DNA of 64,000 bases from Phycisphaerales bacterium (lineage in GTDB: Bacteria; Planctomycetota; Phycisphaerae; Phycisphaerales; SM1A02). The translations under genes and the position numbers were made by a program. The notes under the pieces are model-generated. The model ran no database searches. It was not told the origin of the DNA and was given only the letters and a program-made list of their open reading frames with translations. The stretch spans positions 248,001 to 312,000 of the forward strand of contig JAJDDB010000004.1 in the NCBI GenBank assembly GCA_029260575.1, in the 5' to 3' direction. Of the stretch, positions 1-64,000 are shown in pieces. The stretch's first letter is position 1, and every line of letters begins with the position of its first letter.

Positions 1-575
1 AACTCGCGGACCAGGAAATCGAGATGCCGCTGACCGAAGGCGACAAAGTGGTCCAGGCATTCCTGCTGCAGCGTCTGGATGAACCGCTCGGCATAGGCAT
101 TGAGGTTCGGTGAGACGGGTGTGATGGCGTGTCCGGTGACACCGCGAAGACTTAACTCGTGATCGAAGCGTGGACTGAAGTTGAGGTCGTTGTCACGAAT
201 GATAAAGGTGGGGGCGTTCGGATCGCCTCTCAGGCGATCGACAAACGCCACCGCCTGCTCCGCGCACCAGTCACCGTTGGAGTGGAATGTGCATGGGCTG
301 GCCCAGACGCGCCTGCTCGCGATATTGATGAAGATCAGCACTCGGGCGAATCGAAACCCTGTTGTCGTCCAGATACGCTTGGTCACGATGTCACACGCCC
401 AGAGTGTTTGGCCGTGACGCTTAAGGAATTGATCCCACGTGTTCTCCGATCGATGTGGCGTAGGATCGTGGCCGTGATCGCGAAGGATGTTGTAGACAGT
501 CGTCCGGCTGATCTTGTGAATGCCGAGCTTTCTCAATTCACCGAGAATGCGGGTACAGTTGTATGACTTCACCAT
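1..575 (-). pseudogene. Transposase, DDE catalytic part (N-terminus lost, runs off the window)
   Basis: On the minus strand an open frame begins at an ATG at 575 and runs without a stop to the window edge. It reads as an integrase-core (rve) transposase: a conserved ILGELRKLGIHKISRTT helix, then the acidic residues in WACDIVT, IIRDND and NAYAERF, which fit a DDE triad. The helix-turn-helix half expected before LGELRKLG is missing; homology to the related piece at 4854-5336 starts only near 556, so the ATG at 575 is probably accidental. The C-terminal end lies outside the window. The family is IS3-like in architecture; I cannot assign it more closely. It is a remnant and not evidently mobile by itself. 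Confidence 0.8.
471..556. repeat. Direct repeat, left copy (partner 4902-4987)
   Basis: These 86 bases match 4902-4987 with about eight mismatches by eye (roughly 90% identity) in the same orientation. Both lie in transposase code for the KISxTTVYNILRDHG region and both lie at the truncated end of their transposase fragment, so the 4.4 kb between them is bracketed by this repeat. Confidence 0.8.
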
Positions 576-643
576 TTGAACAAATCACAATATCAAGCCC
601 AAGACTCGCGGGATGGACGGTGGCATCAGGTCCAACGTGGTGC

Positions 644-669
644 GATTTCAGGTTGCGCAATCTGAAATC
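644..669. promoter_or_regulatory. 26-bp near-perfect palindrome, possible operator
   Basis: The sequence GATTTCAG-G-TTGCGCAA-T-CTGAAATC is symmetric apart from one base pair. It lies in the gene-free stretch between the transposase remnant and the unknown gene starting at 847. A dyad of this length upstream of a gene suggests a binding site for a dimeric regulator; no regulator is encoded next to it and no promoter was identified with confidence. It could also be a leftover end of a mobile element. Confidence 0.35.
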
Positions 670-846
670 AAATGGTGTAACTCGCTGGATAAATTGATCT
701 TATGTGTCCGTGAGTCATTTAGATTTCGCCCAGAAAAACCCTCGTAATGCGTATCTGAGGTCCTAGAATGTGGGGATTGCGTGTGGGCAACGCCGATCTC
801 CATTGAGAGGCATCAGAAATCGCTATACTCGGACTTTCGTAAGAGG

Positions 847-1656
847 ATGAATCCGCAGGACCTGACCAATTCGAACCGCTCTAATCAAACGGACGTGCTA
901 ATGGCCAATCAATCGGCTCAAACTCGCCAATACAGGCCGATACTTGGCGTGATGCAACCTCCGGATGACATACTTGCTGATGACTCGCTCCCGCATCGCA
1001 CGTATTGGTGCAGCAGTGGTCTTGTAAGGCTTGTCATTAGTTTGGGGCGCCTCACTCAATACCATTCACTTGTCATTCCGGGTACACACGCAAGCTATGT
1101 TGAATCCATCGGCGAAATGCTGCTCGATGGTGTTCCGAGCGAACACATATCGGCTGCTCTTTCAGTTTCGCATCGCGTAGTGTGTGAAGCAACTGGAAAT
1201 CAAGTGCTTGGGCAAATCCTCTTTGAGCATGGGAATTCTGGAGATCGCTCAATTTCGCGCTACGGCACTCACATTGCCCATATGCATTCGCTGTGCATCG
1301 CCAACCACAATGATTTCTCCCATGCGATTCGTCAATCCTTAGTTGAAGACAAATCATGGGTGCGTGTTTCTGGGTGGCGAGAGTTGTCTGATTTGGCACG
1401 CGACGAGATTGAGTACTGTTTCATTCAGCTGTCACCCAAAGAAGCGTGGTGTAGAGAAGTAACGAGCCACGACAACCTGCCGAAGCAATATTTGAGACGA
1501 CTTGTTTATTATTGCCTTCAGGAAACAGGCCACGCCTTACTGCCGTCAAACTGGCTGTGGAGATCTGCTGGCGACATGCAAGATGCGGTTTCTGAGGCAA
1601 CAACACTGCGTAGATTATCGTCCGATGATTCGATAGTCCACGCAACTCGTCGTTAG
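847..1656 (+). CDS. Unknown protein, first gene of the AT-rich island
   Basis: A 269-residue protein that I do not recognise. The start is taken at the ATG at 847, which follows AAGAGG, in preference to the in-frame GTG at 781. No signal peptide, membrane segment or known catalytic motif is visible. The middle part is rich in His and Cys (for example RYGTHIAHMHSLCIANHND, about residues 135-155), which could bind a metal but is not a recognised motif. It lies 138 bases before the large AAA+ ATPase on the same strand, and both are AT-richer than the rest of the window, so the two probably arrived together and may work together. Expression as a pair is inference. Confidence 0.6.
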   Translation: MNPQDLTNSNRSNQTDVLMANQSAQTRQYRPILGVMQPPDDILADDSLPHRTYWCSSGLVRLVISLGRLTQYHSLVIPGTHASYVESIGEMLLDGVPSEHISAALSVSHRVVCEATGNQVLGQILFEHGNSGDRSISRYGTHIAHMHSLCIANHNDFSHAIRQSLVEDKSWVRVSGWRELSDLARDEIEYCFIQLSPKEAWCREVTSHDNLPKQYLRRLVYYCLQETGHALLPSNWLWRSAGDMQDAVSEATTLRRLSSDDSIVHATRR

Positions 1657-1794
1657 TCTTACTCCTATTGCCTAGCCACAACATTCCACTTGACACGTCG
1701 ATCAGTCTCACTTGAAATACTGCTGTTGAGCTTGCAACTCACATGGAGCTTGTGAGTTGTTTCTCTGTGAGAGCTGTGTGGCAAGGGGCTGAAT

Positions 1795-4782
1795 TTGCAT
1801 AACGACAGAATTGAAGAAACCGCGGCAGAGCCGGTAGTTGAAGCCGGGCAGTGGCGATCACATCTTCGAGATCGACTCTTTTTTCAGAAGCAGCTCGAGC
1901 AAATGCTTCCCGCGATCTCTGAATTCTTTTCATTGGACAAAGATACGTTCGCCGGATACTCATTTCGAGGGCTTGAGCTAGGTCCAAAGAAGCGCACCCC
2001 TTTGAATGATCCTAAAGCCCCTGCAAGTGAAGGCAAACCATCTCGGTGTCCGACTGTTACTGCGCAACTCCTGTTGCTGCTATTGGAATTCGGTATCGAT
2101 GATTGGTCCACACTGGAGGAAAAGGCTGAAAATTTTGGGCTCAGTATAAACACCGGCTCTTTGACGCAACAGAAAGCCTCTACAGATTTGTTAGCTATGC
2201 GATTATTGTTGTCTGACAATGAAATCTCAAGTGTAGGGGCGATCTCATCGAATACTGAAAACGCTGCTGGCAAACTGATTCAAACTTTGGACTGTTTCGG
2301 CGAAAACGCAGATGAAATCTCAATAAAAGATGCAGCTACGGAATGGATCAATGATTTGTTCGCATCATCAAAACATGGCGATGCCTCTGAAGCAGAGGCA
2401 TCGCATGTTGTCTTTCTCGGAAATCTCCTTACAGCTCTTACTGAGTGGCGAAGTCGACTCGCCGGCAAACGAAGAGCGACTGCTAGAATCCGAGTTAGGA
2501 TGCAAGATTCAACTGACAGTCCGTCAGATCCTGAGGCGGCGTCGCTTCAATTGCTGAGAGTTGCGGATCAGAGGCTGTTCTTTCTATTGGATTGGATTAG
2601 GCATAGAGATGAGATTTCGATTGATCAATGGATTGATAAGCCGCAAGGCGCGACGTATTTCGCTTCATGCTTGCAAAGCATGGATCGACTTCGTCAAGTG
2701 ATTGAAAGCGACGATCATGGTGCTCGAGGTGTCGTGAAGACCAGTGAAAGGTTCCAATGCGACTCCTGCAAGACATTGGCATCTGAGCATTCTTCGGACA
2801 TTATTGAGTGGATCGTAAAGACGAAGGCAAGACTCAAATTGAAATGCGAGGAATGGCTGACAGATTACGCAAAAGTGGACGATGATCAGGCTCATGCTCG
2901 CGCTGCTGCGGCGAGCTTTTATCATCTTGCGTTGACGATTCTAAGCCACATTGAAGTACGAGATCCCAGAACAGTTTATCACAAAGTGTTAGACAAGATC
3001 ATCAACGCGATGCTGATCGAACGGGATGAGGTTTCGGTGTTTCGACAACCCGGCAACGAAGGTTGTAGACTAAAATTTGGCGACCATGTCTTGCCCGCGG
3101 ACTCAGAAGTTGTTTTTGCGATCCTTAGGTCGGCGTATTGGCCGGCGCCCGGCCCAGGAAAGTTGCTAAGGCGCGACCTTGATCGATATAAGAGTGCGGT
3201 AAAACTCGGCCATGCATTCATCAAAGCACTGGAAGAGCAGCAGCAATTATTTTATTATCGCGCTGAACGAGGAATTAGGTCCTTGGTTCAATTCGGGCAG
3301 GGGACGGCAACGCCAGATCTGGCTGATGCAGAGCGTGCTAGTGCTTGGGAAACCTATCTAACTGCTCGGGTCTGTTTTATGGGATTGCGACTTGCATGGG
3401 CATTGGGTCGTACCGAGATTCTCTCTCATTATCGCGCGACTCCCGGAGACAATACTCGGCGGAAAATGTTGTTGAAGCTAACACCCTCAAAATGGTTGTC
3501 AAATGTCAAGAATGCAGAAGAACACACAAAATATAGTGCAAGGCTATTCGAACGATTTATACGTCCAATAGTAGATCAGATTGTATGCCGTGCCGTGTTT
3601 CCACGCCCGGCAGAGCACGGCGTGTCGTTCATTCTCTATGGTCCGCCTGGAAGCGGAAAAACTCATGCCGTCTCAGTTATGGCACAGGAGCTTGGTTGGC
3701 CACTGATTTCATTAAGTCCCTCGAACTTCATCCGATATGGGGCGGACAAGATGGAAGAGTTGGCGTTGCAAGTTTTTGAGGATCTTGGGGAATTGTACCA
3801 CGCTGTCGTGTTTTTTGATGAGTGTGATGAGATATTCAGATCACGATCTGATCAGTCTGCGGTGTCTCGGAATTCTCTAAGTTTTGCAACGGCATCAATG
3901 CTTCCAAAACTTCAGGCATTAAGCAAACGGCAGCGTGTCATCTTCGTTCTGGCAACAAATTACCTCCAGAATATTGACGACGCAGTTCGTCGAGATGGAC
4001 GATTTAACGATCGTTTACTGGTCGATCGCCCGCATTCTGGTGAACGACTGGACCACATTTGCAACAAGATATTACGTCCAATATTTGACGATTTAAAGGC
4101 TCATGTGCGTGAATCATCAACTGCCGAGCATGATGGAAGTACAGAGAGGTCGTATTCAGATGATGTGAAGGAGCGAATAACAAATCTCGAGCGACTCAAG
4201 GCACTTTTGTCATTGCTGATATTGCGTGTTACACAAGGATACAGTTTTAGCCAGACCGAGGAAGTTGCAGAAGTATTGATCAGAGAGCTACCAGGCTTCT
4301 CAGAACTATGTGCTTTGCCGATGTTGGCTTCGACATGCGACAGCTTCATTGACCGGTCAATGAAATGCATTTTGAATGGCACAGAGGTTGTTTGCACGCT
4401 CCAAGACATTGATTCCTCACAGGCCGTGGACCCATTTGGTGATGACGTGTTGCCGCTTAGCCTCAGAATGACTTGGCCCGTGTTAGAAGAACGGCAGTGT
4501 TATGGTCTTGATTCTCGGAGAGAGGCGCCCGCCGCCGCGTCAGGTCTCGGTCAACTGCTTTTGGATGTAGATGCATTTAACGAGTGTGCAACTATTCCAC
4601 CTACGTGGCCGACGAAGCAAGTTAGTGACTATATGGAGTGGATAGTAAGTAGGTCTGACTCAGAACTGGATGCAGCTAATGTTCACCCTAGTATTCAGAT
4701 CAAACTGAAGACACATTGGGTATCAATTCCCGGATTTCATACCTATATGCGAACTTGGATGGGACGAAATGTGAGGGCGTGA
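1795..4782 (+). CDS. Large AAA+ ATPase with unknown N-terminal region
   Basis: A 995-residue protein. The start is a TTG preceded by AAGGGG at good spacing. Residues 1-600 match no domain I know; they are mostly helical-looking, with one CDSC pair near 320. The AAA+ module follows: Walker A GPPGSGKT at 616-623, Walker B VVFFDECDE at about 671-679, sensor-1 VLATNY near 719 and a second region of homology DDAVRRDGRFN with candidate arginine fingers near 730-738. This arrangement resembles classic AAA proteins of the FtsH/Vps4/katanin kind, which remodel or unfold protein substrates. The last 200 residues are again unassigned. No membrane segment is seen. Low GC and flanking transposase fragments indicate transfer. 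A defence or stress role is possible but is inference from the setting only. Confidence 0.8.
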   Translation: MHNDRIEETAAEPVVEAGQWRSHLRDRLFFQKQLEQMLPAISEFFSLDKDTFAGYSFRGLELGPKKRTPLNDPKAPASEGKPSRCPTVTAQLLLLLLEFGIDDWSTLEEKAENFGLSINTGSLTQQKASTDLLAMRLLLSDNEISSVGAISSNTENAAGKLIQTLDCFGENADEISIKDAATEWINDLFASSKHGDASEAEASHVVFLGNLLTALTEWRSRLAGKRRATARIRVRMQDSTDSPSDPEAASLQLLRVADQRLFFLLDWIRHRDEISIDQWIDKPQGATYFASCLQSMDRLRQVIESDDHGARGVVKTSERFQCDSCKTLASEHSSDIIEWIVKTKARLKLKCEEWLTDYAKVDDDQAHARAAAASFYHLALTILSHIEVRDPRTVYHKVLDKIINAMLIERDEVSVFRQPGNEGCRLKFGDHVLPADSEVVFAILRSAYWPAPGPGKLLRRDLDRYKSAVKLGHAFIKALEEQQQLFYYRAERGIRSLVQFGQGTATPDLADAERASAWETYLTARVCFMGLRLAWALGRTEILSHYRATPGDNTRRKMLLKLTPSKWLSNVKNAEEHTKYSARLFERFIRPIVDQIVCRAVFPRPAEHGVSFILYGPPGSGKTHAVSVMAQELGWPLISLSPSNFIRYGADKMEELALQVFEDLGELYHAVVFFDECDEIFRSRSDQSAVSRNSLSFATASMLPKLQALSKRQRVIFVLATNYLQNIDDAVRRDGRFNDRLLVDRPHSGERLDHICNKILRPIFDDLKAHVRESSTAEHDGSTERSYSDDVKERITNLERLKALLSLLILRVTQGYSFSQTEEVAEVLIRELPGFSELCALPMLASTCDSFIDRSMKCILNGTEVVCTLQDIDSSQAVDPFGDDVLPLSLRMTWPVLEERQCYGLDSRREAPAAASGLGQLLLDVDAFNECATIPPTWPTKQVSDYMEWIVSRSDSELDAANVHPSIQIKLKTHWVSIPGFHTYMRTWMGRNVRA

Positions 4783-4853
4783 TCGAGCCTGAGTAATACA
4801 CTTAGTAATGTCCTTGGCTGGCAGAGCAAGCACGAATATAGATAGGAAACCGG

Positions 4854-5336
4854 TCAGTCATTGGTGCCCGGTCTACTGCAGACGCGCAGGGTTAAATCGT
4901 AGCCGTGATCGCGAAGGATGTTGTAGACAGTCGTCTGGCTGATCTTGTGAATGCCGAGCGTTCTCAGTTCGCCGAGGACGTGGGTATACCCCCAGCTCGT
5001 TTCGCTGGCGATCCGGAGTACGAGTTGTCGAATCTCCTCAGGAGTGCGCGGCCGGCCTCGACGACGGCGTCTGACCGATGGGGTGCCATCGGCCTGATTC
5101 TTCCAGCGAAGGAATGTTCTTGGTTGAACGATCGTGATCAGACTCCAGCTGGCGCGCCCGAGTGGACGGCCCAGTTTGAGCAGTCGTGCGCGTTCCCTAG
5201 GCGTGCACACTATGGACTTCGGGAGTCGTGATCGAAGGATCTCATTTTCGGCCTTGAAGAACTGGATCTGCCGTCTGAGATCCTGCTCGGTGGACTGCAT
5301 GAGTGCATGGAGCAATTGATTGAATGGGTTGATCAT
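4854..5336 (-). pseudogene. Transposase, N-terminal half (C-terminal catalytic part lost)
   Basis: The 160-residue frame starts at an ATG at 5336. It shows a coiled-coil-like start with KAENEILRSRLP, a Cys-Thr-Pro-Arg-Glu-Arg segment, LKLGRPLGRA, a basic linker RRRRRGRPRTPEEI and a helix-turn-helix region SWGYTHVLGELRTLGI. It then reads KISQTTVYNILRDHGYD and breaks off in unrelated residues; the DDE catalytic domain is missing. It is the complement of the fragment at 1-575, sharing only the 86-base repeat. The family is the same IS3-like integrase-core group. A terminal end of the element lies just upstream near 5383-5410. Confidence 0.85.
4902..4987. repeat. Direct repeat, right copy (partner 471-556)
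   Basis: This is the right-hand copy of the 86-base repeat and forms the 3-prime truncated end of the N-terminal transposase fragment. The two copies differ by about eight bases, so they are either an old duplication or two separate insertion-element copies. Confidence 0.8.
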
Positions 5337-5382
5337 TCAGCTATGGTGGCCGCGCCAATGATCAGAATCGCCAATGACACAC

Positions 5383-5410
5383 GTTTTGAACACCGGGGGG
5401 GACCTGAATG
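5383..5410. repeat. Insertion-element terminal end
   Basis: The stretch GTTTTGAACACCGGGGGGGACCT lies upstream of the transposase start (that is, at higher coordinates). A close version occurs at 43946-43970 beside another transposase remnant, and an inverted partner with the core TGAACCCCCCGGT is at 43698-43711. These are best read as the terminal repeats of one insertion-element family. The exact element boundary is not fixed. Confidence 0.5.
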
Positions 5411-5431
5411 GGGCTCCGCAGGAACTGAAAA

Positions 5432-5702
5432 CTCGCGCGCCTGTTAACCAGATCGCCGAAAGTTTTTTCGAAACAACCAAATCGGCTTCTGGTTAACAGG
5501 TTGAGAGTTTTGGATGCAACTCTCTGGTTAACAGGCGCGCGAGATCGCGATTACGGCCGGAGTCGTCACCAATCCGATTCGGCGTCATAAGTCACTGCCA
5601 ATGCATCGATTGCAGTTGGGCAAGCGGGAATCTCTCGCCTCGTCTCGCGCGCGAGTTTCCGTAAGAGGGTTTTGACCGGGGAGTTTTTCTGACTATCGCG
5701 GA
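5432..5702. repeat. Dispersed GTTAAC repeat, copy A
   Basis: This gene-free segment recurs at 43994-44268. It holds a perfect 21-base inverted repeat (CTCGCGCGCCTGTTAACCAGA at 5432-5452 against 5523-5543) and three copies of CTGGTTAACAG, one inverted at 5441-5451 and two direct at 5489-5499 and 5524-5534. The right part (5624-5702) is nearly identical to 44188-44268 and begins with a small hairpin GCGGGA..TCTCGC. In both places it directly follows the terminal end of the insertion element. The rest of 5337-5827 has no gene that I can support. Confidence 0.75.
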
Positions 5703-5827
5703 ATCTTGGCGTGCATCAGATTCCCCGAAGATCAGGCAGACGGTGCTGAGATTGAGTAATGGCTTGAGTCTGGATCAGCTGGTCGCGATGACCGGCGCGT
5801 CGCAGCTTGCGGCCAAGGCATTAGGTA

Positions 5828-7555
5828 TTAGCTGAGCGGTAGCGCCAGCCGGAAGCACGCGCCGTCGCCGTTCTTCGGGATCAGCTCCAGCTCGCCGCCC
5901 AGCTCTCGGGCGAGCCCGCGTGACAGCGACAGGCCCAGGCCCAGACCTGGCGACGGATCGTCTGCGTGCTCGCCTCGCACGAAGGGGCTGAATACGGCCG
6001 TAGCCAACGTCGGGGGGATGCCCGTACCGTGGTCCTGCATGTCGAAGCGCGCCGAGCCGTTGTCGACGCTCACCGTGAGATCGATCGTGCGCTGTCCGTT
6101 CTCGCCGGCGTACTTGCACGCGTTGTCGACGAGGTTGAACAGGATCTGCCCGACCGCGTCGACGTCGGTGTCCAGACCGGCCGCGTCGTGTGCGTCGCTC
6201 ACCTCAAGCGTCATGCCGCCCGCCTCGGCGCGGCGGCGCAACGGCGGGGACAGCCGCTCGACCAACGTGTCCAGCGAGACTGTTTGTCGGTTGGGGCGTC
6301 GTCGTCCCTCCTCAAGCCGCGCGTATCCGAGCACGTTCTCAACGAGCGCCGAGAGCCGCGCCGACTCTTCTTCAAGCGTCTTGAGGTATTCGCGACGTTT
6401 CTCCTCGTCAGTGACCATGCCGCTCGCGAGCATCTCGGTGTACATACGGAACGTCGTGAGCGGCGTGCGCAGCTCGTGCGTCACCGCCGAGGCGAAGCGG
6501 TTGCGGGTTCGGCCGAACGCGACGCTCGCGCGCAGCGAGCCGGCCACCGCCACTATGCCGGCGAGCACGGCGAGCCACGTCAGCGTGAGCGTGAGCCGCG
6601 CCGGCGTCAGTCCGGCGGGCGTCGACGCGGGGGCCGGCGCGACGAGCGACACGGGTAGCGTGGCCAGACGCAGGCCGATGTCAAACGACTCGTCGTCCAC
6701 GGTTGCGTCGCGGATCGGCTCCAGCAACGCCTCGGGCAGCAGGTCATCGATCTCTCCGAGCAGCGCGGTGCGCAGCGCGGGCCAGTCGGCGAGGAAGCCC
6801 TGGTACACGCGCTCGTTCCCGTCCGCGACGCTGCGCAGGAACATGAGTTCGTCGTCGACCCAAAGCGACACGAACGGGCCGACAGCGGGCGCGGTGTCCG
6901 TGTCGGCCTGCGGCTGACTCACAATGTTTGAATTCGCCATCTGCGCTGTCTGCTTGCGCTTCTGCGCTTCAATGTAGTTGCGCTGCGACTGCGTGTCCCG
7001 GTTATCGGCGAGTTGCAACGGCTCCGGCGCGGCGGGCGTTGTCATCGGCGCGCAGCCGAGCACCTCGGGCGTGACCATCGATGCAACCTGACCGAGCCGC
7101 GCTGCGTTCGCCTCAATCTTCGCGGACGGCAGCATGTCGCCGGCAAGCAGCTCGCCGCAGCGGCCGCTGGGCGCTTGAGGCGAAGTGATCTGTCCCGCCG
7201 CGTCGACCTGGAAGTGAATCTCGATGTACGGCGAGGGCGAGTCGAGCAGCGGCGAGGGCGTCAGCACCTGGCCCGCCTCGATGGGCGACAGCTCCGCCGT
7301 GTACGCCTGCGCCGCGGGCGTCAGCGACTCGTAGTCGGCGCTGGGCCGGCTGCCCTCGCGGGCCAGGTGCGGCACGAGCCACGAATCCATGCGCCACAGC
7401 GCCAGACGCAGCGCCTCCTGGTGCGCGGCGTCCGACCGCGCTGAGAGCTCGGCGCGCTCCAGCCCGAGCACGACCACGGTGATCCACGCCAGCGCCGCGA
7501 TCACGATCGCCGCACCGGCGCCGGAGACGAGCCACCACTTTCGTGACCATCTCAC
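5828..7555 (-). CDS. Membrane sensor histidine kinase
   Basis: A 575-residue two-component sensor kinase. An N-terminal membrane segment (about residues 8-32) and a second one near 325-345 enclose a long extracytoplasmic sensing region that I cannot assign. The catalytic part has the H-box SAVTHELRTPL (phospho-accepting His near 360), the N-box LFNLVDNACKYAG near 473, the G1 box DHGTGIP and the G2 box GLGLGLSLSRG near 537. It autophosphorylates and passes phosphate to the response regulator encoded just upstream, whose stop overlaps its start by four bases (ATGA-type coupling). The pair is clearly richer in GC than its neighbours, with strong G/C preference at third codon positions, so recent acquisition or a different selective history is likely. 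Confidence 0.93.
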   Translation of the reverse strand: MRWSRKWWLVSGAGAAIVIAALAWITVVVLGLERAELSARSDAAHQEALRLALWRMDSWLVPHLAREGSRPSADYESLTPAAQAYTAELSPIEAGQVLTPSPLLDSPSPYIEIHFQVDAAGQITSPQAPSGRCGELLAGDMLPSAKIEANAARLGQVASMVTPEVLGCAPMTTPAAPEPLQLADNRDTQSQRNYIEAQKRKQTAQMANSNIVSQPQADTDTAPAVGPFVSLWVDDELMFLRSVADGNERVYQGFLADWPALRTALLGEIDDLLPEALLEPIRDATVDDESFDIGLRLATLPVSLVAPAPASTPAGLTPARLTLTLTWLAVLAGIVAVAGSLRASVAFGRTRNRFASAVTHELRTPLTTFRMYTEMLASGMVTDEEKRREYLKTLEEESARLSALVENVLGYARLEEGRRRPNRQTVSLDTLVERLSPPLRRRAEAGGMTLEVSDAHDAAGLDTDVDAVGQILFNLVDNACKYAGENGQRTIDLTVSVDNGSARFDMQDHGTGIPPTLATAVFSPFVRGEHADDPSPGLGLGLSLSRGLARELGGELELIPKNGDGACFRLALPLS

Positions 7556-8283
7556 GAGTCCACCTCCACGTCGTCGCCGAGTACGTAGCCTTTGCCACGA
7601 ACGGTGCGCACCAATGATGGTTGCGTCGGGTCCGGCTCGATCTTTTCACGCAGCCGCGCGACAGTCATGTCGACTGTCCGGGTCCGGATCCCCTTGGGAT
7701 CGAGCCCCCATACGCGGTGCAGCAGCTCATCTCGATCGACGGCGCGGGAGCGGTTGACCGCCAGATAGCGGAGGATCGCGGCCTCGCGTTCCGTGAGCGA
7801 GCACGCCACGTCGCCGTTGCGCTGCACCTCGCGTCGCTCCAGGTCGATCCGCGATCCGTTGTTTGTGAGGCCACGCACGTCGGTGCGTCGCTCCGGCGAG
7901 CGTCGCAGCACGGCCTCGACGCGGGCGAGCACCTCGTTGGCGCTGAACGGCTTGACGACGTAGTCGTCGGCGCCAGTCTTGAGCCCGCGCACGCGATCGT
8001 CCTCGGCGCCAAGGGCGGTGACCATGATGACTGGCAGCGTCGGCTCGACGTGCCGCAACTCCTCGAGGATCGTTAAGCCGTCGACCTTCGGCAGCATCAC
8101 GTCCAGCAAGACGAGATCGACCGACGACTCGACCGCCAGGTCGACCACACCGCCGCCGCAGCCCGACTCGATGACGTCATACCCGGCGAAGCGCAATGCG
8201 TCGACGAGGCCCCGCCGGACGGCGGAGTCGTCCTCGACGACGAGGATGGTCGGGGGGCAGGCCATGGATAAGTGTAGAGGCAT
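7552..8283 (-). CDS. OmpR/PhoB-family response regulator
   Basis: A 243-residue DNA-binding response regulator. The receiver domain shows the acidic pair VVEDD, the phospho-acceptor Asp61 in LVLLDVMLP, the conserved Thr/Ser region VIMVTA and Lys111 in VVKPFS. The C-terminal winged helix of the OmpR type covers about 140-240, with LTEREAAILRYLA and RTVRGKGYVL. An alternative start is the in-frame ATG at 8265 (MACPPTILVVEDD), which would trim six residues. It overlaps the sensor kinase gene by four bases and is its obvious partner. Target genes cannot be told from the sequence. Confidence 0.93.
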   Translation of the reverse strand: MPLHLSMACPPTILVVEDDSAVRRGLVDALRFAGYDVIESGCGGGVVDLAVESSVDLVLLDVMLPKVDGLTILEELRHVEPTLPVIMVTALGAEDDRVRGLKTGADDYVVKPFSANEVLARVEAVLRRSPERRTDVRGLTNNGSRIDLERREVQRNGDVACSLTEREAAILRYLAVNRSRAVDRDELLHRVWGLDPKGIRTRTVDMTVARLREKIEPDPTQPSLVRTVRGKGYVLGDDVEVDS

Positions 8284-8340
8284 ATCGACCTGATTCCGAG
8301 TAGTTGACCAGCGTTCGCAGTGAGACGGTCAACGATGCCT

Positions 8341-8370
8341 AAAAGCCACGGGAAAGCCTTCCCGTGGCTT
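8341..8370 (-). terminator. Rho-independent terminator of the VWA gene
   Basis: A perfect 12-bp stem (AAGCCACGGGAA at 8343-8354 with TTCCCGTGGCTT at 8359-8370) encloses a four-base loop. Read on the minus strand it is followed by TTTT and lies 36 bases after the stop of the gene ending at 8406. The other side is followed by GTGTGTGTTT, so it is weaker in the plus direction. Confidence 0.75.
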
Positions 8371-8405
8371 GTGTGTGTTTCCGAGTTGCCCGCGAATCAC
8401 TGGGC

Positions 8406-9893
8406 TCAACACCCACCAGTAAGAAGATAAATCCTGTCACTCCAGTGCAGATAAATCATTCCCTCCAACGATCGGACAAGATCCCGCACGTGAGTCGGCA
8501 GCGTTTCGATAAACGCTTCTGCCTCGGGCGTGCCGGGGATGATATGGACATCGTGCGCAAAGTCCTTGCTATCCAGACGCGCGTCTTCAAAATCCACAAC
8601 CAGGTCATTGGCCACCCATGTGTCCATCGAGCTACCGGCGAACTGAACGAAATAGTCGAACGTCGCCGCATTCTCAACCTCTACTTCGATGGGAGACATC
8701 ACCATCGCAACAGTTGCCCCGAGTGAGGCGAATGTGAATCCCTTCGCCTCGGCTTTGTTGCGAATGGCGCTTCGGATCGCGAGATCAAAACTGCCGACGT
8801 TCGTCGTTGCCTGACGCGCCAGCTCCTCATTGAGCAAAGCTTGGCGACGCTGATCGAGTTCCTGAATCTGACTCTGCAGCTTCGTTCGTCGCTGCTGCAT
8901 GGCCTCGACCTTTACCACAAGCTCGGCGTACGTGAGTGTCTGCAAGTCTTCGGGCAGATCCTTCTTATCCACTTTGGCAAGATCAACGTCCCCGTTGCGG
9001 GTCGCATCGACGAGGTCCCACCCGCACGAATACAGTTTGCCGGCCTTGGTCGCAGCTCGTGTTGCGGCATTAGAGTAATTTAAATGTACCGCGTTTGTAT
9101 CCTGCGCCACTTGGTTCGCGCAACCGGCCTGTCCGGCGGCGCCGAAGGGAATATACGTATAATTGAGTTCGCCGGAGAGCTCCGTCAGTTTGTGGTCGTA
9201 AGGCGTCGCAATCACAACCGTCCCGTTGTTCTGGTCGATCATCGCAAACGTGCCGTTGCCCGACATGGCAAGCTCCCGCCAGCCCGGCCGGACTTCACTG
9301 TCATCATCGCCGTAGACGCAATAGATCGAGTTCACATCGATCCCGCGTTCGCTCGCCTCCTTGCAGATCGTGCGGGCGGCGACCTGTTCGTCTTGGTCGG
9401 CGGACTCATTGCCTGCCACAAAGATCATGCGCAACGTGCTGGCGGATGGATGCCAGTCGAGTTCCTGCAACGACGTCTGCACGACACGCCCGACAAGCTC
9501 CGTGCCGCCGTTGGTCGTCAGCGCAAAGAGCATCTGCGAGACGGTATCGAGATCGTCGGTGAATGGTGTTTCGACTTTGACCCACCCATTCTCGGGGTTG
9601 TGCCCGTCATTGCCATAGCTGAGCAGGGCCACGCGAAGTCTCGGCGTGGGTTCGGCCTTGGCGAGATCATTGACAATCGTCCACAGCTTCTGCCGCGCCG
9701 AATTGATCAGGCCATCCATTGAGCCGCTGGTATCGAGACAGATCGCCAGCTCGACGACGTGCTCGTTGATCATTGCCTCTGTGTGGTCTGGGATCGGAAG
9801 CTCGTTGTCACCGGCGTTGGCCACAGAAATGGCGAGACCGCCGAACGCGAGGCTGGCAACGGCAATTGACGAGATGAGTGCAGCTTGCTTCAT
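8406..9893 (-). CDS. Secreted von Willebrand factor A domain protein
   Basis: A 495-residue exported protein. The start is taken at the ATG at 9893 (after GGAAAGGAAATTGGTC), giving a clean signal peptide ending near ANAG; an upstream start at 9935 is less likely. A VWA domain follows with the MIDAS motif DTSGS at 54-58 and a later TNGGTE region, which together bind a divalent cation. Residues about 325-365 look like a coiled coil rich in Gln, Arg and Glu. The C-terminal part is unassigned. VWA proteins usually mediate protein-protein contacts; here the partner is unknown. The gene is alone on its strand with its own terminator. Confidence 0.88.
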   Translation of the reverse strand: MKQAALISSIAVASLAFGGLAISVANAGDNELPIPDHTEAMINEHVVELAICLDTSGSMDGLINSARQKLWTIVNDLAKAEPTPRLRVALLSYGNDGHNPENGWVKVETPFTDDLDTVSQMLFALTTNGGTELVGRVVQTSLQELDWHPSASTLRMIFVAGNESADQDEQVAARTICKEASERGIDVNSIYCVYGDDDSEVRPGWRELAMSGNGTFAMIDQNNGTVVIATPYDHKLTELSGELNYTYIPFGAAGQAGCANQVAQDTNAVHLNYSNAATRAATKAGKLYSCGWDLVDATRNGDVDLAKVDKKDLPEDLQTLTYAELVVKVEAMQQRRTKLQSQIQELDQRRQALLNEELARQATTNVGSFDLAIRSAIRNKAEAKGFTFASLGATVAMVMSPIEVEVENAATFDYFVQFAGSSMDTWVANDLVVDFEDARLDSKDFAHDVHIIPGTPEAEAFIETLPTHVRDLVRSLEGMIYLHWSDRIYLLTGGC

Positions 9894-10154
9894 GACCAAT
9901 TTCCTTTCACTGGGGGCGGTTGCGAGCGGCCGCAACCCGCTGATGTCTTTGCTCCGACGCCGACCGCATGGGCGGCTTCACAAAGACTACCCCCCGGAAG
10001 TATGCAAGTTGGTCACAGGTGTGTAACTCCCGACGTTGCCCATTTGACCTTCGCCCAGCTCCATCGCCGGGCCAATTCGCTCCAGCAGAACCCGGCTCGC
10101 GACACACACTCCCATTCTGCTCACTTGCAGACGACAATTACATTCAAAAGAATC

Positions 10155-10460
10155 GTGACACTCGTCAGACTCGGTGACGACTGCGAAGATATGGAGTTGA
10201 CGCAGACTGTACTTTCCCTCAAGCCGAACGAAGAGTTCCAATACACGATGGAGTACGATTGGGCAGACACGGATTACCTTTTCCTTGTCGAGGCGCGGAA
10301 CCCGAACGCATGCACAATCCGCTGCGAGCTCACCGTTTTCCCGAAGGACTGGCACGAAATCTGGATGAACATGGCGCGCCGGTCCATGAAGGATCGATTC
10401 GACAGCCACCTCGCCAAGCTCAAGGCACTTGTCGAAGCCGAGCCGACGGCGACTATCTAA
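10155..10460 (+). CDS. Small unknown protein
   Basis: About 101 residues from a GTG at 10155; an ATG at 10191 is the alternative. The C-terminal 70 residues look like a real protein: a hydrophobic strand DYLFLVEARNPN, then a charged helix WHEIWMNMARRSMKDRF and ALVEAEP. No family is recognised and the ribosome-binding site is weak. An opposite-strand frame over the same bases has a less natural composition. The frame is open further upstream, so the start is uncertain. Confidence 0.45.
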   Translation: MTLVRLGDDCEDMELTQTVLSLKPNEEFQYTMEYDWADTDYLFLVEARNPNACTIRCELTVFPKDWHEIWMNMARRSMKDRFDSHLAKLKALVEAEPTATI

Positions 10461-11053
10461 CGACCCTGACGCACCAAACGTTGGTTGGACTCTCTTTCGC
10501 AGCAAAGGCAATCAAAGCGCTACCGACAATTGGATCTGCCTAGAAACATGCAAGCGCAGCGGGTGCAACAGACTCAAGACCAAGCAGTAGAGGCAGCCAT
10601 AGCACTACAAATGCATTGATTAAAGAAACGGGGCGAGAATCTCTCGTCTTGGCTGCTCGCGAGTTTCGGTAGTAGGGTTGTGATCTGGGAGCTTTCCAAA
10701 CCGTCGCGAACTTGCGGCGGCGTTTTGGTTGACGCTCGGCTCGTCATTTTCCACTGGGCCGAAGTTTGCACAACCTACTGGCAGATTAGTCACTTACGGC
10801 GAGTAGCCGTCGTAGGCAGCGCTCTCGGTTTGATTGGTCTGAATTAGGGCGCGAGCCAGATCCCGTCCTTCCGGTTCGCCCCGTCCCGCGAGAACTCTCA
10901 AACTCTCAGATTCTCTGGTTAACGGATTCGTAAGGTTAACGCGGTCATTCAACTCTAATGCGATCACGCAACTGCACTTTGTTGGAATCTGTTCGTCCAG
11001 CGCTCGGTCGATAGCACTAGTACTTGCCGAGATTCGGCAAATCAGCGTATTCG
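10461..11053. other. Gene-free stretch with degraded repeat
   Basis: No gene is supported here. It contains a degenerate third version of the dispersed repeat: 10632-10710 resembles 5624-5702, and 10890-10940 carries GAGAACTCTC, CTCTGGTTAAC and a second GTTAAC. The order of the two parts is reversed compared with copies A and B. Confidence 0.5.
10632..10940. repeat. Dispersed GTTAAC repeat, degraded copy C
   Basis: GGCGAGAATCTCTCG at 10632 and CTCGCGAGTTTC, with GTAGTAGGGTT following, correspond to the right part of copies A (5624) and B (44188). CTCTGGTTAAC near 10912-10922 and GGTTAAC near 10934 correspond to their left part. Many substitutions are present, so this is an old or rearranged copy. 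Confidence 0.5.
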
Positions 11054-14000
11054 TTAAGGTCCAGGACACGGTCCCCAATTGCTGAGCAGATCGAGCAAGT
11101 CAAAGACATCGACAACGTCCAACGGCTCAGCAATGTCCGCGCCGGGACCATTCGCGCCCCAGTTGGCAAGAAGTTCGAGTAGGTCGAAGACATCGACCGC
11201 GCCGTTGCCCAGTGGAGCCGGTACGACATCAGTCGGACACGGCGGAAGCTGCGGGAGATGGACAATCCAGCCCTCGTGATCACCCGACGGGTTCAGGCCT
11301 TCGCCAACAATTGTGAGTCCGTCAGCAGAGATAGTGTTAGCTCTGGTCAGCGTCCAACCGGTCAGATCAAGCCCGTATTTCGATTCCAGAATGTCGTGCA
11401 GTTCGATCATGCCGGTCCAATCGGTGTAGAGAAACGCGCGCGAGCCCGAGTCGGATGTTCCAAAGCCCACGATGGCGTCTCCGCTGCCGGAAATCGCAAG
11501 CGCAATGCTCTGGAACGCACCACCTGCGAGATCGCCAAGGCCGGTGGGTTCCTCAAATCCTGTTGAATCGAAAATGCACGCTTCCAGCCCATCCGCGCTC
11601 GTCGTACTGCCAACGATCACGGTGCCGTTATCCGAAACGTCGTATGCCGTGGAGTTGAAATTGCCACCTGTGATGTCGCCCAGACCCAATGGCGGACCGT
11701 CATTGGTCCAACTCACCGCCTCTGGCCCATCCGCTCCGATGCTCACGCCAACGATGACACTTGCATCGCTCGAGCATCCACGTACAGAACTGAAGTACTG
11801 TCCGCCAGGCAACTCACCAAGCGATTGCGGCGCGCCGCCACCCGTCCATTTGAGCGCAATGTTCCCGCTCGCATCGCGACCCTCTCCAACCACGATGGTA
11901 CCGTCAGCCGACAAATCTTCCGCCGAGGCATCTTGTATTCCACCGGCGATATCCGCGAGAGTGGTAAAGCCATCACATGCAGTCCAGGTGAACGCCAAGT
12001 CCAGTGGTGGGGCCATCTGCCCGACGCCGATTGAACCATCAGCCGACAAGGCTTCGAACAGGCCGTTGAAGCCGTCGGGGGCTCCAGCAATCCCACTCAC
12101 GGTTGCGATCGCGGCAGTGTTCCCACCGAATCCGGCGCTGTAGCTCATTGCGGCGATCACCTCGCCATTATCACTCACGGCGTATGCCCAACTCCAGTCG
12201 GCGCTGCCCGGCAGGTCGCCAATGCCGGAGAAACATGCGACCGTCGAGTTGGCATCACAGCCGAAGTCGATCATGTCCAGCGCAATACCATCATGTTCGA
12301 CCGCGCCCATATCCACACAATTGACGATACGCGGGTTGCCGAGGATGTCCTCAGTGAGACCGCCGGGGACCATCGCATCATCGCCGAAGTCGATGCACAG
12401 CGAGCGATGGTCGAGCCGATAATCATCATCGAGTGTACCGAGAATGTTGTCCAAGCCGTCGGGGTCGAGGAAGAGCGGATTCGCGCCGTGAGCCGGCGGG
12501 CCGAAATTGCCATCCCATCCCTCGATGCAGTTATCAAAATACGAAGCGGAACCGTCAAGGTCGATCTGCTCGTTGAACACGGTGGGTGAAGCTGCGCCGG
12601 TGTTCCCCCAGAAGATGCTGTTAGTGACGAGGGATGTCGTACCGGTTGCGTGTCGAATCCCACCGCCGACGCCAGTGGCGTCATTGTGGGCAAAGGTGCA
12701 GTTGCGAAAGATTCCGTCGCCATCGGGCGCTTCTACAAGCACACCAGCGCCGTCGCCTGCGTTGTTGCTAATGATGAGGCAGTTATGAACATTGACGGTG
12801 CAATCCTCGATGCGGAGTCCGCCGCCATCGTTCTGGGCGGTGTTGTTGACGAAGATGCAGTGTGTGTAGGTAGCATCGCTGCCGGTCGTGTGACTGACTG
12901 CACCGCCGTTGATCGTAGAAGTGTTGGAATCGAACGTGCAGTTATCGTAGAACAGCGATACGGTGTTGTTATGATGACAGGCACCGCCCACATCGCCTGA
13001 ATCGTTGGATTCGAACGTGCAGTCTGTGAAGTTACCCCCGCCGTCGAGGCAAAAGATTGCGCCGCCAGGCTCATTTGCAGAATTGCCGATGAAATCACTA
13101 TTCGTGACCACAGGCTGTGTGTTGAGTTCAAACAGCGCGCCGCCCGATCCGGTGGCAGTGTTCGTATCGAACTTGCAGAGATCGATTGTGGCGGTCGCGC
13201 CGCTGACGTAGACCGCTCCGCCGTTGTCAAACGCCGAATTCTGTTCGAAATCGCAGTCGTCCAAATCGATGGTGGAAAGGATGCAAGACACAGCACCGCC
13301 GTCGTTTCCAAGAGCGTCATTCGACGTGAACATGGAATTCAAGATGTCACAAAGGGCGCCACTCAAGACGCTGATGGCGCCGCCGTTGTTGCCAGCTGAA
13401 TTATTGTCGAACTGACAGGTGTCGATTGTCGCATCGGTTGAACCACTCCAGATCGCTAGCGCACCGCCATCGATCGCTGTGGCTAAATTGGAGTCAAAAG
13501 TGCAGTTGATGAAGTCGTTGTCATCGGAGAACGAAATCGCCCCACCATACTGAGCAGCCGTGTTGCTCGTGAACGCGCATGTGTCCCAAGTGGAAACGGG
13601 GGAGGCATAACCGAATCCATCAACCGCGCCGCCATTGGCGTTGGTGGTGTTGGTAGTGAAGGAACAATCGGTGGCGACAATTGCTCGTTGGTGGAAAATC
13701 GCACCGCCGTGATTTTCTGCATGGTTTCCGATAAAATGAACTTCGTTGAGTGTCAGGGATTCAAGCGGACCACTCGCCGCGACGTACAATCCGCCGCCCT
13801 GGTTCGTAGGCGTGCCGCCTCCATTAGCGTTGCCGCTGCTGATGGTGATGCCCTCGATGACAACTCCCGAGACATCGAAGACGGTCACAACGTTGTACGA
13901 ATTCTCTGCGTTCATCACGCCTCTCTTCCCACGCGCAAAGTCGTCGCCGTTGAGGTCGCCGGAAAGGATGGTGACATAGGTATCTGGATCCCATGCATCG

Positions 14001-15286
14001 GGATCAGGTTCACCAAAACCTGCGTAGCCGCCGCTTAGCATCATGTTCGGTGCGACGTCGAACGATGCATTGCGATCACTGGCGTGTGGCGTATAAATGC
14101 CCTCCGCCACGCGAATTTCGATTCCGGCCGGGTTGCCCAGGCACGTCTCCGGCGACAGTGAATCATGCAGCTCATTGCGAGCGGTCGCCCAGGACATTCC
14201 ATCGCCGTCCGGAGGAGCATCGGCATCGACGTAGAGAATCGCGTTGGTGCAGGGGAGCACGGTCATGGTTACGGGGACTTGCACCCAGTTGCTTCGGGTA
14301 GCGATACCGAGATGGGAATCGCTGATCCGGAATCGAACAACGCCTTCATATGTACCAGGAACCTGATCGGAAAACAGCGCCGCACGGTCGAGTCCGACAT
14401 ACAGCGTGTCCTCGCCCGCGGGGCTGGTGAACGGCTGACTATTCAGCATGTTCGAGAGCGTGATTTCCGTTTGAGGGGAGCCACCCACACCATCCAGCAA
14501 GAGGTGCTGTACGACTTCGCGAGATACGCCGGTGTAGACCTCGCTGGGCGAACCCTCCGTCATAGCGACTTCGCCTCGGTTTGTTCCGCCCCCCGAGTTG
14601 ACAGGAACGGTTGCCACGTCTGCGCCTTGGTAGGCATCTGGAAATGTGAGTCCGCTCTGCAGCGTTAGGAACGACCCTACCGCCACCTGTAGCGATGTGG
14701 TGTCGTGGAACCCGTCGTTGTTAGTGCCAGAGTCACGATCGCTCATCAGTCCGATTCGAGCGACTGTCGCCGCGGGATTGAAATCATCGATGATTGACAG
14801 TTCAAGTAATTGCCACCCTGACGTGTTCTCCGTCCACGGCGAAAAGAGGTTCAAATAGGTTGTTGTGAATGGAGAATTGCGCAGTTGAAGACGCAGCCGG
14901 CAATCGTCGGCAGGAGATTGCGGAAAGGAACGAATGTAGTCTCGCGCGTAAATCGAGACCCTGCCCTGTGCAATCTCAGAGCTCCATGTTGCAAGGCTGA
15001 CATCCTGGGCGAGTTCGGCAAATTCAATCGCTCCCGGATAGAAGTACGCGCTGCCCGTGTGTGGCGGCGTCGAACCGGTACGCGGCTGCCAGGTTGACCC
15101 GGCCACTTCAACCCAACCGGGAATCTCACCACCCACAAGCGGGTCTTCACATCCTGGATTGAGAAGAAGATTACCTGTGACGGAGTCGGCAGAGGCATCG
15201 TGTTTCGTATACAACATCGCGGTACAAAACAAAGCAGATGCAACCAGAATACGAACCGCAGACGACAAAGAGTTCAAGTTCCGCAC
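11054..15286 (-). CDS. Giant secreted beta-helix / HAF-repeat protein with dockerin-like tail
   Basis: A 1410-residue exported protein with a signal peptide (hydrophobic VRILVASALFCTAMLY, cleavage near ASA). An N-terminal region of beta-sandwich appearance is followed by ILYVDADAPPDGDGMSWATA, a hallmark of choice-of-anchor Q proteins. Residues about 450-950 are a parallel beta-helix with many copies of N.GGAI/GGAV spaced about 24-25 residues. Residues about 1030-1330 carry HAF-type repeats (for example SADGTIVVGE, SSDASVIVGVS). The tail holds two VDVFDLL(E/D)LL.NWG segments, a dockerin-like arrangement also found in the protein at 44515-45906. The protein is probably surface-attached or released and may bind a partner through its tail; no enzyme motif is visible. 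Confidence 0.88.
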   Translation of the reverse strand: MRNLNSLSSAVRILVASALFCTAMLYTKHDASADSVTGNLLLNPGCEDPLVGGEIPGWVEVAGSTWQPRTGSTPPHTGSAYFYPGAIEFAELAQDVSLATWSSEIAQGRVSIYARDYIRSFPQSPADDCRLRLQLRNSPFTTTYLNLFSPWTENTSGWQLLELSIIDDFNPAATVARIGLMSDRDSGTNNDGFHDTTSLQVAVGSFLTLQSGLTFPDAYQGADVATVPVNSGGGTNRGEVAMTEGSPSEVYTGVSREVVQHLLLDGVGGSPQTEITLSNMLNSQPFTSPAGEDTLYVGLDRAALFSDQVPGTYEGVVRFRISDSHLGIATRSNWVQVPVTMTVLPCTNAILYVDADAPPDGDGMSWATARNELHDSLSPETCLGNPAGIEIRVAEGIYTPHASDRNASFDVAPNMMLSGGYAGFGEPDPDAWDPDTYVTILSGDLNGDDFARGKRGVMNAENSYNVVTVFDVSGVVIEGITISSGNANGGGTPTNQGGGLYVAASGPLESLTLNEVHFIGNHAENHGGAIFHQRAIVATDCSFTTNTTNANGGAVDGFGYASPVSTWDTCAFTSNTAAQYGGAISFSDDNDFINCTFDSNLATAIDGGALAIWSGSTDATIDTCQFDNNSAGNNGGAISVLSGALCDILNSMFTSNDALGNDGGAVSCILSTIDLDDCDFEQNSAFDNGGAVYVSGATATIDLCKFDTNTATGSGGALFELNTQPVVTNSDFIGNSANEPGGAIFCLDGGGNFTDCTFESNDSGDVGGACHHNNTVSLFYDNCTFDSNTSTINGGAVSHTTGSDATYTHCIFVNNTAQNDGGGLRIEDCTVNVHNCLIISNNAGDGAGVLVEAPDGDGIFRNCTFAHNDATGVGGGIRHATGTTSLVTNSIFWGNTGAASPTVFNEQIDLDGSASYFDNCIEGWDGNFGPPAHGANPLFLDPDGLDNILGTLDDDYRLDHRSLCIDFGDDAMVPGGLTEDILGNPRIVNCVDMGAVEHDGIALDMIDFGCDANSTVACFSGIGDLPGSADWSWAYAVSDNGEVIAAMSYSAGFGGNTAAIATVSGIAGAPDGFNGLFEALSADGSIGVGQMAPPLDLAFTWTACDGFTTLADIAGGIQDASAEDLSADGTIVVGEGRDASGNIALKWTGGGAPQSLGELPGGQYFSSVRGCSSDASVIVGVSIGADGPEAVSWTNDGPPLGLGDITGGNFNSTAYDVSDNGTVIVGSTTSADGLEACIFDSTGFEEPTGLGDLAGGAFQSIALAISGSGDAIVGFGTSDSGSRAFLYTDWTGMIELHDILESKYGLDLTGWTLTRANTISADGLTIVGEGLNPSGDHEGWIVHLPQLPPCPTDVVPAPLGNGAVDVFDLLELLANWGANGPGADIAEPLDVVDVFDLLDLLSNWGPCPGP

Positions 15287-15448
15287 AGTAGTATCCTCCG
15301 TTGCAGAGCACGATTCTTCAGTTGTTCAGACTCGGCAGTCGTGGACAAGCGCTTCATGAGTTGTGATTGTGAATCAATAGAACACTCCCACAGTGTGCTC
15401 AATCATTTCGCAATCAGATTCACGTTAACACCAGCGCACAATCAAACA

Positions 15449-15466
15449 ATCCCCAGATATGGGGAT
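15449..15466. promoter_or_regulatory. Short dyad upstream of the secreted giant protein
   Basis: ATCCCC-AGATAT-GGGGAT lies 163 bases before the start of the secreted gene and 45 bases after the end of the LuxR-type gene. It could be an operator or a weak structural element; evidence is only the symmetry. Confidence 0.2.
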
Positions 15467-15510
15467 GCGGACAGGGGTTGAGATGGCGAATCAACGGCAA
15501 GGCTGACAAA

Positions 15511-16347
15511 TCACATCTGCGTCACATCGCCGCCATCACCATTTCGGAATCGGCGCAGCAGCTCGGGGTGTGAGTTGACATCAAAACATTTGTATATCGC
15601 TTTGACATGATCGTTGGCCGTATGGGCGGAGATTCCCAGATCGCCTGCGATTTCCTGGCGGGATTTGCCTTCCAATAGGTACAGCAGCACCGCACGCTGG
15701 CGCGGCGTCAACTTCGGAGCATCCTGCTGAACCTGTTCATCCGGCAATTCCGCTGCATGCAGCCAGTCTATTTCTGACAGGATTATGTGAACAATGCGCG
15801 TATCACGCTCGGAAAATGGTGACTTGCCAGCAGCGCGTGCGAGACCGAGACCGCTGAATGAGTCCGGCCCCAACGGAAACACGCTTGAAATGAAATCATC
15901 AACCCCGTTCGGAATTCCGACGTTCTTCATAAAGGCAGACTCATACCACTCTCGATCGGTGAGCCATTGCACGCGCCGCCGTGTGAAAGGCCGACCCTGC
16001 ATGAATTCGCGAGCTGCGTGTTCGTTGTAAGGTGGAGGATTCTGCGGATCTAACATTGCTGTCAGGTAGTTTGCATACCGGTCGCCGACAATGTTGTGCG
16101 TGAATGACACCGGTGTCGGCCCCTTTGGATTCCGAGCCCCGCTGCTAATAAGCCAGGTCCAAAGATCCGCATCAATCAGTTCGCACAGACCGTTCATCAG
16201 ATCGCGCTTTCGAGTCGCTATTGGTTCGGTCGAGCCGGCGATCTTCCCGAGCAATCGAACGATGGCTCGGACATCGGCTTCGCGGATAAGCGATTGTGAT
16301 GATGATTCTGGATCGCCATGTGTTGATGATTCGTGCATTTTTGGCAT
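15511..16347 (-). CDS. LuxR-type transcriptional regulator
   Basis: About 278 residues from the ATG at 16347; an in-frame TTG at 16353 and ATG at 16338 are alternatives. The C-terminal 60 residues form a LuxR/GerE helix-turn-helix: LTPRQRAVLLYLLEGKSRQEIA, with NDHVKAIYKCF in the recognition region. The N-terminal 200 residues resemble a GAF-like sensing domain without a recognisable ligand motif, and no receiver Asp is seen, so it is not a standard response regulator. It lies between the secreted giant gene and the prepilin-like gene, from which it is divergently transcribed. It may control either one. Confidence 0.82.
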   Translation of the reverse strand: MPKMHESSTHGDPESSSQSLIREADVRAIVRLLGKIAGSTEPIATRKRDLMNGLCELIDADLWTWLISSGARNPKGPTPVSFTHNIVGDRYANYLTAMLDPQNPPPYNEHAAREFMQGRPFTRRRVQWLTDREWYESAFMKNVGIPNGVDDFISSVFPLGPDSFSGLGLARAAGKSPFSERDTRIVHIILSEIDWLHAAELPDEQVQQDAPKLTPRQRAVLLYLLEGKSRQEIAGDLGISAHTANDHVKAIYKCFDVNSHPELLRRFRNGDGGDVTQM

Positions 16348-16415
16348 GCCCAAGTCGAGAATTTGTGATTATAGTAAATGTGGAAGCGGGAGTATTCCTG
16401 TGGAGACTGCAGCGC

Positions 16416-17231
16416 ATGTATCGACACCGCCAGACTGCATTCACGATTGTCGAGCTACTCGTTGTGGTCAGTATCATCGGCGTCTTAGTGGCGTTAATGA
16501 TGCCCGCGCTTGGATCATTACGTGAGAGCAGTGGGCAAACAAAGTGCGCGAGCAATCTCCGGCAGCTCGGTATTGCGATTGCGAACTATCGCGCGATCTA
16601 CGATGATAGTCTTCCGCAGTATGTCATACCGAACCCGTTCTTCCCGGAAGGCAAGATCGTGTCGTCCTTCCTCTTCGGCGGCAAGATCGGGCAGATGCCC
16701 GCGTGGGGCGTCAATGAAATCGGTGCCGATCAACGACCATTGAATGTGTTCCTGAATTCAGGTCCACTCACTGACGAGGATCTGCCGGAATTTGAATGTC
16801 CGCTGGACCGCGGGCAGCCACCGGGGATTGTTGGCGGCATGAACCTACCGGACATAGATTCGCTGTATGACTTCCTAGGCACCAGTTACGCGCTCAATGA
16901 TCACACACTTGACGCAAATCCGTGTTGGACGTTGATCCCGCCGGGAACGCCTGACAAGCCCGGTGGGCGAATGCCGAGTATCGAAGATCCAACGCGCACA
17001 TGGATTGCTGGCGACATGCTGATCTACAATTACGTCGGCGCGCAAGATCGCGGGCAACGCTGGCATCGCCACGACACGATCTGCAATCTCTGTTTCGTTG
17101 ATGGCCATGTCGAACAGGGCATTCGAGTCCCCGAAAGCACACTCGACGATGACGGTTTCATTGCCGAAAACACAACGAAGCGGTTCACGTTCTTACCAAA
17201 CAGGAATTGGCTGAATCGCTGTACTCCTTAG
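16416..17231 (+). CDS. Prepilin-like protein with H-X9-DG motif
   Basis: A 271-residue protein from the ATG at 16416; earlier in-frame codons would add a non-conserved leader running into the divergent gene. The N-terminus is a type IV prepilin signal, RQTAFTIVELLVVVSIIGVL, with the Glu at +5 of the mature form. The C-terminal part contains HDTICNLCFVDG, the H-X9-DG processing-associated motif typical of the large planctomycete family of DUF1559-like pseudopilins. It would be cut by a prepilin peptidase and assembled in or anchored to the inner membrane. No secretion or pilus genes are adjacent, which is usual for this family. Its stop codon touches the start of a recombinase fragment. Confidence 0.88.
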   Translation: MYRHRQTAFTIVELLVVVSIIGVLVALMMPALGSLRESSGQTKCASNLRQLGIAIANYRAIYDDSLPQYVIPNPFFPEGKIVSSFLFGGKIGQMPAWGVNEIGADQRPLNVFLNSGPLTDEDLPEFECPLDRGQPPGIVGGMNLPDIDSLYDFLGTSYALNDHTLDANPCWTLIPPGTPDKPGGRMPSIEDPTRTWIAGDMLIYNYVGAQDRGQRWHRHDTICNLCFVDGHVEQGIRVPESTLDDDGFIAENTTKRFTFLPNRNWLNRCTP

Positions 17232-17840
17232 TCTGGGTTCTGTCATGTTTTAGAGCGATTGGCGCGTTACAGCGCCATGCTCGCCACGCTCTATCGCGCG
17301 GGCCTGCGCATCAACGAAGCGCTGATGCTGCACCTGAAGGATCTAGATCCGATCGCCGGTTCGATCCGCGTGCTCAACGGTAAGGGCGGCAAAGCCAGGA
17401 CAGTCGGCATGGACGCGGAGGGATTTGTGATCCTCCAGCGCTGGCTCGACGTTCGCGAGAAGCGAGGGATCGGCGAACGGACGCCAATCTTCTGCCTGCT
17501 CGATGGTCGGCCACTCCGATCGAGTTACGTTCGCGTCCTGCTGCCGCGGCTGGCCGGGAACGCACGAATCGCCAAGCGCGTGCATGCACACGGGCTAAGG
17601 CATACCCACGCAGCAGAGCTGCGGGCTGAAGGTATCGACATCGGCATCATTTCCAAACAGCTCGGCCACTACTCAATCGCGACCACTGCTCGGTACCTTG
17701 ATCATATCGCACCGTTAGCTGTGATTACGACGATTCAGTCACGTCGATGGGGCGGGTTGGACAGTTTTACTACATATGGACCTGCGGTGACCGGACCGGT
17801 TGCTCCATTGCTTCGAAGTCCGAATGTGGGTAGCTGGTAG
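17232..17840 (+). pseudogene. Tyrosine recombinase, catalytic domain only
   Basis: The frame is open from 17232; the first plausible start is a TTG at 17259. The catalytic domain of a phage-integrase-type recombinase is present: Arg in YRAGLRINEAL, the Lys of GKGGKAR, HGLRHTHAAEL, the His of LGHYS and the nucleophile Tyr in ATTARYLDH. The N-terminal core-binding domain is absent; the frame begins at once after the prepilin stop codon. The C-terminal 35 residues (after about LAVITTIQ) look unrelated to the family. Without the arm and core-binding domain it is probably inactive, a remnant of a mobile element that entered between the prepilin and transglutaminase genes. Confidence 0.8.
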
Positions 17841-19686
17841 TGAGACAGTTCGCCGCGACGTAGAGCACCATCACGATTATGATTGGTGCTTTCGAATTGG
17901 AGCGTCTGCTTTGCGCGATCTGCGAAATGCATATCGGCGGTTGCTGGAACGTGCTACGGGTGTGGATCTGCTACAGCCCGGTGGGCTGACGCCGCGCGAA
18001 GCTGAAGTTAGTCTGCAAAAGGCATTCGGAGACGATGCTGATGAGGGTCGGATCGCTGAACTAACGACTCTTCTGGAACGATGCGCATACGCCGATCGGG
18101 GTTCCGATTCAGATCGGGAGCGTGGTCTGCAGATCTGCGCAGCGCTGGAGCAGTTGATTCCGACTGAGAGAGCTAAGCGACGATCGTTGTCTATGCGGAT
18201 TCCGAGTTCGCTTGCACCAATCATTCTTGTCGCGCTGCTGATTGCGTTCGTCGTATTTGCTATATCGCGGATCGATTTCAGCTTCGGTCGCGTGGGCGGC
18301 TCAGTGAAGCCTTCTGTTGCGACCGACGTCCGCACAGACTGGCAGGCTCGGCAGACATCCGAACTCGATGTTGTCGAGCAATTCAGTGGCGACTGGGCCA
18401 CACCGTCGCGCGATGTGACATGGCACCAAATGAGGATTCCAGAGATCCTCCAAGATCGACCACGCAACACGCTTGGCAGTGTTGGACTTGACATCGACAC
18501 CGGGACAGACGGCACGTATGAGAATGCGGACGATCCATTCAGGCCCCCGCTCAATTGGACACACCGGATGTACGTCTTCGACTTCGTTAATGGAAGGTAT
18601 GAATTCGTCTCAACACCGGCAAACAGCGCTTTTGGCGAAGGCCCGTCGCTTCAGGATCGCGAAGAGTTTGTTGTAGTGGTCACGGTTGATCCACGACCCG
18701 GACGACCTGTGCCTGTCCCGACGCCTGCCCCTGACAGCTGGGTGACAGAGTTCACTACATCGCCGCGCGTCCGATCCACATTCTATCGCGATACGCATGG
18801 GCAGTTGTACTTCACGGCACAGGCACGAGGACGCGTGAAACTGCAATACACTGTCTCCGGGCGTCGGGATGATTATGACAATACCCCATTGCCTGCTGTT
18901 TCATTCGAGGCGGAACCTGCCAATCTTCCTGCAAACGTGGCGGCGGACGCTGCGGTTGTGATCGATGCTATTGGCGGCATACCAGCGCTCACTTACGAAA
19001 ATACGGTGCGGCGCTTGCATTCGTACTTCGCAGGGTTTGCAGTCGCACCGATCGATCAATCTGAACAACGAGCGAATGAGTACTTGACGGTTGCACTGGC
19101 CCGGAAAGGCGTCTGTCGTCACCGGGCACGGGCATTCTTCATCACAGCAAATGCTGCAGGTGTGCGCACGCGATTGGTCGAGAATCGCTGCCATTCATTT
19201 TGCGAGGTGCTCCTACCTGACGGCAACTGGCGACGCTTGGAGTTTCGACTTGGGAACGAAGAGGGACCTCCGGGTCTGCAGCTCGCCCAGCTCACGGGGA
19301 TGTCACCGCTGAATCGAGCCGGGACGTTGACGATCTTCTTATTTGTATTGATCCCATTCGCCGGCTTTGCGATGTTGTGTCTGGCCGGTCTGCGTTCGCG
19401 CGACCGCCGGTTGTACTTCGCAGGCTCTCAGGCGAACCGTCAGGATCGGTGGTTGCAGCGAGCCATTCGAGATGAACGATTCGGGCGATCAACTGTGTCA
19501 CTCCAGCTTCGCGAGAGGATTCTCGCAGAGTTTGGAGAACTCGAATCAGACACTCCCGCAAATATTGAACAGCGGCTCCGGGATCTTCGCGCAACGTCGC
19601 AATGCGGCGATGCATTCGAATTGCAACGCACGTTCTGGAACTGTCGGAACATCATGCGGTGGTTCAACGGAAGGGGGATGTATTGA
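17824..19686 (+). CDS. Membrane transglutaminase-like protein with DUF4129-like N-terminus
   Basis: About 620 residues from the ATG at 17824, overlapping the recombinase remnant. Residues about 20-100 resemble DUF4129 (RNAYRRLLERATG, GLTPREAEVSL, LTTLLERCAYADR). A membrane helix lies near 128-145 (LAPIILVALLIAFVVFAI). A periplasmic transglutaminase core follows: Cys in ARKGVCRHRARAFF, His in RCHSFCEV and Asp in LLPDGNW, fitting the Cys-His-Asp triad. A second membrane segment is near 490-512. The family often occurs with MoxR and DUF58 genes, as here, and may act on cell-surface peptides. The beginning may have been lost when the recombinase arrived, because TgpA-like relatives usually start with several helices. 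Confidence 0.82.
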   Translation: MWVAGSETVRRDVEHHHDYDWCFRIGASALRDLRNAYRRLLERATGVDLLQPGGLTPREAEVSLQKAFGDDADEGRIAELTTLLERCAYADRGSDSDRERGLQICAALEQLIPTERAKRRSLSMRIPSSLAPIILVALLIAFVVFAISRIDFSFGRVGGSVKPSVATDVRTDWQARQTSELDVVEQFSGDWATPSRDVTWHQMRIPEILQDRPRNTLGSVGLDIDTGTDGTYENADDPFRPPLNWTHRMYVFDFVNGRYEFVSTPANSAFGEGPSLQDREEFVVVVTVDPRPGRPVPVPTPAPDSWVTEFTTSPRVRSTFYRDTHGQLYFTAQARGRVKLQYTVSGRRDDYDNTPLPAVSFEAEPANLPANVAADAAVVIDAIGGIPALTYENTVRRLHSYFAGFAVAPIDQSEQRANEYLTVALARKGVCRHRARAFFITANAAGVRTRLVENRCHSFCEVLLPDGNWRRLEFRLGNEEGPPGLQLAQLTGMSPLNRAGTLTIFLFVLIPFAGFAMLCLAGLRSRDRRLYFAGSQANRQDRWLQRAIRDERFGRSTVSLQLRERILAEFGELESDTPANIEQRLRDLRATSQCGDAFELQRTFWNCRNIMRWFNGRGMY

Positions 19687-20642
19687 ACGACTTTCTGGGT
19701 AACGCTACGGGATCACTCGATTCAATTGCCGCAGACGTTCGACTTGTTCGAGAAGAGCTTGGCAAGTGCGTTGTTGGGATGCACGGTGAAATCGACCTGC
19801 TGCTGGCGGCATTACTCGCGCGCCGACACGTGCTCCTGGAGGGCGTGCCTGGACTGGGAAAGACGCTGCTTGTGAAGTCGCTGGCGATCGCGCTCGGTTG
19901 CAGTTTCAAGCGCATTCAATTCACGCCTGACATGCTGCCTGCAGACATCCTTGGGGGTCACGTGTACAGTCCGCGCACCGGTGAGTTCTCGCTACGACGT
20001 GGCCCCGTGTTCACGAATATCCTGCTTGCGGATGAAATCAATCGTGCGCCGGCGAAGACGCAGTCGGCGTTGCTGGAAGTGATGCAGGAGCGACAGGTCA
20101 CGCTTGAAGGCGAGACCATTGCACTTGCGCCGCCGTTTATCGTGTTCGCCACACAGAACCCACTCGAACACGAGGGTGTGTATCCGCTTCCGCAGGCGCA
20201 GCTTGACCGATTCGCAATGCGTGTAATCGTGCAGCACCCCTCGCGGGAGCACGAGATCGAGATACTACGCATGCACAAAGGCAGCACGGTGCCACCGGCG
20301 GCTGTACTCGATGGTTCGCGCGTGCTCGCTGTGCAGGAAACTGTTGAGCGGGTGACGGCGTCCGACAGCATCATGTCGCTCATCGTCGAGATCGTCGGCG
20401 CGACGCGACGTCATGAACTGCTTGCATTGCCAGGCAGCCCCCGCATGAGTCTCGATTTGCTCCATCTCGGCCGAGCCCGCGCGCTATTGCTGGGTCGCGA
20501 TCACGTGCTACCGGACGACCTGAAGGCGCTGTTTCCGCAGGTGGCGAACCATCGGCTGGCGCTGAAACCTCAGGCGCAACTGCAAGGCAAAGCCGTGGAG
20601 GCTGTGATTGATGAAGTCTTGCGATCCTCGCCGCTGGCTTGA
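19683..20642 (+). CDS. MoxR-type AAA+ ATPase
   Basis: A 319-residue MoxR ATPase. The start is a TTG at 19683 overlapping the previous stop and preceded by AAGGGGG. Walker A GVPGLGKT is near 54-61, the MoxR signature FTPDMLPADILG is near 80-91, Walker B LLADEINRAP is near 114-123, and FATQNP and the sensor-2 region follow. MoxR ATPases act as chaperones that mature or insert metal ions into partners with VWA domains; the next gene encodes a DUF58 (VWA-like) protein, the usual partner. The three genes overlap end to start, which indicates one operon. Confidence 0.93.
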   Translation: MNDFLGNATGSLDSIAADVRLVREELGKCVVGMHGEIDLLLAALLARRHVLLEGVPGLGKTLLVKSLAIALGCSFKRIQFTPDMLPADILGGHVYSPRTGEFSLRRGPVFTNILLADEINRAPAKTQSALLEVMQERQVTLEGETIALAPPFIVFATQNPLEHEGVYPLPQAQLDRFAMRVIVQHPSREHEIEILRMHKGSTVPPAAVLDGSRVLAVQETVERVTASDSIMSLIVEIVGATRRHELLALPGSPRMSLDLLHLGRARALLLGRDHVLPDDLKALFPQVANHRLALKPQAQLQGKAVEAVIDEVLRSSPLA

Positions 20643-22284
20643 GGCGCGGCTGCTGCTCGGCCTGGCATCGATACTCCTCGTATTCGGTGTCGTTCTGTCG
20701 ATCACGAGCAATGTCATCGCAGGTGCCGCATGCGCCGGGCTTCTGCTCATTGTTGACGCCGTGTGTCATTACGGAGGCGCACGACCAAAATGGCGACAGA
20801 TCGACGTGACGATGTGGTGTGACGCACATGACAGCGGTGCAGCACTCGTCGAGGGCACGACTGCCGATCTGACTGCTCACTTGGAATGCGATCGCGCGTT
20901 CTCAATCGTGACCGTGTCGATATTGCTGCCGCCAGCAGTCAAGGCAACAGAACACACTGGTCGGCGCTTTCGAGTGCGCAGTGGTTCGAAAGTGCTTTTA
21001 TGGTCTGTTCGATTCCTCACGCCGGGTGAGGTCATCGTGCCGGGACTCGTGTTCACGAAATTGAGTCCATTCGGTTTGTTCCGAACAATAACCATCAATC
21101 CAGCGCGGCTGCGCCTCTACGTTGAGCCACAGTTTCGCGGCGTCGCCACAGACCCGGCGCTGATGCGAACTCGTACTCCGGCGAGTGCGGATCGACGGTG
21201 GCTCGCGCCCGGCGGGGGGACTGATTTTCGTGAGCTTCGTAAATATGTTCCGCTAGATCCACTGAATCGCATCGATTGGAAGGCGACTGCACGTCGAGGT
21301 GAACTCATCGTTCGCGAAATGGACGAGCCACGAGAGTTTTCGATCGGCGTCGTGCTCGACGTGTCATGTGATTTGCTATACGGCCTTGACGGCCAGGGGG
21401 AGTGGTTTATTCAAGCATTGTCGTTCTTGGACATCCTGACGTGCACCGCGCAAAAGGCGGGCTTTAATCTGAATGTCGTGCTCTACGACTCAACATACGT
21501 GCATCGACTTCGATCGACGGCCGCGTCGTCAAGCAGGCACACAATTGCTGCTCAACTTTCCATGCTGCCAAGGATGGCCCTGGCCCGGCAGGTGGCGCGT
21601 GCACCTGAAGTGCATGATCGACTTGCGAAGCTTGCTCGCCAGCGGCTGAATGCGTGGGGAGTGTGCCAGCGTGACGATGAGGTGTTCCTGCGGGCGTATT
21701 TCGAGTCCGGCGAGAGCGTGGCAACTCTGCAGGAGCGATTCGTCATTGAAACGCAGCCTGATTCCATCCTTGATCTCCACGAACGCTGCAACGCCTGCCG
21801 TTCAATCGTATATCCCGACGAGTCCGCGTGCCCGAAGTGCGGCGCCACGATCGGAGATGGATCGATGCCGCCGAGGGCCGCCAGCGCGCTGGCAGCAATG
21901 GCTGAAGCTGTGCGCGTCTCGCATGGCCGGCAGTTGCTTGTATTTGTCTCTTCCCTGCTCGGTGGAGAGACGAGTCCGGAGTTCATCGCTGCGCTTCGAC
22001 GTGTTCATACGCCGTTCCGGTCCGTGCACGTTGTCACACCGTCGGCTGCTGATCTTATGGATGCGGATCCGCGGTGGCCAGGCACGCTTGGTCACGCGCC
22101 GGTGCGGCGCAATGTCCTGCGCGACATAGACCGACTAAACCAAGCGGTAAACGTGGCTACATTTCATCGTGCGCTGAGCGACGATGGGATTCCCGTTCAT
22201 GCCATTGAAGATCCCGATGACCTTCTCGATGTGGTCAGCGGCTTGATTCGAGGCGAGGCTCATGCCGAGTTGCGTGGGCGGTAG
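20611..22284 (+). CDS. DUF58 protein with inserted zinc ribbon
   Basis: A 557-residue protein starting inside the end of the MoxR gene (overlap 32 bases). Two membrane helices lie at about 13-50. The DUF58 signature is clear: PFGLFR, GTDFRELRKYVPLD, NRIDWKATARRGEL and VREMDEP near 200-235, followed by a VWA-like fold beginning IGVVLDVSCDLLYG. The usual metal-site DxSxS is degenerate (DVSCD). Unusually, a four-cysteine zinc ribbon (CNAC ... CPKC, near 395-413) and about 100 residues are inserted before the last VWA part (QLLVFVSSLLGGE). Typical DUF58 proteins are 300-430 residues. It is the probable MoxR client. Confidence 0.88.
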   Translation: MKSCDPRRWLEARLLLGLASILLVFGVVLSITSNVIAGAACAGLLLIVDAVCHYGGARPKWRQIDVTMWCDAHDSGAALVEGTTADLTAHLECDRAFSIVTVSILLPPAVKATEHTGRRFRVRSGSKVLLWSVRFLTPGEVIVPGLVFTKLSPFGLFRTITINPARLRLYVEPQFRGVATDPALMRTRTPASADRRWLAPGGGTDFRELRKYVPLDPLNRIDWKATARRGELIVREMDEPREFSIGVVLDVSCDLLYGLDGQGEWFIQALSFLDILTCTAQKAGFNLNVVLYDSTYVHRLRSTAASSSRHTIAAQLSMLPRMALARQVARAPEVHDRLAKLARQRLNAWGVCQRDDEVFLRAYFESGESVATLQERFVIETQPDSILDLHERCNACRSIVYPDESACPKCGATIGDGSMPPRAASALAAMAEAVRVSHGRQLLVFVSSLLGGETSPEFIAALRRVHTPFRSVHVVTPSAADLMDADPRWPGTLGHAPVRRNVLRDIDRLNQAVNVATFHRALSDDGIPVHAIEDPDDLLDVVSGLIRGEAHAELRGR

Positions 22285-22306
22285 TTCCGGCGCACATAAG
22301 GAGAGG

Positions 22307-22414
22307 ATGAATAAGCAAGGGGCTGTTACACATGTCTCGAAGACGGGTTGTCCCGGTCGTGTGATGCGCGTACTCGTGAGTTGCGCTTTGACCACAAAGC
22401 GCAACTTTTTGTGA
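22307..22414 (+). CDS. Possible 35-residue peptide gene
   Basis: An ATG at 22307 follows AAGGAGAGG, the best ribosome-binding site in the neighbourhood, and opens a 35-residue frame (MNKQGAVTHVSKTGCPG...). Its last codons lie inside the terminator hairpin. No family is recognised. It may be a real small peptide, a leader-type frame or chance. Confidence 0.22.
   Translation: MNKQGAVTHVSKTGCPGRVMRVLVSCALTTKRNFL
22379..22410 (+). terminator. Rho-independent terminator of the MoxR/DUF58 operon
   Basis: A perfect 12-bp stem AGTTGCGCTTTG / CAAAGCGCAACT (22379-22390 with 22395-22406), loop ACCA and a run of T residues downstream. It lies about 95 bases after the DUF58 stop codon and separates this operon from the ATP-grasp operon. 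Confidence 0.85.
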
Positions 22415-22695
22415 AATCCGTCACGACGTGACCGACGGGTGTTCGGTAACAGTGCAAATGACTAATGCGCCGGTTCACCTACACCATCATCGATCACATC
22501 AGCGCACTCGGTTAAGCGCAGTGTCGATGTACTGCCCCTGAAGGACCCCCTGCTGCTGCGCGTGTCCTCAGCACCAGATTGACCGATGCGCGGTTGCCTG
22601 GGCCCGAAACGGCGATCCAGAAAATTTCGGCTTGCTCGCTCTTTTCACCTACAGTCATCCCGGCCGGTCGATGACTACAGGGGACTTGATCACTC
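22415..22695. other. Intergenic region before the ATP-grasp operon
   Basis: No gene, repeat or clear promoter is seen. As the preceding terminator is strong, the promoter of the ATP-grasp operon should lie here. Confidence 0.4.
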
Positions 22696-24198
22696 ATGAA
22701 GTGCTCCAGCTACGATAACGAAGGCTTTTACGATGAAGTGTTTTGTCCCGGAGACCCGGCGAATCCTACGCCGCGTCCGGGTGCCAGAATGCTGGTCGAG
22801 CGCATCGAATCGCTTATGAGCGGCGATCTCGCCCGGCGTCAGCAGGCTGCCGAAATGGCGCTCTACAACCTGGGTATTACTTTCAATGTCTATGGCAGCG
22901 AAGAGGCCGAGGAAAAGATCTTCCCATTCGACATCATTCCGCGCATTATCGAAGTCAAGGAATGGCTGCCCATCGAGAAGGGGCTCGGCCAACGGATTAA
23001 GGCACTCAATCTATTTCTTGATGACATCTACCACGATCAGAAGATCATTCGGGATGGGATAGTCCCCGAGGACATCATCAGCGGATGCCCGGCGTTTCGT
23101 CCCGAGTGCGTCGGTATTGATCCACCGCTAGGAATCTGGTGCCACATTACTGGCACGGATCTTGTTCGCGACGGAGACGGCGAGTTCTATGTGCTTGAGG
23201 ACAATCTGCGCTGCCCATCGGGCGTGTCGTATGTCATCGAGAACCGCCACATACTCAAGCGCACCTTCCCGAATGTCTTCCGCGCCTCCAATGTGCGCCC
23301 GGTCGACGATTACTGCATCCACCTTCTCGATTCTCTCCAGCAACTCGCTCCGCTTATCGGGTTCCCAAATGTTGTGGTGCTCACGCCCGGACCCTTCAAC
23401 AGTGCGTACTACGAACACGCGTTTCTCGCGCAGCAGATGGGCGTGGAACTCGTCGAAGGGAAGGATCTGTTTACTCAGGACGGTTCTGTCTATATGCGGA
23501 CCACCCGCGGCCCGAAACGCGTCGATGTGATTTATCGCCGCATCGACGACGACTTCATCGACCCACTGGTTTTCCGCCCAGACTCGGCACTCGGCGTGCC
23601 GGGCCTCATGGAATCGTTCCGCGCGGGGCGGGTCGCGCTGGCGAATGCGCCGGGAACTGGCGTCGCCGACGACAAGGCAGTTTATGCCTACGTACCAGAC
23701 ATCATCCGCTATTACCTCGATGAAGACCCCATTCTGCCGAATGTCCCGACTTATCTCTGCCGCCGCGAAACCGAACTCGATCACGTACTCAAGAACCTGC
23801 ATGAACTCGTCGTCAAGCCGGTCAGTGAGTCTGGCGGCTACGGTATCCTGGTCGGACCCCATTCCACGAAGCAGCAGCGAGAGGAGTATGCTGCAAAGAT
23901 CAGGGCGAACCCGAAGAATTACATCGCCCAGCCCACACTTTCGCTCAGCCGTGCGCCGATCATCGTGGACGATCACTTTGAGGGCCGCCATGTCGACCTC
24001 CGTCCGTTCATCCTCCACGGCCCCGATCCGTACATTCTGCCCGGCGGGCTGACGCGCGTCGCCCTCAAGAAGGGCTCTCTGGTCGTGAATTCCTCTCAGG
24101 GCGGGGGCAGCAAAGACACCTGGGTACTCGAAACCGAACCGGATCGTGCAGTCACATTTACCGACGAAGCCGTACTTCCTCCCGTTGAACACGAATGA
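22696..24198 (+). CDS. Circularly permuted ATP-grasp enzyme
   Basis: A 500-residue member of the circularly permuted type 2 ATP-grasp family (formerly DUF404/DUF407). Characteristic stretches are [60 protein letters not shown] and the ATP-binding [15 protein letters not shown]-grasp enzymes join a carboxylate to an amine using ATP. This family is predicted to make a small peptide or a peptide tag together with its alpha-E partner, but the product is unknown. It is followed after six bases by the alpha-E gene, then Anbu and a transglutaminase, the conserved neighbourhood of the family. The length is normal and no defect is seen. Confidence 0.92.
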
Positions 24199-24204
24199 AT
24201 CTTC

Positions 24205-25230
24205 ATGCTGAGCCGCGCCGCAAACTCGATCTACTGGATGAGCCGTTACATTGAGCGTGCCGACAATGTCGCACGCTTCATCACGGTCAATATCCATCTC
24301 ATGCTTGACCTCTCCGTCGAAACCGCTTCGCAGTGGATGCCTCTCATCGTCACGACCGGCAGCGGAAAACTCTTCCAGAAGCACTATGGCGAGAACGCCG
24401 GCACGCAAGAGAATGTGCTGCGTTTCCTGATCTTTGACGAGCAGAACCCCAACTCGATCGCATCCTGCGTGCGCGCCGCGCGTGAAAATGCCCGATCAGT
24501 CCGACAGAGCATCTCATCGGAAATGTGGGAGACCATTAACCGGCTGCACCTGTCCGCCCGACGGGCTTCGACCGACGACGCGATTCACGAAGCCCCGTAC
24601 GATTTCCTCGAGGAGTTCAAGAACGCCAATCACCTTTTCATCGGCCTGACCGAGAACACGTTGACAAACAATGAGGCATGGCACTGGATCCGGCTCGGTC
24701 GATTGCTCGAGCGAGCTGACCAGACCTCACGCATCGTCGATGTGAAGTACTACTTTGTTCTTCCGACGATCGAGTATGTCGGCATGCCGTATGACAATCT
24801 CCATTGGGCCGCTCTGCTCAAGTCCGCGACAGCGTTCGAGATGTACCGCAAGAGATATCAGCGGATCGCGCCGAAGTGGGTGACCGAGTTCCTCTTGCTC
24901 GATCGCGAGTTCCCGCGATCGATCCGCTCCTGCCTGATCAAGTCGGAAAAATCTCTGCACGCGATCACCGGATCTCCCATAGGGACATTCCAGAACCCTG
25001 CCGAGCAGCAACTTGGTCGCCTCCGATCCGATTTTGACTTTGTACGGATTGATGAGATCATCGACTTCGGCCTGCATGAATATCTGGATACATTTCAGTC
25101 GCGTCTGATCGGGATCGGCAGCACTATCTTCGATGAGTTCTTCGCTGTTAAGATGCCCGGCCAGCAACAGAATCAGTCGCAATCATCCGGCGCAGCAGCA
25201 GCCGCAACCACCGAAGCAGCAACCGCATGA
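24205..25230 (+). CDS. Alpha-E domain protein (DUF403)
   Basis: A 341-residue, all-helical protein with the typical N-terminus MLSRAANSIYWMSRYIERADN and later SVRQSISSEMWETIN and WIRLGRLLERADQTSRI. The alpha-E family accompanies circularly permuted ATP-grasp enzymes and is thought to take part in the same peptide-forming pathway; its precise activity is unknown. The last 20 residues are a low-complexity Gln/Ala tail. Its stop overlaps the start of the protease gene by four bases (ATGA), indicating translational coupling. Confidence 0.92.
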   Translation: MLSRAANSIYWMSRYIERADNVARFITVNIHLMLDLSVETASQWMPLIVTTGSGKLFQKHYGENAGTQENVLRFLIFDEQNPNSIASCVRAARENARSVRQSISSEMWETINRLHLSARRASTDDAIHEAPYDFLEEFKNANHLFIGLTENTLTNNEAWHWIRLGRLLERADQTSRIVDVKYYFVLPTIEYVGMPYDNLHWAALLKSATAFEMYRKRYQRIAPKWVTEFLLLDREFPRSIRSCLIKSEKSLHAITGSPIGTFQNPAEQQLGRLRSDFDFVRIDEIIDFGLHEYLDTFQSRLIGIGSTIFDEFFAVKMPGQQQNQSQSSGAAAAATTEAATA

Positions 25231-25973
25231 CATTCTGCATAGGCATCAAGACCGAAGAAGGTCTCATCGGCATCGCCGACACACGCATTACCACCGGGTC
25301 GGAACGCATCACCGCTCGCAAAATCACGCTCCACCAGAATGGGAACCACTCCATGTTCCTGACGACCTCCGGCCTGCGTGCGGCCAGAGATAAAGCCCTC
25401 ACCTACTTCGACGAGATTCTCAGGTCCGAAGACCACACCTTCGACCGGCTCTACAAGGCCGTCAACGCTTTGGGAGATCAGATCCGACGGGTCTTCGACG
25501 AAGACAGCAAGTGGCTCGCAAATTCCGGCCTCAATGTGAACATCCACGCGCTCGTCGGAGGCCAGTTCGAGAACGACGACGAGCACAAACTGTACATGCT
25601 TTATCCCCAGGGCAACTGGGTTGAGGTCAGCCGCGGCTCGCCCTACTTTGTCATCGGCGAAAGCCGCTACGGCAAACCACTGCTTGACAGGGTGCTGACG
25701 TACGAGTCATCAATGGCCGATGCGCTCAAATCAGGCTATCTCGCGTTTGAAACCACCCGCGCCAGCGCTTCCGATGTGGACTTTCCGCTTGATGTCGTGG
25801 TATACAAACGCGACACCTTTCGCATGACCGAACACCGCTACGAAGCAGAGGATCTGCACGAATTGACCGATTGGTGGTCAAACAACATTCGTGAAGCGTT
25901 CCAGCGGGCGCCATCGGAATGGGTCCGGACGATCCTCGATCAACTTGAGGAGCAAGATGTTGCCCGGTTGTGA
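25227..25973 (+). CDS. Anbu-type proteasome-like peptidase
   Basis: A 248-residue protein of the Anbu branch of the Ntn-hydrolase proteasome family. After loss of Met1, Thr2 (MTFCIG) would be the N-terminal nucleophile, with the conserved Asp in GIADTR and Lys in ITARKITL forming the rest of the site. HslV is about 175 residues, so the extra C-terminal 70 residues fit Anbu. No ATPase partner is adjacent. In this operon it could mature or remove the peptide made by the ATP-grasp and alpha-E proteins; that is inference from the conserved neighbourhood. Confidence 0.85.
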   Translation: MTFCIGIKTEEGLIGIADTRITTGSERITARKITLHQNGNHSMFLTTSGLRAARDKALTYFDEILRSEDHTFDRLYKAVNALGDQIRRVFDEDSKWLANSGLNVNIHALVGGQFENDDEHKLYMLYPQGNWVEVSRGSPYFVIGESRYGKPLLDRVLTYESSMADALKSGYLAFETTRASASDVDFPLDVVVYKRDTFRMTEHRYEAEDLHELTDWWSNNIREAFQRAPSEWVRTILDQLEEQDVARL

Positions 25974-26016
25974 TCCAAGTTGAGGGCGACTCCCAACTAC
26001 ACCCCCGACCACACCC

Positions 26017-26901
26017 ATGTTTATCCGCATCCATCACACCCTGAGCTACACCTACGACCGTCCGGTGTTTCTCGAGCCCGCGACCATCCGGCTCACGCCG
26101 CGGCAGGATCCTACGCAACGCCTGTGTGAACACACGCTGTGCGTTACTCCGAAACCGGCCGGCGCGTCCTGGTGCGTTGAGCAGGACGGCAGTGCGTCGC
26201 GCGTATGCTGGTTCTCCGAAAAACACGAGGTGCTGTCAATCGAGACAACGAGCATCGTGCAAACGCTTCGGGACAATCCGTTTGACGCCCTGATTACCCA
26301 CGGGCCGTCCGCCTGCCTGCCGGCGGAATATCCTGCGGACATCGCGTACCTCTTAGCACCTGTTTTGGAAGACTCCATCGATTCGGAAGTCCGTGACTGG
26401 GCGACTTCCATCGCCGAGGATTCAGGATTTCAAACGCTTGCGTTCCTCGCCAACCTGACAGACCGGATCTTCTCCGACTCGCGGATGGTCGCCCGTGACG
26501 AGGGCGCTCCGCGCTCGCCCAGCCAAACTCTTTCCACGAAGAGCGGTGCCTGCCGCGATGTTGCGATGCTCTTCATCGCTGCATGCCGCTCGCAGGGCCT
26601 GGCCAGCCGATTCGTCAGCGGTTATTCCATCCACGGACCACCCGAGATCACCGAACAGGAGCTCCACGCATGGGCCGAGGTTTATCTTCCCGGTGCCGGC
26701 TGGCGAGGCTACGACCCGAGTCTGGGCCTGGCCACCAGCGATGGGCACATCGCTCTCGCCAGCAGTCCCAACCACGAGCTTTCCGCTCCGACGAGCGGGA
26801 GTTACCGGGGAACTGGCGCGACTTCGAGAATGCGGTACGACATCCGCATCGAATCATCAGACTCGCACGCGGTACTTAAGGCGACGTCCGCCGACGCATG
26901 A
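26017..26901 (+). CDS. Transglutaminase-family cysteine protease-like protein
   Basis: A 294-residue protein with the N-terminal beta domain typical of bacterial transglutaminases of this cluster (FIRIHHTLSYTYDRPVFLEP, LRLTPR-like segment IRLTPRQDP). The catalytic triad is visible as Cys in KSGACRDVAMLF, His in ELHAWAEVYLPGAGW and Asp in GYDPSLG. No signal peptide is seen, so it is probably cytoplasmic. It is the fourth gene of the ATP-grasp/alpha-E/Anbu operon, 43 bases behind the Anbu gene. Such enzymes may cleave or form isopeptide bonds; the substrate here is unknown. Confidence 0.92.
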   Translation: MFIRIHHTLSYTYDRPVFLEPATIRLTPRQDPTQRLCEHTLCVTPKPAGASWCVEQDGSASRVCWFSEKHEVLSIETTSIVQTLRDNPFDALITHGPSACLPAEYPADIAYLLAPVLEDSIDSEVRDWATSIAEDSGFQTLAFLANLTDRIFSDSRMVARDEGAPRSPSQTLSTKSGACRDVAMLFIAACRSQGLASRFVSGYSIHGPPEITEQELHAWAEVYLPGAGWRGYDPSLGLATSDGHIALASSPNHELSAPTSGSYRGTGATSRMRYDIRIESSDSHAVLKATSADA

Positions 26902-27092
26902 CTTCGTCCTGACACTATTCGCACCGATAGTAAGTCAACCGGGAAGTCAACTGGGGTACGACCCCGTTTCATTCCTTGCAGTGGACCGGCGACGCCCGCG
27001 GCTATGATTGAATCCGGTGGTGCGTCCGCACCCGTTTCCGGAGAGGCGGGCGGCAACTGAACGCTTTTTTCTTAGGCGGCAGAAACACTGCT

Positions 27093-27469
27093 ATGGAACT
27101 CATAACAAAGCGACTACTCCTGCGTGAGTTCAGGGAAGGCGACCTGCCGGCGCTGGTCGCTTACCAGGCTGATCGTCGGTATGTTAAGTTTTGGCCGGAC
27201 GAGGCACTACCCGACCATTCTCGGGAACTCTTCGGCTTGTTCCGACGATGGGCGGACGAACAACCTCGCTGCAATTATCAACTGGCCGTGGCCCTGCTCC
27301 AGACGCCGCATGAGCTGATCGGCAACAGCGGGGTGCGCGGTCAGGGGAAGGCGCGGGGACGGGGGTGAGAGTGGCCGAGTTTGGTATCGAGCTCGATCCG
27401 CAATGGTGGGGGCATAGGTACGCAACGGAGTGGATCTGCCTTATAGGAACTCCGGAATTTCCAGCGTAG
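27093..27469 (+). pseudogene. Broken GNAT acetyltransferase
   Basis: The first frame starts well for a RimJ/RimL-type acetyltransferase (MELITKRLLLREFREGDLPAL) and reaches the core strand HELIGNSGVRG, then enters a stop at 27366. The family continues in another frame as AEFGIELDPQWWGHRYATE before a stop at 27467. A frameshift therefore lies near 27340-27370, in a G-rich run, and the final part with the rest of the acetyl-CoA site is lost. It is probably inactive unless the shift is a sequencing error. Confidence 0.8.
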
Positions 27470-27617
27470 TTGCATTGCGATCGTTTTATCGGCCTTAGAT
27501 TGAAGTGTCGATCGTGTATGGTCGAATCGACAGGTATACATCTTGACGATCACTGTGCAGGTTGCATATTGAAGATCGTACACCCACGGCACGAATGCTC
27601 GCAGTGGAGACAAGGGA

Positions 27618-28088
27618 TTGGGCAGGACGACATCGACCAGAATCGTACGGCTTCTTCTTGTGCTGCACATGGCATTCGGACTGCCGCTGTGTTGTTGCCA
27701 GGTTTCCGCGTTCGCCTCCTGCTGCAATACACCTGCTTACCTTGGTGATGCCGAGTTGTACGATCACGACGGCCATGGGCATGGCGGTCATTCGCATGAC
27801 GGTAGTGAGCATCATGATTACAAACCTGGTTCAACCAGCGATTATCACAACGAAGCGCCGAAGACACCGCACTCCCCGGATGAGGCATGCGGCTGTGGAT
27901 GCGATGCTGCCGACTCAGTGCGCGGGCAGAGAGCGCAGTCACTTCACGTACCTGCAATCGTCCAACAGACAGTGCAACCAGCCCTCCTGAAGACGGTGTC
28001 CGTAATAGTGCATCAGTGGCCGGCTGCGTCCACGGCAATCGGCCCACCGACTTCTCTGCTGCGCCAGCACTGCGCGCTCATCATTTGA
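27618..28088 (+). CDS. Small exported Cys/His-rich protein, possibly metal-binding
   Basis: A 156-residue protein from a TTG with GGAG eight bases upstream. The N-terminus is a signal peptide (IVRLLLVLHMAFGLPLCC). It is followed by many Cys (CCCQ, SCCN, ACGCGCD) and a His/Asp-rich middle (DHDGHGHGGHSHDG), which suggests binding of copper, zinc or similar ions outside the cytoplasm. I recognise no family. A protein of similar style (export signal, clustered Cys) is encoded at 43226-43624 next to the efflux genes, so both may belong to metal handling. Confidence 0.6.
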   Translation: MGRTTSTRIVRLLLVLHMAFGLPLCCCQVSAFASCCNTPAYLGDAELYDHDGHGHGGHSHDGSEHHDYKPGSTSDYHNEAPKTPHSPDEACGCGCDAADSVRGQRAQSLHVPAIVQQTVQPALLKTVSVIVHQWPAASTAIGPPTSLLRQHCALII

Positions 28089-28337
28089 TTTCATCTCATC
28101 AAGCCTGACGTTTTATTGAGCTGCTGTATTCACTGCGCGTGAATCGGCAGGTCATAAGGTCGTAACGTGCCTTTGGCATGTTTGGATCTGCGTCGGGAAG
28201 ACTGACACAACATGTTCAGGTCTACAAGACTCTCGCACCGGAAACGCGTGTTGTCATTATGCGCCCCATGCTCTGTGGTGCGCGGCAGCTGCTCAACGCG
28301 CTTGCCCTCGTGCGATCAGACTTCTACGAGGTGAAAA

Positions 28338-29048
28338 ATGTTTGCGCGCATACTTCGCGATTCAATGTCACTGACTCAACGAATTTTCAGAACTGCTCGA
28401 AGAACGAATGAACTCCTGACGGATCGTTGGCTGAATATCCACACGTGCGCTACTTCAGACCAGGTCCCCGACGCCGAAACAACATTTGGTGATCCGGTCG
28501 AATATGACCCGCTCCATTACTTTCTCATTTGGCGCTGCATTCGGAAGCTACAACCAACACCGAATGATGTCGTCTTTGATATCGGATGCGGCAGTGCTCG
28601 AATCCTCTGCGCATTTGCCCGACAAAAGCTCCGGCACTGCATCGGTATTGAGTATGATCCGACACTTTCGAAACTTGCACGCCGCAACGTCATTCGACTT
28701 CGTGGCGTGAAAACGCCGATCGAAATCCGCAATGTAGACGCTGCTTCTGCAGACTACTCGCAAGGTACAATTTACTGCATGTATAATCCGTTTGGTCGCG
28801 ATACGATGCGGGAGGTCCTTGCGCGCATTCGAGCAAGTCTTGATGTGCGGCCGCGCCGTGTGCAACTCGTGTATTTCAGTCCCTGGCATGAAGACCTGCT
28901 CGCTGATGCAGACTGGCTCCGATGTGCCGATCGAGTCTCAACGCGATTTAGTCGGATCGACACAAGCTATTGGGTTAGTGTGCAGCAGACCTTGGTTAAG
29001 CGATGCCCACACGATCTGCGTCATAGTTCTGTTCCCAAATTTGTCTGA
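28338..29048 (+). CDS. SAM-dependent methyltransferase-like protein
   Basis: A 236-residue protein whose start is an ATG after CGAGGTG. The Rossmann motif I is DVVFDIGCGSARIL (about residues 78-91), with an acidic residue at the end of strand 2 in CIGIEYD. These residues bind S-adenosylmethionine in class I methyltransferases. An asparagine-proline element CMYNPFG sits at the position of motif IV (compare NPPF/NPPY). The substrate is unknown. It is alone on the plus strand before the metal-resistance block. Confidence 0.8.
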   Translation: MFARILRDSMSLTQRIFRTARRTNELLTDRWLNIHTCATSDQVPDAETTFGDPVEYDPLHYFLIWRCIRKLQPTPNDVVFDIGCGSARILCAFARQKLRHCIGIEYDPTLSKLARRNVIRLRGVKTPIEIRNVDAASADYSQGTIYCMYNPFGRDTMREVLARIRASLDVRPRRVQLVYFSPWHEDLLADADWLRCADRVSTRFSRIDTSYWVSVQQTLVKRCPHDLRHSSVPKFV

Positions 29049-29234
29049 CGACGTCGAGTAACGAACCCGAAATGTTGCCGTAAGAGCCGCCGTGGCTGCG
29101 AATTGCGACGGCGTTGATTATGAGAGTCACGGTAAATGCACAATACGAAGTATGATGTAATCGGATCTGTGCTTTACTCAGTCGTCGAATCGTGGGGTTC
29201 ATGTGATGGGAGAACCGATGCGTGCTAGGCCGAC

Positions 29235-29300
29235 ATGACTGGCAACGGAGTCATAAACATATTTGACCTTCTGATCCTGTTAGCGGGTTGGAGCGAGTAG
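29235..29300 (+). pseudogene. Orphan dockerin-like tail
   Basis: The 22 codons read MTGNGVINIFDLLILLAGWSE and then stop. This is the same motif that ends the secreted proteins at 11054-15286 and 44515-45906 (GxxDVFDLLxLLxxWG), including the preceding Gly-Asn-Gly. A stop codon lies just upstream in the frame, so the body of the protein has been lost. Confidence 0.6.
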
Positions 29301-29310
29301 GGACATCAGT

Positions 29311-30075
29311 TCAAGCATTGAGAGCCGCCGCCAGAGCGCGACGAAGCGAGCGCCGTTTCCATCGTGCATTGGCCCTCCACAGCCACAAGGACATGCCAGT
29401 CAGCGCAGTCAGAATTGCCAGCACGCTGAAGCTTGTCAGCAGCGGGTGATTGAAATCGTCTCTGCTGGAGTAATCCATAGTGTGCAGCATCCAGAAGAAA
29501 TCGAAGACCCGCCATTGTCGGTTACGCCGTGCAGTCACCGCTCCGGTATAAGCGTCGATATAGATGTGCGGGTTTCGCGAGTGATCAAGTACGACTTCGT
29601 ATGCGGGTAGAACCCCGCTCCGATACTGAATTGGGGGATCAGATTCCATGAGCCGAACGGATCGAATGTCTGCGTCTAGCAATGAATCGCGCTTAGCGAG
29701 TTCGCCGGCCGCGCGTTCAGACAACTGCGGAGCGATCTCGGTTCCGTCGAGTGACAACACAGACAAGAGTGCACCACGGGAGTCTCTGATTTCCCATGCC
29801 GCGCCGAGCCCGCGATTCTGTAAGGAGATGCTGCCAATTTCGGCATCTGACTGTATGAGATCGTGCAAAGACAATTGGAATGCCGGGGTCAAAGACCCAA
29901 GAACTGGCGCGTCGAGCGCATCGAACGGCGTCATCGCGCTGTCACGTTCGCCGCGCACAAGGTCCAGCGCGAGAATGCTGAAGACGAAGCCGCCGGTACT
30001 CCAGGCAAGCAATTGCAGGCAGATGATGAGTCCAAGCCAGCGATGTACGACATATGTCGTCTTGCGCAACTTCAT
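29311..30075 (-). CDS. PepSY-type membrane protein
   Basis: A 254-residue inner-membrane protein. It begins with the PepSY_TM signature [20 protein letters not shown] followed by [10 protein letters not shown], and ends with a third hydrophobic segment ([22 protein letters not shown], about 212-233). The periplasmic part includes [22 protein letters not shown], a PepSY-like strand pair. Such proteins occur with metal transport and reductase genes, where they may pass electrons through heme or aid metal handling. Its start overlaps the stop of the copper ATPase by four bases, so it is co-translated with it. Confidence 0.85.
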
Positions 30076-32435
30076 GAGTGCTTTCCGTTGGTAGTACCTA
30101 GTCGCAGCCGCAACGCGTTGAGTATTACTGAGACCGAACTGAAACTCATTGCTGCTGCTGCGATCATGGGACTGAGCAAGAGGCCAAAGAATGGATACAG
30201 CACGCCGGCTGCGATTGGAACACAGGCGGTGTTGTATACGAACGCAAAAAACAGGTTCTGTCGGATGTTGCGCATTGTTGCACGACTCAACTCGCGCGCA
30301 CGAACGATTCCATTCAGATCACCTCCGACCAACGTCATTGCTGCGCTTTCTATTGCCACGCCAGCTCCGGTTCCCATTGCGATGCCGATGTCGGACTGCG
30401 CAAGTGCCGGTGCGTCGTTCACGCCATCGCCAGCCATTGCTACGATCTTGCCCTCTGCCTGCAGTGCGCGGATAACTTCAGCCTTCTGATCCGGCAGGAC
30501 ATCAGCCTCGACACGGTCGATATTCAACTGCTGGGCTATCGCGCGGGCAGTGGTTTCGTTGTCTCCGGTCAGCATTACAACGGTCAACTGCTGATCGTGT
30601 AGCGCTGTGATCGCCTCTAGCGTTGTCTCTTTGATCGGATCGGCAACTGTCAGCAACGCGGCGAGTTGTCCGTCAATTGCCGCGAACATTGCGGTTCCAC
30701 CCTTTCGTCGGTGCTGGTCTGCTGCGTCGGCGAACGGCGCAATATCGACGCCCTCATCGTGCATAAGCGCCGGTGAGCCGATCGCAATTGTCGAACCATC
30801 GACTACAGCGCGAATACCTTTGCCGGTGACACTGTCAAAATCGGACGCTTCGAATCGATGCTTTGTCTTCTCTTCAAGCCCTGAGACGATAGCCTCTGCA
30901 AGTGGATGTTCACTGCCGCGTTCTGCAGCGGCAAGTAGCCCGAATACGCGATCGGGTTCAGCATTGTCGGTGATCTCTGCGCCAACAAGTTTCGGTTTTC
31001 CTTCGGTGAGCGTCCCTGTCTTGTCAACGACAACAGTATCCACCTTCTCAAACGCCTCCAGCGCAGCGGCATTCTTGATCAGGACACCTTGCTTTGCGCC
31101 TTGTCCGGCAGCGACCATGATCGACATCGGCGTCGCCAGCCCAAGAGCGCATGGACAGGCAATGATGAGAACTGATACGGCTGCGACGAGCGCATAGCTG
31201 AAGGCTGGCGACGGGCCAACAAGCAACCATACAACAAACGCAAGAATCGCAACGCCCACGACTGCGGGTACGAACCACGCCGCGACAGCATCTGCAAGCC
31301 TCTGAATCGGTGCACGCGATCGCTGCGCTTCTGCAACCATCTGTACGATCCGCGCAAGCGTCGTTTCAGATCCAGTGCGGCTGACGGTCATGATGAACGA
31401 GCCGGTCTTGTTAACTGTGCCGCCGGTCACTTCATCGCCAGCGGTTTTTTCAACCGGGATTGGTTCGCCGGTCAGCATTGATTCATCAACTGTGCTACGC
31501 CCTTCGATCACGTTACCGTCAATAGGGATCTTGTTGCCGGGGCGTACTCGAATCCGATCGCCGGCTACAAGCTGTTCAACCGGAACCTCCTGATCATTGC
31601 CGTCATCGTTAATTCGCATTGCCGTCGGCGGAGCGAGTTCAAGAAGTTCACGAATGGCTCCGCCGGTTTGTCGTCGAGCGCGCAATTCGAGGACCTGGCC
31701 GAGCAGAACAAGTGTGACGATGACCGCGGCGGCTTCGTAATACACACCTACACGCCCAGCGTCGTCTCGCAATGACTCGGGAAACAGGTCAGGAGCGACA
31801 GTCGCTACAACACTGAAGATGTATGCAATTCCGACACCTATGGAAATGAGCGTCCACATATTGGGGCTGAGTGTGCGAATCGAACGGGCGCCTCGTACAA
31901 AGAACGGCCAGGCGCACCAGAGCACGACTGGCGTTGCCATGAGCAGTTCAAACCATTGCGAGCCAGCTGGCGTGATCCACCTTTCCAGTGGTTGCCCAAA
32001 CAGCATGTTGCCCATGACGTAGATAAGCAACGGCGCGGTGCAAAACGTTGCCACCCAGAATCGTCGCATCATGTCTCGAAGTTCGCTGTCGTCCTGTTCC
32101 GCGGTTGCATCAACGGGCTCCAACGCCATACCACATTTCGGACAGTCGCCGGGCCCGATCTGGCGCACTTCCGGATGCATCGGACACGTATAGACGGTGC
32201 CGACTGCAACGTGACCGTTGAATGGCTCTTTCCGTGCGCTGTGCGACAGATGCCCCCGTCCTCCGTTGGGCGCATCGCTTGAGTAGCGCTCGGGATCAGT
32301 TCTGAATTTGTCCGCGCAGCTCGTACTGCAAAACAAAATTGTTCGCCCATCGTGAACGATCGACGCTGCTTCATGACCTGCATCGACACGCATGCCGCAT
32401 ACCGGGTCGATATGTATACCTTGTGTGTCACTCAT
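30072..32435 (-). CDS. copA: P1B-type copper/silver-translocating ATPase
   Basis: A 787-residue heavy-metal ATPase from the ATG at 32435, which overlaps the stop of the permease gene by eight bases. The N-terminus has a YHS domain (DPVCGMRVD ... [10 protein letters not shown]) and then a heavy-metal-binding domain [20 protein letters not shown], in place of the usual HMA domains. The core shows TGEP, the ion-channel CPC motif [11 protein letters not shown], the phosphorylation site DKTGTLTEG, the HP dipeptide GSEHPLAEA and [12 protein letters not shown]. This pattern is that of Cu(I)/Ag(I) exporters. It pumps metal from the cytoplasm to the periplasm, where the RND system encoded downstream could export it. 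Confidence 0.93.
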
Positions 32436-33768
32436 TTGACGCTTCTCGCTTTCGAAGAAACCACCATTCAGCTCCGAAAACAACTAGCAGAGCCACAATG
32501 GAAATGACGACAACCAGCGGATCTGAAGTGGATTTGACATAGAGGAATGCACCGAGCACGACAGCGTCGAGCACGAGCGCCGTAAGGACAATCGTTGCGT
32601 TTGCTCTCACATCTGTGCGAAGGTGCTTGTAGACACCCCAGTGGATGACCATGTCCATCATGATGTAGAAAATCGCGCCCAACGAGGCGATCCGGCTGAG
32701 ATCAAAAAAGACTGTGAGTACGACAGCCAACACTGTGGTATACACCAGCGTGTGCTCTTGAATGCGGCCGGGCATTCCGAAGTGTCGATGCCAGACAAGA
32801 TCCATCTTTGTCAGCATTGCCAGCATCCGCGAGACAGCAAACATGCTCGCAATAATGCCGGAGATTGTGGCGATAATGGCAAGACCGATGGTGAGCCACT
32901 CACCCCACTTGCCGACGGCAGGGCGTGCAGCTTCCGCAAGCGACGAGTCGCGCGCCGCTATGACTTCGTTGACACTGAGATTGCCAGCAACTGCAGCGGT
33001 TACGAAGACATAGATCACTGTGCAGATTATCAGCGAGAAGATTATTGAACGGCCGACATTTTTCTTCGGATTTTCAATCTCGTCACCGCTATTGGTAATT
33101 GTTGTAAAGCCCTTGTAGGCAAGTATGGATATTGCAATCGCGGCCAGGAATCCTGTAACGCCGCCACGGCTTGCGTCAGAATTGCCGTCCAAAAGCGTAT
33201 CGAACGACAGCCCCGATACCCAGAGACCGATTGCTGCAAAGACCGCAATGCCGCCAATCTTTGCGATTGCTGTGATCTTGCTCAGTCCACCAATGATCTC
33301 ATTGCCAAGCAGATTTACAACGAACGCTACGGCTATCAAACCGATACCAAGCGCTGGTACGAACCATGAATCCGCCCCCTGGTCGATGATCCGCATCGTG
33401 TACGTGCCGAATGTTCGTGCGACCAGACTCTCGTTAATCACCATCGAAAAGTACATCAGCAGCGAGGAACCGGCGGTTATTACGCCCGGTCCATATGCCT
33501 TTTTGAGGATCATCGCAATTCCGCCGGCAGACGGATATTCGTTGCAGACTTTGATGTACGAATACGCGCTGAACGCAACAACTACTGCGGCTGCAACGAA
33601 TGCAAGGGGGAAAAGTACGCCAGCAAGCTCAGCAACTTGCCCGGTCAACGCAAAGATTCCCGCGCCGATCATGACGCCGGTCCCCATGGCAATTGATCCG
33701 ACAAGTGTCAGGCTGCCCTTGGCGTAATCGTCATCATTTGATTGTTGGCTGTGTGCGCTGTCAGACAT
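32428..33768 (-). CDS. APC-superfamily amino acid permease
   Basis: A 446-residue permease with about twelve hydrophobic segments. The first helix carries [19 protein letters not shown], the typical APC GxGIF motif for substrate contact; [16 protein letters not shown] lies in the sixth helix region. It should move amino acids or related compounds across the inner membrane. Its unusual position, overlapping the copper ATPase start by eight bases, suggests a role in the same response, for example uptake of a metal-chelating or thiol amino acid; this is inference. Confidence 0.88.
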
Positions 33769-33845
33769 CAGCGAGTCTCATGCCCCCCTTGCTTGAACAT
33801 TGCCCGCATGTGTCCCACCAGATGGTGAAGAGATTCGCGACACAT

Positions 33846-34769
33846 TCAAAATGCATAGTGATCGATTCCATAGACGAGGGCGCCTCCAAAGAATCCAGCT
33901 GCGCCTAAAACGCCGGTAGTAGCAAACAGCGACAGACGAAAGACTGAGCGGGAATCCTGAACGGAGCTAGTTCTTGTGGTCCGGATAAGTGCGATCAACG
34001 TCAACACGCTCAAGAGTGCTGTGCCAGTGCCAAGCCAACGGTGTGTGGTCTTCATCCAATCTTCATCGATGATGGCAAGTCCGCCGTTGAACCAACCGAG
34101 TGTCGCCGCAGTCACTGCTGCCAGCGCCGCGACCCAAACGCAATATCCTGCTGCATGACGAAACTGTACTTTGCCCGTGAAGATCAGAAGCAACTCTGCC
34201 AGCGCAGCGCCAAAGAGCAGCCCGATTGGCGCATGCGTAGCTGTCGGGTGAAACTTTCCGAGCCATTTCACCCATGCCGGCAGACCCGAACCATGTTCAT
34301 CTGCGTGTCCATCTGAATTCGATTCGTCGTGGGAACCAGATGCAGTTGCTTCGTCCGACGACGATTCCTCGCTGCCATGCGTGTGCTCATCGTCATGAGA
34401 CTGCTGCGAATCTGTCTGGTCGTCCGCGTGCGCCGAATCGCTGGAGTGCTCGTGCTGTGTAGATGCCTTGTCGATTGGCTCAGAGAAGCCAGCGAGATTG
34501 GCGACGTACTTCTCTGGTTCACGCTCAAATGCCCGCCTGCACCGCACACAGCAGAAGTATACGCGTTGTCCTTCATATTCAATTGAGATATCCGGATCGA
34601 TCGGCTCATCAGTCATCACCGGACACATTGCGTTGGTCGGTGTTTTGTCATCCACATCCTGACCGGTCACCGCCGGCGAGGCCGATGCGCTGTGCGCACC
34701 GAACCCGCCGGCCAGAACCAGCATGATGATTGCAGTCAGGTATGCAGTTTTTGAAATGCTGAACTGCAT
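33846..34769 (-). CDS. Exported YHS-domain protein with four-helix DUF2231-like membrane part
   Basis: A 307-residue protein. A signal peptide is followed by a YHS/TRASH-type metal site (AMCPVMTDEPIDP ... YFCCVRCRRAFEREPEKY). A His/Asp/Ser-rich linker of about 60 residues comes next (HEHSSDSAHADDQ and similar), likely able to bind metal ions. The C-terminal half has HPTATHAPIGLLFGAALAEL and three further hydrophobic segments, as in DUF2231 membrane proteins. It lies 15 bases from the multi-YHS gene and probably takes part in periplasmic metal capture or delivery. Confidence 0.75.
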   Translation of the reverse strand: MQFSISKTAYLTAIIMLVLAGGFGAHSASASPAVTGQDVDDKTPTNAMCPVMTDEPIDPDISIEYEGQRVYFCCVRCRRAFEREPEKYVANLAGFSEPIDKASTQHEHSSDSAHADDQTDSQQSHDDEHTHGSEESSSDEATASGSHDESNSDGHADEHGSGLPAWVKWLGKFHPTATHAPIGLLFGAALAELLLIFTGKVQFRHAAGYCVWVAALAAVTAATLGWFNGGLAIIDEDWMKTTHRWLGTGTALLSVLTLIALIRTTRTSSVQDSRSVFRLSLFATTGVLGAAGFFGGALVYGIDHYAF

Positions 34770-34784
34770 GAGTGTACTCCAGGC

Positions 34785-35801
34785 TTAGTTGTGATCATGA
34801 TCGCCGTGCGCGCCATGATCGTGTGAACCGTGGTCATGATCGTCTTTGTTTTTGCCGCGATCATTGTCGTGTGGTGCTGCTGCGACTCCGGGCATGTGGC
34901 CGTGCTCTTTCCACGCGTTGTTGATCCGTTCGATGTATTTCGCTGGATTCTTGTCAAACGCGTCCTGACACCCACCGCAGCAGAACTGCACCAGCCGATT
35001 GGCGACGACGATCTTTACAGGCTCGCCCATTGAACCGAGCTTGCTGGTTTCCATGACCGCGCATGTGTCAAGAGGATAATGCGCGCTCTGTTGTTCGATG
35101 ACAGCTTTGTCAAGCTTGGCGAGATACGCCTTGGGATCTTTTTCAAAGTCCTTCTTGCACATCTTGCAGCAAAATCGCACGAGTCGATTCTTGTAGATGT
35201 GATTGATCGGCTCCCCCGTTTCGCCGAGCTGTTCTTCGTCCATGACCACACATGTTGTCAGCGGATAGAACGGCAATTGCTGTTCGATCATTTTCTCGTC
35301 GATCTGTGCGAAGAATTTTGCCTTGTTTTCCTCGAATTGACCAACACAACCCCCGCAACAGAACTTAATTTCGCGGCCGTCGATCATCTTGACAATGGGA
35401 TCACCCATCGAACCGAGCTTCTGACCGGAGACCGGGCAGGTGTCGAGCAGGTACGGATCGCTTTGGATCTTCTCCGGCTGCGACGCAGCACTGTCTTCAT
35501 CTTGCTTGGCCAACGCCTCGGGGTTATCCGGCATCATTGCCAGAGCCACAAATTCATCCTTGCGCTTTTCGTCCCAAGCCATGAACGATCGGCCGCAACC
35601 AGAACAACACACGCCTACTACATGGCCCTTGTGTTCAAAAGTCCCGGCCGACGGCACGATCGGTTCCTTGCTGATCGGACATGTTGCGTTTACAGGTTTG
35701 TCGCCGTCGGCTGATGCCTGTTGTGCAGGGTCATCAGCAACAGCTTCCGAAGCCAATAGCCCGGTACATGCGAGAATTACTGCGAGACAAATACGTTTCA
35801 T
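34785..35801 (-). CDS. Periplasmic protein with four YHS-like metal-binding repeats
   Basis: A 338-residue exported protein with a signal peptide (ICLAVILACTGLLASEAVA). Four tandem units follow the same pattern: an initial Cys (ATCPISKE, DTCPVSGQ, TTCVVMDE, DTCAVMET) and then a CC.xC pair about 30 residues later (GVCCSGCG, KFCCGGCV, RFCCKMCK, QFCCGGCQ). Each unit thus offers a YHS/TRASH-like metal site. The tail is a His/Asp-rich stretch (DHDHGSHDHGAHGDHDHN). It would buffer several copper or silver ions in the periplasm. Its end overlaps the start region of the CusA-like gene block by four bases. Confidence 0.85.
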   Translation of the reverse strand: MKRICLAVILACTGLLASEAVADDPAQQASADGDKPVNATCPISKEPIVPSAGTFEHKGHVVGVCCSGCGRSFMAWDEKRKDEFVALAMMPDNPEALAKQDEDSAASQPEKIQSDPYLLDTCPVSGQKLGSMGDPIVKMIDGREIKFCCGGCVGQFEENKAKFFAQIDEKMIEQQLPFYPLTTCVVMDEEQLGETGEPINHIYKNRLVRFCCKMCKKDFEKDPKAYLAKLDKAVIEQQSAHYPLDTCAVMETSKLGSMGEPVKIVVANRLVQFCCGGCQDAFDKNPAKYIERINNAWKEHGHMPGVAAAPHDNDRGKNKDDHDHGSHDHGAHGDHDHN

Positions 35802-38800
35802 TGTGAAACTCCTTCTTCGAACGATTGTTCATTCGTTGTATGTGTGCTGGACGCAGTCTGAGATGACAAACGGTGCTTCCATTCCTGCGTCCAGCAATAG
35901 AGAATGGGCACAACAAACCAGGTAATGGATGCGACGACCATTCCGCCGAATGTGGGGATGGCCATGGGAACCATGATGTCCGCGCCGCGCCCGGTGCTTG
36001 TCAGCACCGGCAGCAGCGCAAGGATTGTCGTCGCGCTGGTCATGACCGCAGCTCGAATACGCAAACGACCACCACCCACGACGGCCTTTCGAATGGCGTC
36101 AATTGATTTCGGCTTTTCTTCAGCCATGGATTGTTCGATGCGCGTGGCCATGATGACGCCATCGTCCGTCGCAATGCCAAACAGCGCGAGGAAGCCGACC
36201 CACACTGCAACACTCAGATCGAATTGGCGAATCTGGAAGAGCTCGCGCAGATTGGTTCCGAGCAGATGAAAATCAAGGAACCAAGGCTGGGCATACAGCC
36301 AGAGCATGATGAAGCCGCCGCCCCATGCGACGAACACACCGCTGAACACCATCAGCGTCACGCTGACCTTACGGAACTGGAAATACAACAGCAGAAAAAT
36401 GATTGCCAACGACAACGGAAGCACAACGCTCAAACGCTTGGCAGCACGAACCTGGTTCTTGTAGGTGCCGGAAAACTCAAAGCTGACGCCGGCGGGCACA
36501 GCGAGTTCGCCCGCATCGATCCGACTTTGAATGTAGCGTTGCGCATCGTTGACGACGGTGACTTCCGCAACACCGGGCATCTTGTCAAATAATACATATG
36601 CCACCAGAAACGTGTCTTCGCTCTTGATCATCTGTGGACCCCGGCGATAGACGATTCGCGACAGTTCCGCCAGCGGAACCTGCGTTCCATCGGGAGCCGG
36701 CACGAGAATCTCGCCAAGCGTTTCAGGTTGATCGCGTAATTCGCGCAGATAGCGCACGCGAACCGGATATCGCTCACGACCTTCAACGGTCATGGTGAGC
36801 GGCTTGCCGCCGATCGCAACTTCGATGACTTCCTGCACATCAGCAATCTGAATGCCGTATCGCGCGATGCGCTGCCGATCAATTTCTATCTCAAGATACG
36901 GTTTTCCGACGACACGATCGGCAAACACCGCAGCCGGTTGGACCGATGGGACTTCCTTCAGCAGCTTTTCGAGTTCGAGTGCGAATGACTCAATACTCTC
37001 AAGATCCGGACCATAGACTTTGATGCCCATCGGCGCGCGGAAGCCGGATTGAAGCATTACGATCCGCGTTTCAATCGGCTGAAGCTTGGGCGCACTCGTC
37101 ACGCCGGGCATGTCAGCGGCTTCGACTATTGCATCCCAGATATCCTGTGGACTCTCCACCTCGTCGCGCCACTGTCGATACGGTTGCCCATCTTCATCTT
37201 CGATCAAAGCGCCTGAAACATCGCGGAGAAATTCATTCGTGACCGGATCGACTCTGAATTTCATGCGCACGCCGCGGTCGTCTGTCTTGTATTCACTCTT
37301 GTATTGAATGACAGTTTCGACCATCGAGATTGGCGCAGGATCAAGCGGACTGTCTACGCGACCGATCTTGCCGACTGCCAGTTCAACTTCCGGAACGCCC
37401 ATGATCCTACGGTCGAGCTCCTTCAGTATGTCAGTCGCTTCGCCTATCGACGCATGCGCCATCGTTGTCGGCATATAGAGAAAAGCGCCTTCATCCAGCT
37501 TCGGCATGAACTCGCTGCCGAGGCCGGGAAACTCATGAGCAACTGCTACAATCCTGGCATTACGGCGGATGGAGTCAGGTAACCATCCAAAGACAGTGTC
37601 GAACCCGAGCCAAACCGTCGAACCGAATAACACGATGAGAACCGCCGGCGACAACGCAATCACTTTGTGTTGCAACGCCCATGAAAGAATGTGCGGAAAA
37701 AGAACGCGTACGAGCCAGAATGTGAGTAGCAGACCGCCCACTATGAGGCCGATGAAAAGGGCATTACCAAGCAGACCGGGCTCCGGTCCGAGCGGTTCCC
37801 ACGACCCGGCCAGAATACTCAGCACGACTACGACTGCAACGAGGTTTGCAGACCATTGCAATGTGCGCGCGAGCAGCGCGGGTAAGAACGGCTGAATCAG
37901 ATAGAATCCTGCAAAACTGACGACGAGAATCCCCGCCCATGCGTGAAGCCAGATTGCAATCACAATCCCCGCAAGTAGCAGTAGGATGCTGGCAGAGACT
38001 CGAACAGTACCCTTGCGAATTCGAAAGCCCATGAGAACGTGGGCCGCAGCAGGAAGAATCGTCAACGCAATGATGATTGATGCGATAAGTGCAAACGTCT
38101 TTGTATATGCAAGCGGCTTGAACAGCTTGCCTTCCGCCGCTTCCATTGTGAAGACCGGGAGAAAACCAACTATTGTCGTTGCTACAGCTGTGAGTACTGC
38201 GCTACCAACTTCTGCTGAGGCGCGATACACGACTTCGAAGCTCGAATCCTCTGGAGATGCTTCGTTCAATCTGCGGAGGATGTTCTCCGTCAGCACGATG
38301 CCCATATCAACGATGGTTCCGATAGCGATCGCAATGCCCGACAGAGCAACTATGTTGGCATCGACTCCAAAAACCTTCATCCCGATGAATGTCATCAGTA
38401 CAGTGATCGGAAGCATCGCGCCGATCAGCAGGCTGCTGCGCAAATGCATCACCATGAGCACGATAACGATAATGGTAATGTAAACTTGCTGCTTGATCGC
38501 AGAGTTAAGCGTCTGCAGTGTTTCTTTGATCAAGCCGGTGCGGTCATAAAACGGCACGATCGTCACACGGCTTTGCGTGCCGTCCTCCAACACCTTGTCC
38601 GGCAGTCCAGAGGCAATGTCGGCAATACGATCCTTCACACGTTGAATCGTCGCCATCGGGTTTTCACCGTAGCGCACGACCACGACACCGCCGACTGCTT
38701 CTTCGCCAGCCTTGGTAAGCACGCCGCGCCGCATTGCCGGCCCTAGAGATACGTTCGCAATGTCGTCGATCAAAATCGGTTGACCGTCTCGGGCAGTGAT

Positions 38801-39625
38801 TGCGGTCTGCTCGAGATCAGAAACGTCTTCAATGAACCCGATACCGCGCACGATGTACTCCGCACGGTTGACCTCCAGCGTTCGCGCACCGACATCAAGA
38901 TTACTCTTGCGGACGGCTGCGATGACCTGTTGTAACGTAACATCGGCTGCGCGCATCGCATCTGGATTCACATCGACCTGGTATTCGCGCACGAATCCGC
39001 CGATGGAGGCAACTTCGCTGACGCCTTCAACGCCGGCCAGTTTGTACCGGACAATGAAATCCTGAATAGAACGCAGTTCATCCGGGCCCCAGCCGCCTGT
39101 TGGGTTGCCTTCAGCATCGCGACCTTCCAGCGTGTACCAGAAGACCTGTCCGAGCGCCGTCGCATCAGGTCCGAGCGCTGGTGATATTCCAGACGGCAGG
39201 GTGCCGGCGGGCAACGAGTTGAGTTTTTCAAGTACACGTGACCGCGACCAATAGAACTCGATGCCATCTTTGAAAACGACATAGATCGTGGAGAATCCGA
39301 AGATTGAATAACTGCGAATGTCCTTGACGCCGGGAATGCCCAGCAGCGCAACCGTCAGGGGATAGCTGATCTGATCATCGATATCCTGCGGGCTTCGACC
39401 TGGCCATTCGGTGAAGACAATCTGCTGGTTCTCGCCGATGTCTGGAATCGCGTCGACCGGCACCGGGCTGCGCGGCAAATCGCCGACCTGCCAGTCAAAC
39501 GGCGCAACAAGTACACCCCAGAAGATCACGCCAACAGTGACCAGAGCGACCACGAGCTTCTGTTCGAGACAGCCGCGAATGATCCGATTCACAACACCAC
39601 GCGGCTCATTGGAGCGATCATTCAT
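35798..39625 (-). CDS. cusA: CusA-like RND metal efflux pump
   Basis: About 1275 residues, from the ATG at 39625 that overlaps the CusB stop by eight bases (upstream in-frame starts would add eight residues). It has the HME-RND layout: one helix (VVALVTVGVIFWGVLVA), a porter domain with PDIGENQQIVFTEWPGRSP and SIFGFSTIYVVFKDG, then further helices, including AIAIGTIVDMGIVLTEN with the proton-relay acidic residues and GIATDDGVIMATRI in the second half. CusA of E. coli is about 1050 residues; here about 100 extra residues with three or four hydrophobic segments lie near 530-705, between the two halves. It would export Cu/Ag ions with CusB and CusC. Confidence 0.92.
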   Translation of the reverse strand: MNDRSNEPRGVVNRIIRGCLEQKLVVALVTVGVIFWGVLVAPFDWQVGDLPRSPVPVDAIPDIGENQQIVFTEWPGRSPQDIDDQISYPLTVALLGIPGVKDIRSYSIFGFSTIYVVFKDGIEFYWSRSRVLEKLNSLPAGTLPSGISPALGPDATALGQVFWYTLEGRDAEGNPTGGWGPDELRSIQDFIVRYKLAGVEGVSEVASIGGFVREYQVDVNPDAMRAADVTLQQVIAAVRKSNLDVGARTLEVNRAEYIVRGIGFIEDVSDLEQTAITARDGQPILIDDIANVSLGPAMRRGVLTKAGEEAVGGVVVVRYGENPMATIQRVKDRIADIASGLPDKVLEDGTQSRVTIVPFYDRTGLIKETLQTLNSAIKQQVYITIIVIVLMVMHLRSSLLIGAMLPITVLMTFIGMKVFGVDANIVALSGIAIAIGTIVDMGIVLTENILRRLNEASPEDSSFEVVYRASAEVGSAVLTAVATTIVGFLPVFTMEAAEGKLFKPLAYTKTFALIASIIIALTILPAAAHVLMGFRIRKGTVRVSASILLLLAGIVIAIWLHAWAGILVVSFAGFYLIQPFLPALLARTLQWSANLVAVVVVLSILAGSWEPLGPEPGLLGNALFIGLIVGGLLLTFWLVRVLFPHILSWALQHKVIALSPAVLIVLFGSTVWLGFDTVFGWLPDSIRRNARIVAVAHEFPGLGSEFMPKLDEGAFLYMPTTMAHASIGEATDILKELDRRIMGVPEVELAVGKIGRVDSPLDPAPISMVETVIQYKSEYKTDDRGVRMKFRVDPVTNEFLRDVSGALIEDEDGQPYRQWRDEVESPQDIWDAIVEAADMPGVTSAPKLQPIETRIVMLQSGFRAPMGIKVYGPDLESIESFALELEKLLKEVPSVQPAAVFADRVVGKPYLEIEIDRQRIARYGIQIADVQEVIEVAIGGKPLTMTVEGRERYPVRVRYLRELRDQPETLGEILVPAPDGTQVPLAELSRIVYRRGPQMIKSEDTFLVAYVLFDKMPGVAEVTVVNDAQRYIQSRIDAGELAVPAGVSFEFSGTYKNQVRAAKRLSVVLPLSLAIIFLLLYFQFRKVSVTLMVFSGVFVAWGGGFIMLWLYAQPWFLDFHLLGTNLRELFQIRQFDLSVAVWVGFLALFGIATDDGVIMATRIEQSMAEEKPKSIDAIRKAVVGGGRLRIRAAVMTSATTILALLPVLTSTGRGADIMVPMAIPTFGGMVVASITWFVVPILYCWTQEWKHRLSSQTASSTHTTNEQSFEEGVSQ

Positions 39626-41696
39626 GATCATGCCCCTCGCGTGTTGCATCGTTCATCGATTCACCAGTTGGCTGTGTTGCCGGCTGCGTTGAAGATTCAT
39701 TCAACGGTGCATGTGCCCGGCGAATTTCACCGCAGCGGAGCATTGACGCGCCGAAATACGGGTTATTTATCGTTGTTCCGCGCTGCAGCCATTCGGCACC
39801 TTTGTTGTCGAAAGCCATCGGGCAATAGGCGACATGCCAGGTTTCACTGCCTTTGTGACCAAACTGTTGTTGCAGACTTATGACGGCTTTGCTCAATGTT
39901 TCGAAGCGAGTGCGAGCATCTTCGATAGTTGTGATGGTTCGATCACTTCGCAGTTTCGCTGCAGCACGCCGCCACGTACCTAGCGGTTCACCGACCAAAC
40001 CGATTTCTTCCACGAAGTCCAGCGCGGTCCTGAGATCTGCAGCCGCCTGGACGAATCCGCCGAGATCATCAGACGCCAACGATTCCTGCGCGTCGAGGTA
40101 CGCTGCGTACACCGGTTTGAGGCTGAAGAGAAACGATTCCGGGACGATTGACGCCGATTCCGGCATTGCCATTCCGGCCACGTGACCTCCGTGCTGATGG
40201 CCGGTTCCACCTCCTCCACCGCCTGGCGACATCATGCTCGGTTTAGCGGCAATCTGCATAGCGCTATCAATGCGGAATGCGCCGTTGACTACAACGTCTT
40301 CACCTTCATCCAGCCCGCTGTTGATGATGTAAAAGTCACCGGCACGTGGGCCGAGGGCAACTTCGCGAACTTCATACGTCGGCTTCTCGGTGTCCGGAAC
40401 CTTCACATAGACGACGGCTCGTTTGCCGGTCAGAAGAGCGGCGGTGCGTGGAATGACGAGCGGTTCGGTTACCAGTGCAGGGTCGCCTACAACACCCAGG
40501 GATTCTGCAGTGACCAGATCCATGTCGCATATATCGCACTGGCCGGGGCCATCTTTCACGACGGTCGGATGCATCGGGCCGACCCATCGACCTGCCAGTT
40601 CATCGGAGACCACAGCGCCGCCTACAGCGACGCGCGGGCGCACCGTGGCCGTCGCAAACATACCCGGTTTCAACTGACGATTCGTGTTATCAACTGCGAC
40701 GCGCACCGCAGCAGTTCGAGTCCGGTCGTCAACGATCGGCTCAATGAACGAAATACGTCCTTCAAAGCGCTTGCCGGGGTGGGCTTCAACTGTGAACGTC
40801 ACCGGCTGACCCCATCGCAGCAGCGGCAACTGCGATTCATAGGCTTCCATATCCAGCCAGAGACGCGACAGATCCGCGACAGTTGCGATCGGAGAACCTG
40901 TCTCGACATAGTCGCCTTCGCGCGCCGCAAGATGTGTGACGATTCCTGCGATCGGCGAATACACTGTCAACCGATCTGTCACATTATTGCCTGATTCAGC
41001 GTCAGCGATCTGCTTTTCAGTCAGACCAAACAGCCGCAGCTTTTCGCGGGCTGCGTCGAGAGTCAGATGCGTGGAGTTCCGGATGATCTCACTGGAAGTT
41101 GTAATGTCATCGAGCGCGATGCGTGCCTGGCGCAATTCATCGAACGCTGCGAGCAGGGTAGGACTGTACATTTCCGCAAGGTGATCGCCTTTGGCGACCG
41201 GCACACCGATGTAATTCACGAACAACCGATCGAGGCGTCCGGGGAAGTACGAGGTTATTCGCGCTACCGATGTTTCGTCGTATGTCAGCCGTCCGTACAG
41301 TCGAACCTCAGCGGTGGGGAAGAACCGACCGACCTTGGCAGTCTCAATTTGGCTCATCTGCGCCGCTGATTCGGTAAGAACGAGCCGACGTTCATTTCCT
41401 TCTCCGGCATCTTCCGTCACCGGAATCAGATCCATGAAACAGATCGGACATTTGGCATCGGGATCAGGCAGGCGAACAGAAGGGTGCATCGAACACGTAT
41501 ACATCTGCGGTTCACTGCTCGAATCGACATTCGTCACAATGGCAGCACCGTCGTCATCACTATTTTGCGGCGTAGGCTTACCAATGCTGTATCCGATGAT
41601 CAATGCGAGAATGATGAGCACGACTGCAATAGCAGCCGATGTGTGCTTCCACACGGCTTTGCCAATGTGTGTAATTGCGGAAGTGAATCTGTTCAT
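39618..41696 (-). CDS. cusB: CusB-like periplasmic adaptor with two metal-binding domains
   Basis: A 692-residue membrane-fusion protein. An N-terminal helix (AAIAVVLIILALIIGY) anchors it. Two heavy-metal-binding domains are seen: YTCSMHPSVRLPDPDAKCPIC near 64-84, and WVGPMHPTVVKDGPGQCDIC inserted in the middle. The adaptor core contains GRLTYDETSVARI and SPIAGIVTHLAAREGDYVETG. The C-terminus is a DUF3347-like domain ending in AYCPMAFDNKGAEWLQ and NPYFGASMLRCGEI, which also carries Cys/Met ligands. It links the RND pump to the outer-membrane channel and probably hands over metal. The start overlaps the CusC stop by four bases. Confidence 0.92.
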   Translation of the reverse strand: MNRFTSAITHIGKAVWKHTSAAIAVVLIILALIIGYSIGKPTPQNSDDDGAAIVTNVDSSSEPQMYTCSMHPSVRLPDPDAKCPICFMDLIPVTEDAGEGNERRLVLTESAAQMSQIETAKVGRFFPTAEVRLYGRLTYDETSVARITSYFPGRLDRLFVNYIGVPVAKGDHLAEMYSPTLLAAFDELRQARIALDDITTSSEIIRNSTHLTLDAAREKLRLFGLTEKQIADAESGNNVTDRLTVYSPIAGIVTHLAAREGDYVETGSPIATVADLSRLWLDMEAYESQLPLLRWGQPVTFTVEAHPGKRFEGRISFIEPIVDDRTRTAAVRVAVDNTNRQLKPGMFATATVRPRVAVGGAVVSDELAGRWVGPMHPTVVKDGPGQCDICDMDLVTAESLGVVGDPALVTEPLVIPRTAALLTGKRAVVYVKVPDTEKPTYEVREVALGPRAGDFYIINSGLDEGEDVVVNGAFRIDSAMQIAAKPSMMSPGGGGGGTGHQHGGHVAGMAMPESASIVPESFLFSLKPVYAAYLDAQESLASDDLGGFVQAAADLRTALDFVEEIGLVGEPLGTWRRAAAKLRSDRTITTIEDARTRFETLSKAVISLQQQFGHKGSETWHVAYCPMAFDNKGAEWLQRGTTINNPYFGASMLRCGEIRRAHAPLNESSTQPATQPTGESMNDATREGHDHE

Positions 41697-43126
41697 GGTG
41701 CGTTGTCCTCCGTCGTGGAGGTTGATATGAGTTCCGACAGCGATGTGCCAACAAGCTGTTCGATGCGCGCGTATGACGTCGCTCGATCAACGAGTGCGCG
41801 TTCAAGTTCCAATTGAAATTCAAGTAGCGTCTGCTGTGTTTCGATCAAGTCAAGAAAGTCGGATGTGCCCTGCTCGAATCCGCCAAGGGATGCCTGCAAA
41901 GATTCCTTTGCCTTGGGCAATAGAGTGTCGCGATATAATTCAATTCGGCGTCGCGCATCGTGATGTTCGAACAGCGCCTCCTGCAATTCAGTGGCCAATC
42001 GGTTTCGCGTGTCACTGCGCCTGCTGGCTACAGCAAGTCGCCGCGCGATCGCTGCACGGACACCTGCGTCGTACTTCTCACGCCAGATCGGCAGGTTAAT
42101 CGACAATGTTGCCAGAACGGCGTCATCACCACTTTCCGTCAGTCCCGCCACATCGCGTTCGCCGATTGCGGTGTATGCCACGCCGACTGTCAAGTCCGGC
42201 AAACCGTCCTTGCGGGCAATCTCTGAGCCGATGCGCTCACGTTCAATTTCTTCCTGCAATGCGATCAATTCCGGATTGCGCGTCTGGATCTCAGCATGCA
42301 AGACTTTAGTTGAGACATCCACAACGTGAACGGCAACGGATTTTGGCCAAGGTACGTCCGCATCTGATCGACGATTAAGCGCAGCATTCAGTCGTGCGGA
42401 GTACGGGATGCGCAGGTCATTCAATCGGCGGAGACGATCTTCCATTGATCCGAGATCAACCTGGATCCTGATGATGTCGGGATGGCCGGCTGTCGCAACT
42501 CGATACCGGGTTCTTGCGACACGTTCGAACTGCTGAAGCAACTCTATGTTTTCAGCAGTGATGTCAATCGATTGTTTGAGGAAGAACAGATCGTTGTATG
42601 CTTGTTCCACGTTGTAGAAGAGGGCAAGCCGCGCCGCTTCGAATCGCTGATACGCGGCATTGGCATTCCGTGCTGCTGCGTCTTCACGATCCTGGAGTTT
42701 TCCAAACCATGGAAATGTCTGCGCAAGCGAGACCGTGTGCTGCATCGGCCCGACGCGGGTTTCCACCTCACCGAGGAAGTACCCATAGGTGAAGCGAGGA
42801 TCGGGTAATGCACGCACCTGCGGCAGCTGTTCAACCGCTGCCTTCCAGTCATAGAACTTGGCTTCAAGCCCGGGATTACTCAGCGCCGCGTAGCGAAGAT
42901 AATCCTGCAGTGTGGCATCATCATCGAGGACAGGCAGTTCGTCGTGAGATTGTGAAGAACCTGCGCGGGCAGAATCTCCATACCGAGGATTTGTGTTCGT
43001 TGAACCGACATCGGAATGCTCCGCAGTCTTGAACGAATCTGCGAACGGACTTGGACTGTTGCACCCGGAAACTAGGGTGGCTGTCAGCGCGATGCCGAAG
43101 AGGCCGCGCAAGTGACGTTGCTTCAT
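41693..43126 (-). CDS. cusC: TolC-type outer-membrane efflux protein (CusC-like)
   Basis: A 477-residue outer-membrane factor. The N-terminus has a lipoprotein signal with the lipobox LVSGC (Cys at about 22). Two long helical repeats typical of TolC follow, the first with NPGLEAKFYDWKAAVEQLPQ, PDPRFTYGYFLGEVETRVGP and SLAQTFPWFGKL, as often seen in metal-efflux members. The C-terminal part has the matching repeat EIERERIGSEIARKDGLPDL. It would form the outer-membrane duct for the CusA/CusB-like pump. First gene of the tripartite efflux block. Confidence 0.92.
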   Translation of the reverse strand: MKQRHLRGLFGIALTATLVSGCNSPSPFADSFKTAEHSDVGSTNTNPRYGDSARAGSSQSHDELPVLDDDATLQDYLRYAALSNPGLEAKFYDWKAAVEQLPQVRALPDPRFTYGYFLGEVETRVGPMQHTVSLAQTFPWFGKLQDREDAAARNANAAYQRFEAARLALFYNVEQAYNDLFFLKQSIDITAENIELLQQFERVARTRYRVATAGHPDIIRIQVDLGSMEDRLRRLNDLRIPYSARLNAALNRRSDADVPWPKSVAVHVVDVSTKVLHAEIQTRNPELIALQEEIERERIGSEIARKDGLPDLTVGVAYTAIGERDVAGLTESGDDAVLATLSINLPIWREKYDAGVRAAIARRLAVASRRSDTRNRLATELQEALFEHHDARRRIELYRDTLLPKAKESLQASLGGFEQGTSDFLDLIETQQTLLEFQLELERALVDRATSYARIEQLVGTSLSELISTSTTEDNAP

Positions 43127-43225
43127 TACAGAAGCTCCTGTGCTGTCGATGGATCAGCAAGCGAAAACGGAGACGCCAAATGGACTCATACGCACAGCGC
43201 GCAGAATCCCTACGAGGTCACCGAA

Positions 43226-43624
43226 TCACGTTCTCCAAATGCACAGAAGCGCGTGTGTTTCATTGTGGTTTCGAAGCCTGACCTGAAGCGTGGCGGACGG
43301 AAGTGTCGGCAACACGGGGGGCAGGTCAATCACATCACTGAGAACATTGACAAACAATGGACCCAGCTCAGTGCGTTCGTGTGGACGAGGAGCAGGCGGA
43401 GCGGGCTCGCCGTTATCAGGCGCAACACCGCACAAGCACTCACCACCAGTCTTGCCACACCGCATCTCGTTGATGACTTCGCCACAGCACGTGATCGTAG
43501 AGATGACCTCGCAGCAAGACGTTGCCAAACAATCTTCGCTCGGCGCGGCAGTGGCCACAACCGGCAGCGCAAGCTGCTGAATGAGAAGTGCCAGGATGAG
43601 CAGGAGACGTGTTGCCATCGCCAT
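43226..43624 (-). CDS. Small exported Cys-rich protein near the efflux operon
   Basis: A 132-residue protein with a signal peptide (RLLLILALLIQQLALPVVA, cut near ATA or TAA). The mature N-terminus carries clustered Cys: EDCLATSCCEVISTITCCGEV and MRCGKTGGECLCG. The last 70 residues are Pro-rich and then of beta-strand appearance. No family is recognised. It lies 99 bases before the CusC gene on the same strand and may bind copper or silver in the periplasm. Compare the exported protein at 27618-28088. Confidence 0.6.
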   Translation of the reverse strand: MAMATRLLLILALLIQQLALPVVATAAPSEDCLATSCCEVISTITCCGEVINEMRCGKTGGECLCGVAPDNGEPAPPAPRPHERTELGPLFVNVLSDVIDLPPVLPTLPSATLQVRLRNHNETHALLCIWRT

Positions 43625-43696
43625 AGATAGTATATCGGACTGGTTCGACCCTCAATTGAACGATTTGATCAGCCAGTCTATTCCTGGCAAGCTGGA

Positions 43697-43970
43697 CTTG
43701 AACCCCCCGGTCAATGATTCATGAGGCAGTTTTAGTCACCGGCAGCGCTTCTGCAGCACGCCATGAATCGTGCTTGATCAAGCCGCCTAGCCGTTCTTCG
43801 CAGACGATTTGTGAATCACGTAACGGCGATGCTCGCGCGGGCCATTCGCCTCTCAGTGGCAGGTTGCCGAGCGACTGGTGAGGGCGCTGAGTGTTGTAGT
43901 AGTCCACAAACTCGCGAACCAAATAGTCGAGGTGCCGTGACACATTATTTGAACAGCGGGGTGGACCTGA
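43697..43970 (-). mobile_element. Internally deleted insertion element
   Basis: About 270 bases with insertion-element ends on both sides: TTGAACCCCCCGGTCA near 43699-43713 and TTTGAACAGCGGGGTGGACC near 43948-43967, which are imperfect inverted repeats of each other and match the end at 5383-5410. Between them, a minus-strand frame (stop at 43719) reads only the transposase C-terminus, HLDYLVREFVDYYNTQRPHQ and SLGNLPLRGEW. The helix-turn-helix and most of the DDE domain have been lost, joining the upstream end directly to the 3-prime end. It could be moved only by a transposase supplied from elsewhere. Confidence 0.65.
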
Positions 43971-43993
43971 ACGGTGCATCGCCTCGTTGCAAA

Positions 43994-44268
43994 ACTCGCG
44001 CACGCTGTTAACCAGACCGTCGAAAGTTTTTTCGGAACAACAAATTTGGCGTTTGGTTAACAGGTTGAGAGTTTTGGGCGCGACTCTCTGGTTAACAGAG
44101 TAGAGAAGTCGCGCATCTCGGGCGATTCAGTGGCCGAATGCTGATCGACCATAAGCTATTGAGAATGAATGCATTGCATAGCAACTGGCGAGAATCTCTC
44201 GCCTCGTCTCGCGCGCGAGATTCCGTAAGAGGGTTTTGACCGGGGAGTTTTTCTGACTATCGCGGAAA
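43994..44268. repeat. Dispersed GTTAAC repeat, copy B
   Basis: This is the second copy of the repeat at 5432-5702. CTGTTAACCAG at 44004-44014 is inverted relative to TTGGTTAACAG near 44052-44062 and CTGGTTAACAG at 44087-44097. The right part from 44188 (GCGAGAATCTCTCGC, then a shared run through TTTTTCTGACTATCGCGGA) is almost identical to copy A. The outer inverted repeat is less perfect here. As in copy A, an insertion-element end lies directly before it. Confidence 0.75.
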
Positions 44269-44514
44269 CTCAGGTGTTAACCAGTTCACTAACGACGCCG
44301 AGGCAGATGTGCCTGGGCGTCTTGTCGTAACCGGCCTCGGGCAAAGAAATACGGCGATCGGAGCAGCGGGGCGGCCGTTCTTGTTTCAGTCACTGAGATT
44401 TGAGGGTGCTGATCTGAATCTTAGAGGTTGCGATCGGACCCTCTAGTTCAAATCGTGAACACTCTGAATCTCTGGTTGGGCCGTCGAATTCTGGTTCACA
44501 GCAATACCAGACAG
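44269..44514. other. Gene-free stretch after repeat copy B
   Basis: No gene is supported. One further GTTAAC occurs near 44276-44281, just beyond the repeat. The rest is the 3-prime flank of the FG-GAP gene without a clear terminator. Confidence 0.4.
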
Positions 44515-45906
44515 TCAATTGCAATTCCCCCAAGCTGCAAGAAGGTCGAGCAGATCGAAGACATCGACAACGTTGGTTGGTTCTGCGATGTTCGCGCCCG
44601 GTCCACTCGTACCCCAGTTGGCCAGCAACTCCAATAGGTCGAAGACATCGACCACACCGTCGGATCCACCGCCACCTGAGTCGATAATGTCAGGGCACAA
44701 TGCGCTGCCCGCCTCGAACATGTAGGCTGAGCCGGAGTCGACACCGTTGTCGTTGTCTCGATAGGTTCCGGCGATGGCGACTTCACTTCCGGGCGCGCCG
44801 CCGATTGCGACTGCGAACCCAAACAGGAACGAAGCGCCGATGTCGCTGGGGACAAGCTTTGCGATCTGCTGGCCGGTGGAGACATCGAAGAGGTACGCAG
44901 CACCGGAGTCGATGCCTATCGCATCGCTCTTCCATGCGCCGACGACTGCAACGTTGCCGCTGATTCCGACGGAGACGCCGAATTCGTCCTGCCACGCCGC
45001 GTCGTCTGCCACGAGCTTGAAGAGTTGCTGGCCGGTTGTGGTGTCGAAGAGGTAGGCAGCGCCGAGGTCCTGGCTGTTTCCGTCTTCCCGGTTGGCTCCG
45101 ACGATGGCGATGCTTCCGCTGATGGCGACGGAGGCGCCGAAACGATCTACGGCAGCGCCGTCATTTGGCAAGAGTTTAAAAATCTGTTCGCCGGTGGCTA
45201 CGTCGTAGAGGTACGCAGAGCCGGAGCTGCCGCCGTTGTCATCATCACCTGCTGAACCGACGATGGCGGTGGCACCGTCGATCGCGACGGCGCGGCCGAA
45301 GTTGTCACCCGAGTTGCCATCGCTGGCGACGAGCTTGTGGAGTTGCAGTCCTGAGGTGGTGCTGAAGAGGTAGGCAGAGCCTGATCCGCTGCCATCATCG
45401 TCGTCGCCGTACGCTCCGACTATAGCGGTGTCTCCGCTGATACCGACGGACCAGCCGAAGAGGTCGGAGAACGCGCCATCGCTAGAAAGAAGTTTGTGGG
45501 TTTGCTGGCCTGTTGTCACATCGAAGAGATACGCGGAGCCGGAGCCGTTTCCGTTGTCATCATCCCCGCTCGCTCCGACGATGGCGATGGTGCCGCTGAT
45601 GCCGACCGAGTCGCCGAACGAGTCAGCCGATGCACCGTCATTGGGGAGAAGTTTGAATAGCTGTTGGCCTGTTGTGGAATTGAAGAGGTAGGCCGAGCCA
45701 GATAGGGGGCCGTTGTCGTCGTCGCCGTAGGCTCCAGCAATTGAGATGGTACCGCTGGTGGCGACAGAGAAGGCAAGGAAGTCGCTGACCGCGCCGTCAA
45801 TGGCCAGGAATTTCGCTTCTTGATCGCCGATTGCAGCGTCCGCTGCGGTCGCTAGAAGCGAGGCGCAGCTCAGAACAGTTCCGTAGGTTCGTGGGTGCAG
45901 CATCAT
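44515..45906 (-). CDS. Secreted FG-GAP-repeat protein with dockerin-like tail
   Basis: A 463-residue exported protein; the start ATG follows AAAAGGGG. After a signal peptide (VLSCASLLATAADA) come about seven repeats of 50-55 residues with the pattern FG.SV.ISG..AIVGA..DDDNG..SGSAYLF...TGQQ, which form FG-GAP beta-propeller blades with calcium-type DDDNG loops. The repeats are also similar at the DNA level. The tail has two dockerin-like segments, VDVFDLLELLANWG and VDVFDLLDLLAAWG, joined by GPGANIAEP, almost the same as in the 1410-residue protein. It is divergent from the sigma factor gene, which may control it. Confidence 0.9.
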   Translation of the reverse strand: MMLHPRTYGTVLSCASLLATAADAAIGDQEAKFLAIDGAVSDFLAFSVATSGTISIAGAYGDDDNGPLSGSAYLFNSTTGQQLFKLLPNDGASADSFGDSVGISGTIAIVGASGDDDNGNGSGSAYLFDVTTGQQTHKLLSSDGAFSDLFGWSVGISGDTAIVGAYGDDDDGSGSGSAYLFSTTSGLQLHKLVASDGNSGDNFGRAVAIDGATAIVGSAGDDDNGGSSGSAYLYDVATGEQIFKLLPNDGAAVDRFGASVAISGSIAIVGANREDGNSQDLGAAYLFDTTTGQQLFKLVADDAAWQDEFGVSVGISGNVAVVGAWKSDAIGIDSGAAYLFDVSTGQQIAKLVPSDIGASFLFGFAVAIGGAPGSEVAIAGTYRDNDNGVDSGSAYMFEAGSALCPDIIDSGGGGSDGVVDVFDLLELLANWGTSGPGANIAEPTNVVDVFDLLDLLAAWGNCN

Positions 45907-46046
45907 GATCCCCTTTTCATCTTGCGAAGCTCCAGTGAGGGTGTTTGCGGGCGGGGCCGTGGGCTTTCTTGATCGACCCAGTCAGTCAGGCGAGAATGGG
46001 GTGGCGTTTCCCCGGAATTCATATGTTTTTCATCAGTGGGTGCTGG

Positions 46047-46607
46047 ATGAGCGAAATCGATCCGAAGAAGCAGGATGCGGATGGCGCCGATGCTGAAAAC
46101 GGATCGGCGACCACCCCCCAGCTCATGCAGCGCGTGTACAACGAACTGCGGGCGCTCGCGTCGGATTATCTGAGTCGAGAGCGAGCCGGTCATACGCTGC
46201 AGCCAACGGCGCTGGTTCACGAGGCGTATCTGCGGCTGGCGGAACTTGACCGCATGCAATGGCGTGACAAGACGCACTTTCTTGTGGCAGCTTCCGGGTG
46301 CATTCGCAGAGTCCTCGTTGACCATGCACGCGGCAAAGACACTGCAAAGCGCGGCGGTGGATGGCATCGCATCACGCTTTCCGCAGGGGAAGGAATGACG
46401 CCGCGCGATGAAGTAGATTTTGTTGCGCTGGAGGATGCATTGACAAAGCTGGCATCGCTCGATGCGCGCAAGGCGCGCGTCGTCGAATTGCGGTTCTTTG
46501 GTGGTCTGACGATCGCACAAAGCGCCGATGTCCTGCACATAGGCACGAGTACGGTTGAAGACGATTGGGCATTTGCATGCGCCTGGCTTCGGCGCGAACT
46601 TGCATAA
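46047..46607 (+). CDS. ECF-type RNA polymerase sigma factor
   Basis: About 186 residues from the ATG at 46047; an in-frame ATG at 46024 would add seven. Region 2 reads LMQRVYNELRALASDYLSRE and the planctomycete-typical LQPTALVHEAYLRLAE; region 4 has LTKLASLDARKARVVELRFF and GGLTIAQSADVLHIGTSTVE as the DNA-binding helix-turn-helix. This is the ECF subgroup found in many planctomycetes beside Ser/Thr kinases in place of an anti-sigma factor. The kinase gene follows after 26 bases. It probably directs transcription of a small set of genes, perhaps including the divergent FG-GAP gene. Confidence 0.9.
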   Translation: MSEIDPKKQDADGADAENGSATTPQLMQRVYNELRALASDYLSRERAGHTLQPTALVHEAYLRLAELDRMQWRDKTHFLVAASGCIRRVLVDHARGKDTAKRGGGWHRITLSAGEGMTPRDEVDFVALEDALTKLASLDARKARVVELRFFGGLTIAQSADVLHIGTSTVEDDWAFACAWLRRELA

Positions 46608-46633
46608 CATGTATTCTGAGGCACTGTGACGAC

Positions 46634-49222
46634 GTGAAATCCGATCGATTTCGAGAAGTCGAACGCATCTTCCACGCAGCGCGGCGTGTGATCGCGACTG
46701 AGCGCGCGGCGCTGCTCGATCGGGAATGTGGTGATGATCGATCGCTTCGGGCGGATGTCATGGCGCTGCTCAAGACTCATGAGGACACGTCAGGAGCAGG
46801 CCTGCACGCGCCGGCACTCGGTGTAGGTTTCAATCTCGATCAGGATGTGAGTGCAACGTCGAACATAGGTGACCAAGGGAACGGCCGAATCGGCCATTAC
46901 AGAATCATTTCCTTACTCGGCATGGGCGGGATGGGTGAAGTGTTTCTGGCCGAGAATGAAAACACTGGTCAGCGCGCGGCATTGAAACTGATCCGTCGAG
47001 GTGTGCTGTCACCGCAGCTTTTGCGGCGCTTTGACCTGGAAGCACAGGTGCTTGGTCGGTTGAAGCATGTTGGGATTGCACAGATATACGATGCTGACGT
47101 TCAGGACGGGCAGCCGTACATCGCCATGGAGTACGTTCAGGGCATGCGCTTGTCGGAATGGGTTGAACGTGAGATTCCAAGTACACACGAACGGCTGGGA
47201 CTGTTCGCAGACATTTGCGACGCAGTGCACTATGCGCACACGAACGGAGTCATTCACAGGGATCTAAAGCCAGACAACGTACTTGTCACGGAACGCTCCG
47301 GGACCAGTCGCGAGGGGGATCGCAAGACTGGGGGCATCAGGACCGCAGTTGGTCCCATTGCAAAGATCGTTGATTTCGGAATTGCCCGCCTTACCGATTC
47401 GGACATTCGCACAACAACGCTGAAGACAGACCGCGGACAATTGCTCGGCACACTGCAGTATATGAGCCCCGAGCAGGCAACTGGCGACCCCTTGTTGCTC
47501 GATGCACGCAGTGATGTATATGCGCTAGGCGTGCTGGGATATGAGTTGATTGCCGGACGGGCACCCTACGATCTTTCGAATTGTCCGATCCCGGAAGCGG
47601 TGCGCATCATAGCGGAACAGGACGCAGCGCTTCTGTCGGACACGAATCGAACGCTGCGTGGCGACGTGACTACGGTGTTCGTGAAGGCGCTCGACAAAGA
47701 TCCGGCGCGGCGGTATCAGTCGGCGCAGGATCTTGGGGAGGACATACGCCGATTCCTCGCCAACGCGCCAATCCTCGCCCATCCACCAAGTGCGCTCTAT
47801 CAGATGCGCAAATTTGCATTGCGGCACCGTGCCTTCGTTTCAGCGGTGTGCATCATTGCGATTGTGCTGCTTGGGGCGACTATTACCTCGATTGTCTTTG
47901 CTGTGCATACAGAGCGTGCGCGAGGCGTCGCTGAGCAACGATCAGAGGACCTTCATTCACTGACGCAATCGTTGATTTTTGAAATTGACACAACTATAGA
48001 AAACGTACCCGGGGCACTCGCGGCGCGCAAACTCCTCGTTCAGAAAGGCCTGGAGTACCTGAGTCTGTTGCGGCAGGATGCAGAAGATGATCTCGATCTG
48101 CTCAATGAGATCGCAGTGGGGTACATTCGACTGGGTGATGTACAAGGCGATCCTCACACATCGAACATAGGCGACACGAACGGCGCACTTCACAGCTACA
48201 CGATCGCCTGGGAATTACTGGAACTAGTGCAAGAAGTCGGCTCGAACGATCGCTTCACTGCGTTGGTGAAGATCGGCGAAGTACGCCTTGCAATGAACGA
48301 ACATGCAGCGGCCGCAGATACATTCGAACGCGCATTGCGAGAAATACATGATCGAGCTTCAGACGATATCGAAAATATCGACACGTTGCGGCATCTGTTG
48401 ATTGCGCACGGCCGGCTTACAGATACCTCGCGCAGCGCCGGCGATGAAGTCCGTGCGACGGAACACGAAGAACATGAGAAGCAGCTCACCGAACGACTGG
48501 CGAAGCTGTATCCAAACGATCGGCGTGTTCAGCGGGACCTGGCGATTGCGTCGTTCAAATCCGGAACGCGATCACTGATGGCCGATGCGCTAGACGAAGC
48601 GTTGCACTTTTTTGAGGGAAGTATCACCATTCTGGAACGCCTCGCGAATTCAGCTGATATCAATGACATTGCGCGCTCCGATCTTGCGGCTGCGTACGAG
48701 CGGCGAGGTCAGACCCTGCACCGCCTGAAAAGGATTGATGAGGCTGCCGAGAGCTACAAGCTGGCAGTTCAGGTCGGCGAAGATCTCGTCAAAGACGATG
48801 CTCAGAACGTCTATGCGAAGGCGTCATTGTGTTCTCAATACTGTCTGCTTGGTGAGTTGATGCTGTCGATAGATGATTCAAACGCGGCATTGACGGCGTT
48901 CGAGCGGTATCTCGAACTGACAGAAGAAGTGGCGACCGCGGATCCGCACGTCGCGGCGTATCAGCGAGAGTTCGGTGTGGCGTTGTACAAAATGGCGGAG
49001 TGGTACGGTGCGCAGGCGAGCGATGAGCCTCTCAATCTGGCGGAGCGCATCGAGACTCGCAACATGAGCTGCCAGTGGCTGAAGCGCAGTGTCGATCAGT
49101 TTGATCGTATGAAACAGGCCGGGCAGCTGGCAGAAAGCGATATCGGTGTACCGGCCATGCTGCATGCAGAGCTTGCTGAATGCAACGCGCAACTGGATGA
49201 ACTACGACGAGCCGGTCACTGA
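46634..49222 (+). CDS. Transmembrane Ser/Thr protein kinase with TPR-like region
   Basis: An 862-residue kinase from the GTG at 46634; the N-terminus RFREVERIFHAA is typical of planctomycete kinases. The Gly-rich loop LLGMGGMGEVF is near 93-103, the ATP-binding Lys in AALKLI near 117, the catalytic loop IHRDLKPDN near 207-215, and DFGIAR near 247. A membrane segment (VSAVCIIAIVLLGATITSIVFAV) is near 400-422. The outside part of about 430 residues is helical with TPR-like units (for example ALTAFERYLELTEEVA). It would sense or bind a partner outside and phosphorylate inside, probably acting on the sigma factor encoded just before. Confidence 0.92.
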   Translation: MKSDRFREVERIFHAARRVIATERAALLDRECGDDRSLRADVMALLKTHEDTSGAGLHAPALGVGFNLDQDVSATSNIGDQGNGRIGHYRIISLLGMGGMGEVFLAENENTGQRAALKLIRRGVLSPQLLRRFDLEAQVLGRLKHVGIAQIYDADVQDGQPYIAMEYVQGMRLSEWVEREIPSTHERLGLFADICDAVHYAHTNGVIHRDLKPDNVLVTERSGTSREGDRKTGGIRTAVGPIAKIVDFGIARLTDSDIRTTTLKTDRGQLLGTLQYMSPEQATGDPLLLDARSDVYALGVLGYELIAGRAPYDLSNCPIPEAVRIIAEQDAALLSDTNRTLRGDVTTVFVKALDKDPARRYQSAQDLGEDIRRFLANAPILAHPPSALYQMRKFALRHRAFVSAVCIIAIVLLGATITSIVFAVHTERARGVAEQRSEDLHSLTQSLIFEIDTTIENVPGALAARKLLVQKGLEYLSLLRQDAEDDLDLLNEIAVGYIRLGDVQGDPHTSNIGDTNGALHSYTIAWELLELVQEVGSNDRFTALVKIGEVRLAMNEHAAAADTFERALREIHDRASDDIENIDTLRHLLIAHGRLTDTSRSAGDEVRATEHEEHEKQLTERLAKLYPNDRRVQRDLAIASFKSGTRSLMADALDEALHFFEGSITILERLANSADINDIARSDLAAAYERRGQTLHRLKRIDEAAESYKLAVQVGEDLVKDDAQNVYAKASLCSQYCLLGELMLSIDDSNAALTAFERYLELTEEVATADPHVAAYQREFGVALYKMAEWYGAQASDEPLNLAERIETRNMSCQWLKRSVDQFDRMKQAGQLAESDIGVPAMLHAELAECNAQLDELRRAGH

Positions 49223-49397
49223 GCGCGACGCAGAGGTCTGGGTCGATCTTCATAGCCCAGCAGACTGCGGCGGTGCAAGATCGTGCGGGCGATTATCTAC
49301 ACATATTGCTGCTGTCGAGGTGCTGACTCGACATTATGCTGGAACTCGTAATCGCGAAAATCGGTGTCGGTACCGAGTATTTGAAAGAAACGACATC

Positions 49398-49832
49398 TCA
49401 TGACGCAGACCCGGGTTTGCCATTCGATGATGTGGGGAGAAAAACCGAGAGTGTTGTCTGGCGCAGCGTCTGCTTGAATTGATCTTGTGCATTGCGAAGA
49501 CAATCATGCAATGCGCATCCATCACCCACGCCGCATATGCCGCCGCCGAACGGACACATCTCTGTTCGATCCTCACGCTCAAAGAGACGAAAAATATCGT
49601 AGAGCACAATCTGCTCAGGGCAGCGGGCCAGTGCGTAACCACCGCCCGGCCCCCGGACGCTCCTGACCAGGCCGGCCTGTGCGAGACTACTCAGGATCTT
49701 TGCAACTGATGGTTGTTTCAAACCGCGATCGCGGGCTATGGCGGCTGCCGAGAGAAGTGTTCGGCCATCGTCGAACACCTCCGCCAACCTGCTTAGAGAA
49801 GCCATGGCGTACGTTGTTTGTTTTCCAAACAT
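49398..49832 (-). CDS. Rrf2-family regulator with conserved Cys cluster
   Basis: A 144-residue regulator from the ATG at 49832 (MFGKQTTYAMASLSRL). The winged helix is typical of the Rrf2 family: LKQPSVAKILSSLAQAGLV followed by SVRGPGGGYALAR. The C-terminal part carries four Cys in CPFGGGICGVGDGCALHDC, a pattern that in IscR and NsrR binds an iron-sulfur cluster sensitive to iron-sulfur status or nitric oxide. The gene is divergent from the nitrite-oxidoreductase-like operon, which ends with a RIC-type repair protein; NsrR-like control by nitric oxide is therefore likely but not proven. Confidence 0.9.
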   Translation of the reverse strand: MFGKQTTYAMASLSRLAEVFDDGRTLLSAAAIARDRGLKQPSVAKILSSLAQAGLVRSVRGPGGGYALARCPEQIVLYDIFRLFEREDRTEMCPFGGGICGVGDGCALHDCLRNAQDQFKQTLRQTTLSVFLPTSSNGKPGSAS

Positions 49833-49923
49833 CAGCACGGCTTTCTATTTGCAACGCGACCACAGCAGTCGAGCCCGGCATTGTCGCCGAGCCAGCCAAA
49901 ACCATTCTCATGAAAGTGTACTC

Positions 49924-49937
49924 TTATTTACGAATAA
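49924..49937. promoter_or_regulatory. Possible Rrf2 operator between divergent genes
   Basis: TTATT-TACG-AATAA is a perfect dyad in the AT-rich middle of the 200-base space between the Rrf2 gene and the respiratory operon. Rrf2 regulators commonly bind AT-rich dyads at such positions. No clear -35/-10 pair was assigned. Confidence 0.35.
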
Positions 49938-50033
49938 ATGGTCTGATTATCTTGAATTAGTTGGGATTCGCTGATAGCGTGCCGCACATACGCGATGAAG
50001 CAGTCCTGACGACCGTCCATTGGAAGTGCCCAA

Positions 50034-51290
50034 ATGAACTCCGTGCAGGATATTTCAACCAGCCACGACCCTCATGGGGATCATCTCGCCCATCATTTTG
50101 GCACACACCGGCAACAGGCCGATGCAGCGAAACTTGGGATGTGGCTTTTTCTGGCGACCGAAATCCTGCTCTTCGGCGGGCTCTTCTGTGCGTATGCGGT
50201 GTATCGAGGCAATCGCCCGGAACTCTTCGATTACGGCAGCCAATTTCTTGATACCAGTTGGGGGGCTATCAACACCATCGTGTTGATTTTCAGTAGCTTC
50301 ACCATGGCAATTGCAGTGTGGTGCGCTCAACATGCGCGCAAAGGACTGACTGCATTCTTCCTTGTGTTGACACTGTTGTGCGGCATCGATTTTCTTGGCA
50401 TCAAGTACATCGAGTACATGCACAAATTCCATGAAAACCTCGTCTGGGGTGTCGGCTTTTATGAACCGGCACATCCACCGCCCGCCGCTCTCGAGGATGC
50501 TTTGACAGGATCCGACCTGTCACCGGCAGCGGCAACGCTGCTGCCCGGCGATGAAGCCAACGGGCGCATCCTATATCGCAATACCTGCGCTGCTTGTCAC
50601 GGCGCGCGTGGCGAGGGTCTTCCAAGTCTTGGAAAACCCCTGCAGACAAGCGATTTCGTAGCCGGGCTCGACGACAGGGGTGTCGTCGAGTTTCTCAAGG
50701 TCGGGCGCATGCCAAATGACCCGTTGAACACCACCGGCCAGGCAATGCTGCCGCGCGGTGGGAATTCGAGGCTGTCGGACCAGGATCTGTATGACATTAC
50801 TGCATTCCTGCGCGTGCTTATGAGTCGCCCCGATGGCGAGCAACCAGCAGGTGCGCCGGCCAATAGAGATCAGGCGAGCGCGCGAAATGAAGAAGGCGAC
50901 GCGCAAGAGGCGTTCAGTATTCCACGTTCGATCGTGCCGGTTGCTGAGATCGGGCCGCTCGGGTTTTCACAGGATGCACTTGGTCACGCGTACGGCCGCA
51001 AGCCGGCGATGGACAGTCACACCGCGAAGGAAACAAAAATCGATCCGCGATACGACCCGAACAGGCCGCCGGATGCGCACTTGTTCTTCGGTATCTATTT
51101 CGCAATGACCGGCCTGCATGGTGTTCATGTCGTTATTGGCCTGATCGTCATCACCTGGCTTCTGATCCGAACTCTACGCGGGCACTTCAGTCACTCGTAC
51201 TTCACGCCGGTCGATCTCGGTGGCCTGTACTGGCACATCGTAGATGTGATCTGGATTTTTCTCTTCCCGTTGCTCTACCTGATTCACTGA
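50034..51290 (+). CDS. Cytochrome oxidase subunit III-like protein with inserted cytochrome c domain
   Basis: A 418-residue membrane protein; the start follows GGAAG. Helices 1-3 (LGMWLFLATEILLFGGLFC, NTIVLIFSSFTMAIAVW, LTAFFLVLTLLCGIDFLGI) and helices 4-5 (LFFGIYFAMTGLHGVHVVIG, YWHIVDVIWIFLFPLLYL) match five-helix COX3/NorE proteins. Between helices 3 and 4, about 170-270, sits a class I cytochrome c domain with CAACH at 185-189 and a distal Met, probably in GRMPND. In the five-helix topology this loop is periplasmic, which is where heme c is attached. No subunit I or II is encoded nearby. It is the first gene of the NXR-like operon and may carry electrons from it. Whether it pairs with a distant oxidase or NO reductase is unknown. 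Confidence 0.88.
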   Translation: MNSVQDISTSHDPHGDHLAHHFGTHRQQADAAKLGMWLFLATEILLFGGLFCAYAVYRGNRPELFDYGSQFLDTSWGAINTIVLIFSSFTMAIAVWCAQHARKGLTAFFLVLTLLCGIDFLGIKYIEYMHKFHENLVWGVGFYEPAHPPPAALEDALTGSDLSPAAATLLPGDEANGRILYRNTCAACHGARGEGLPSLGKPLQTSDFVAGLDDRGVVEFLKVGRMPNDPLNTTGQAMLPRGGNSRLSDQDLYDITAFLRVLMSRPDGEQPAGAPANRDQASARNEEGDAQEAFSIPRSIVPVAEIGPLGFSQDALGHAYGRKPAMDSHTAKETKIDPRYDPNRPPDAHLFFGIYFAMTGLHGVHVVIGLIVITWLLIRTLRGHFSHSYFTPVDLGGLYWHIVDVIWIFLFPLLYLIH

Positions 51291-51332
51291 CGATCGATTG
51301 TGCGTTCGACAATCGCACACCTGGAGCGTCCG

Positions 51333-53225
51333 ATGGAAACGACTGATTCACACCTAATTCAGAATGACAGAGTGCGCCAACCAAAGCTCCCGCGGGGGGT
51401 CGTTGTCGGCGCTGTCATCAGCGTGTTTGCGATCAATCTTGGAATTCTGTTCTACGCCGTTCGTGTCGCGCTGCCACATGATGGCGCACAACCTGCGGCA
51501 ACTGCAGCAAACATGGCAAGCGCGCTGACAGCGTCAACTGGCGGCTCAGAGTCGTCGGTGCCCGGGCAACCGGCAGTCTCACTGGTACCGGCGCGCAGCG
51601 AAGTGCACAACCCGATTGATCTGCCCAGCGCCGCAGAGGTTGCGCACCTGTATGTGCAGCATTGTGCAGCATGTCACGGACAGGACGGCCGAGGTTCCGG
51701 GCCTGCGGCTGAGCAGCTGTACCCCAAGCCACGCGACTTTGTGGACAGCCCGTTTCGATTCGCATCGACCGGAGGAACGAACGACCAGATTATCGCTGCC
51801 ATCGAACGCACGATTCATCAGGGCGTCCCGCGGAGCGCGATGCCGGGCTTCGGCGGCGTGCTGACGGAGCGGCAGATTGCCGGCCTGTCACGACATGTAT
51901 TGAAATTGCACGGCGAAGACGGCGCTGCTGCGCCCTTTGTGGAATTCGATCTTGGACAGCGCCCGCCGGTCACAGCTGAGTTGCTTGCGCGTGGCGAAGA
52001 GTTGTACACAGCACTGACCTGCATCACCTGCCACGGACCCAATGGACACGGTTTTGGCGATGCAGCCCGCGGGCTGCGCGATTCAATCGGGCGCCCGGTT
52101 CGCCCGGCCGATCTTGCATCGGGTCTGTTTAAATCCGGACAGAACTCGCAGAGCATTGCGCGCACGATTCTCAATGGTGTGCCCGGCACTCCGATGACCG
52201 GGTACGAATCAATGCTCATCCACGACAATGCTGACGGATCGCGCAACACCTTCGACACGTGGGCCATCGTCTCATACATCGAGAACCTGACGCCGCGTCA
52301 GGCGTACACCGGTGAATCATCCGGCGCGTCTATTCGAGTACATACAGCGTCAAGTGACGCCATGCTCAGCGATCCGACGCACATCTCCTGGCTTGGCATC
52401 AAGCCGGCGACGCTTGCGGTGCGTCCACTCTGGCAGCGGCAGGAACGAACGACATCAATCGATGTGCGTTGTGTTCGCACTTCGACGCAGATCGCCATCT
52501 GCATTGACTGGCGCGACGATTCGCTGGACATCGCGCGTGATATGGGTATGTACCCCGATGCTGTGGCCATGATGTTTTCGCTTGGCACTGAAGTTCCAGC
52601 TCTGCCTATGGGTGTCAATGTCGAAGGCTTTCAGCCCCGGCAACCGGTGAACATTTGGCACTGGAAAGCGGACCGGCAGTTTGACGCTATCACCGGCCAA
52701 CGACATGCGGGGACTGACCTGCAGGAACTCTTCGATGGTCGCTGGTACTTGTTCACCGAAAAGTCAGCCGCGTTGCTGCGCGATATGCATGCGGAGGCAT
52801 ATCCCGCACAGGTGTCCTATGACGGCGCTGCTGTGGAACCGATCTACAACACCGCAGAAACAGCCGGCAACGTGACTGCCCAGCAGTTCCTTACCGATCG
52901 AGCAGTGCTCGAGGCGAATGCATTGGGCTTCGGCTCACTGTCACCACAACCACCCGACCAGCAGCACATCGACAGTTGCGCCGCGTGGACGGATGGACTA
53001 TGGCGCGTGGTGATGGTGCGCACGCTTGATTCGAGTGATGACAACGATGTTCGTTTCGTCTCTGCGGAGCGCATTCCGGTTGCCCTTGCCGTCTGGAATG
53101 GGTCAAAGGATGACTCGGCAGGAGTCAAGCTGATCACGAGTTGGCACTGGCTTGCGCTTGATGGCGAACGCAGCATGGCGGGCGGATCCACAACAAACAA
53201 CCAATTGAGGAACGGTGATGAGTAG
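51333..53225 (+). CDS. NXR-like gamma subunit: two cytochrome c domains fused to a heme b domain
   Basis: A 630-residue protein from the ATG at 51333 (after GGAG). A membrane anchor lies near 22-45 (VVVGAVISVFAINLGILFY). Two cytochrome c domains follow: CAACH at 111-115 and CITCH at 230-234, with candidate Met ligands in SAMPGFGG and TPMTGYE. From about 340 the sequence resembles the heme b-binding gamma subunit of type II DMSO-reductase enzymes (ethylbenzene dehydrogenase/NxrC group), with DPTHISWLGI, an MMFSLGTEVPALPMG block and IPVALAVWNGS...DSAGVKLITSWHWLAL at the end. It should take electrons from the beta subunit and pass them through heme b to heme c. Its stop overlaps the alpha start by eight bases. 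Confidence 0.85.
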   Translation: METTDSHLIQNDRVRQPKLPRGVVVGAVISVFAINLGILFYAVRVALPHDGAQPAATAANMASALTASTGGSESSVPGQPAVSLVPARSEVHNPIDLPSAAEVAHLYVQHCAACHGQDGRGSGPAAEQLYPKPRDFVDSPFRFASTGGTNDQIIAAIERTIHQGVPRSAMPGFGGVLTERQIAGLSRHVLKLHGEDGAAAPFVEFDLGQRPPVTAELLARGEELYTALTCITCHGPNGHGFGDAARGLRDSIGRPVRPADLASGLFKSGQNSQSIARTILNGVPGTPMTGYESMLIHDNADGSRNTFDTWAIVSYIENLTPRQAYTGESSGASIRVHTASSDAMLSDPTHISWLGIKPATLAVRPLWQRQERTTSIDVRCVRTSTQIAICIDWRDDSLDIARDMGMYPDAVAMMFSLGTEVPALPMGVNVEGFQPRQPVNIWHWKADRQFDAITGQRHAGTDLQELFDGRWYLFTEKSAALLRDMHAEAYPAQVSYDGAAVEPIYNTAETAGNVTAQQFLTDRAVLEANALGFGSLSPQPPDQQHIDSCAAWTDGLWRVVMVRTLDSSDDNDVRFVSAERIPVALAVWNGSKDDSAGVKLITSWHWLALDGERSMAGGSTTNNQLRNGDE

Positions 53226-56200
53226 CGATACGTTTCACAACGGCAACGCGGGCGATGATGCGCACACCGGCTTCAATCGCAGGAGATTCCTGCAGACACT
53301 CGGAGCAGGCACGCTTGCAGCATGGGGCTGGAATCCTGTCTCGTCTGCATTGGCTGCGATACAGGGTGTATCCAATCCTCTCGAGTACTACCCCGGGCGC
53401 GATTGGGAATCGGTGTACCGCGATCAATACCGATACGACCGAACGTTCACGTGGATTTGTGCGCCCAATGACACGCATATGTGTCGGCTTCGCGCATTTG
53501 TGCGCAACGGCATCATTATTCGCAGCGAGCAGAATTATGACCACGATCGCTGCGGCGATCTGTATGGCAATACGTTGACCAAGGCATGGAATCCACGCGG
53601 GTGCCTGAAGGGTTACACATTCCACAAACGCGTGTATGGTCCTAATCGGCTGCGCGGTCCTGTGCTGCGAGCAGGCTGGAAACAATGGGTCGATGCAGGT
53701 TGCCCGAGCCTTTCTGATGACCCGGCGCTGCGCACGAAGTACATGTTTGACAACCGCGGCACCGATTCGTTTGTGCGCGTCTCCTGGGAACAGGCTACGT
53801 CGTACGTTGCCAAGGCAATGGTTGCCATTGCAGGGACATACAGCAATGAGGACGGTCGTCGTCGCCTCATAGCTGACGGATACGACCCCGCGATGCTCAC
53901 AAAATGGAATAGCGCGGGTACACGGCTGATGAAGTTCGGCTCGAACCTGCCGATCCACGGCCTGGTCGGGAAGTTTGGTATCTACCGTTTTGCGAACATG
54001 CTCGCGCTGCTGGATCACAATGTCCGTGGCGTAGGGCCGGACAAGGCGCAGGGCGCGCGCGATTGGAATGAATATACATGGCGTGGTGATCAGGCGCCGG
54101 GTACACCGTACGCCACCGGCTTGCAGGCATGCGACATGGACTTCAGCGATCTGCGTTCCAGCAAGTTCATTCTCCAGGTCGGTAAGAACCTGGTTGAAAA
54201 CAAAATGCCTGAAAGCCACTGGCTCAACGAGACGATGGAGCGCGGGGCGAAAATCGTTTGCATTACGCCCGACTACAGCGCGCCATCGGCCAAGGCTGAC
54301 TACTGGATCGGCACGCGCCCTGGACTCGGCGATCTTGCATTGTTGCTGGGTGTTGCCAAATTGATCATTGACAACGGCTGGACTGATGAGCCGTTTATCA
54401 AGCAGTTCACAGATCTCCCATTGTTGGTGCGCACGGATACGTTGCGCCGGCTGCGTCCGGAAGATGTCATCGCAGGCTACGAACCGAAGGACATTCGCGG
54501 CGGGCCGAGTTATTCCGTGCAGGGGATCACCGATGCGCAGCGCGCACAAATCGGTGATTTCTGCATGTGGGATGCGCAAGCGAACAAAGTCGTTGCAGTA
54601 AGCCGCGATGAAGTCGGCAAACACATTGCGTTTGATCCCGCATTGACCGGCGAGTTTACGATCACGACCACTGATGGCGAGTCCGTGACGGTCATGCCGA
54701 TCTACGAAATGTATCGCCGACACTTACGTGATTACGATGTCGAGACGGCCGCCCAGATCAGCGGCGCGAAGCCGGAATTGATTGAACGTCTTGCCAAAGA
54801 CATGGCAACTATCAAACCGGCTGCCATTCACCTCGGTGAAGGCATCAATCATTATTTCCACGCCACATTGCACAACCGTGCGTGTTTTCTGCTGATGGCG
54901 CTGACCGGGAATTATGGCCGACATGGCTCGGGCGTGTATTCATGGGCAGGCAACTACAAAGGCGCGCTCTTTCAGGCCGCGCCGTGGGCCGGGCCCGGCG
55001 TGGGCGCATTCATAGATGAAGACCCATTTCATCCCGTGCTCGATGAAGACGGCGAGCTGACGCATGAACACCTGCATCACTATGCCTCTGCCGAGGAGCC
55101 GAGCTACTGGGCGCATGGCGAACAGATTCTGCGCGTCAATACACCTGAAGGCGAGAAAGTCTTCACCGGCAACACGCATCTGCCCACGCCGACCAAAATG
55201 CTCTGGTACAACAATGCGAACTTCATAAACCAGGCGAAGTGGGTGTATGAGCTGATTCAGAATGTCCTTCCCAAGATGGACATGATCGTCGATCAGCAAA
55301 TCGAATGGACCGGTTCAGCGGAATATTCGGATGTAGTTCTGCCTGCCAACTCATGGGTTGAGTTTCAGGATCACGAAGTCGGGGGGTCATGCTCAAACCC
55401 GTTCATCCAGATCTGGGGGCGCGATGGCGTTGCGCCGGTGCATGATACCAAAGACGATGCGGTGATCTTTGCGATGGTTGCCAACGCATTGACTGCTGAG
55501 ACGGGCGACAGTCGGTTTGCTGATTTCTGGAAGTTCGTCACTGAACGAAAGAGCAAAGTTTACATTCAACGGGTGTTCAACAGTTGCACAACTACACGCG
55601 GCAAAGATGGACCGTACGACGTAGATAAGATGATTGCTGGCGAATACGGCGGAGAACCAGGCGCGGCACTATTCCTGTTCCGAACCCATCCGCGCATTCC
55701 GTTCTACGAACAGGTCAACGACAGCATTCCGTTCTATACCGATTGCGGTCGAGTTTCAGCGTATTGCGACCTTCAGACTGCGATCGATGCCGGTGAAAAC
55801 CTGATCGTGCATCGCGAAGGTGTGGAAGCCACGCCGTACCTGCCGAATGTCATTGTTTCGACGAGCGAGTACATTCGGCCGAGGGATTGGGGTATCGATC
55901 CGGGTGAGATGGACGGCGATCTGCGCACGGTGCGCAATATCAAGATGCCGTGGAGCAGCGCGAGTCGAACGGTCAATCCGCTTTGGGACAAGGGGTTTCA
56001 CTTCTTCTGCTCGACGCCCAAGAGCCGCCACACCGTGCATTCATCGTGGTCAGCCGTGGACTGGCACGCGCTCTGGTCGAGCAACCACACCGACACGCGC
56101 CGCCGCGATAAGCGCACACCCGGCGTTGCGGATCGACAGATCCAGATGAACCCACAGGCCGCAATCGATCAGGGTTTGAACGAGGGCGACTACGTGTACG

Positions 56201-56721
56201 TTGATGCAAACCCTGCGGACCGACCGTATCGCGGGTGGAAACCGACGGACTTCCGGTACCGCGCGTTCCGCTGCATGGTGCGCGTGAAGTTCAATCATGC
56301 GCTGCCGTATCACTTTACAATTCTCAAACACACTGGGTGGATTGCCACGGAGCGTAGTGTCAAGGCGCATGAATCTCGTGCGGATGGTCGCGCGCTGGCA
56401 GAAGACACCGGGTATCAATCCAGTTATCGCTACGGATCGCATCAATCGATCACGCGCAACTTTCTGCCGCCGATGCACCAAACGGATGATCTGTTCCATA
56501 AGAAGACCGGCAGCATGGGTTTTGTCTTCGGTTTTGATGTGGATAATCACGCCATCAATACCGTACCCAAGGAAACTCTGGTGCGCGTCACCAAGGCGGA
56601 AGACGGCGGCCTCAATGGCGTTGGTCCGTGGCAGCCGGGCACGACCGGCTTTGGTCCGGTTGGTACTTCGGATGTAAACCTGGCCTACCTCTCGGGCGGA
56701 TTGACAACGGTCAAGAGCTGA
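53218..56721 (+). CDS. nxrA: Nitrite oxidoreductase/nitrate reductase-like alpha subunit
   Basis: A 1167-residue molybdopterin oxidoreductase of the type II DMSO-reductase family. It begins with a Tat signal (FNRRRFLQTLGAGTLAAWGW), so it is folded in the cytoplasm and exported. The FS0 cluster region has C81, H87, C89 (WICAPNDTHMC) and C129 (NPRGCLKGYTF). By eye, Asp306 in QACDMDF aligns with the Mo-ligand Asp222 of NarG, and CITPDYSAPSAKADYWI follows as in that family. The NDTH motif and overall length resemble the periplasmic NXR of Nitrospira and anammox bacteria more than cytoplasmic NarG. The direction of catalysis (nitrite oxidation, nitrate reduction, or another oxyanion such as chlorate or selenate) cannot be read from the sequence. 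Confidence 0.85.
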   Translation: MSSDTFHNGNAGDDAHTGFNRRRFLQTLGAGTLAAWGWNPVSSALAAIQGVSNPLEYYPGRDWESVYRDQYRYDRTFTWICAPNDTHMCRLRAFVRNGIIIRSEQNYDHDRCGDLYGNTLTKAWNPRGCLKGYTFHKRVYGPNRLRGPVLRAGWKQWVDAGCPSLSDDPALRTKYMFDNRGTDSFVRVSWEQATSYVAKAMVAIAGTYSNEDGRRRLIADGYDPAMLTKWNSAGTRLMKFGSNLPIHGLVGKFGIYRFANMLALLDHNVRGVGPDKAQGARDWNEYTWRGDQAPGTPYATGLQACDMDFSDLRSSKFILQVGKNLVENKMPESHWLNETMERGAKIVCITPDYSAPSAKADYWIGTRPGLGDLALLLGVAKLIIDNGWTDEPFIKQFTDLPLLVRTDTLRRLRPEDVIAGYEPKDIRGGPSYSVQGITDAQRAQIGDFCMWDAQANKVVAVSRDEVGKHIAFDPALTGEFTITTTDGESVTVMPIYEMYRRHLRDYDVETAAQISGAKPELIERLAKDMATIKPAAIHLGEGINHYFHATLHNRACFLLMALTGNYGRHGSGVYSWAGNYKGALFQAAPWAGPGVGAFIDEDPFHPVLDEDGELTHEHLHHYASAEEPSYWAHGEQILRVNTPEGEKVFTGNTHLPTPTKMLWYNNANFINQAKWVYELIQNVLPKMDMIVDQQIEWTGSAEYSDVVLPANSWVEFQDHEVGGSCSNPFIQIWGRDGVAPVHDTKDDAVIFAMVANALTAETGDSRFADFWKFVTERKSKVYIQRVFNSCTTTRGKDGPYDVDKMIAGEYGGEPGAALFLFRTHPRIPFYEQVNDSIPFYTDCGRVSAYCDLQTAIDAGENLIVHREGVEATPYLPNVIVSTSEYIRPRDWGIDPGEMDGDLRTVRNIKMPWSSASRTVNPLWDKGFHFFCSTPKSRHTVHSSWSAVDWHALWSSNHTDTRRRDKRTPGVADRQIQMNPQAAIDQGLNEGDYVYVDANPADRPYRGWKPTDFRYRAFRCMVRVKFNHALPYHFTILKHTGWIATERSVKAHESRADGRALAEDTGYQSSYRYGSHQSITRNFLPPMHQTDDLFHKKTGSMGFVFGFDVDNHAINTVPKETLVRVTKAEDGGLNGVGPWQPGTTGFGPVGTSDVNLAYLSGGLTTVKS

Positions 56722-56739
56722 ACCTGGCGGAGCACTTTC

Positions 56740-57120
56740 ATGCATGATCACGACGAACACACACACGCTGATGACATTCATCCTGCACAGCGCCCAGTCG
56801 AGCCGGACCATCCGATGATGCTTGATGGTGGCGTCATCGATGGCGACACCGCCTTCATGGTTCGCTGCATGGTCGAGGAACTCATCCTGATGGGCATGCC
56901 TTTCGCAGAGGTGTGTGAGAAGTCACGCGATCCAAACTACCAGGGCCTGTATGCAGCGCGTGCAAGCCTCGGCGATGAACAGGTCGATGCACTTCTCGAA
57001 GAAGTAGCAAAGCGCATTGGCGCGCACTCGCGGCGCGTTGCTGAAGCGGCAGGCCAATCACATTCAGCCACACTCACGATTAACGCGGGTACTGATACCA
57101 CACCGAGCAATGGAGCCTGA
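56740..57120 (+). CDS. Unknown small protein between alpha and beta subunits
   Basis: A 126-residue protein, start after GGAG. The N-terminus is His/Asp-rich (MHDHDEHTHADDIHPAQRP), followed by a helical core MVRCMVEELILMGMPFAEVCEK with two Cys, RDPNYQGLYAARASLGDEQV and a basic segment. The C-terminal 30 residues are low in complexity. I know no function. Its place between the alpha and beta genes, 18 bases behind the first and two bases before the second, suggests a role in cofactor insertion, assembly or as an accessory subunit. Confidence 0.75.
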   Translation: MHDHDEHTHADDIHPAQRPVEPDHPMMLDGGVIDGDTAFMVRCMVEELILMGMPFAEVCEKSRDPNYQGLYAARASLGDEQVDALLEEVAKRIGAHSRRVAEAAGQSHSATLTINAGTDTTPSNGA

Positions 57121-57122
57121 CA

Positions 57123-58415
57123 ATGCCTTCCGTACACAACTGGCAACTCGGCCGGCCAATGGACTATCCCTACGAGGAACACCACCCGCGTACGCAGTTC
57201 GCATTCGTGTTCAACATCAACCGCTGCATCAACTGCCAGACATGCACGATGGCGTGCAAGAGCACGTGGACGTTCGGCCGCGGTCAGGAACACATGTGGT
57301 GGAATAACGTCGAAACCAAACCGTTCGGTGGATACCCGCAGAACTGGGATTCGAAACTGCTGGGCATGCTCGAGCAGGCCAACCCCGGCGGGCAGACGTG
57401 GGATGCTACCAAGAAGGAGTCGAAAGAAGCGCCGTACGGTCGGTTCGATGGCCAGACTGTGTACGACGCAGCCAAGGGATACGCTGGTCCTGATGGTCCG
57501 AAACGCGCGCTCGGATATTTGCCGGAAGCTACTGAGTGGGAGTCGCCGAACATGCACGAGGAGAGTGCAACCGGCGAAGCATGGAGCGGCAAGGCGTTCG
57601 GCAGTTCAACACAGCTTCCCGAACACAAGGTCTGGTACTTCTATCTCGCGCGACTGTGCAATCACTGCACCTACCCTTCTTGCCTCGCAGCGTGTCCGCG
57701 CCAGGCAATCTATAAGCGCCCGGAAGACGGCATTGTGCTGATCGATCAATCACGCTGCAGGGGCTACCAGCGCTGCGTCGAAGCGTGTCCGTACAAGAAG
57801 TCGATCTATCGTCCGACGACTGGCACCAGCGAGAAATGCGTCGGCTGTTATCCGCGCATTGAAGGTAAGGATCCGCTGCTCAGTCCTAACGGCGAACCTT
57901 GCGAAACCCGCTGCATGACTGCGTGTCCGGGCAAGATCCGATTGCAGGGGCTTGTCAGCATCGATGAAGATGGAACCTGGACGGTCGATCCGAGCAGTCC
58001 GATCTACTACCTCGTGCGCGATCGCAAGATTGCGCTGCCGCTGTATCCGCAATTCGGAACAGAACCGAACGGTTTCTATATTCCGCCGCGTTGGGTTCCC
58101 AGAGGATATCTCACGCAGATGTTCGGCCCCGGCGTTGAGCATTCGCTGGAACAATATTGCTGTCCGGACCGGGAGTTGCTCGCGGTGCTGCAACTGTTCC
58201 GCACAACACAGCAGATCATATTCAGGTTTGAAATTGAACAAGGACCCAAGGTCGCTGAGATTGAAGTCACTATGCCCAACGGCACGACCAAAGCCCAGGA
58301 AATCTTCAATGACACCGTCATCGGATTCAACAAGTTCGGCCAGGAAGTCGTTCGTGTGACGATCGAAGAGCCGACGTTCGAGCGACCCGCCGACATACAC
58401 GTCAACAGTATTTGA
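57123..58415 (+). CDS. nxrB: Nitrite oxidoreductase/nitrate reductase-like beta subunit (iron-sulfur)
   Basis: A 430-residue ferredoxin-like subunit without a signal peptide, so it probably leaves the cytoplasm bound to the Tat-exported alpha subunit. Cys groups for four clusters are present: CINCQTCTMACK at 35-46, LCNHCTYPSCLAACP near 178-193, CRGYQRCVEACP near 211-222 and KCVGCYPRIEG with CETRCMTACPG further on. In the third group the second Cys is replaced by Tyr (CRGYQRC), as in NarH/NxrB-type proteins that hold a [3Fe-4S] cluster there. The length matches NxrB of Nitrospira (about 430). It carries electrons from the Mo site to the gamma heme b. Confidence 0.9.
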   Translation: MPSVHNWQLGRPMDYPYEEHHPRTQFAFVFNINRCINCQTCTMACKSTWTFGRGQEHMWWNNVETKPFGGYPQNWDSKLLGMLEQANPGGQTWDATKKESKEAPYGRFDGQTVYDAAKGYAGPDGPKRALGYLPEATEWESPNMHEESATGEAWSGKAFGSSTQLPEHKVWYFYLARLCNHCTYPSCLAACPRQAIYKRPEDGIVLIDQSRCRGYQRCVEACPYKKSIYRPTTGTSEKCVGCYPRIEGKDPLLSPNGEPCETRCMTACPGKIRLQGLVSIDEDGTWTVDPSSPIYYLVRDRKIALPLYPQFGTEPNGFYIPPRWVPRGYLTQMFGPGVEHSLEQYCCPDRELLAVLQLFRTTQQIIFRFEIEQGPKVAEIEVTMPNGTTKAQEIFNDTVIGFNKFGQEVVRVTIEEPTFERPADIHVNSI

Positions 58416-58434
58416 TCGCGGAAGGTATTCAGAC

Positions 58435-59271
58435 ATGATCGCCACCCAACAGCAGCACATTGTCACACTTCAATGCCGGTGGATTCTTGCGACCGCATTG
58501 GCGACCGCATTTGCCGATCCGCGCACGCCTGCAGCTGATCCCGGCCAAGCGATCAACGGCGAGTTGCTTTCTGGTGCATGGTTGGAACTCACCGAGCCGT
58601 CTACTGATGTCAAGTTGGCGCCGCTCGGTCTTGGTGAACGTCGATGCACCGAAGCATCCGCCGAGTCGTTATCCGACTGGCTCAATCGTGATCTTGAACG
58701 ACGAGCGCGTGTGTATCAGGAAGTCTTCGGGCTGGTTGTCAACAAGCAATGTCCGCAATACGAAACAGAGTATTGCGAATGGAAGGACACGACCTACCGT
58801 TCGCAAAAAATGGCTGATATCGCAGGGTTTTACCATGCGTTCGGCGTCGAACCATCTCGAACGAATCCAGATCGACACGATCATGTTGCCCATGAATTGA
58901 CGTTTGTCGCACTGCTGTTGGAGAAACAATGTCACGCCATCTCCGGGCAGGGCGCGCAAGCCGCTGAGCATGCTGAACTGTGTCGCAGCGCACTTGCTGC
59001 GTTCGTCACCGATCACATCCGTTGGTGGGTGCCTGCCTTTGCGCATGCACTGCAGCGACGCATTCAGCAATTGACGGACTCTGTCGAAGCTGAACTTGCG
59101 GACGATCTGCAATGTCTTGCAGGCGTCGCCCAGTTCCTGTCAGCGTGGGCTGCAGTGGAGCGACAGTCCTGCAACGTCGAACCATATCTTCGAATTGTGC
59201 AGCCGAGCGTGCAGGTGGTGGATGCGGAAGACAAGGACTGCGGGATGTGCAGTCAATGTACACCCACGTAG
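58435..59271 (+). CDS. TorD/NarJ-type assembly chaperone
   Basis: A 278-residue helical protein of the TorD family, start after GGAAGG. Typical residues are YQEVFGLVVNKQCPQYETEY, then MADIAGFYHAFGVEP near 145-160 and DHVAHELTFVALLLEKQ. Such chaperones bind the Tat-signal region of the alpha subunit and aid insertion of the molybdenum cofactor before export. The C-terminus has a CGMCSQC tail, which is unusual and may bind a metal. It is co-directional with the NXR genes, 19 bases behind the beta gene. Confidence 0.88.
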   Translation: MIATQQQHIVTLQCRWILATALATAFADPRTPAADPGQAINGELLSGAWLELTEPSTDVKLAPLGLGERRCTEASAESLSDWLNRDLERRARVYQEVFGLVVNKQCPQYETEYCEWKDTTYRSQKMADIAGFYHAFGVEPSRTNPDRHDHVAHELTFVALLLEKQCHAISGQGAQAAEHAELCRSALAAFVTDHIRWWVPAFAHALQRRIQQLTDSVEAELADDLQCLAGVAQFLSAWAAVERQSCNVEPYLRIVQPSVQVVDAEDKDCGMCSQCTPT

Positions 59272-59336
59272 TACGTGGCGACCACCTTGCCGTGTCATGT
59301 GCCCAATAACACTTTCCCTAATTCTGGAGCTACGAA

Positions 59337-60065
59337 ATGGTCAGCACTCACATTGAGCCTACAAGAACAGTCGGTGAACTCGTCAAGGAGCGACCAGCTC
59401 GATCGCGCGTCTTTGAGAGTCTCAAGGTGGATTACTGCTGCGGCGGCAAGCTGCCGTTGACTGAGGCATGCGCGAAACGTGGCCTTGAAATCGAAAGCGT
59501 GTTGCAACAACTTGCAGAAGCCGACGCTCGCGCTACCGAGGGGGCCGCAGCAATCATCGACGCCGATGCGATGGGGTTGACTGAACTCGTCGACCACATC
59601 GAGCAAACGCACCACGCATATCTCAAAAGTGAGTTGCCCCGCCTGGGCATGATGGTGCGCAAAGTCGCAGCGGTTCATGGCGAACACCATCCGTGGATGC
59701 TGAAGATCGACGGCGTCTATTCCGGATTCGCTGCCGAACTTCAATCGCACATGATGAAGGAAGAGCAGATCCTTTTTCCTTGTATCCGGAATCTTGAGCA
59801 GCGCAAACAAGGCGTGTCCGGCGAACCACAAAGCGTAGCGAACCCGATTCGCGTCATGGAACACGAACACCAGCAAGCGGGTGATGCGCTGCAGCGAATG
59901 TCGGAACTGTCTGGCGGTTTTGCACCACCTGAAGGTGCGTGCAACACGTTCTGCGCCATGCTTGATGGTCTGGCACAACTGGAACGTGACATGCATCAAC
60001 ACGTGCATAAGGAAAACAACGTGCTGTTTCCCAAAGCTATTGAGTTGGAACAGCAGAACTCTTAG
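59337..60065 (+). CDS. RIC/YtfE-like di-iron protein for iron-sulfur repair
   Basis: A 242-residue protein; start after GGAG. The N-terminal ScdA_N domain has TVGELVKERPARSRVFE and the VDYCCGGKLPLTEAC signature. The hemerythrin-like part shows His/Glu ligands in QTHHAYLKSELPRL, GEHHPWML, HMMKEEQILFP, MEHEHQQAGDAL and HVHKENNVLFP. Family members repair iron-sulfur clusters damaged by nitric oxide or oxidants and can be under NsrR control. Its place behind the NXR-like genes, with a Cys-rich Rrf2 gene at the other end, fits protection from nitric oxide produced or met by this respiration. Confidence 0.92.
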   Translation: MVSTHIEPTRTVGELVKERPARSRVFESLKVDYCCGGKLPLTEACAKRGLEIESVLQQLAEADARATEGAAAIIDADAMGLTELVDHIEQTHHAYLKSELPRLGMMVRKVAAVHGEHHPWMLKIDGVYSGFAAELQSHMMKEEQILFPCIRNLEQRKQGVSGEPQSVANPIRVMEHEHQQAGDALQRMSELSGGFAPPEGACNTFCAMLDGLAQLERDMHQHVHKENNVLFPKAIELEQQNS

Positions 60066-60214
60066 CAGACAGCGCTTGTGGTCGTTCAGTTCCAATTGCT
60101 TCAGTGAAGATGTCCCGAATCGTCACGGCGGCTGTGATCTCCGGAAAAAAGCGAACCTTTGTCCTGCGAGTGACCGATCTAACCAGCGTAGATCCTTTGC
60201 TCAGGCAGAAATGA

Positions 60215-60994
60215 ATGGTGCAGAACAATTCGAGTATCGCGCAACTTATCGCGCATCGCGGACTGTCGTCGATCTTTCCGGAGAATACGCTGCTTGCACT
60301 TCAGGCAGCATATGAATGTGGCGCACGGTACGTCGAGTTTGATGTGCAGTTCACTGCTGATGTGGTGCCCGTTCTGCTGCATGATGCAACTCTGGAGCGA
60401 ACCTCGGGCGTGTCCGGCAACGTGAACGAAATGACTCTCGCGCAAATACAAGACCTCACAGCGGGCGAGCCCGCGCGTTTCGGCGATCGCTTTAAGGACG
60501 TATCGATCACCAGTTTTGTCGAGGCGGTGCAATTCGTCAACGCTTGTCCAGATCTGACGTGTTTCATAGATGTAAAGGACGATGGCGTCGATCGGTTGGG
60601 AGCCGATGTCGTGCTCGAAGCATTGCTTGGACAGATCAAAGACACTCGAGCATCATTCGTGGTTACGTCTGCCCAACACGATTTAATCCGCCACGCATTT
60701 CAGCGCGGCGTGCAAGTGGCGCTCGTCATTGATGACCTGAACACGACTAGCGAACAATTTGCCATCGACGTAGCAGTGAGTCACATTTTTAGTCATATGC
60801 ACCAAGTCGATGCAGCGGGGGGTGTGCTTCAACAAGCAGCGTGGCAGTGGGCGATCTATGGCGTCGAGACTGCAGAGGATGCAGACCGTATGCTGGCTGG
60901 TGGGGCGCATTTCATCGAAACCCGTTCGTTTGACGTTCTGCAACGCCATTTGTTCAATGCACGACAGCCGAATGCGCCGGATGTGAAGTCCTAA
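60215..60994 (+). CDS. Glycerophosphodiester phosphodiesterase
   Basis: A 259-residue GDPD-family protein. The active-site pattern is complete: [29 protein letters not shown] and [15 protein letters not shown], with the two His and the metal-binding Glu/Asp residues of the family. No signal peptide is seen. The enzyme cuts glycerophosphodiesters to sn-glycerol 3-phosphate and an alcohol. It starts a run with glycerol kinase and glycerol-3-phosphate dehydrogenase, which use the products. The ribosome-binding site is weak. Confidence 0.9.
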
Positions 60995-61010
60995 GGGGAG
61001 TGTGCTGATC

Positions 61011-62516
61011 GTGGAATACGTTATCGCGGTCGATCAGGGCACCACGAGTTCGCGCGCCATCGTTTTCGATCGCGCAGGTGAGATCATCTCTCTGAGCCAG
61101 CGCGAGTTCCCACAAATCTTCCCACAGCCGGGGTGGGTCGAACATGATCCGCAGGTGCTTTGGCAATCGCAGCGAACCGCCATTTGCGACGCTGTTCGAA
61201 CGGCACGACTCAAACCGAAGCAGATAGCTGGAATCGGTGTGACGAACCAGCGCGAAACGACCGTGTTGTGGGACCGGCGCACCGGCGATCCTCTTTACAA
61301 CGCAATTGTCTGGCAGGATCGACGCACTGCTGGGATATGCGCGCAACTCGAAGAAGATGGGCTGGCGTCGTTGTACAGCGAACGAACGGGGCTCGTGCTC
61401 GATCCATATTTCTCAGGTACGAAGCTCGCATGGTTGCTGCGCAACGTTTCCGGCGCAATGGAACGAGCAGTTGCTGGCGAACTTGCGTTCGGGACGATCG
61501 ACTCCTGGCTGCTGTACAAACTCACGAAAGGTCAACTGCATATTACTGATGCGTCCAACGCTTCGCGCACGTTGCTGTACAACATCCATCGCAGCGATTG
61601 GGATGAACAATTGCTTGAGCCGCTGGGGATTCCTCGATCAACGCTGCCGGAAGTTCGACAAAGCAGCGAAGTGTATGGCACAGTTTCGGATATCCCTGAG
61701 ATTTCAGGCGTGCCAATTGCAGGCATATTGGGCGATCAACAGGCCGCAATGCTTGGGCAGGCTTGTTTGCAACCGGGCACATCAAAAAACACCTATGGAA
61801 CTGGGTGTTTTCTGTTGATGAACACCGGTGAGAATGCGCCGCTCTCAAAACACGGATTGCTCACAACGATTGCGTGGGCGATGAACGATGTCGTGACATA
61901 TGCGGTGGAAGGCTCCGTCTTCATCGGTGGTGCAATTGTTCAATGGCTGCGCGATGGGCTTGGGATCATCGAGCAATCTTCGGATGTGCGTACACTGGCA
62001 GCATCAGTACACGATTCGGACGGAGTCTTTCTCGTTCCTGCGCTGACCGGGCTCGGAGCACCGCACTGGGACCCGCACGCGCGCGGAACATTGCTTGGAC
62101 TGACGCGCGGCACAACCTCGGCGCATATTGCGCGGGCTGCGATTGAGGCAATTGCCTATCAGGTTGCGGATCTTGTGCATGCAATGGAGCTTGATGCTGG
62201 CCAGCCGTTGAGCGAGTTGCGTGTCGATGGCGGTGCGGCGGTTGATGATCTGCTGCTGCAATTCCAGGCAGACATACTCCAGAAACCCGTCGTGCGACCA
62301 AGCATCTTGGAAACAACAGCGCTCGGAGCAGCGTACGCCGCAGGGCTTGCAACAAACTTCTGGCGCTCGACAAGTGAGATCACATCCCAATGGAAGGTGC
62401 AGCGGGTATTTGAGCCAACGATGTCTGCTGACCAAGCCGAGCACAGATGCCGGCGGTGGGCCGAAGCGATAGACAGATCGCGCCGATGGGACTGCTCAAG
62501 TGGTGACTCGAATTGA
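61011..62516 (+). CDS. glpK: Glycerol kinase
   Basis: A 501-residue FGGY-family kinase. The GTG at 61011 is preferred over the GTG at 61002, because AAGGGG lies at better spacing and [19 protein letters not shown] matches the usual GlpK start. Further signatures are [70 protein letters not shown] and [19 protein letters not shown]. It phosphorylates glycerol to glycerol 3-phosphate. It lies 16 bases behind the GDPD gene and 11 bases before glpD. Confidence 0.95.
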
Positions 62517-62527
62517 ATCGGATTGAG

Positions 62528-64000
62528 ATGAACCGCAACGATGCCATAACACAGTTGCGATCTCGTGCAAAGCCCTGGGACATCGTCGTAATTGGTGGCG
62601 GCGCGACGGGGCTGGGCGCAGCAGTTGATGCGGCGTCGCGCGGATACGAAGTCGTGTTGCTGGAGCGAAACGATTTTGCAAGCGGGACATCAAGTCGATC
62701 CACCAAGCTCGTGCATGGCGGCGTTCGATATTTGCGGCAGGGCAATGTGTCGCTGGTTCGTGAAGCGCTACGCGAGCGCGATCGACTTCGACGGAACGCT
62801 CCAGAGATCGTCCACGAACTGGCGTGCGTCGTTCCGAGCTACTCGCGATGGGATTCAGCACAGTATTGGGCCGGTCTGAAGCTCTATGATCTGCTTGCTG
62901 GCAGCAGCGGCATCCGGCGATCCAGGCATCTGTCGCGACATGAAACTCTCGAACTTCTTCCCGAAGTGCAGTCTCAGGGGCTGCGCGGCGGGACGCTGTA
63001 TTACGACTGTCAGTTTGATGATGCACGGCTGGCAATAGCCCTCGCGCAGACGGCAGCGCAGCGTGGCGCGGTGGTCATCAATTATTTTCCTGTAACAGGG
63101 TTGCTGAAGACGTCAAGTGGCGCATTGCGCGGCGTTCAAGCGTTTGACTGTGAAACTGATGAGACATTCGAGATTGAAGCACGTGTTGTAATCAATGCGA
63201 CCGGGCCGTTCTCAGACGCTGTGCGCCGTCTGGACGATCCTGCTGCAGATTCGGCATTGACGCTCAGCCGAGGAACGCACGTAGTGCTTGATCGATCACT
63301 CCTGTCAGGCAACACCGCAATGCTGGTGCCGCGCACATCCGATGGACGGGTGATATTCATGATTCCCTGGCAGGGCGTTGTACTGGTAGGGACGACGGAT
63401 GTGTTAGTCAACCACGCCGAATTCGAACCAGCACCAAGCGATACGGAAATTGAGTATCTACTTGAAACTGCAAATCAATATCTGGATCGTTCAGCAACGC
63501 GCAGTGATATCCGAAGTGTGTTCGCAGGTCTTCGGCCGCTGGTCCGGTCGAATCGATCAGGTCGGACAGCAAGAATCTCGCGCGAGCATTCGATCATCAT
63601 TGACTCGGAATCCAAACTTCTCAGTATCGTCGGCGGCAAGTGGACGACCTATCGGGCAATGGCGGAGGACCTTATCGATAAGGCTATTGTTGTTGGCGGA
63701 TTGTCTCGCCGAAATTGTGTGACGGCAGAGCTGCCCCTGCATGTCAGCGACAGCAGTCGTCCGGGAGCCCTGAGTTCGAGCGATTCGTCTCTGGGCTATC
63801 CTGTTTGCGATGGTGTCTCGTTGTCAGAAACAGAGGTCATTCGTTCGTGTCGAGAGGAGATGGCGCGCACGGTCGAAGATGTTCTGTCGCGGCGCTACAG
63901 GCTTCTGTTTGTCGATGCGAGAAAGGCGGCAATCGCGGCACCGCGCGTGGCTGAGATAATGGCTGCGGAGCTCGGCCGTAATGCACATTGGATTCGCAAG
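62528..64000 (+). CDS. glpD: Glycerol-3-phosphate dehydrogenase, FAD-dependent (cut by window end)
   Basis: The first 491 residues are present from the ATG at 62528; the frame is open to the window end and the stop is outside. The FAD-binding Rossmann motif DIVVIGGGATGLGAAVDAAS is at 18-37. Then come ERNDFASGTSSRSTKLVHGG, VRYLRQGN, YYDCQFDDARLAIALA, VINATGPFSD and VGTTDV, all typical of GlpD/GlpA. It oxidises glycerol 3-phosphate to dihydroxyacetone phosphate and passes electrons to quinone at the membrane. The final domain appears only in part. It is probably co-transcribed with glpK. Confidence 0.93.
   Translation, partial: MNRNDAITQLRSRAKPWDIVVIGGGATGLGAAVDAASRGYEVVLLERNDFASGTSSRSTKLVHGGVRYLRQGNVSLVREALRERDRLRRNAPEIVHELACVVPSYSRWDSAQYWAGLKLYDLLAGSSGIRRSRHLSRHETLELLPEVQSQGLRGGTLYYDCQFDDARLAIALAQTAAQRGAVVINYFPVTGLLKTSSGALRGVQAFDCETDETFEIEARVVINATGPFSDAVRRLDDPAADSALTLSRGTHVVLDRSLLSGNTAMLVPRTSDGRVIFMIPWQGVVLVGTTDVLVNHAEFEPAPSDTEIEYLLETANQYLDRSATRSDIRSVFAGLRPLVRSNRSGRTARISREHSIIIDSESKLLSIVGGKWTTYRAMAEDLIDKAIVVGGLSRRNCVTAELPLHVSDSSRPGALSSSDSSLGYPVCDGVSLSETEVIRSCREEMARTVEDVLSRRYRLLFVDARKAAIAAPRVAEIMAAELGRNAHWIRK

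Follow-up and report, generated by a model that had tools for sequence, protein, structure and literature searches.

Virtually all natural nitrate is made by nitrite oxidation, according to the accessible text of PMC8387239, and in two oxygen-deficient ocean regions the nxrA community consisted mostly of Planctomycetota, anammox Scalindua included (available part of PMC10359470). The nitrite oxidoreductase (NXR) of Kuenenia works in both directions, the ligand roles of its residues C67, N70 and D71 have been described, and the metalloproteins of anammox metabolism are reported not to be heterologously expressible (PMC8387239). Two papers of 2023 already report NXR-type genes from Planctomycetota, as the accessible portions of PMC10732223 and PMC10359470 indicate, the former naming OFTM22, OFTM39, OFTM341 and OFTM389 as nxr-bearing. 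In Thermogutta terrifontis, complex III (bc1) genes lie beside nar (PMC5673643, in the part available).

The locus described here, from a planctomycete genome, is a complete operon whose predicted periplasmic enzyme would convert nitrite and nitrate in the manner of the anammox one. It lies in the window, by which is meant the whole stretch of 64,000 nucleotides analysed; the surrounding contig is 516 kb long and the genome measures 4.11 Mb (completeness 95.3%, contamination 1.86%), which makes a stray contig unlikely. Its features are as follows.

49398..49838, minus strand: Rrf2-family regulator, divergent (PF02082, 1.8e-27; rrf2_super above its cut-off)
50034..51290, plus strand: COX3 with a monoheme cytochrome c inserted (Pfam COX3 and Cytochrome_CBB3; CXXCH at residue 185)
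50586..50600, plus strand: CXXCH heme motif of the inserted cytochrome c
51300..53225, plus strand: gamma subunit (NxrC-like), with N-terminal hydrophobic helix, diheme cytochrome c and EB_dh heme-b domain (PF09459, 1.9e-22)
53215..56721, plus strand: alpha subunit (NxrA-like), with putative Tat-type leader (7b04_B, 1451 bits over 21-1166)
53458..53484, plus strand: CAPNDTHMC, holding FS0 Cys82, substrate Asn85, FS0 Asp86 and Cys90 (aligned with Kuenenia C67/N70/D71)
54088..54090, plus strand: Asp292 of alpha, aligned with the Kuenenia molybdenum ligand Asp275 (D in 97 of 97 rows)
56740..57120, plus strand: NXR-associated small protein of an unnamed family, four-helix core at residues 37-93 (model pLDDT 84.4)
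57123..58415, plus strand: beta subunit (NxrB-like), with cysteine groups for four Fe-S clusters (7b04_A, 555 bits)
58435..59271, plus strand: TorD/NarJ-type assembly chaperone (PF02613, 4e-16; TIGR03482, 3.9e-9, below its cut-off)
59337..60065, plus strand: RIC (YtfE/ScdA) iron-sulfur cluster repair protein (TIGR03652, 245.9 bits, cut-off 204.7)

All eight genes of the first-pass annotation are present at these coordinates, and Pfam and NCBIfam profiles back every one that it had named; the small gene, for which it had recognised no family, has no match in either collection. The tight spacing it had pointed out was also borne out, with successive distances of 9, -11, 18, 2, 19 and 65 bases along the plus strand in the order COX3-cytochrome c, gamma, alpha, small gene, beta, TorD-like and RIC. 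The divergent Rrf2 gene lies 195 bases from the COX3-cytochrome c gene, and the NsrR and IscR models match its product only below their cut-offs. A Phycisphaerae-type host, as had been proposed, is supported. Two genomes from the host's order have copies of the small gene identical to the ones at the loci of Planctomycetota bacterium KLAP200 and Phycisphaerales bacterium UBA5793.

To judge from its sequence, the product is almost certainly an NXR-type enzyme, as the first reading of the alpha, beta and gamma genes had held, and is predicted to be periplasmic and membrane-anchored. The score of alpha against the NXR-A chain of PDB 7b04 compares with 216 bits for 4ydd, which we take to be PcrA, 161 for EbdA and 109 for NarG, and its identity to part of 7b04 chain B is 53.7% over 947 columns. 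When aligned with Kuenenia NXR, alpha keeps the molybdenum aspartate (D292), the substrate asparagine (N85) and the FS0 aspartate (D86), and a twin-arginine sequence, NRRRFLQTLGAGTL, was found by eye near its N-terminus. Two outgroup-rooted trees put alpha and anammox NxrA into a single clade, which holds 86 of 97 rows in the first (support 100) and 26 of 30 rows in the second (support 100/100); NarG, the chlorate reductase ClrA and the protein inferred as the T. terrifontis nitrate reductase lie outside. The phylogeny that had been suggested as a check thus places alpha inside no known non-NXR clade among the references used, in which NXR was represented by anammox sequences, so that the clade test is one against the anammox part of the NXR family; the positions of the Nitrospira, Nitrospina and Nitrotoga enzymes were taken from the accessible parts of PMC6050957, PMC12758564 and PMC11009272. 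As for the NDTH motif, it is indeed present in alpha but is not specific for NXR, and was dropped as a diagnostic, since the inferred T. terrifontis nitrate reductase carries it too and NCTH takes its place in six rows that are sister to anammox NxrA.

The other two subunits agree with this assignment. In beta, the four cluster motifs noticed at first are confirmed by 16 cysteines, grouped between C35 and C268, and in the PDB comparison NXR-B scores 555 bits against 209. Gamma joins heme b and heme c, as had been claimed: besides the EB_dh domain and the N-terminal helix, it contains two CXXCH motifs and a Cytochrome_CBB3 match in two stretches (Pfam), its PDB matches being 7b04_C (NxrC) and 6h5l_B (a diheme c). 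The Met and Lys ligands of heme b are present in 72 of 72 aligned EB_dh domains, that of the window included.

The gene at the head of the operon had been described as a COX3-cytochrome c fusion. Both domains are present (PF00510, 55 bits, cut-off 23.8), but the cytochrome c is a loop insertion, placed between the third and fourth membrane helices of COX3. The structural model shows a five-helix core with a poorly modelled cytochrome domain, and a Foldseek search with the core gave, in the first seven rows, subunits III of bo3 and bcc-aa3 oxidases (TMt 0.75-0.84, E 8e-4 to 2e-3); moreover, the protein is 52% identical to the COX3 of the host's own caa3 oxidase. Of 47 loci, 3 have a COX3-cytochrome c within the nxr cluster or next to it (the window, L006 and L007), so that most relatives must use another partner. 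These are all the COX3 genes with CXXCH that were found, the motif being absent from 21 further COX3-like genes, taken from the host and 13 related genomes. The L007 copy has diverged and gives no Pfam COX3 match, and the grouping of the three loci in the alpha trees is weak (81/42).

The small gene between alpha and beta is, on the evidence of its distribution among genomes, a conserved family tied to the NXR-type enzyme. Among 294 planctomycete genomes it occurs in 28, each of which also holds an NxrA-type enzyme, and it is missing from all 15 anammox-family genomes in the sample. The model of the protein found no Foldseek match at E <= 0.001, and the best VIA-align Z among 156 aligned chains, 5.6, means little for a small helical bundle.

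With regard to the surrounding metabolism, two COX1 genes occur in the host, each within an oxidase cluster elsewhere in the genome and neither in the nxr cluster of the window; the host also has an ACIII-caa3 cluster and a NapA-like/NapB cluster. No NirK was found in it (7 controls matched, 1 over cut-off), no NrfA over cut-off, no RuBisCO and no clear ATP-citrate lyase that would point to an rTCA cycle, the Citrate_bind match lying in a succinate-CoA-ligase-like protein; the hydrazine synthase alpha profile matched neither the host nor the controls. The nxr cluster of L007 is continuous with an ACIII-like one.

From these elements a route for the electrons can be proposed, in which a reversible NXR is wired to an aerobic cytochrome oxidase and mainly oxidises nitrite in an organotrophic host, a reading to which we would give even chances. 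Nitrite would be oxidised at the molybdenum of alpha, and the electrons would pass along the Fe-S chain into gamma, to its heme b and its diheme c, and from there to the cytochrome c carried by COX3, a paralogue of the host's own oxidase subunit III that would dock on an aa3/caa3 oxidase and deliver them to O2. That all three COX3 genes with CXXCH lie at nxr clusters speaks for this route, as do the two COX1 genes and the ACIII-caa3 cluster of the host. Against it stand the rarity of COX3-cytochrome c among the loci, the divergence of the L007 copy, and the lack of RuBisCO and of a clear ATP-citrate lyase; the docking on an oxidase is a conjecture, since the nxr cluster itself contains no COX1. 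TorD would mature alpha, the small protein would be an NXR-specific factor for assembly or stabilisation and would probably act with beta, and RIC and Rrf2 would protect the Fe-S clusters from NO that arises from nitrite. The host would probably be an organotroph, with nitrite as an extra electron donor. That non-anammox planctomycetes possess a dedicated nitrite-oxidising chain, with NXR physically wired to an aa3/caa3 oxidase by COX3-cytochrome c and with a new NXR-specific assembly protein whose gene stands between alpha and beta, is put forward tentatively and appears rather unlikely.

The direction of the reaction cannot be given by sequence, as the Kuenenia enzyme works both ways, and its Vmax with an artificial donor is higher for nitrate reduction (PMC8387239). 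The same enzyme might mainly be a periplasmic respiratory nitrate reductase, supplied from quinol by way of alternative complex III, with cytochrome c handing the electrons to gamma, from which they would reach beta and then alpha, a possibility of some substance although we do not favour it. The ACIII-like genes next to the nxr cluster of L007 might just as well pass electrons from quinol to nitrate, which is how bc1 beside nar has been read in the cultured planctomycete T. terrifontis, where a distant homologue is regarded as a nitrate reductase (PMC5673643, in the part available), and RIC would suit the nitrosative stress of nitrate respiration. The T. terrifontis protein, however, is just 39.5% identical and outside the clade, the Nap-type cluster means that the host may not need the NXR-type enzyme to reduce nitrate, and the nitrite formed would have no obvious outlet among those covered, with NirK missing, no NrfA reaching its cut-off and the only two COX1-family genes lying in oxidase clusters. 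Furthermore, we know of no part played by COX3 in nitrate reduction.

The sporadic occurrence of the NxrA-type gene (34 of 248 genomes of the host's class, the host included, and absent from the 15 further members of its family in that sample), the lack of RuBisCO in the host, and the RIC and Rrf2 genes adjoining the operon would also fit an enzyme that works both ways and is retained for redox balance or to detoxify nitrite, with growth on neither reaction. This seems improbable for a large operon that has kept all of its subunits and has dedicated electron carriers, which suggests energy conservation. An enzyme of the type II DMSO-reductase family that acts on a different substrate (chlorate, perchlorate, selenate or a hydrocarbon) would account for the EB_dh domain of gamma and for the match of alpha to TIGR03479; at 337.7 bits, though, this match is far under its cut-off of 984.75, perchlorate reductase, EbdA and ClrA, the references for other substrates that were compared, are much lower in score or identity, and ClrA lies outside the window clade, which leaves such an enzyme very improbable. 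In fact, the perchlorate, chlorate, ethylbenzene and NarG kinds of enzyme were discarded on score, ClrA and NarG also on the tree, and a cytoplasmic NarGHI was rejected given 137.6 bits for TIGR01580 (cut-off 1084) and a gamma made of EB_dh plus cytochrome c.

Returning to nitrite oxidation coupled to an oxidase, a COX3-cytochrome c in an nxr operon represents a concrete, testable link to O2, and may wire an NXR-type enzyme to oxygen respiration. Within the NXR clade, the small family is a marker for much of the non-anammox part, and its protein is a candidate for the missing factor in making NXR in another host. The arrangement had been called new, which stands only in part: the gamma-alpha-small-beta-TorD order is intact in 31 of 46 related loci, being widespread in MAGs, and related operons in Planctomycetota are already known. 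The small NXR-linked family and COX3-cytochrome c beside nxr are undescribed in the open literature found, which consisted largely of abstracts and, for PMC10732223, of partial text.

Compared with known systems, the locus is closest to Candidatus Kuenenia stuttgartiensis NXR-ABC (PDB 7b04), with which it shares full-length alpha and beta homology, the molybdenum aspartate, the substrate asparagine, the 3Cys/1Asp FS0 cluster and the heme-b Met/Lys of gamma. In contrast with that enzyme, its gamma has a diheme cytochrome c fused to it and a hydrophobic helix at the N-terminus, whereas the EB_dh proteins of two anammox loci (L093 and L100) are without CXXCH, and its operon adds the small gene and COX3-cytochrome c. 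The Planctomycetota MAGs of the Oslofjord tunnel (Suarez et al. 2023, PMC10732223, as far as its available text goes) have a putative NxrA of the same alpha type, and seven of the related loci are OFTM isolates, the four named above among them. The Nar-type enzyme of T. terrifontis (THTE_1509-1507, a probable identification) resembles the window's enzyme in its NDTH motif and alpha/beta pair, but its alpha stands apart from the clade of anammox and window sequences. Finally, the COX3 of the window has the five-helix core of oxidase subunit III (CyoC/CtaE/COX3), from which it differs by the cytochrome c carried in a loop.

The eight genes that the first-pass annotation had listed at 49398-60065 were all matched by sequence and profile comparisons, the operon being laid out as follows:

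49398-49838, minus strand: divergent Rrf2 gene
50034-51290, plus strand: COX3-cytochrome c gene (protein P0006)
then, plus strand: gamma (NxrC-like) and alpha (NxrA-like) genes
56740-57120, plus strand: small gene
then, plus strand: beta (NxrB-like), TorD-like and RIC genes

The seven plus-strand genes, from COX3-cytochrome c through RIC, are separated by gaps of at most 65 bases, and 149 bases past the operon come genes for GDPD and for an FGGY (glycerol-kinase-like) protein, which look unrelated to it. The window is a piece of a 516-kb contig of a 4.11-Mb genome, 95.3% complete. Elsewhere it carries a heavy-metal island (29311-43126) with an outer-membrane efflux protein, a CusB/HlyD-type adaptor, an RND pump, TRASH/YHS proteins and a metal P-type ATPase; a gene for a protein of 1410 amino acids with Chlamydia-type polymorphic membrane protein repeats (11054-15286, minus strand); and consecutive genes for circularly permuted ATP-grasp, Alpha-E, proteasome-fold and transglutaminase proteins (22696-26901).

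Against the PDB, the alpha subunit matched Kuenenia NXR-A (7b04_B) with 1451 bits over residues 21-1166, while other kinds of enzyme scored 216 (4ydd, which we take to be perchlorate reductase), 161 (ethylbenzene dehydrogenase) and 109 bits (NarG). The beta subunit reached 555 bits with NXR-B (runner-up, 209), the EB_dh domain of gamma matched the NxrC of 7b04, and the N-terminal part of gamma matched the diheme cytochrome 6h5l_B, presumably a Kuenenia protein. A FastTree tree of 97 alphas took in 45 named loci (the 46th, L051, being too short), loci of further genomes, four sequences from plasmids, NarG of E. coli, the window and 7b04; its root was set on NarG (L140), ClrA (L155) and a plasmid-borne enzyme (L156). 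In this tree the window was nested in clades of 8, 48 and 86 rows, each with support 100, the largest including 7b04 and all 14 rows of genome family f48, which was taken as the anammox family since its row L072 is identical to 7b04. With IQ-TREE, under a mixture model and on 30 chosen rows, the window fell in clades of 7 and 15 rows and in a 26-row clade uniting it with anammox rows, each at 100/100. The NXR references in both trees came from anammox bacteria only. In published work, anammox NxrA is grouped with that of Nitrospirota and Nitrospinota (PMC12758564; PMC6050957), and the tree of RefSeq genomes in PMC12758564 has only two non-anammox planctomycetes, separate from the anammox ones.

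Outside the 86-row clade lie two sequences of family f76 (about 50% identity), a group of about 40% identity (L095-L098 and haloarchaeal L153), haloarchaeal L154 and the outgroup. Among them is L098 (genome G167), whose alpha, probably the nitrate reductase of Thermogutta terrifontis, has 39.5% identity; judged by sequence, the enzyme of this cultured planctomycete nitrate reducer would be clearly different. The NDTH motif was rejected as a discriminator, since the L098 alpha also carries it and it therefore cannot separate NXR from nitrate reductase. In six non-anammox NxrA (L061, L062, L063, L075, L080 and L081), sister to anammox NxrA in the FastTree tree, NCTH replaces the N-terminal NDTH of the anammox and window alphas, predicting an FS0 cluster with cysteine ligands only; L081 is 64% identical to the Kuenenia alpha. 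The NxrA of L006 (a MAG labelled Omnitrophota) and L007 (Sumerlaeota) are nested among Phycisphaerales sequences, either by MAG mislabelling or by inter-phylum gene transfer.

The gene arrangement had been proposed as new. However, the order gamma-alpha-small-beta-TorD on one strand was intact (tblastn, at the thresholds used) in 31 of 46 related loci found by alpha search, so that the core arrangement is not new to the host genome; the remaining 15 are rearranged, interrupted by a contig end or without some detected member. RIC (at least 100 bits) and Rrf2 (at least 50 bits) each flank 8/46 loci, some several kb off, flanks of at least 5 kb on both sides being available in 27. Two genomes of the host's own taxonomic order, G458 and G393, have small genes identical to those of L010 (Planctomycetota KLAP200) and L050 (Phycisphaerales UBA5793); the host accordingly belongs to the order of these loci. 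The operon is sporadic, since NxrA-type genes (E <= 1e-100) occur in 34 of 248 genomes of the class, host included, and in 0/15 other members of the host's family in that sample.

The small gene, with no Pfam or NCBIfam match, forms a separate family. Its alignment, with 64 members drawn from nxr loci partly of the same genomes searched, matched 28 of 294 planctomycete genomes, all 28 within the 69 with an NxrA-type gene (hypergeometric chance 1.5e-20, kinship disregarded); at most 16 first-look candidates were scored per genome, so divergent copies elsewhere could escape. In L104 it precedes beta although alpha is elsewhere. It was found in none of the 15 f48 genomes sampled, nor in loci L092-L098, L100 and L108, which span 16-19 kb. 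Its modelled protein has a four-helix core (mean pLDDT 84.4), for which structure searches gave no telling match, and synteny suggests an NXR assembly or stabilising factor.

P0006 shares 52% identity with the host's own caa3 COX3 and carries a cytochrome c with CXXCH inside the loop following the third membrane helix. In its model the membrane core is confident, the cytochrome part is not; Foldseek aligned the core with subunits III of oxidases (best rows: E about 1e-3, TMt 0.75-0.84). Full-length relatives were found in 2/46 loci, L006 and L007 (3/47 counting the window). In a search of 14 related genomes P0006 had matches in 13, and among 24 distinct COX3-like genes of the host and these genomes only the three just named have CXXCH (0/21 others). 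The L007 copy is diverged (31-35%), without a Pfam COX3 match, and stands in the order nxr, Rrf2, COX3c, pentaheme cytochrome, ActB-like, NrfD, monoheme cytochrome, a cluster which reads as a putative alternative complex III. In the open-access literature covered, neither the small family nor COX3-cytochrome c was found described. Putative NxrA genes of Planctomycetota MAGs from the Oslofjord tunnel are already published (Suarez et al. 2023, PMC10732223). Section 10 of PMC10732223 lists an unexplained six-gene cluster (pentaheme cytochrome, Fe-S/molybdopterin protein, NrfD, ActD, CcoP-type and a further membrane subunit) which, from that gene list, would resemble alternative complex III.

Co-encoding of NXR with a cytochrome-c-carrying oxidase subunit III suggests that electrons may pass from nitrite to an oxidase, and we give nitrite oxidation an even chance of being the main direction. 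Nitrate reduction is possible, at a lower probability. The putative alternative complex III beside nxr in L007 would fit electron flow either way. Two COX1 genes, each beside COX3 genes, were found in the host, COX1 being a family to which NO reductases also belong; there is also a cluster of ActD, COX2 with cytochrome c, and COX1. Contig C35 of the host (locus L133) holds a NapA-like/NapB/ferredoxin/NrfD cluster, the NapA-like protein scoring under the NapA equivalog cut-offs, with its own Rrf2 gene; Rrf2 regulators therefore adjoin both nitrate/nitrite systems of the host. In the host genome NirK gave no match, NrfA none above cut-off (a single weak fragment) and RuBisCO none.

In two oxygen-deficient regions, the nxrA community was mostly Planctomycetota, Scalindua included (PMC10359470), and Kuenenia NXR catalyses both directions (PMC8387239). 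The window gamma combines EB_dh with two CXXCH in a single frame, as do 39/46 loci; L013 and L041 are cut, L044 lacks CXXCH in the EB_dh frame, and gamma was not detected in L016, L036, L040 and L042, in three of which alpha is at a contig edge. In L093 and L100, the two anammox loci where an EB_dh frame is present, that frame is without CXXCH. The heme-b ligand positions Met and Lys hold M and K in 72/72 aligned EB_dh domains, nine repeat loci and ten domains under 180 residues being left out and a few genomes still counted twice. Finally, the ligands named for Kuenenia NXR (PMC8387239) are kept in the alignment, Cys67/Asn70/Asp71 corresponding to Cys82/Asn85/Asp86 of the window alpha and the Mo-ligand Asp275 to Asp292.
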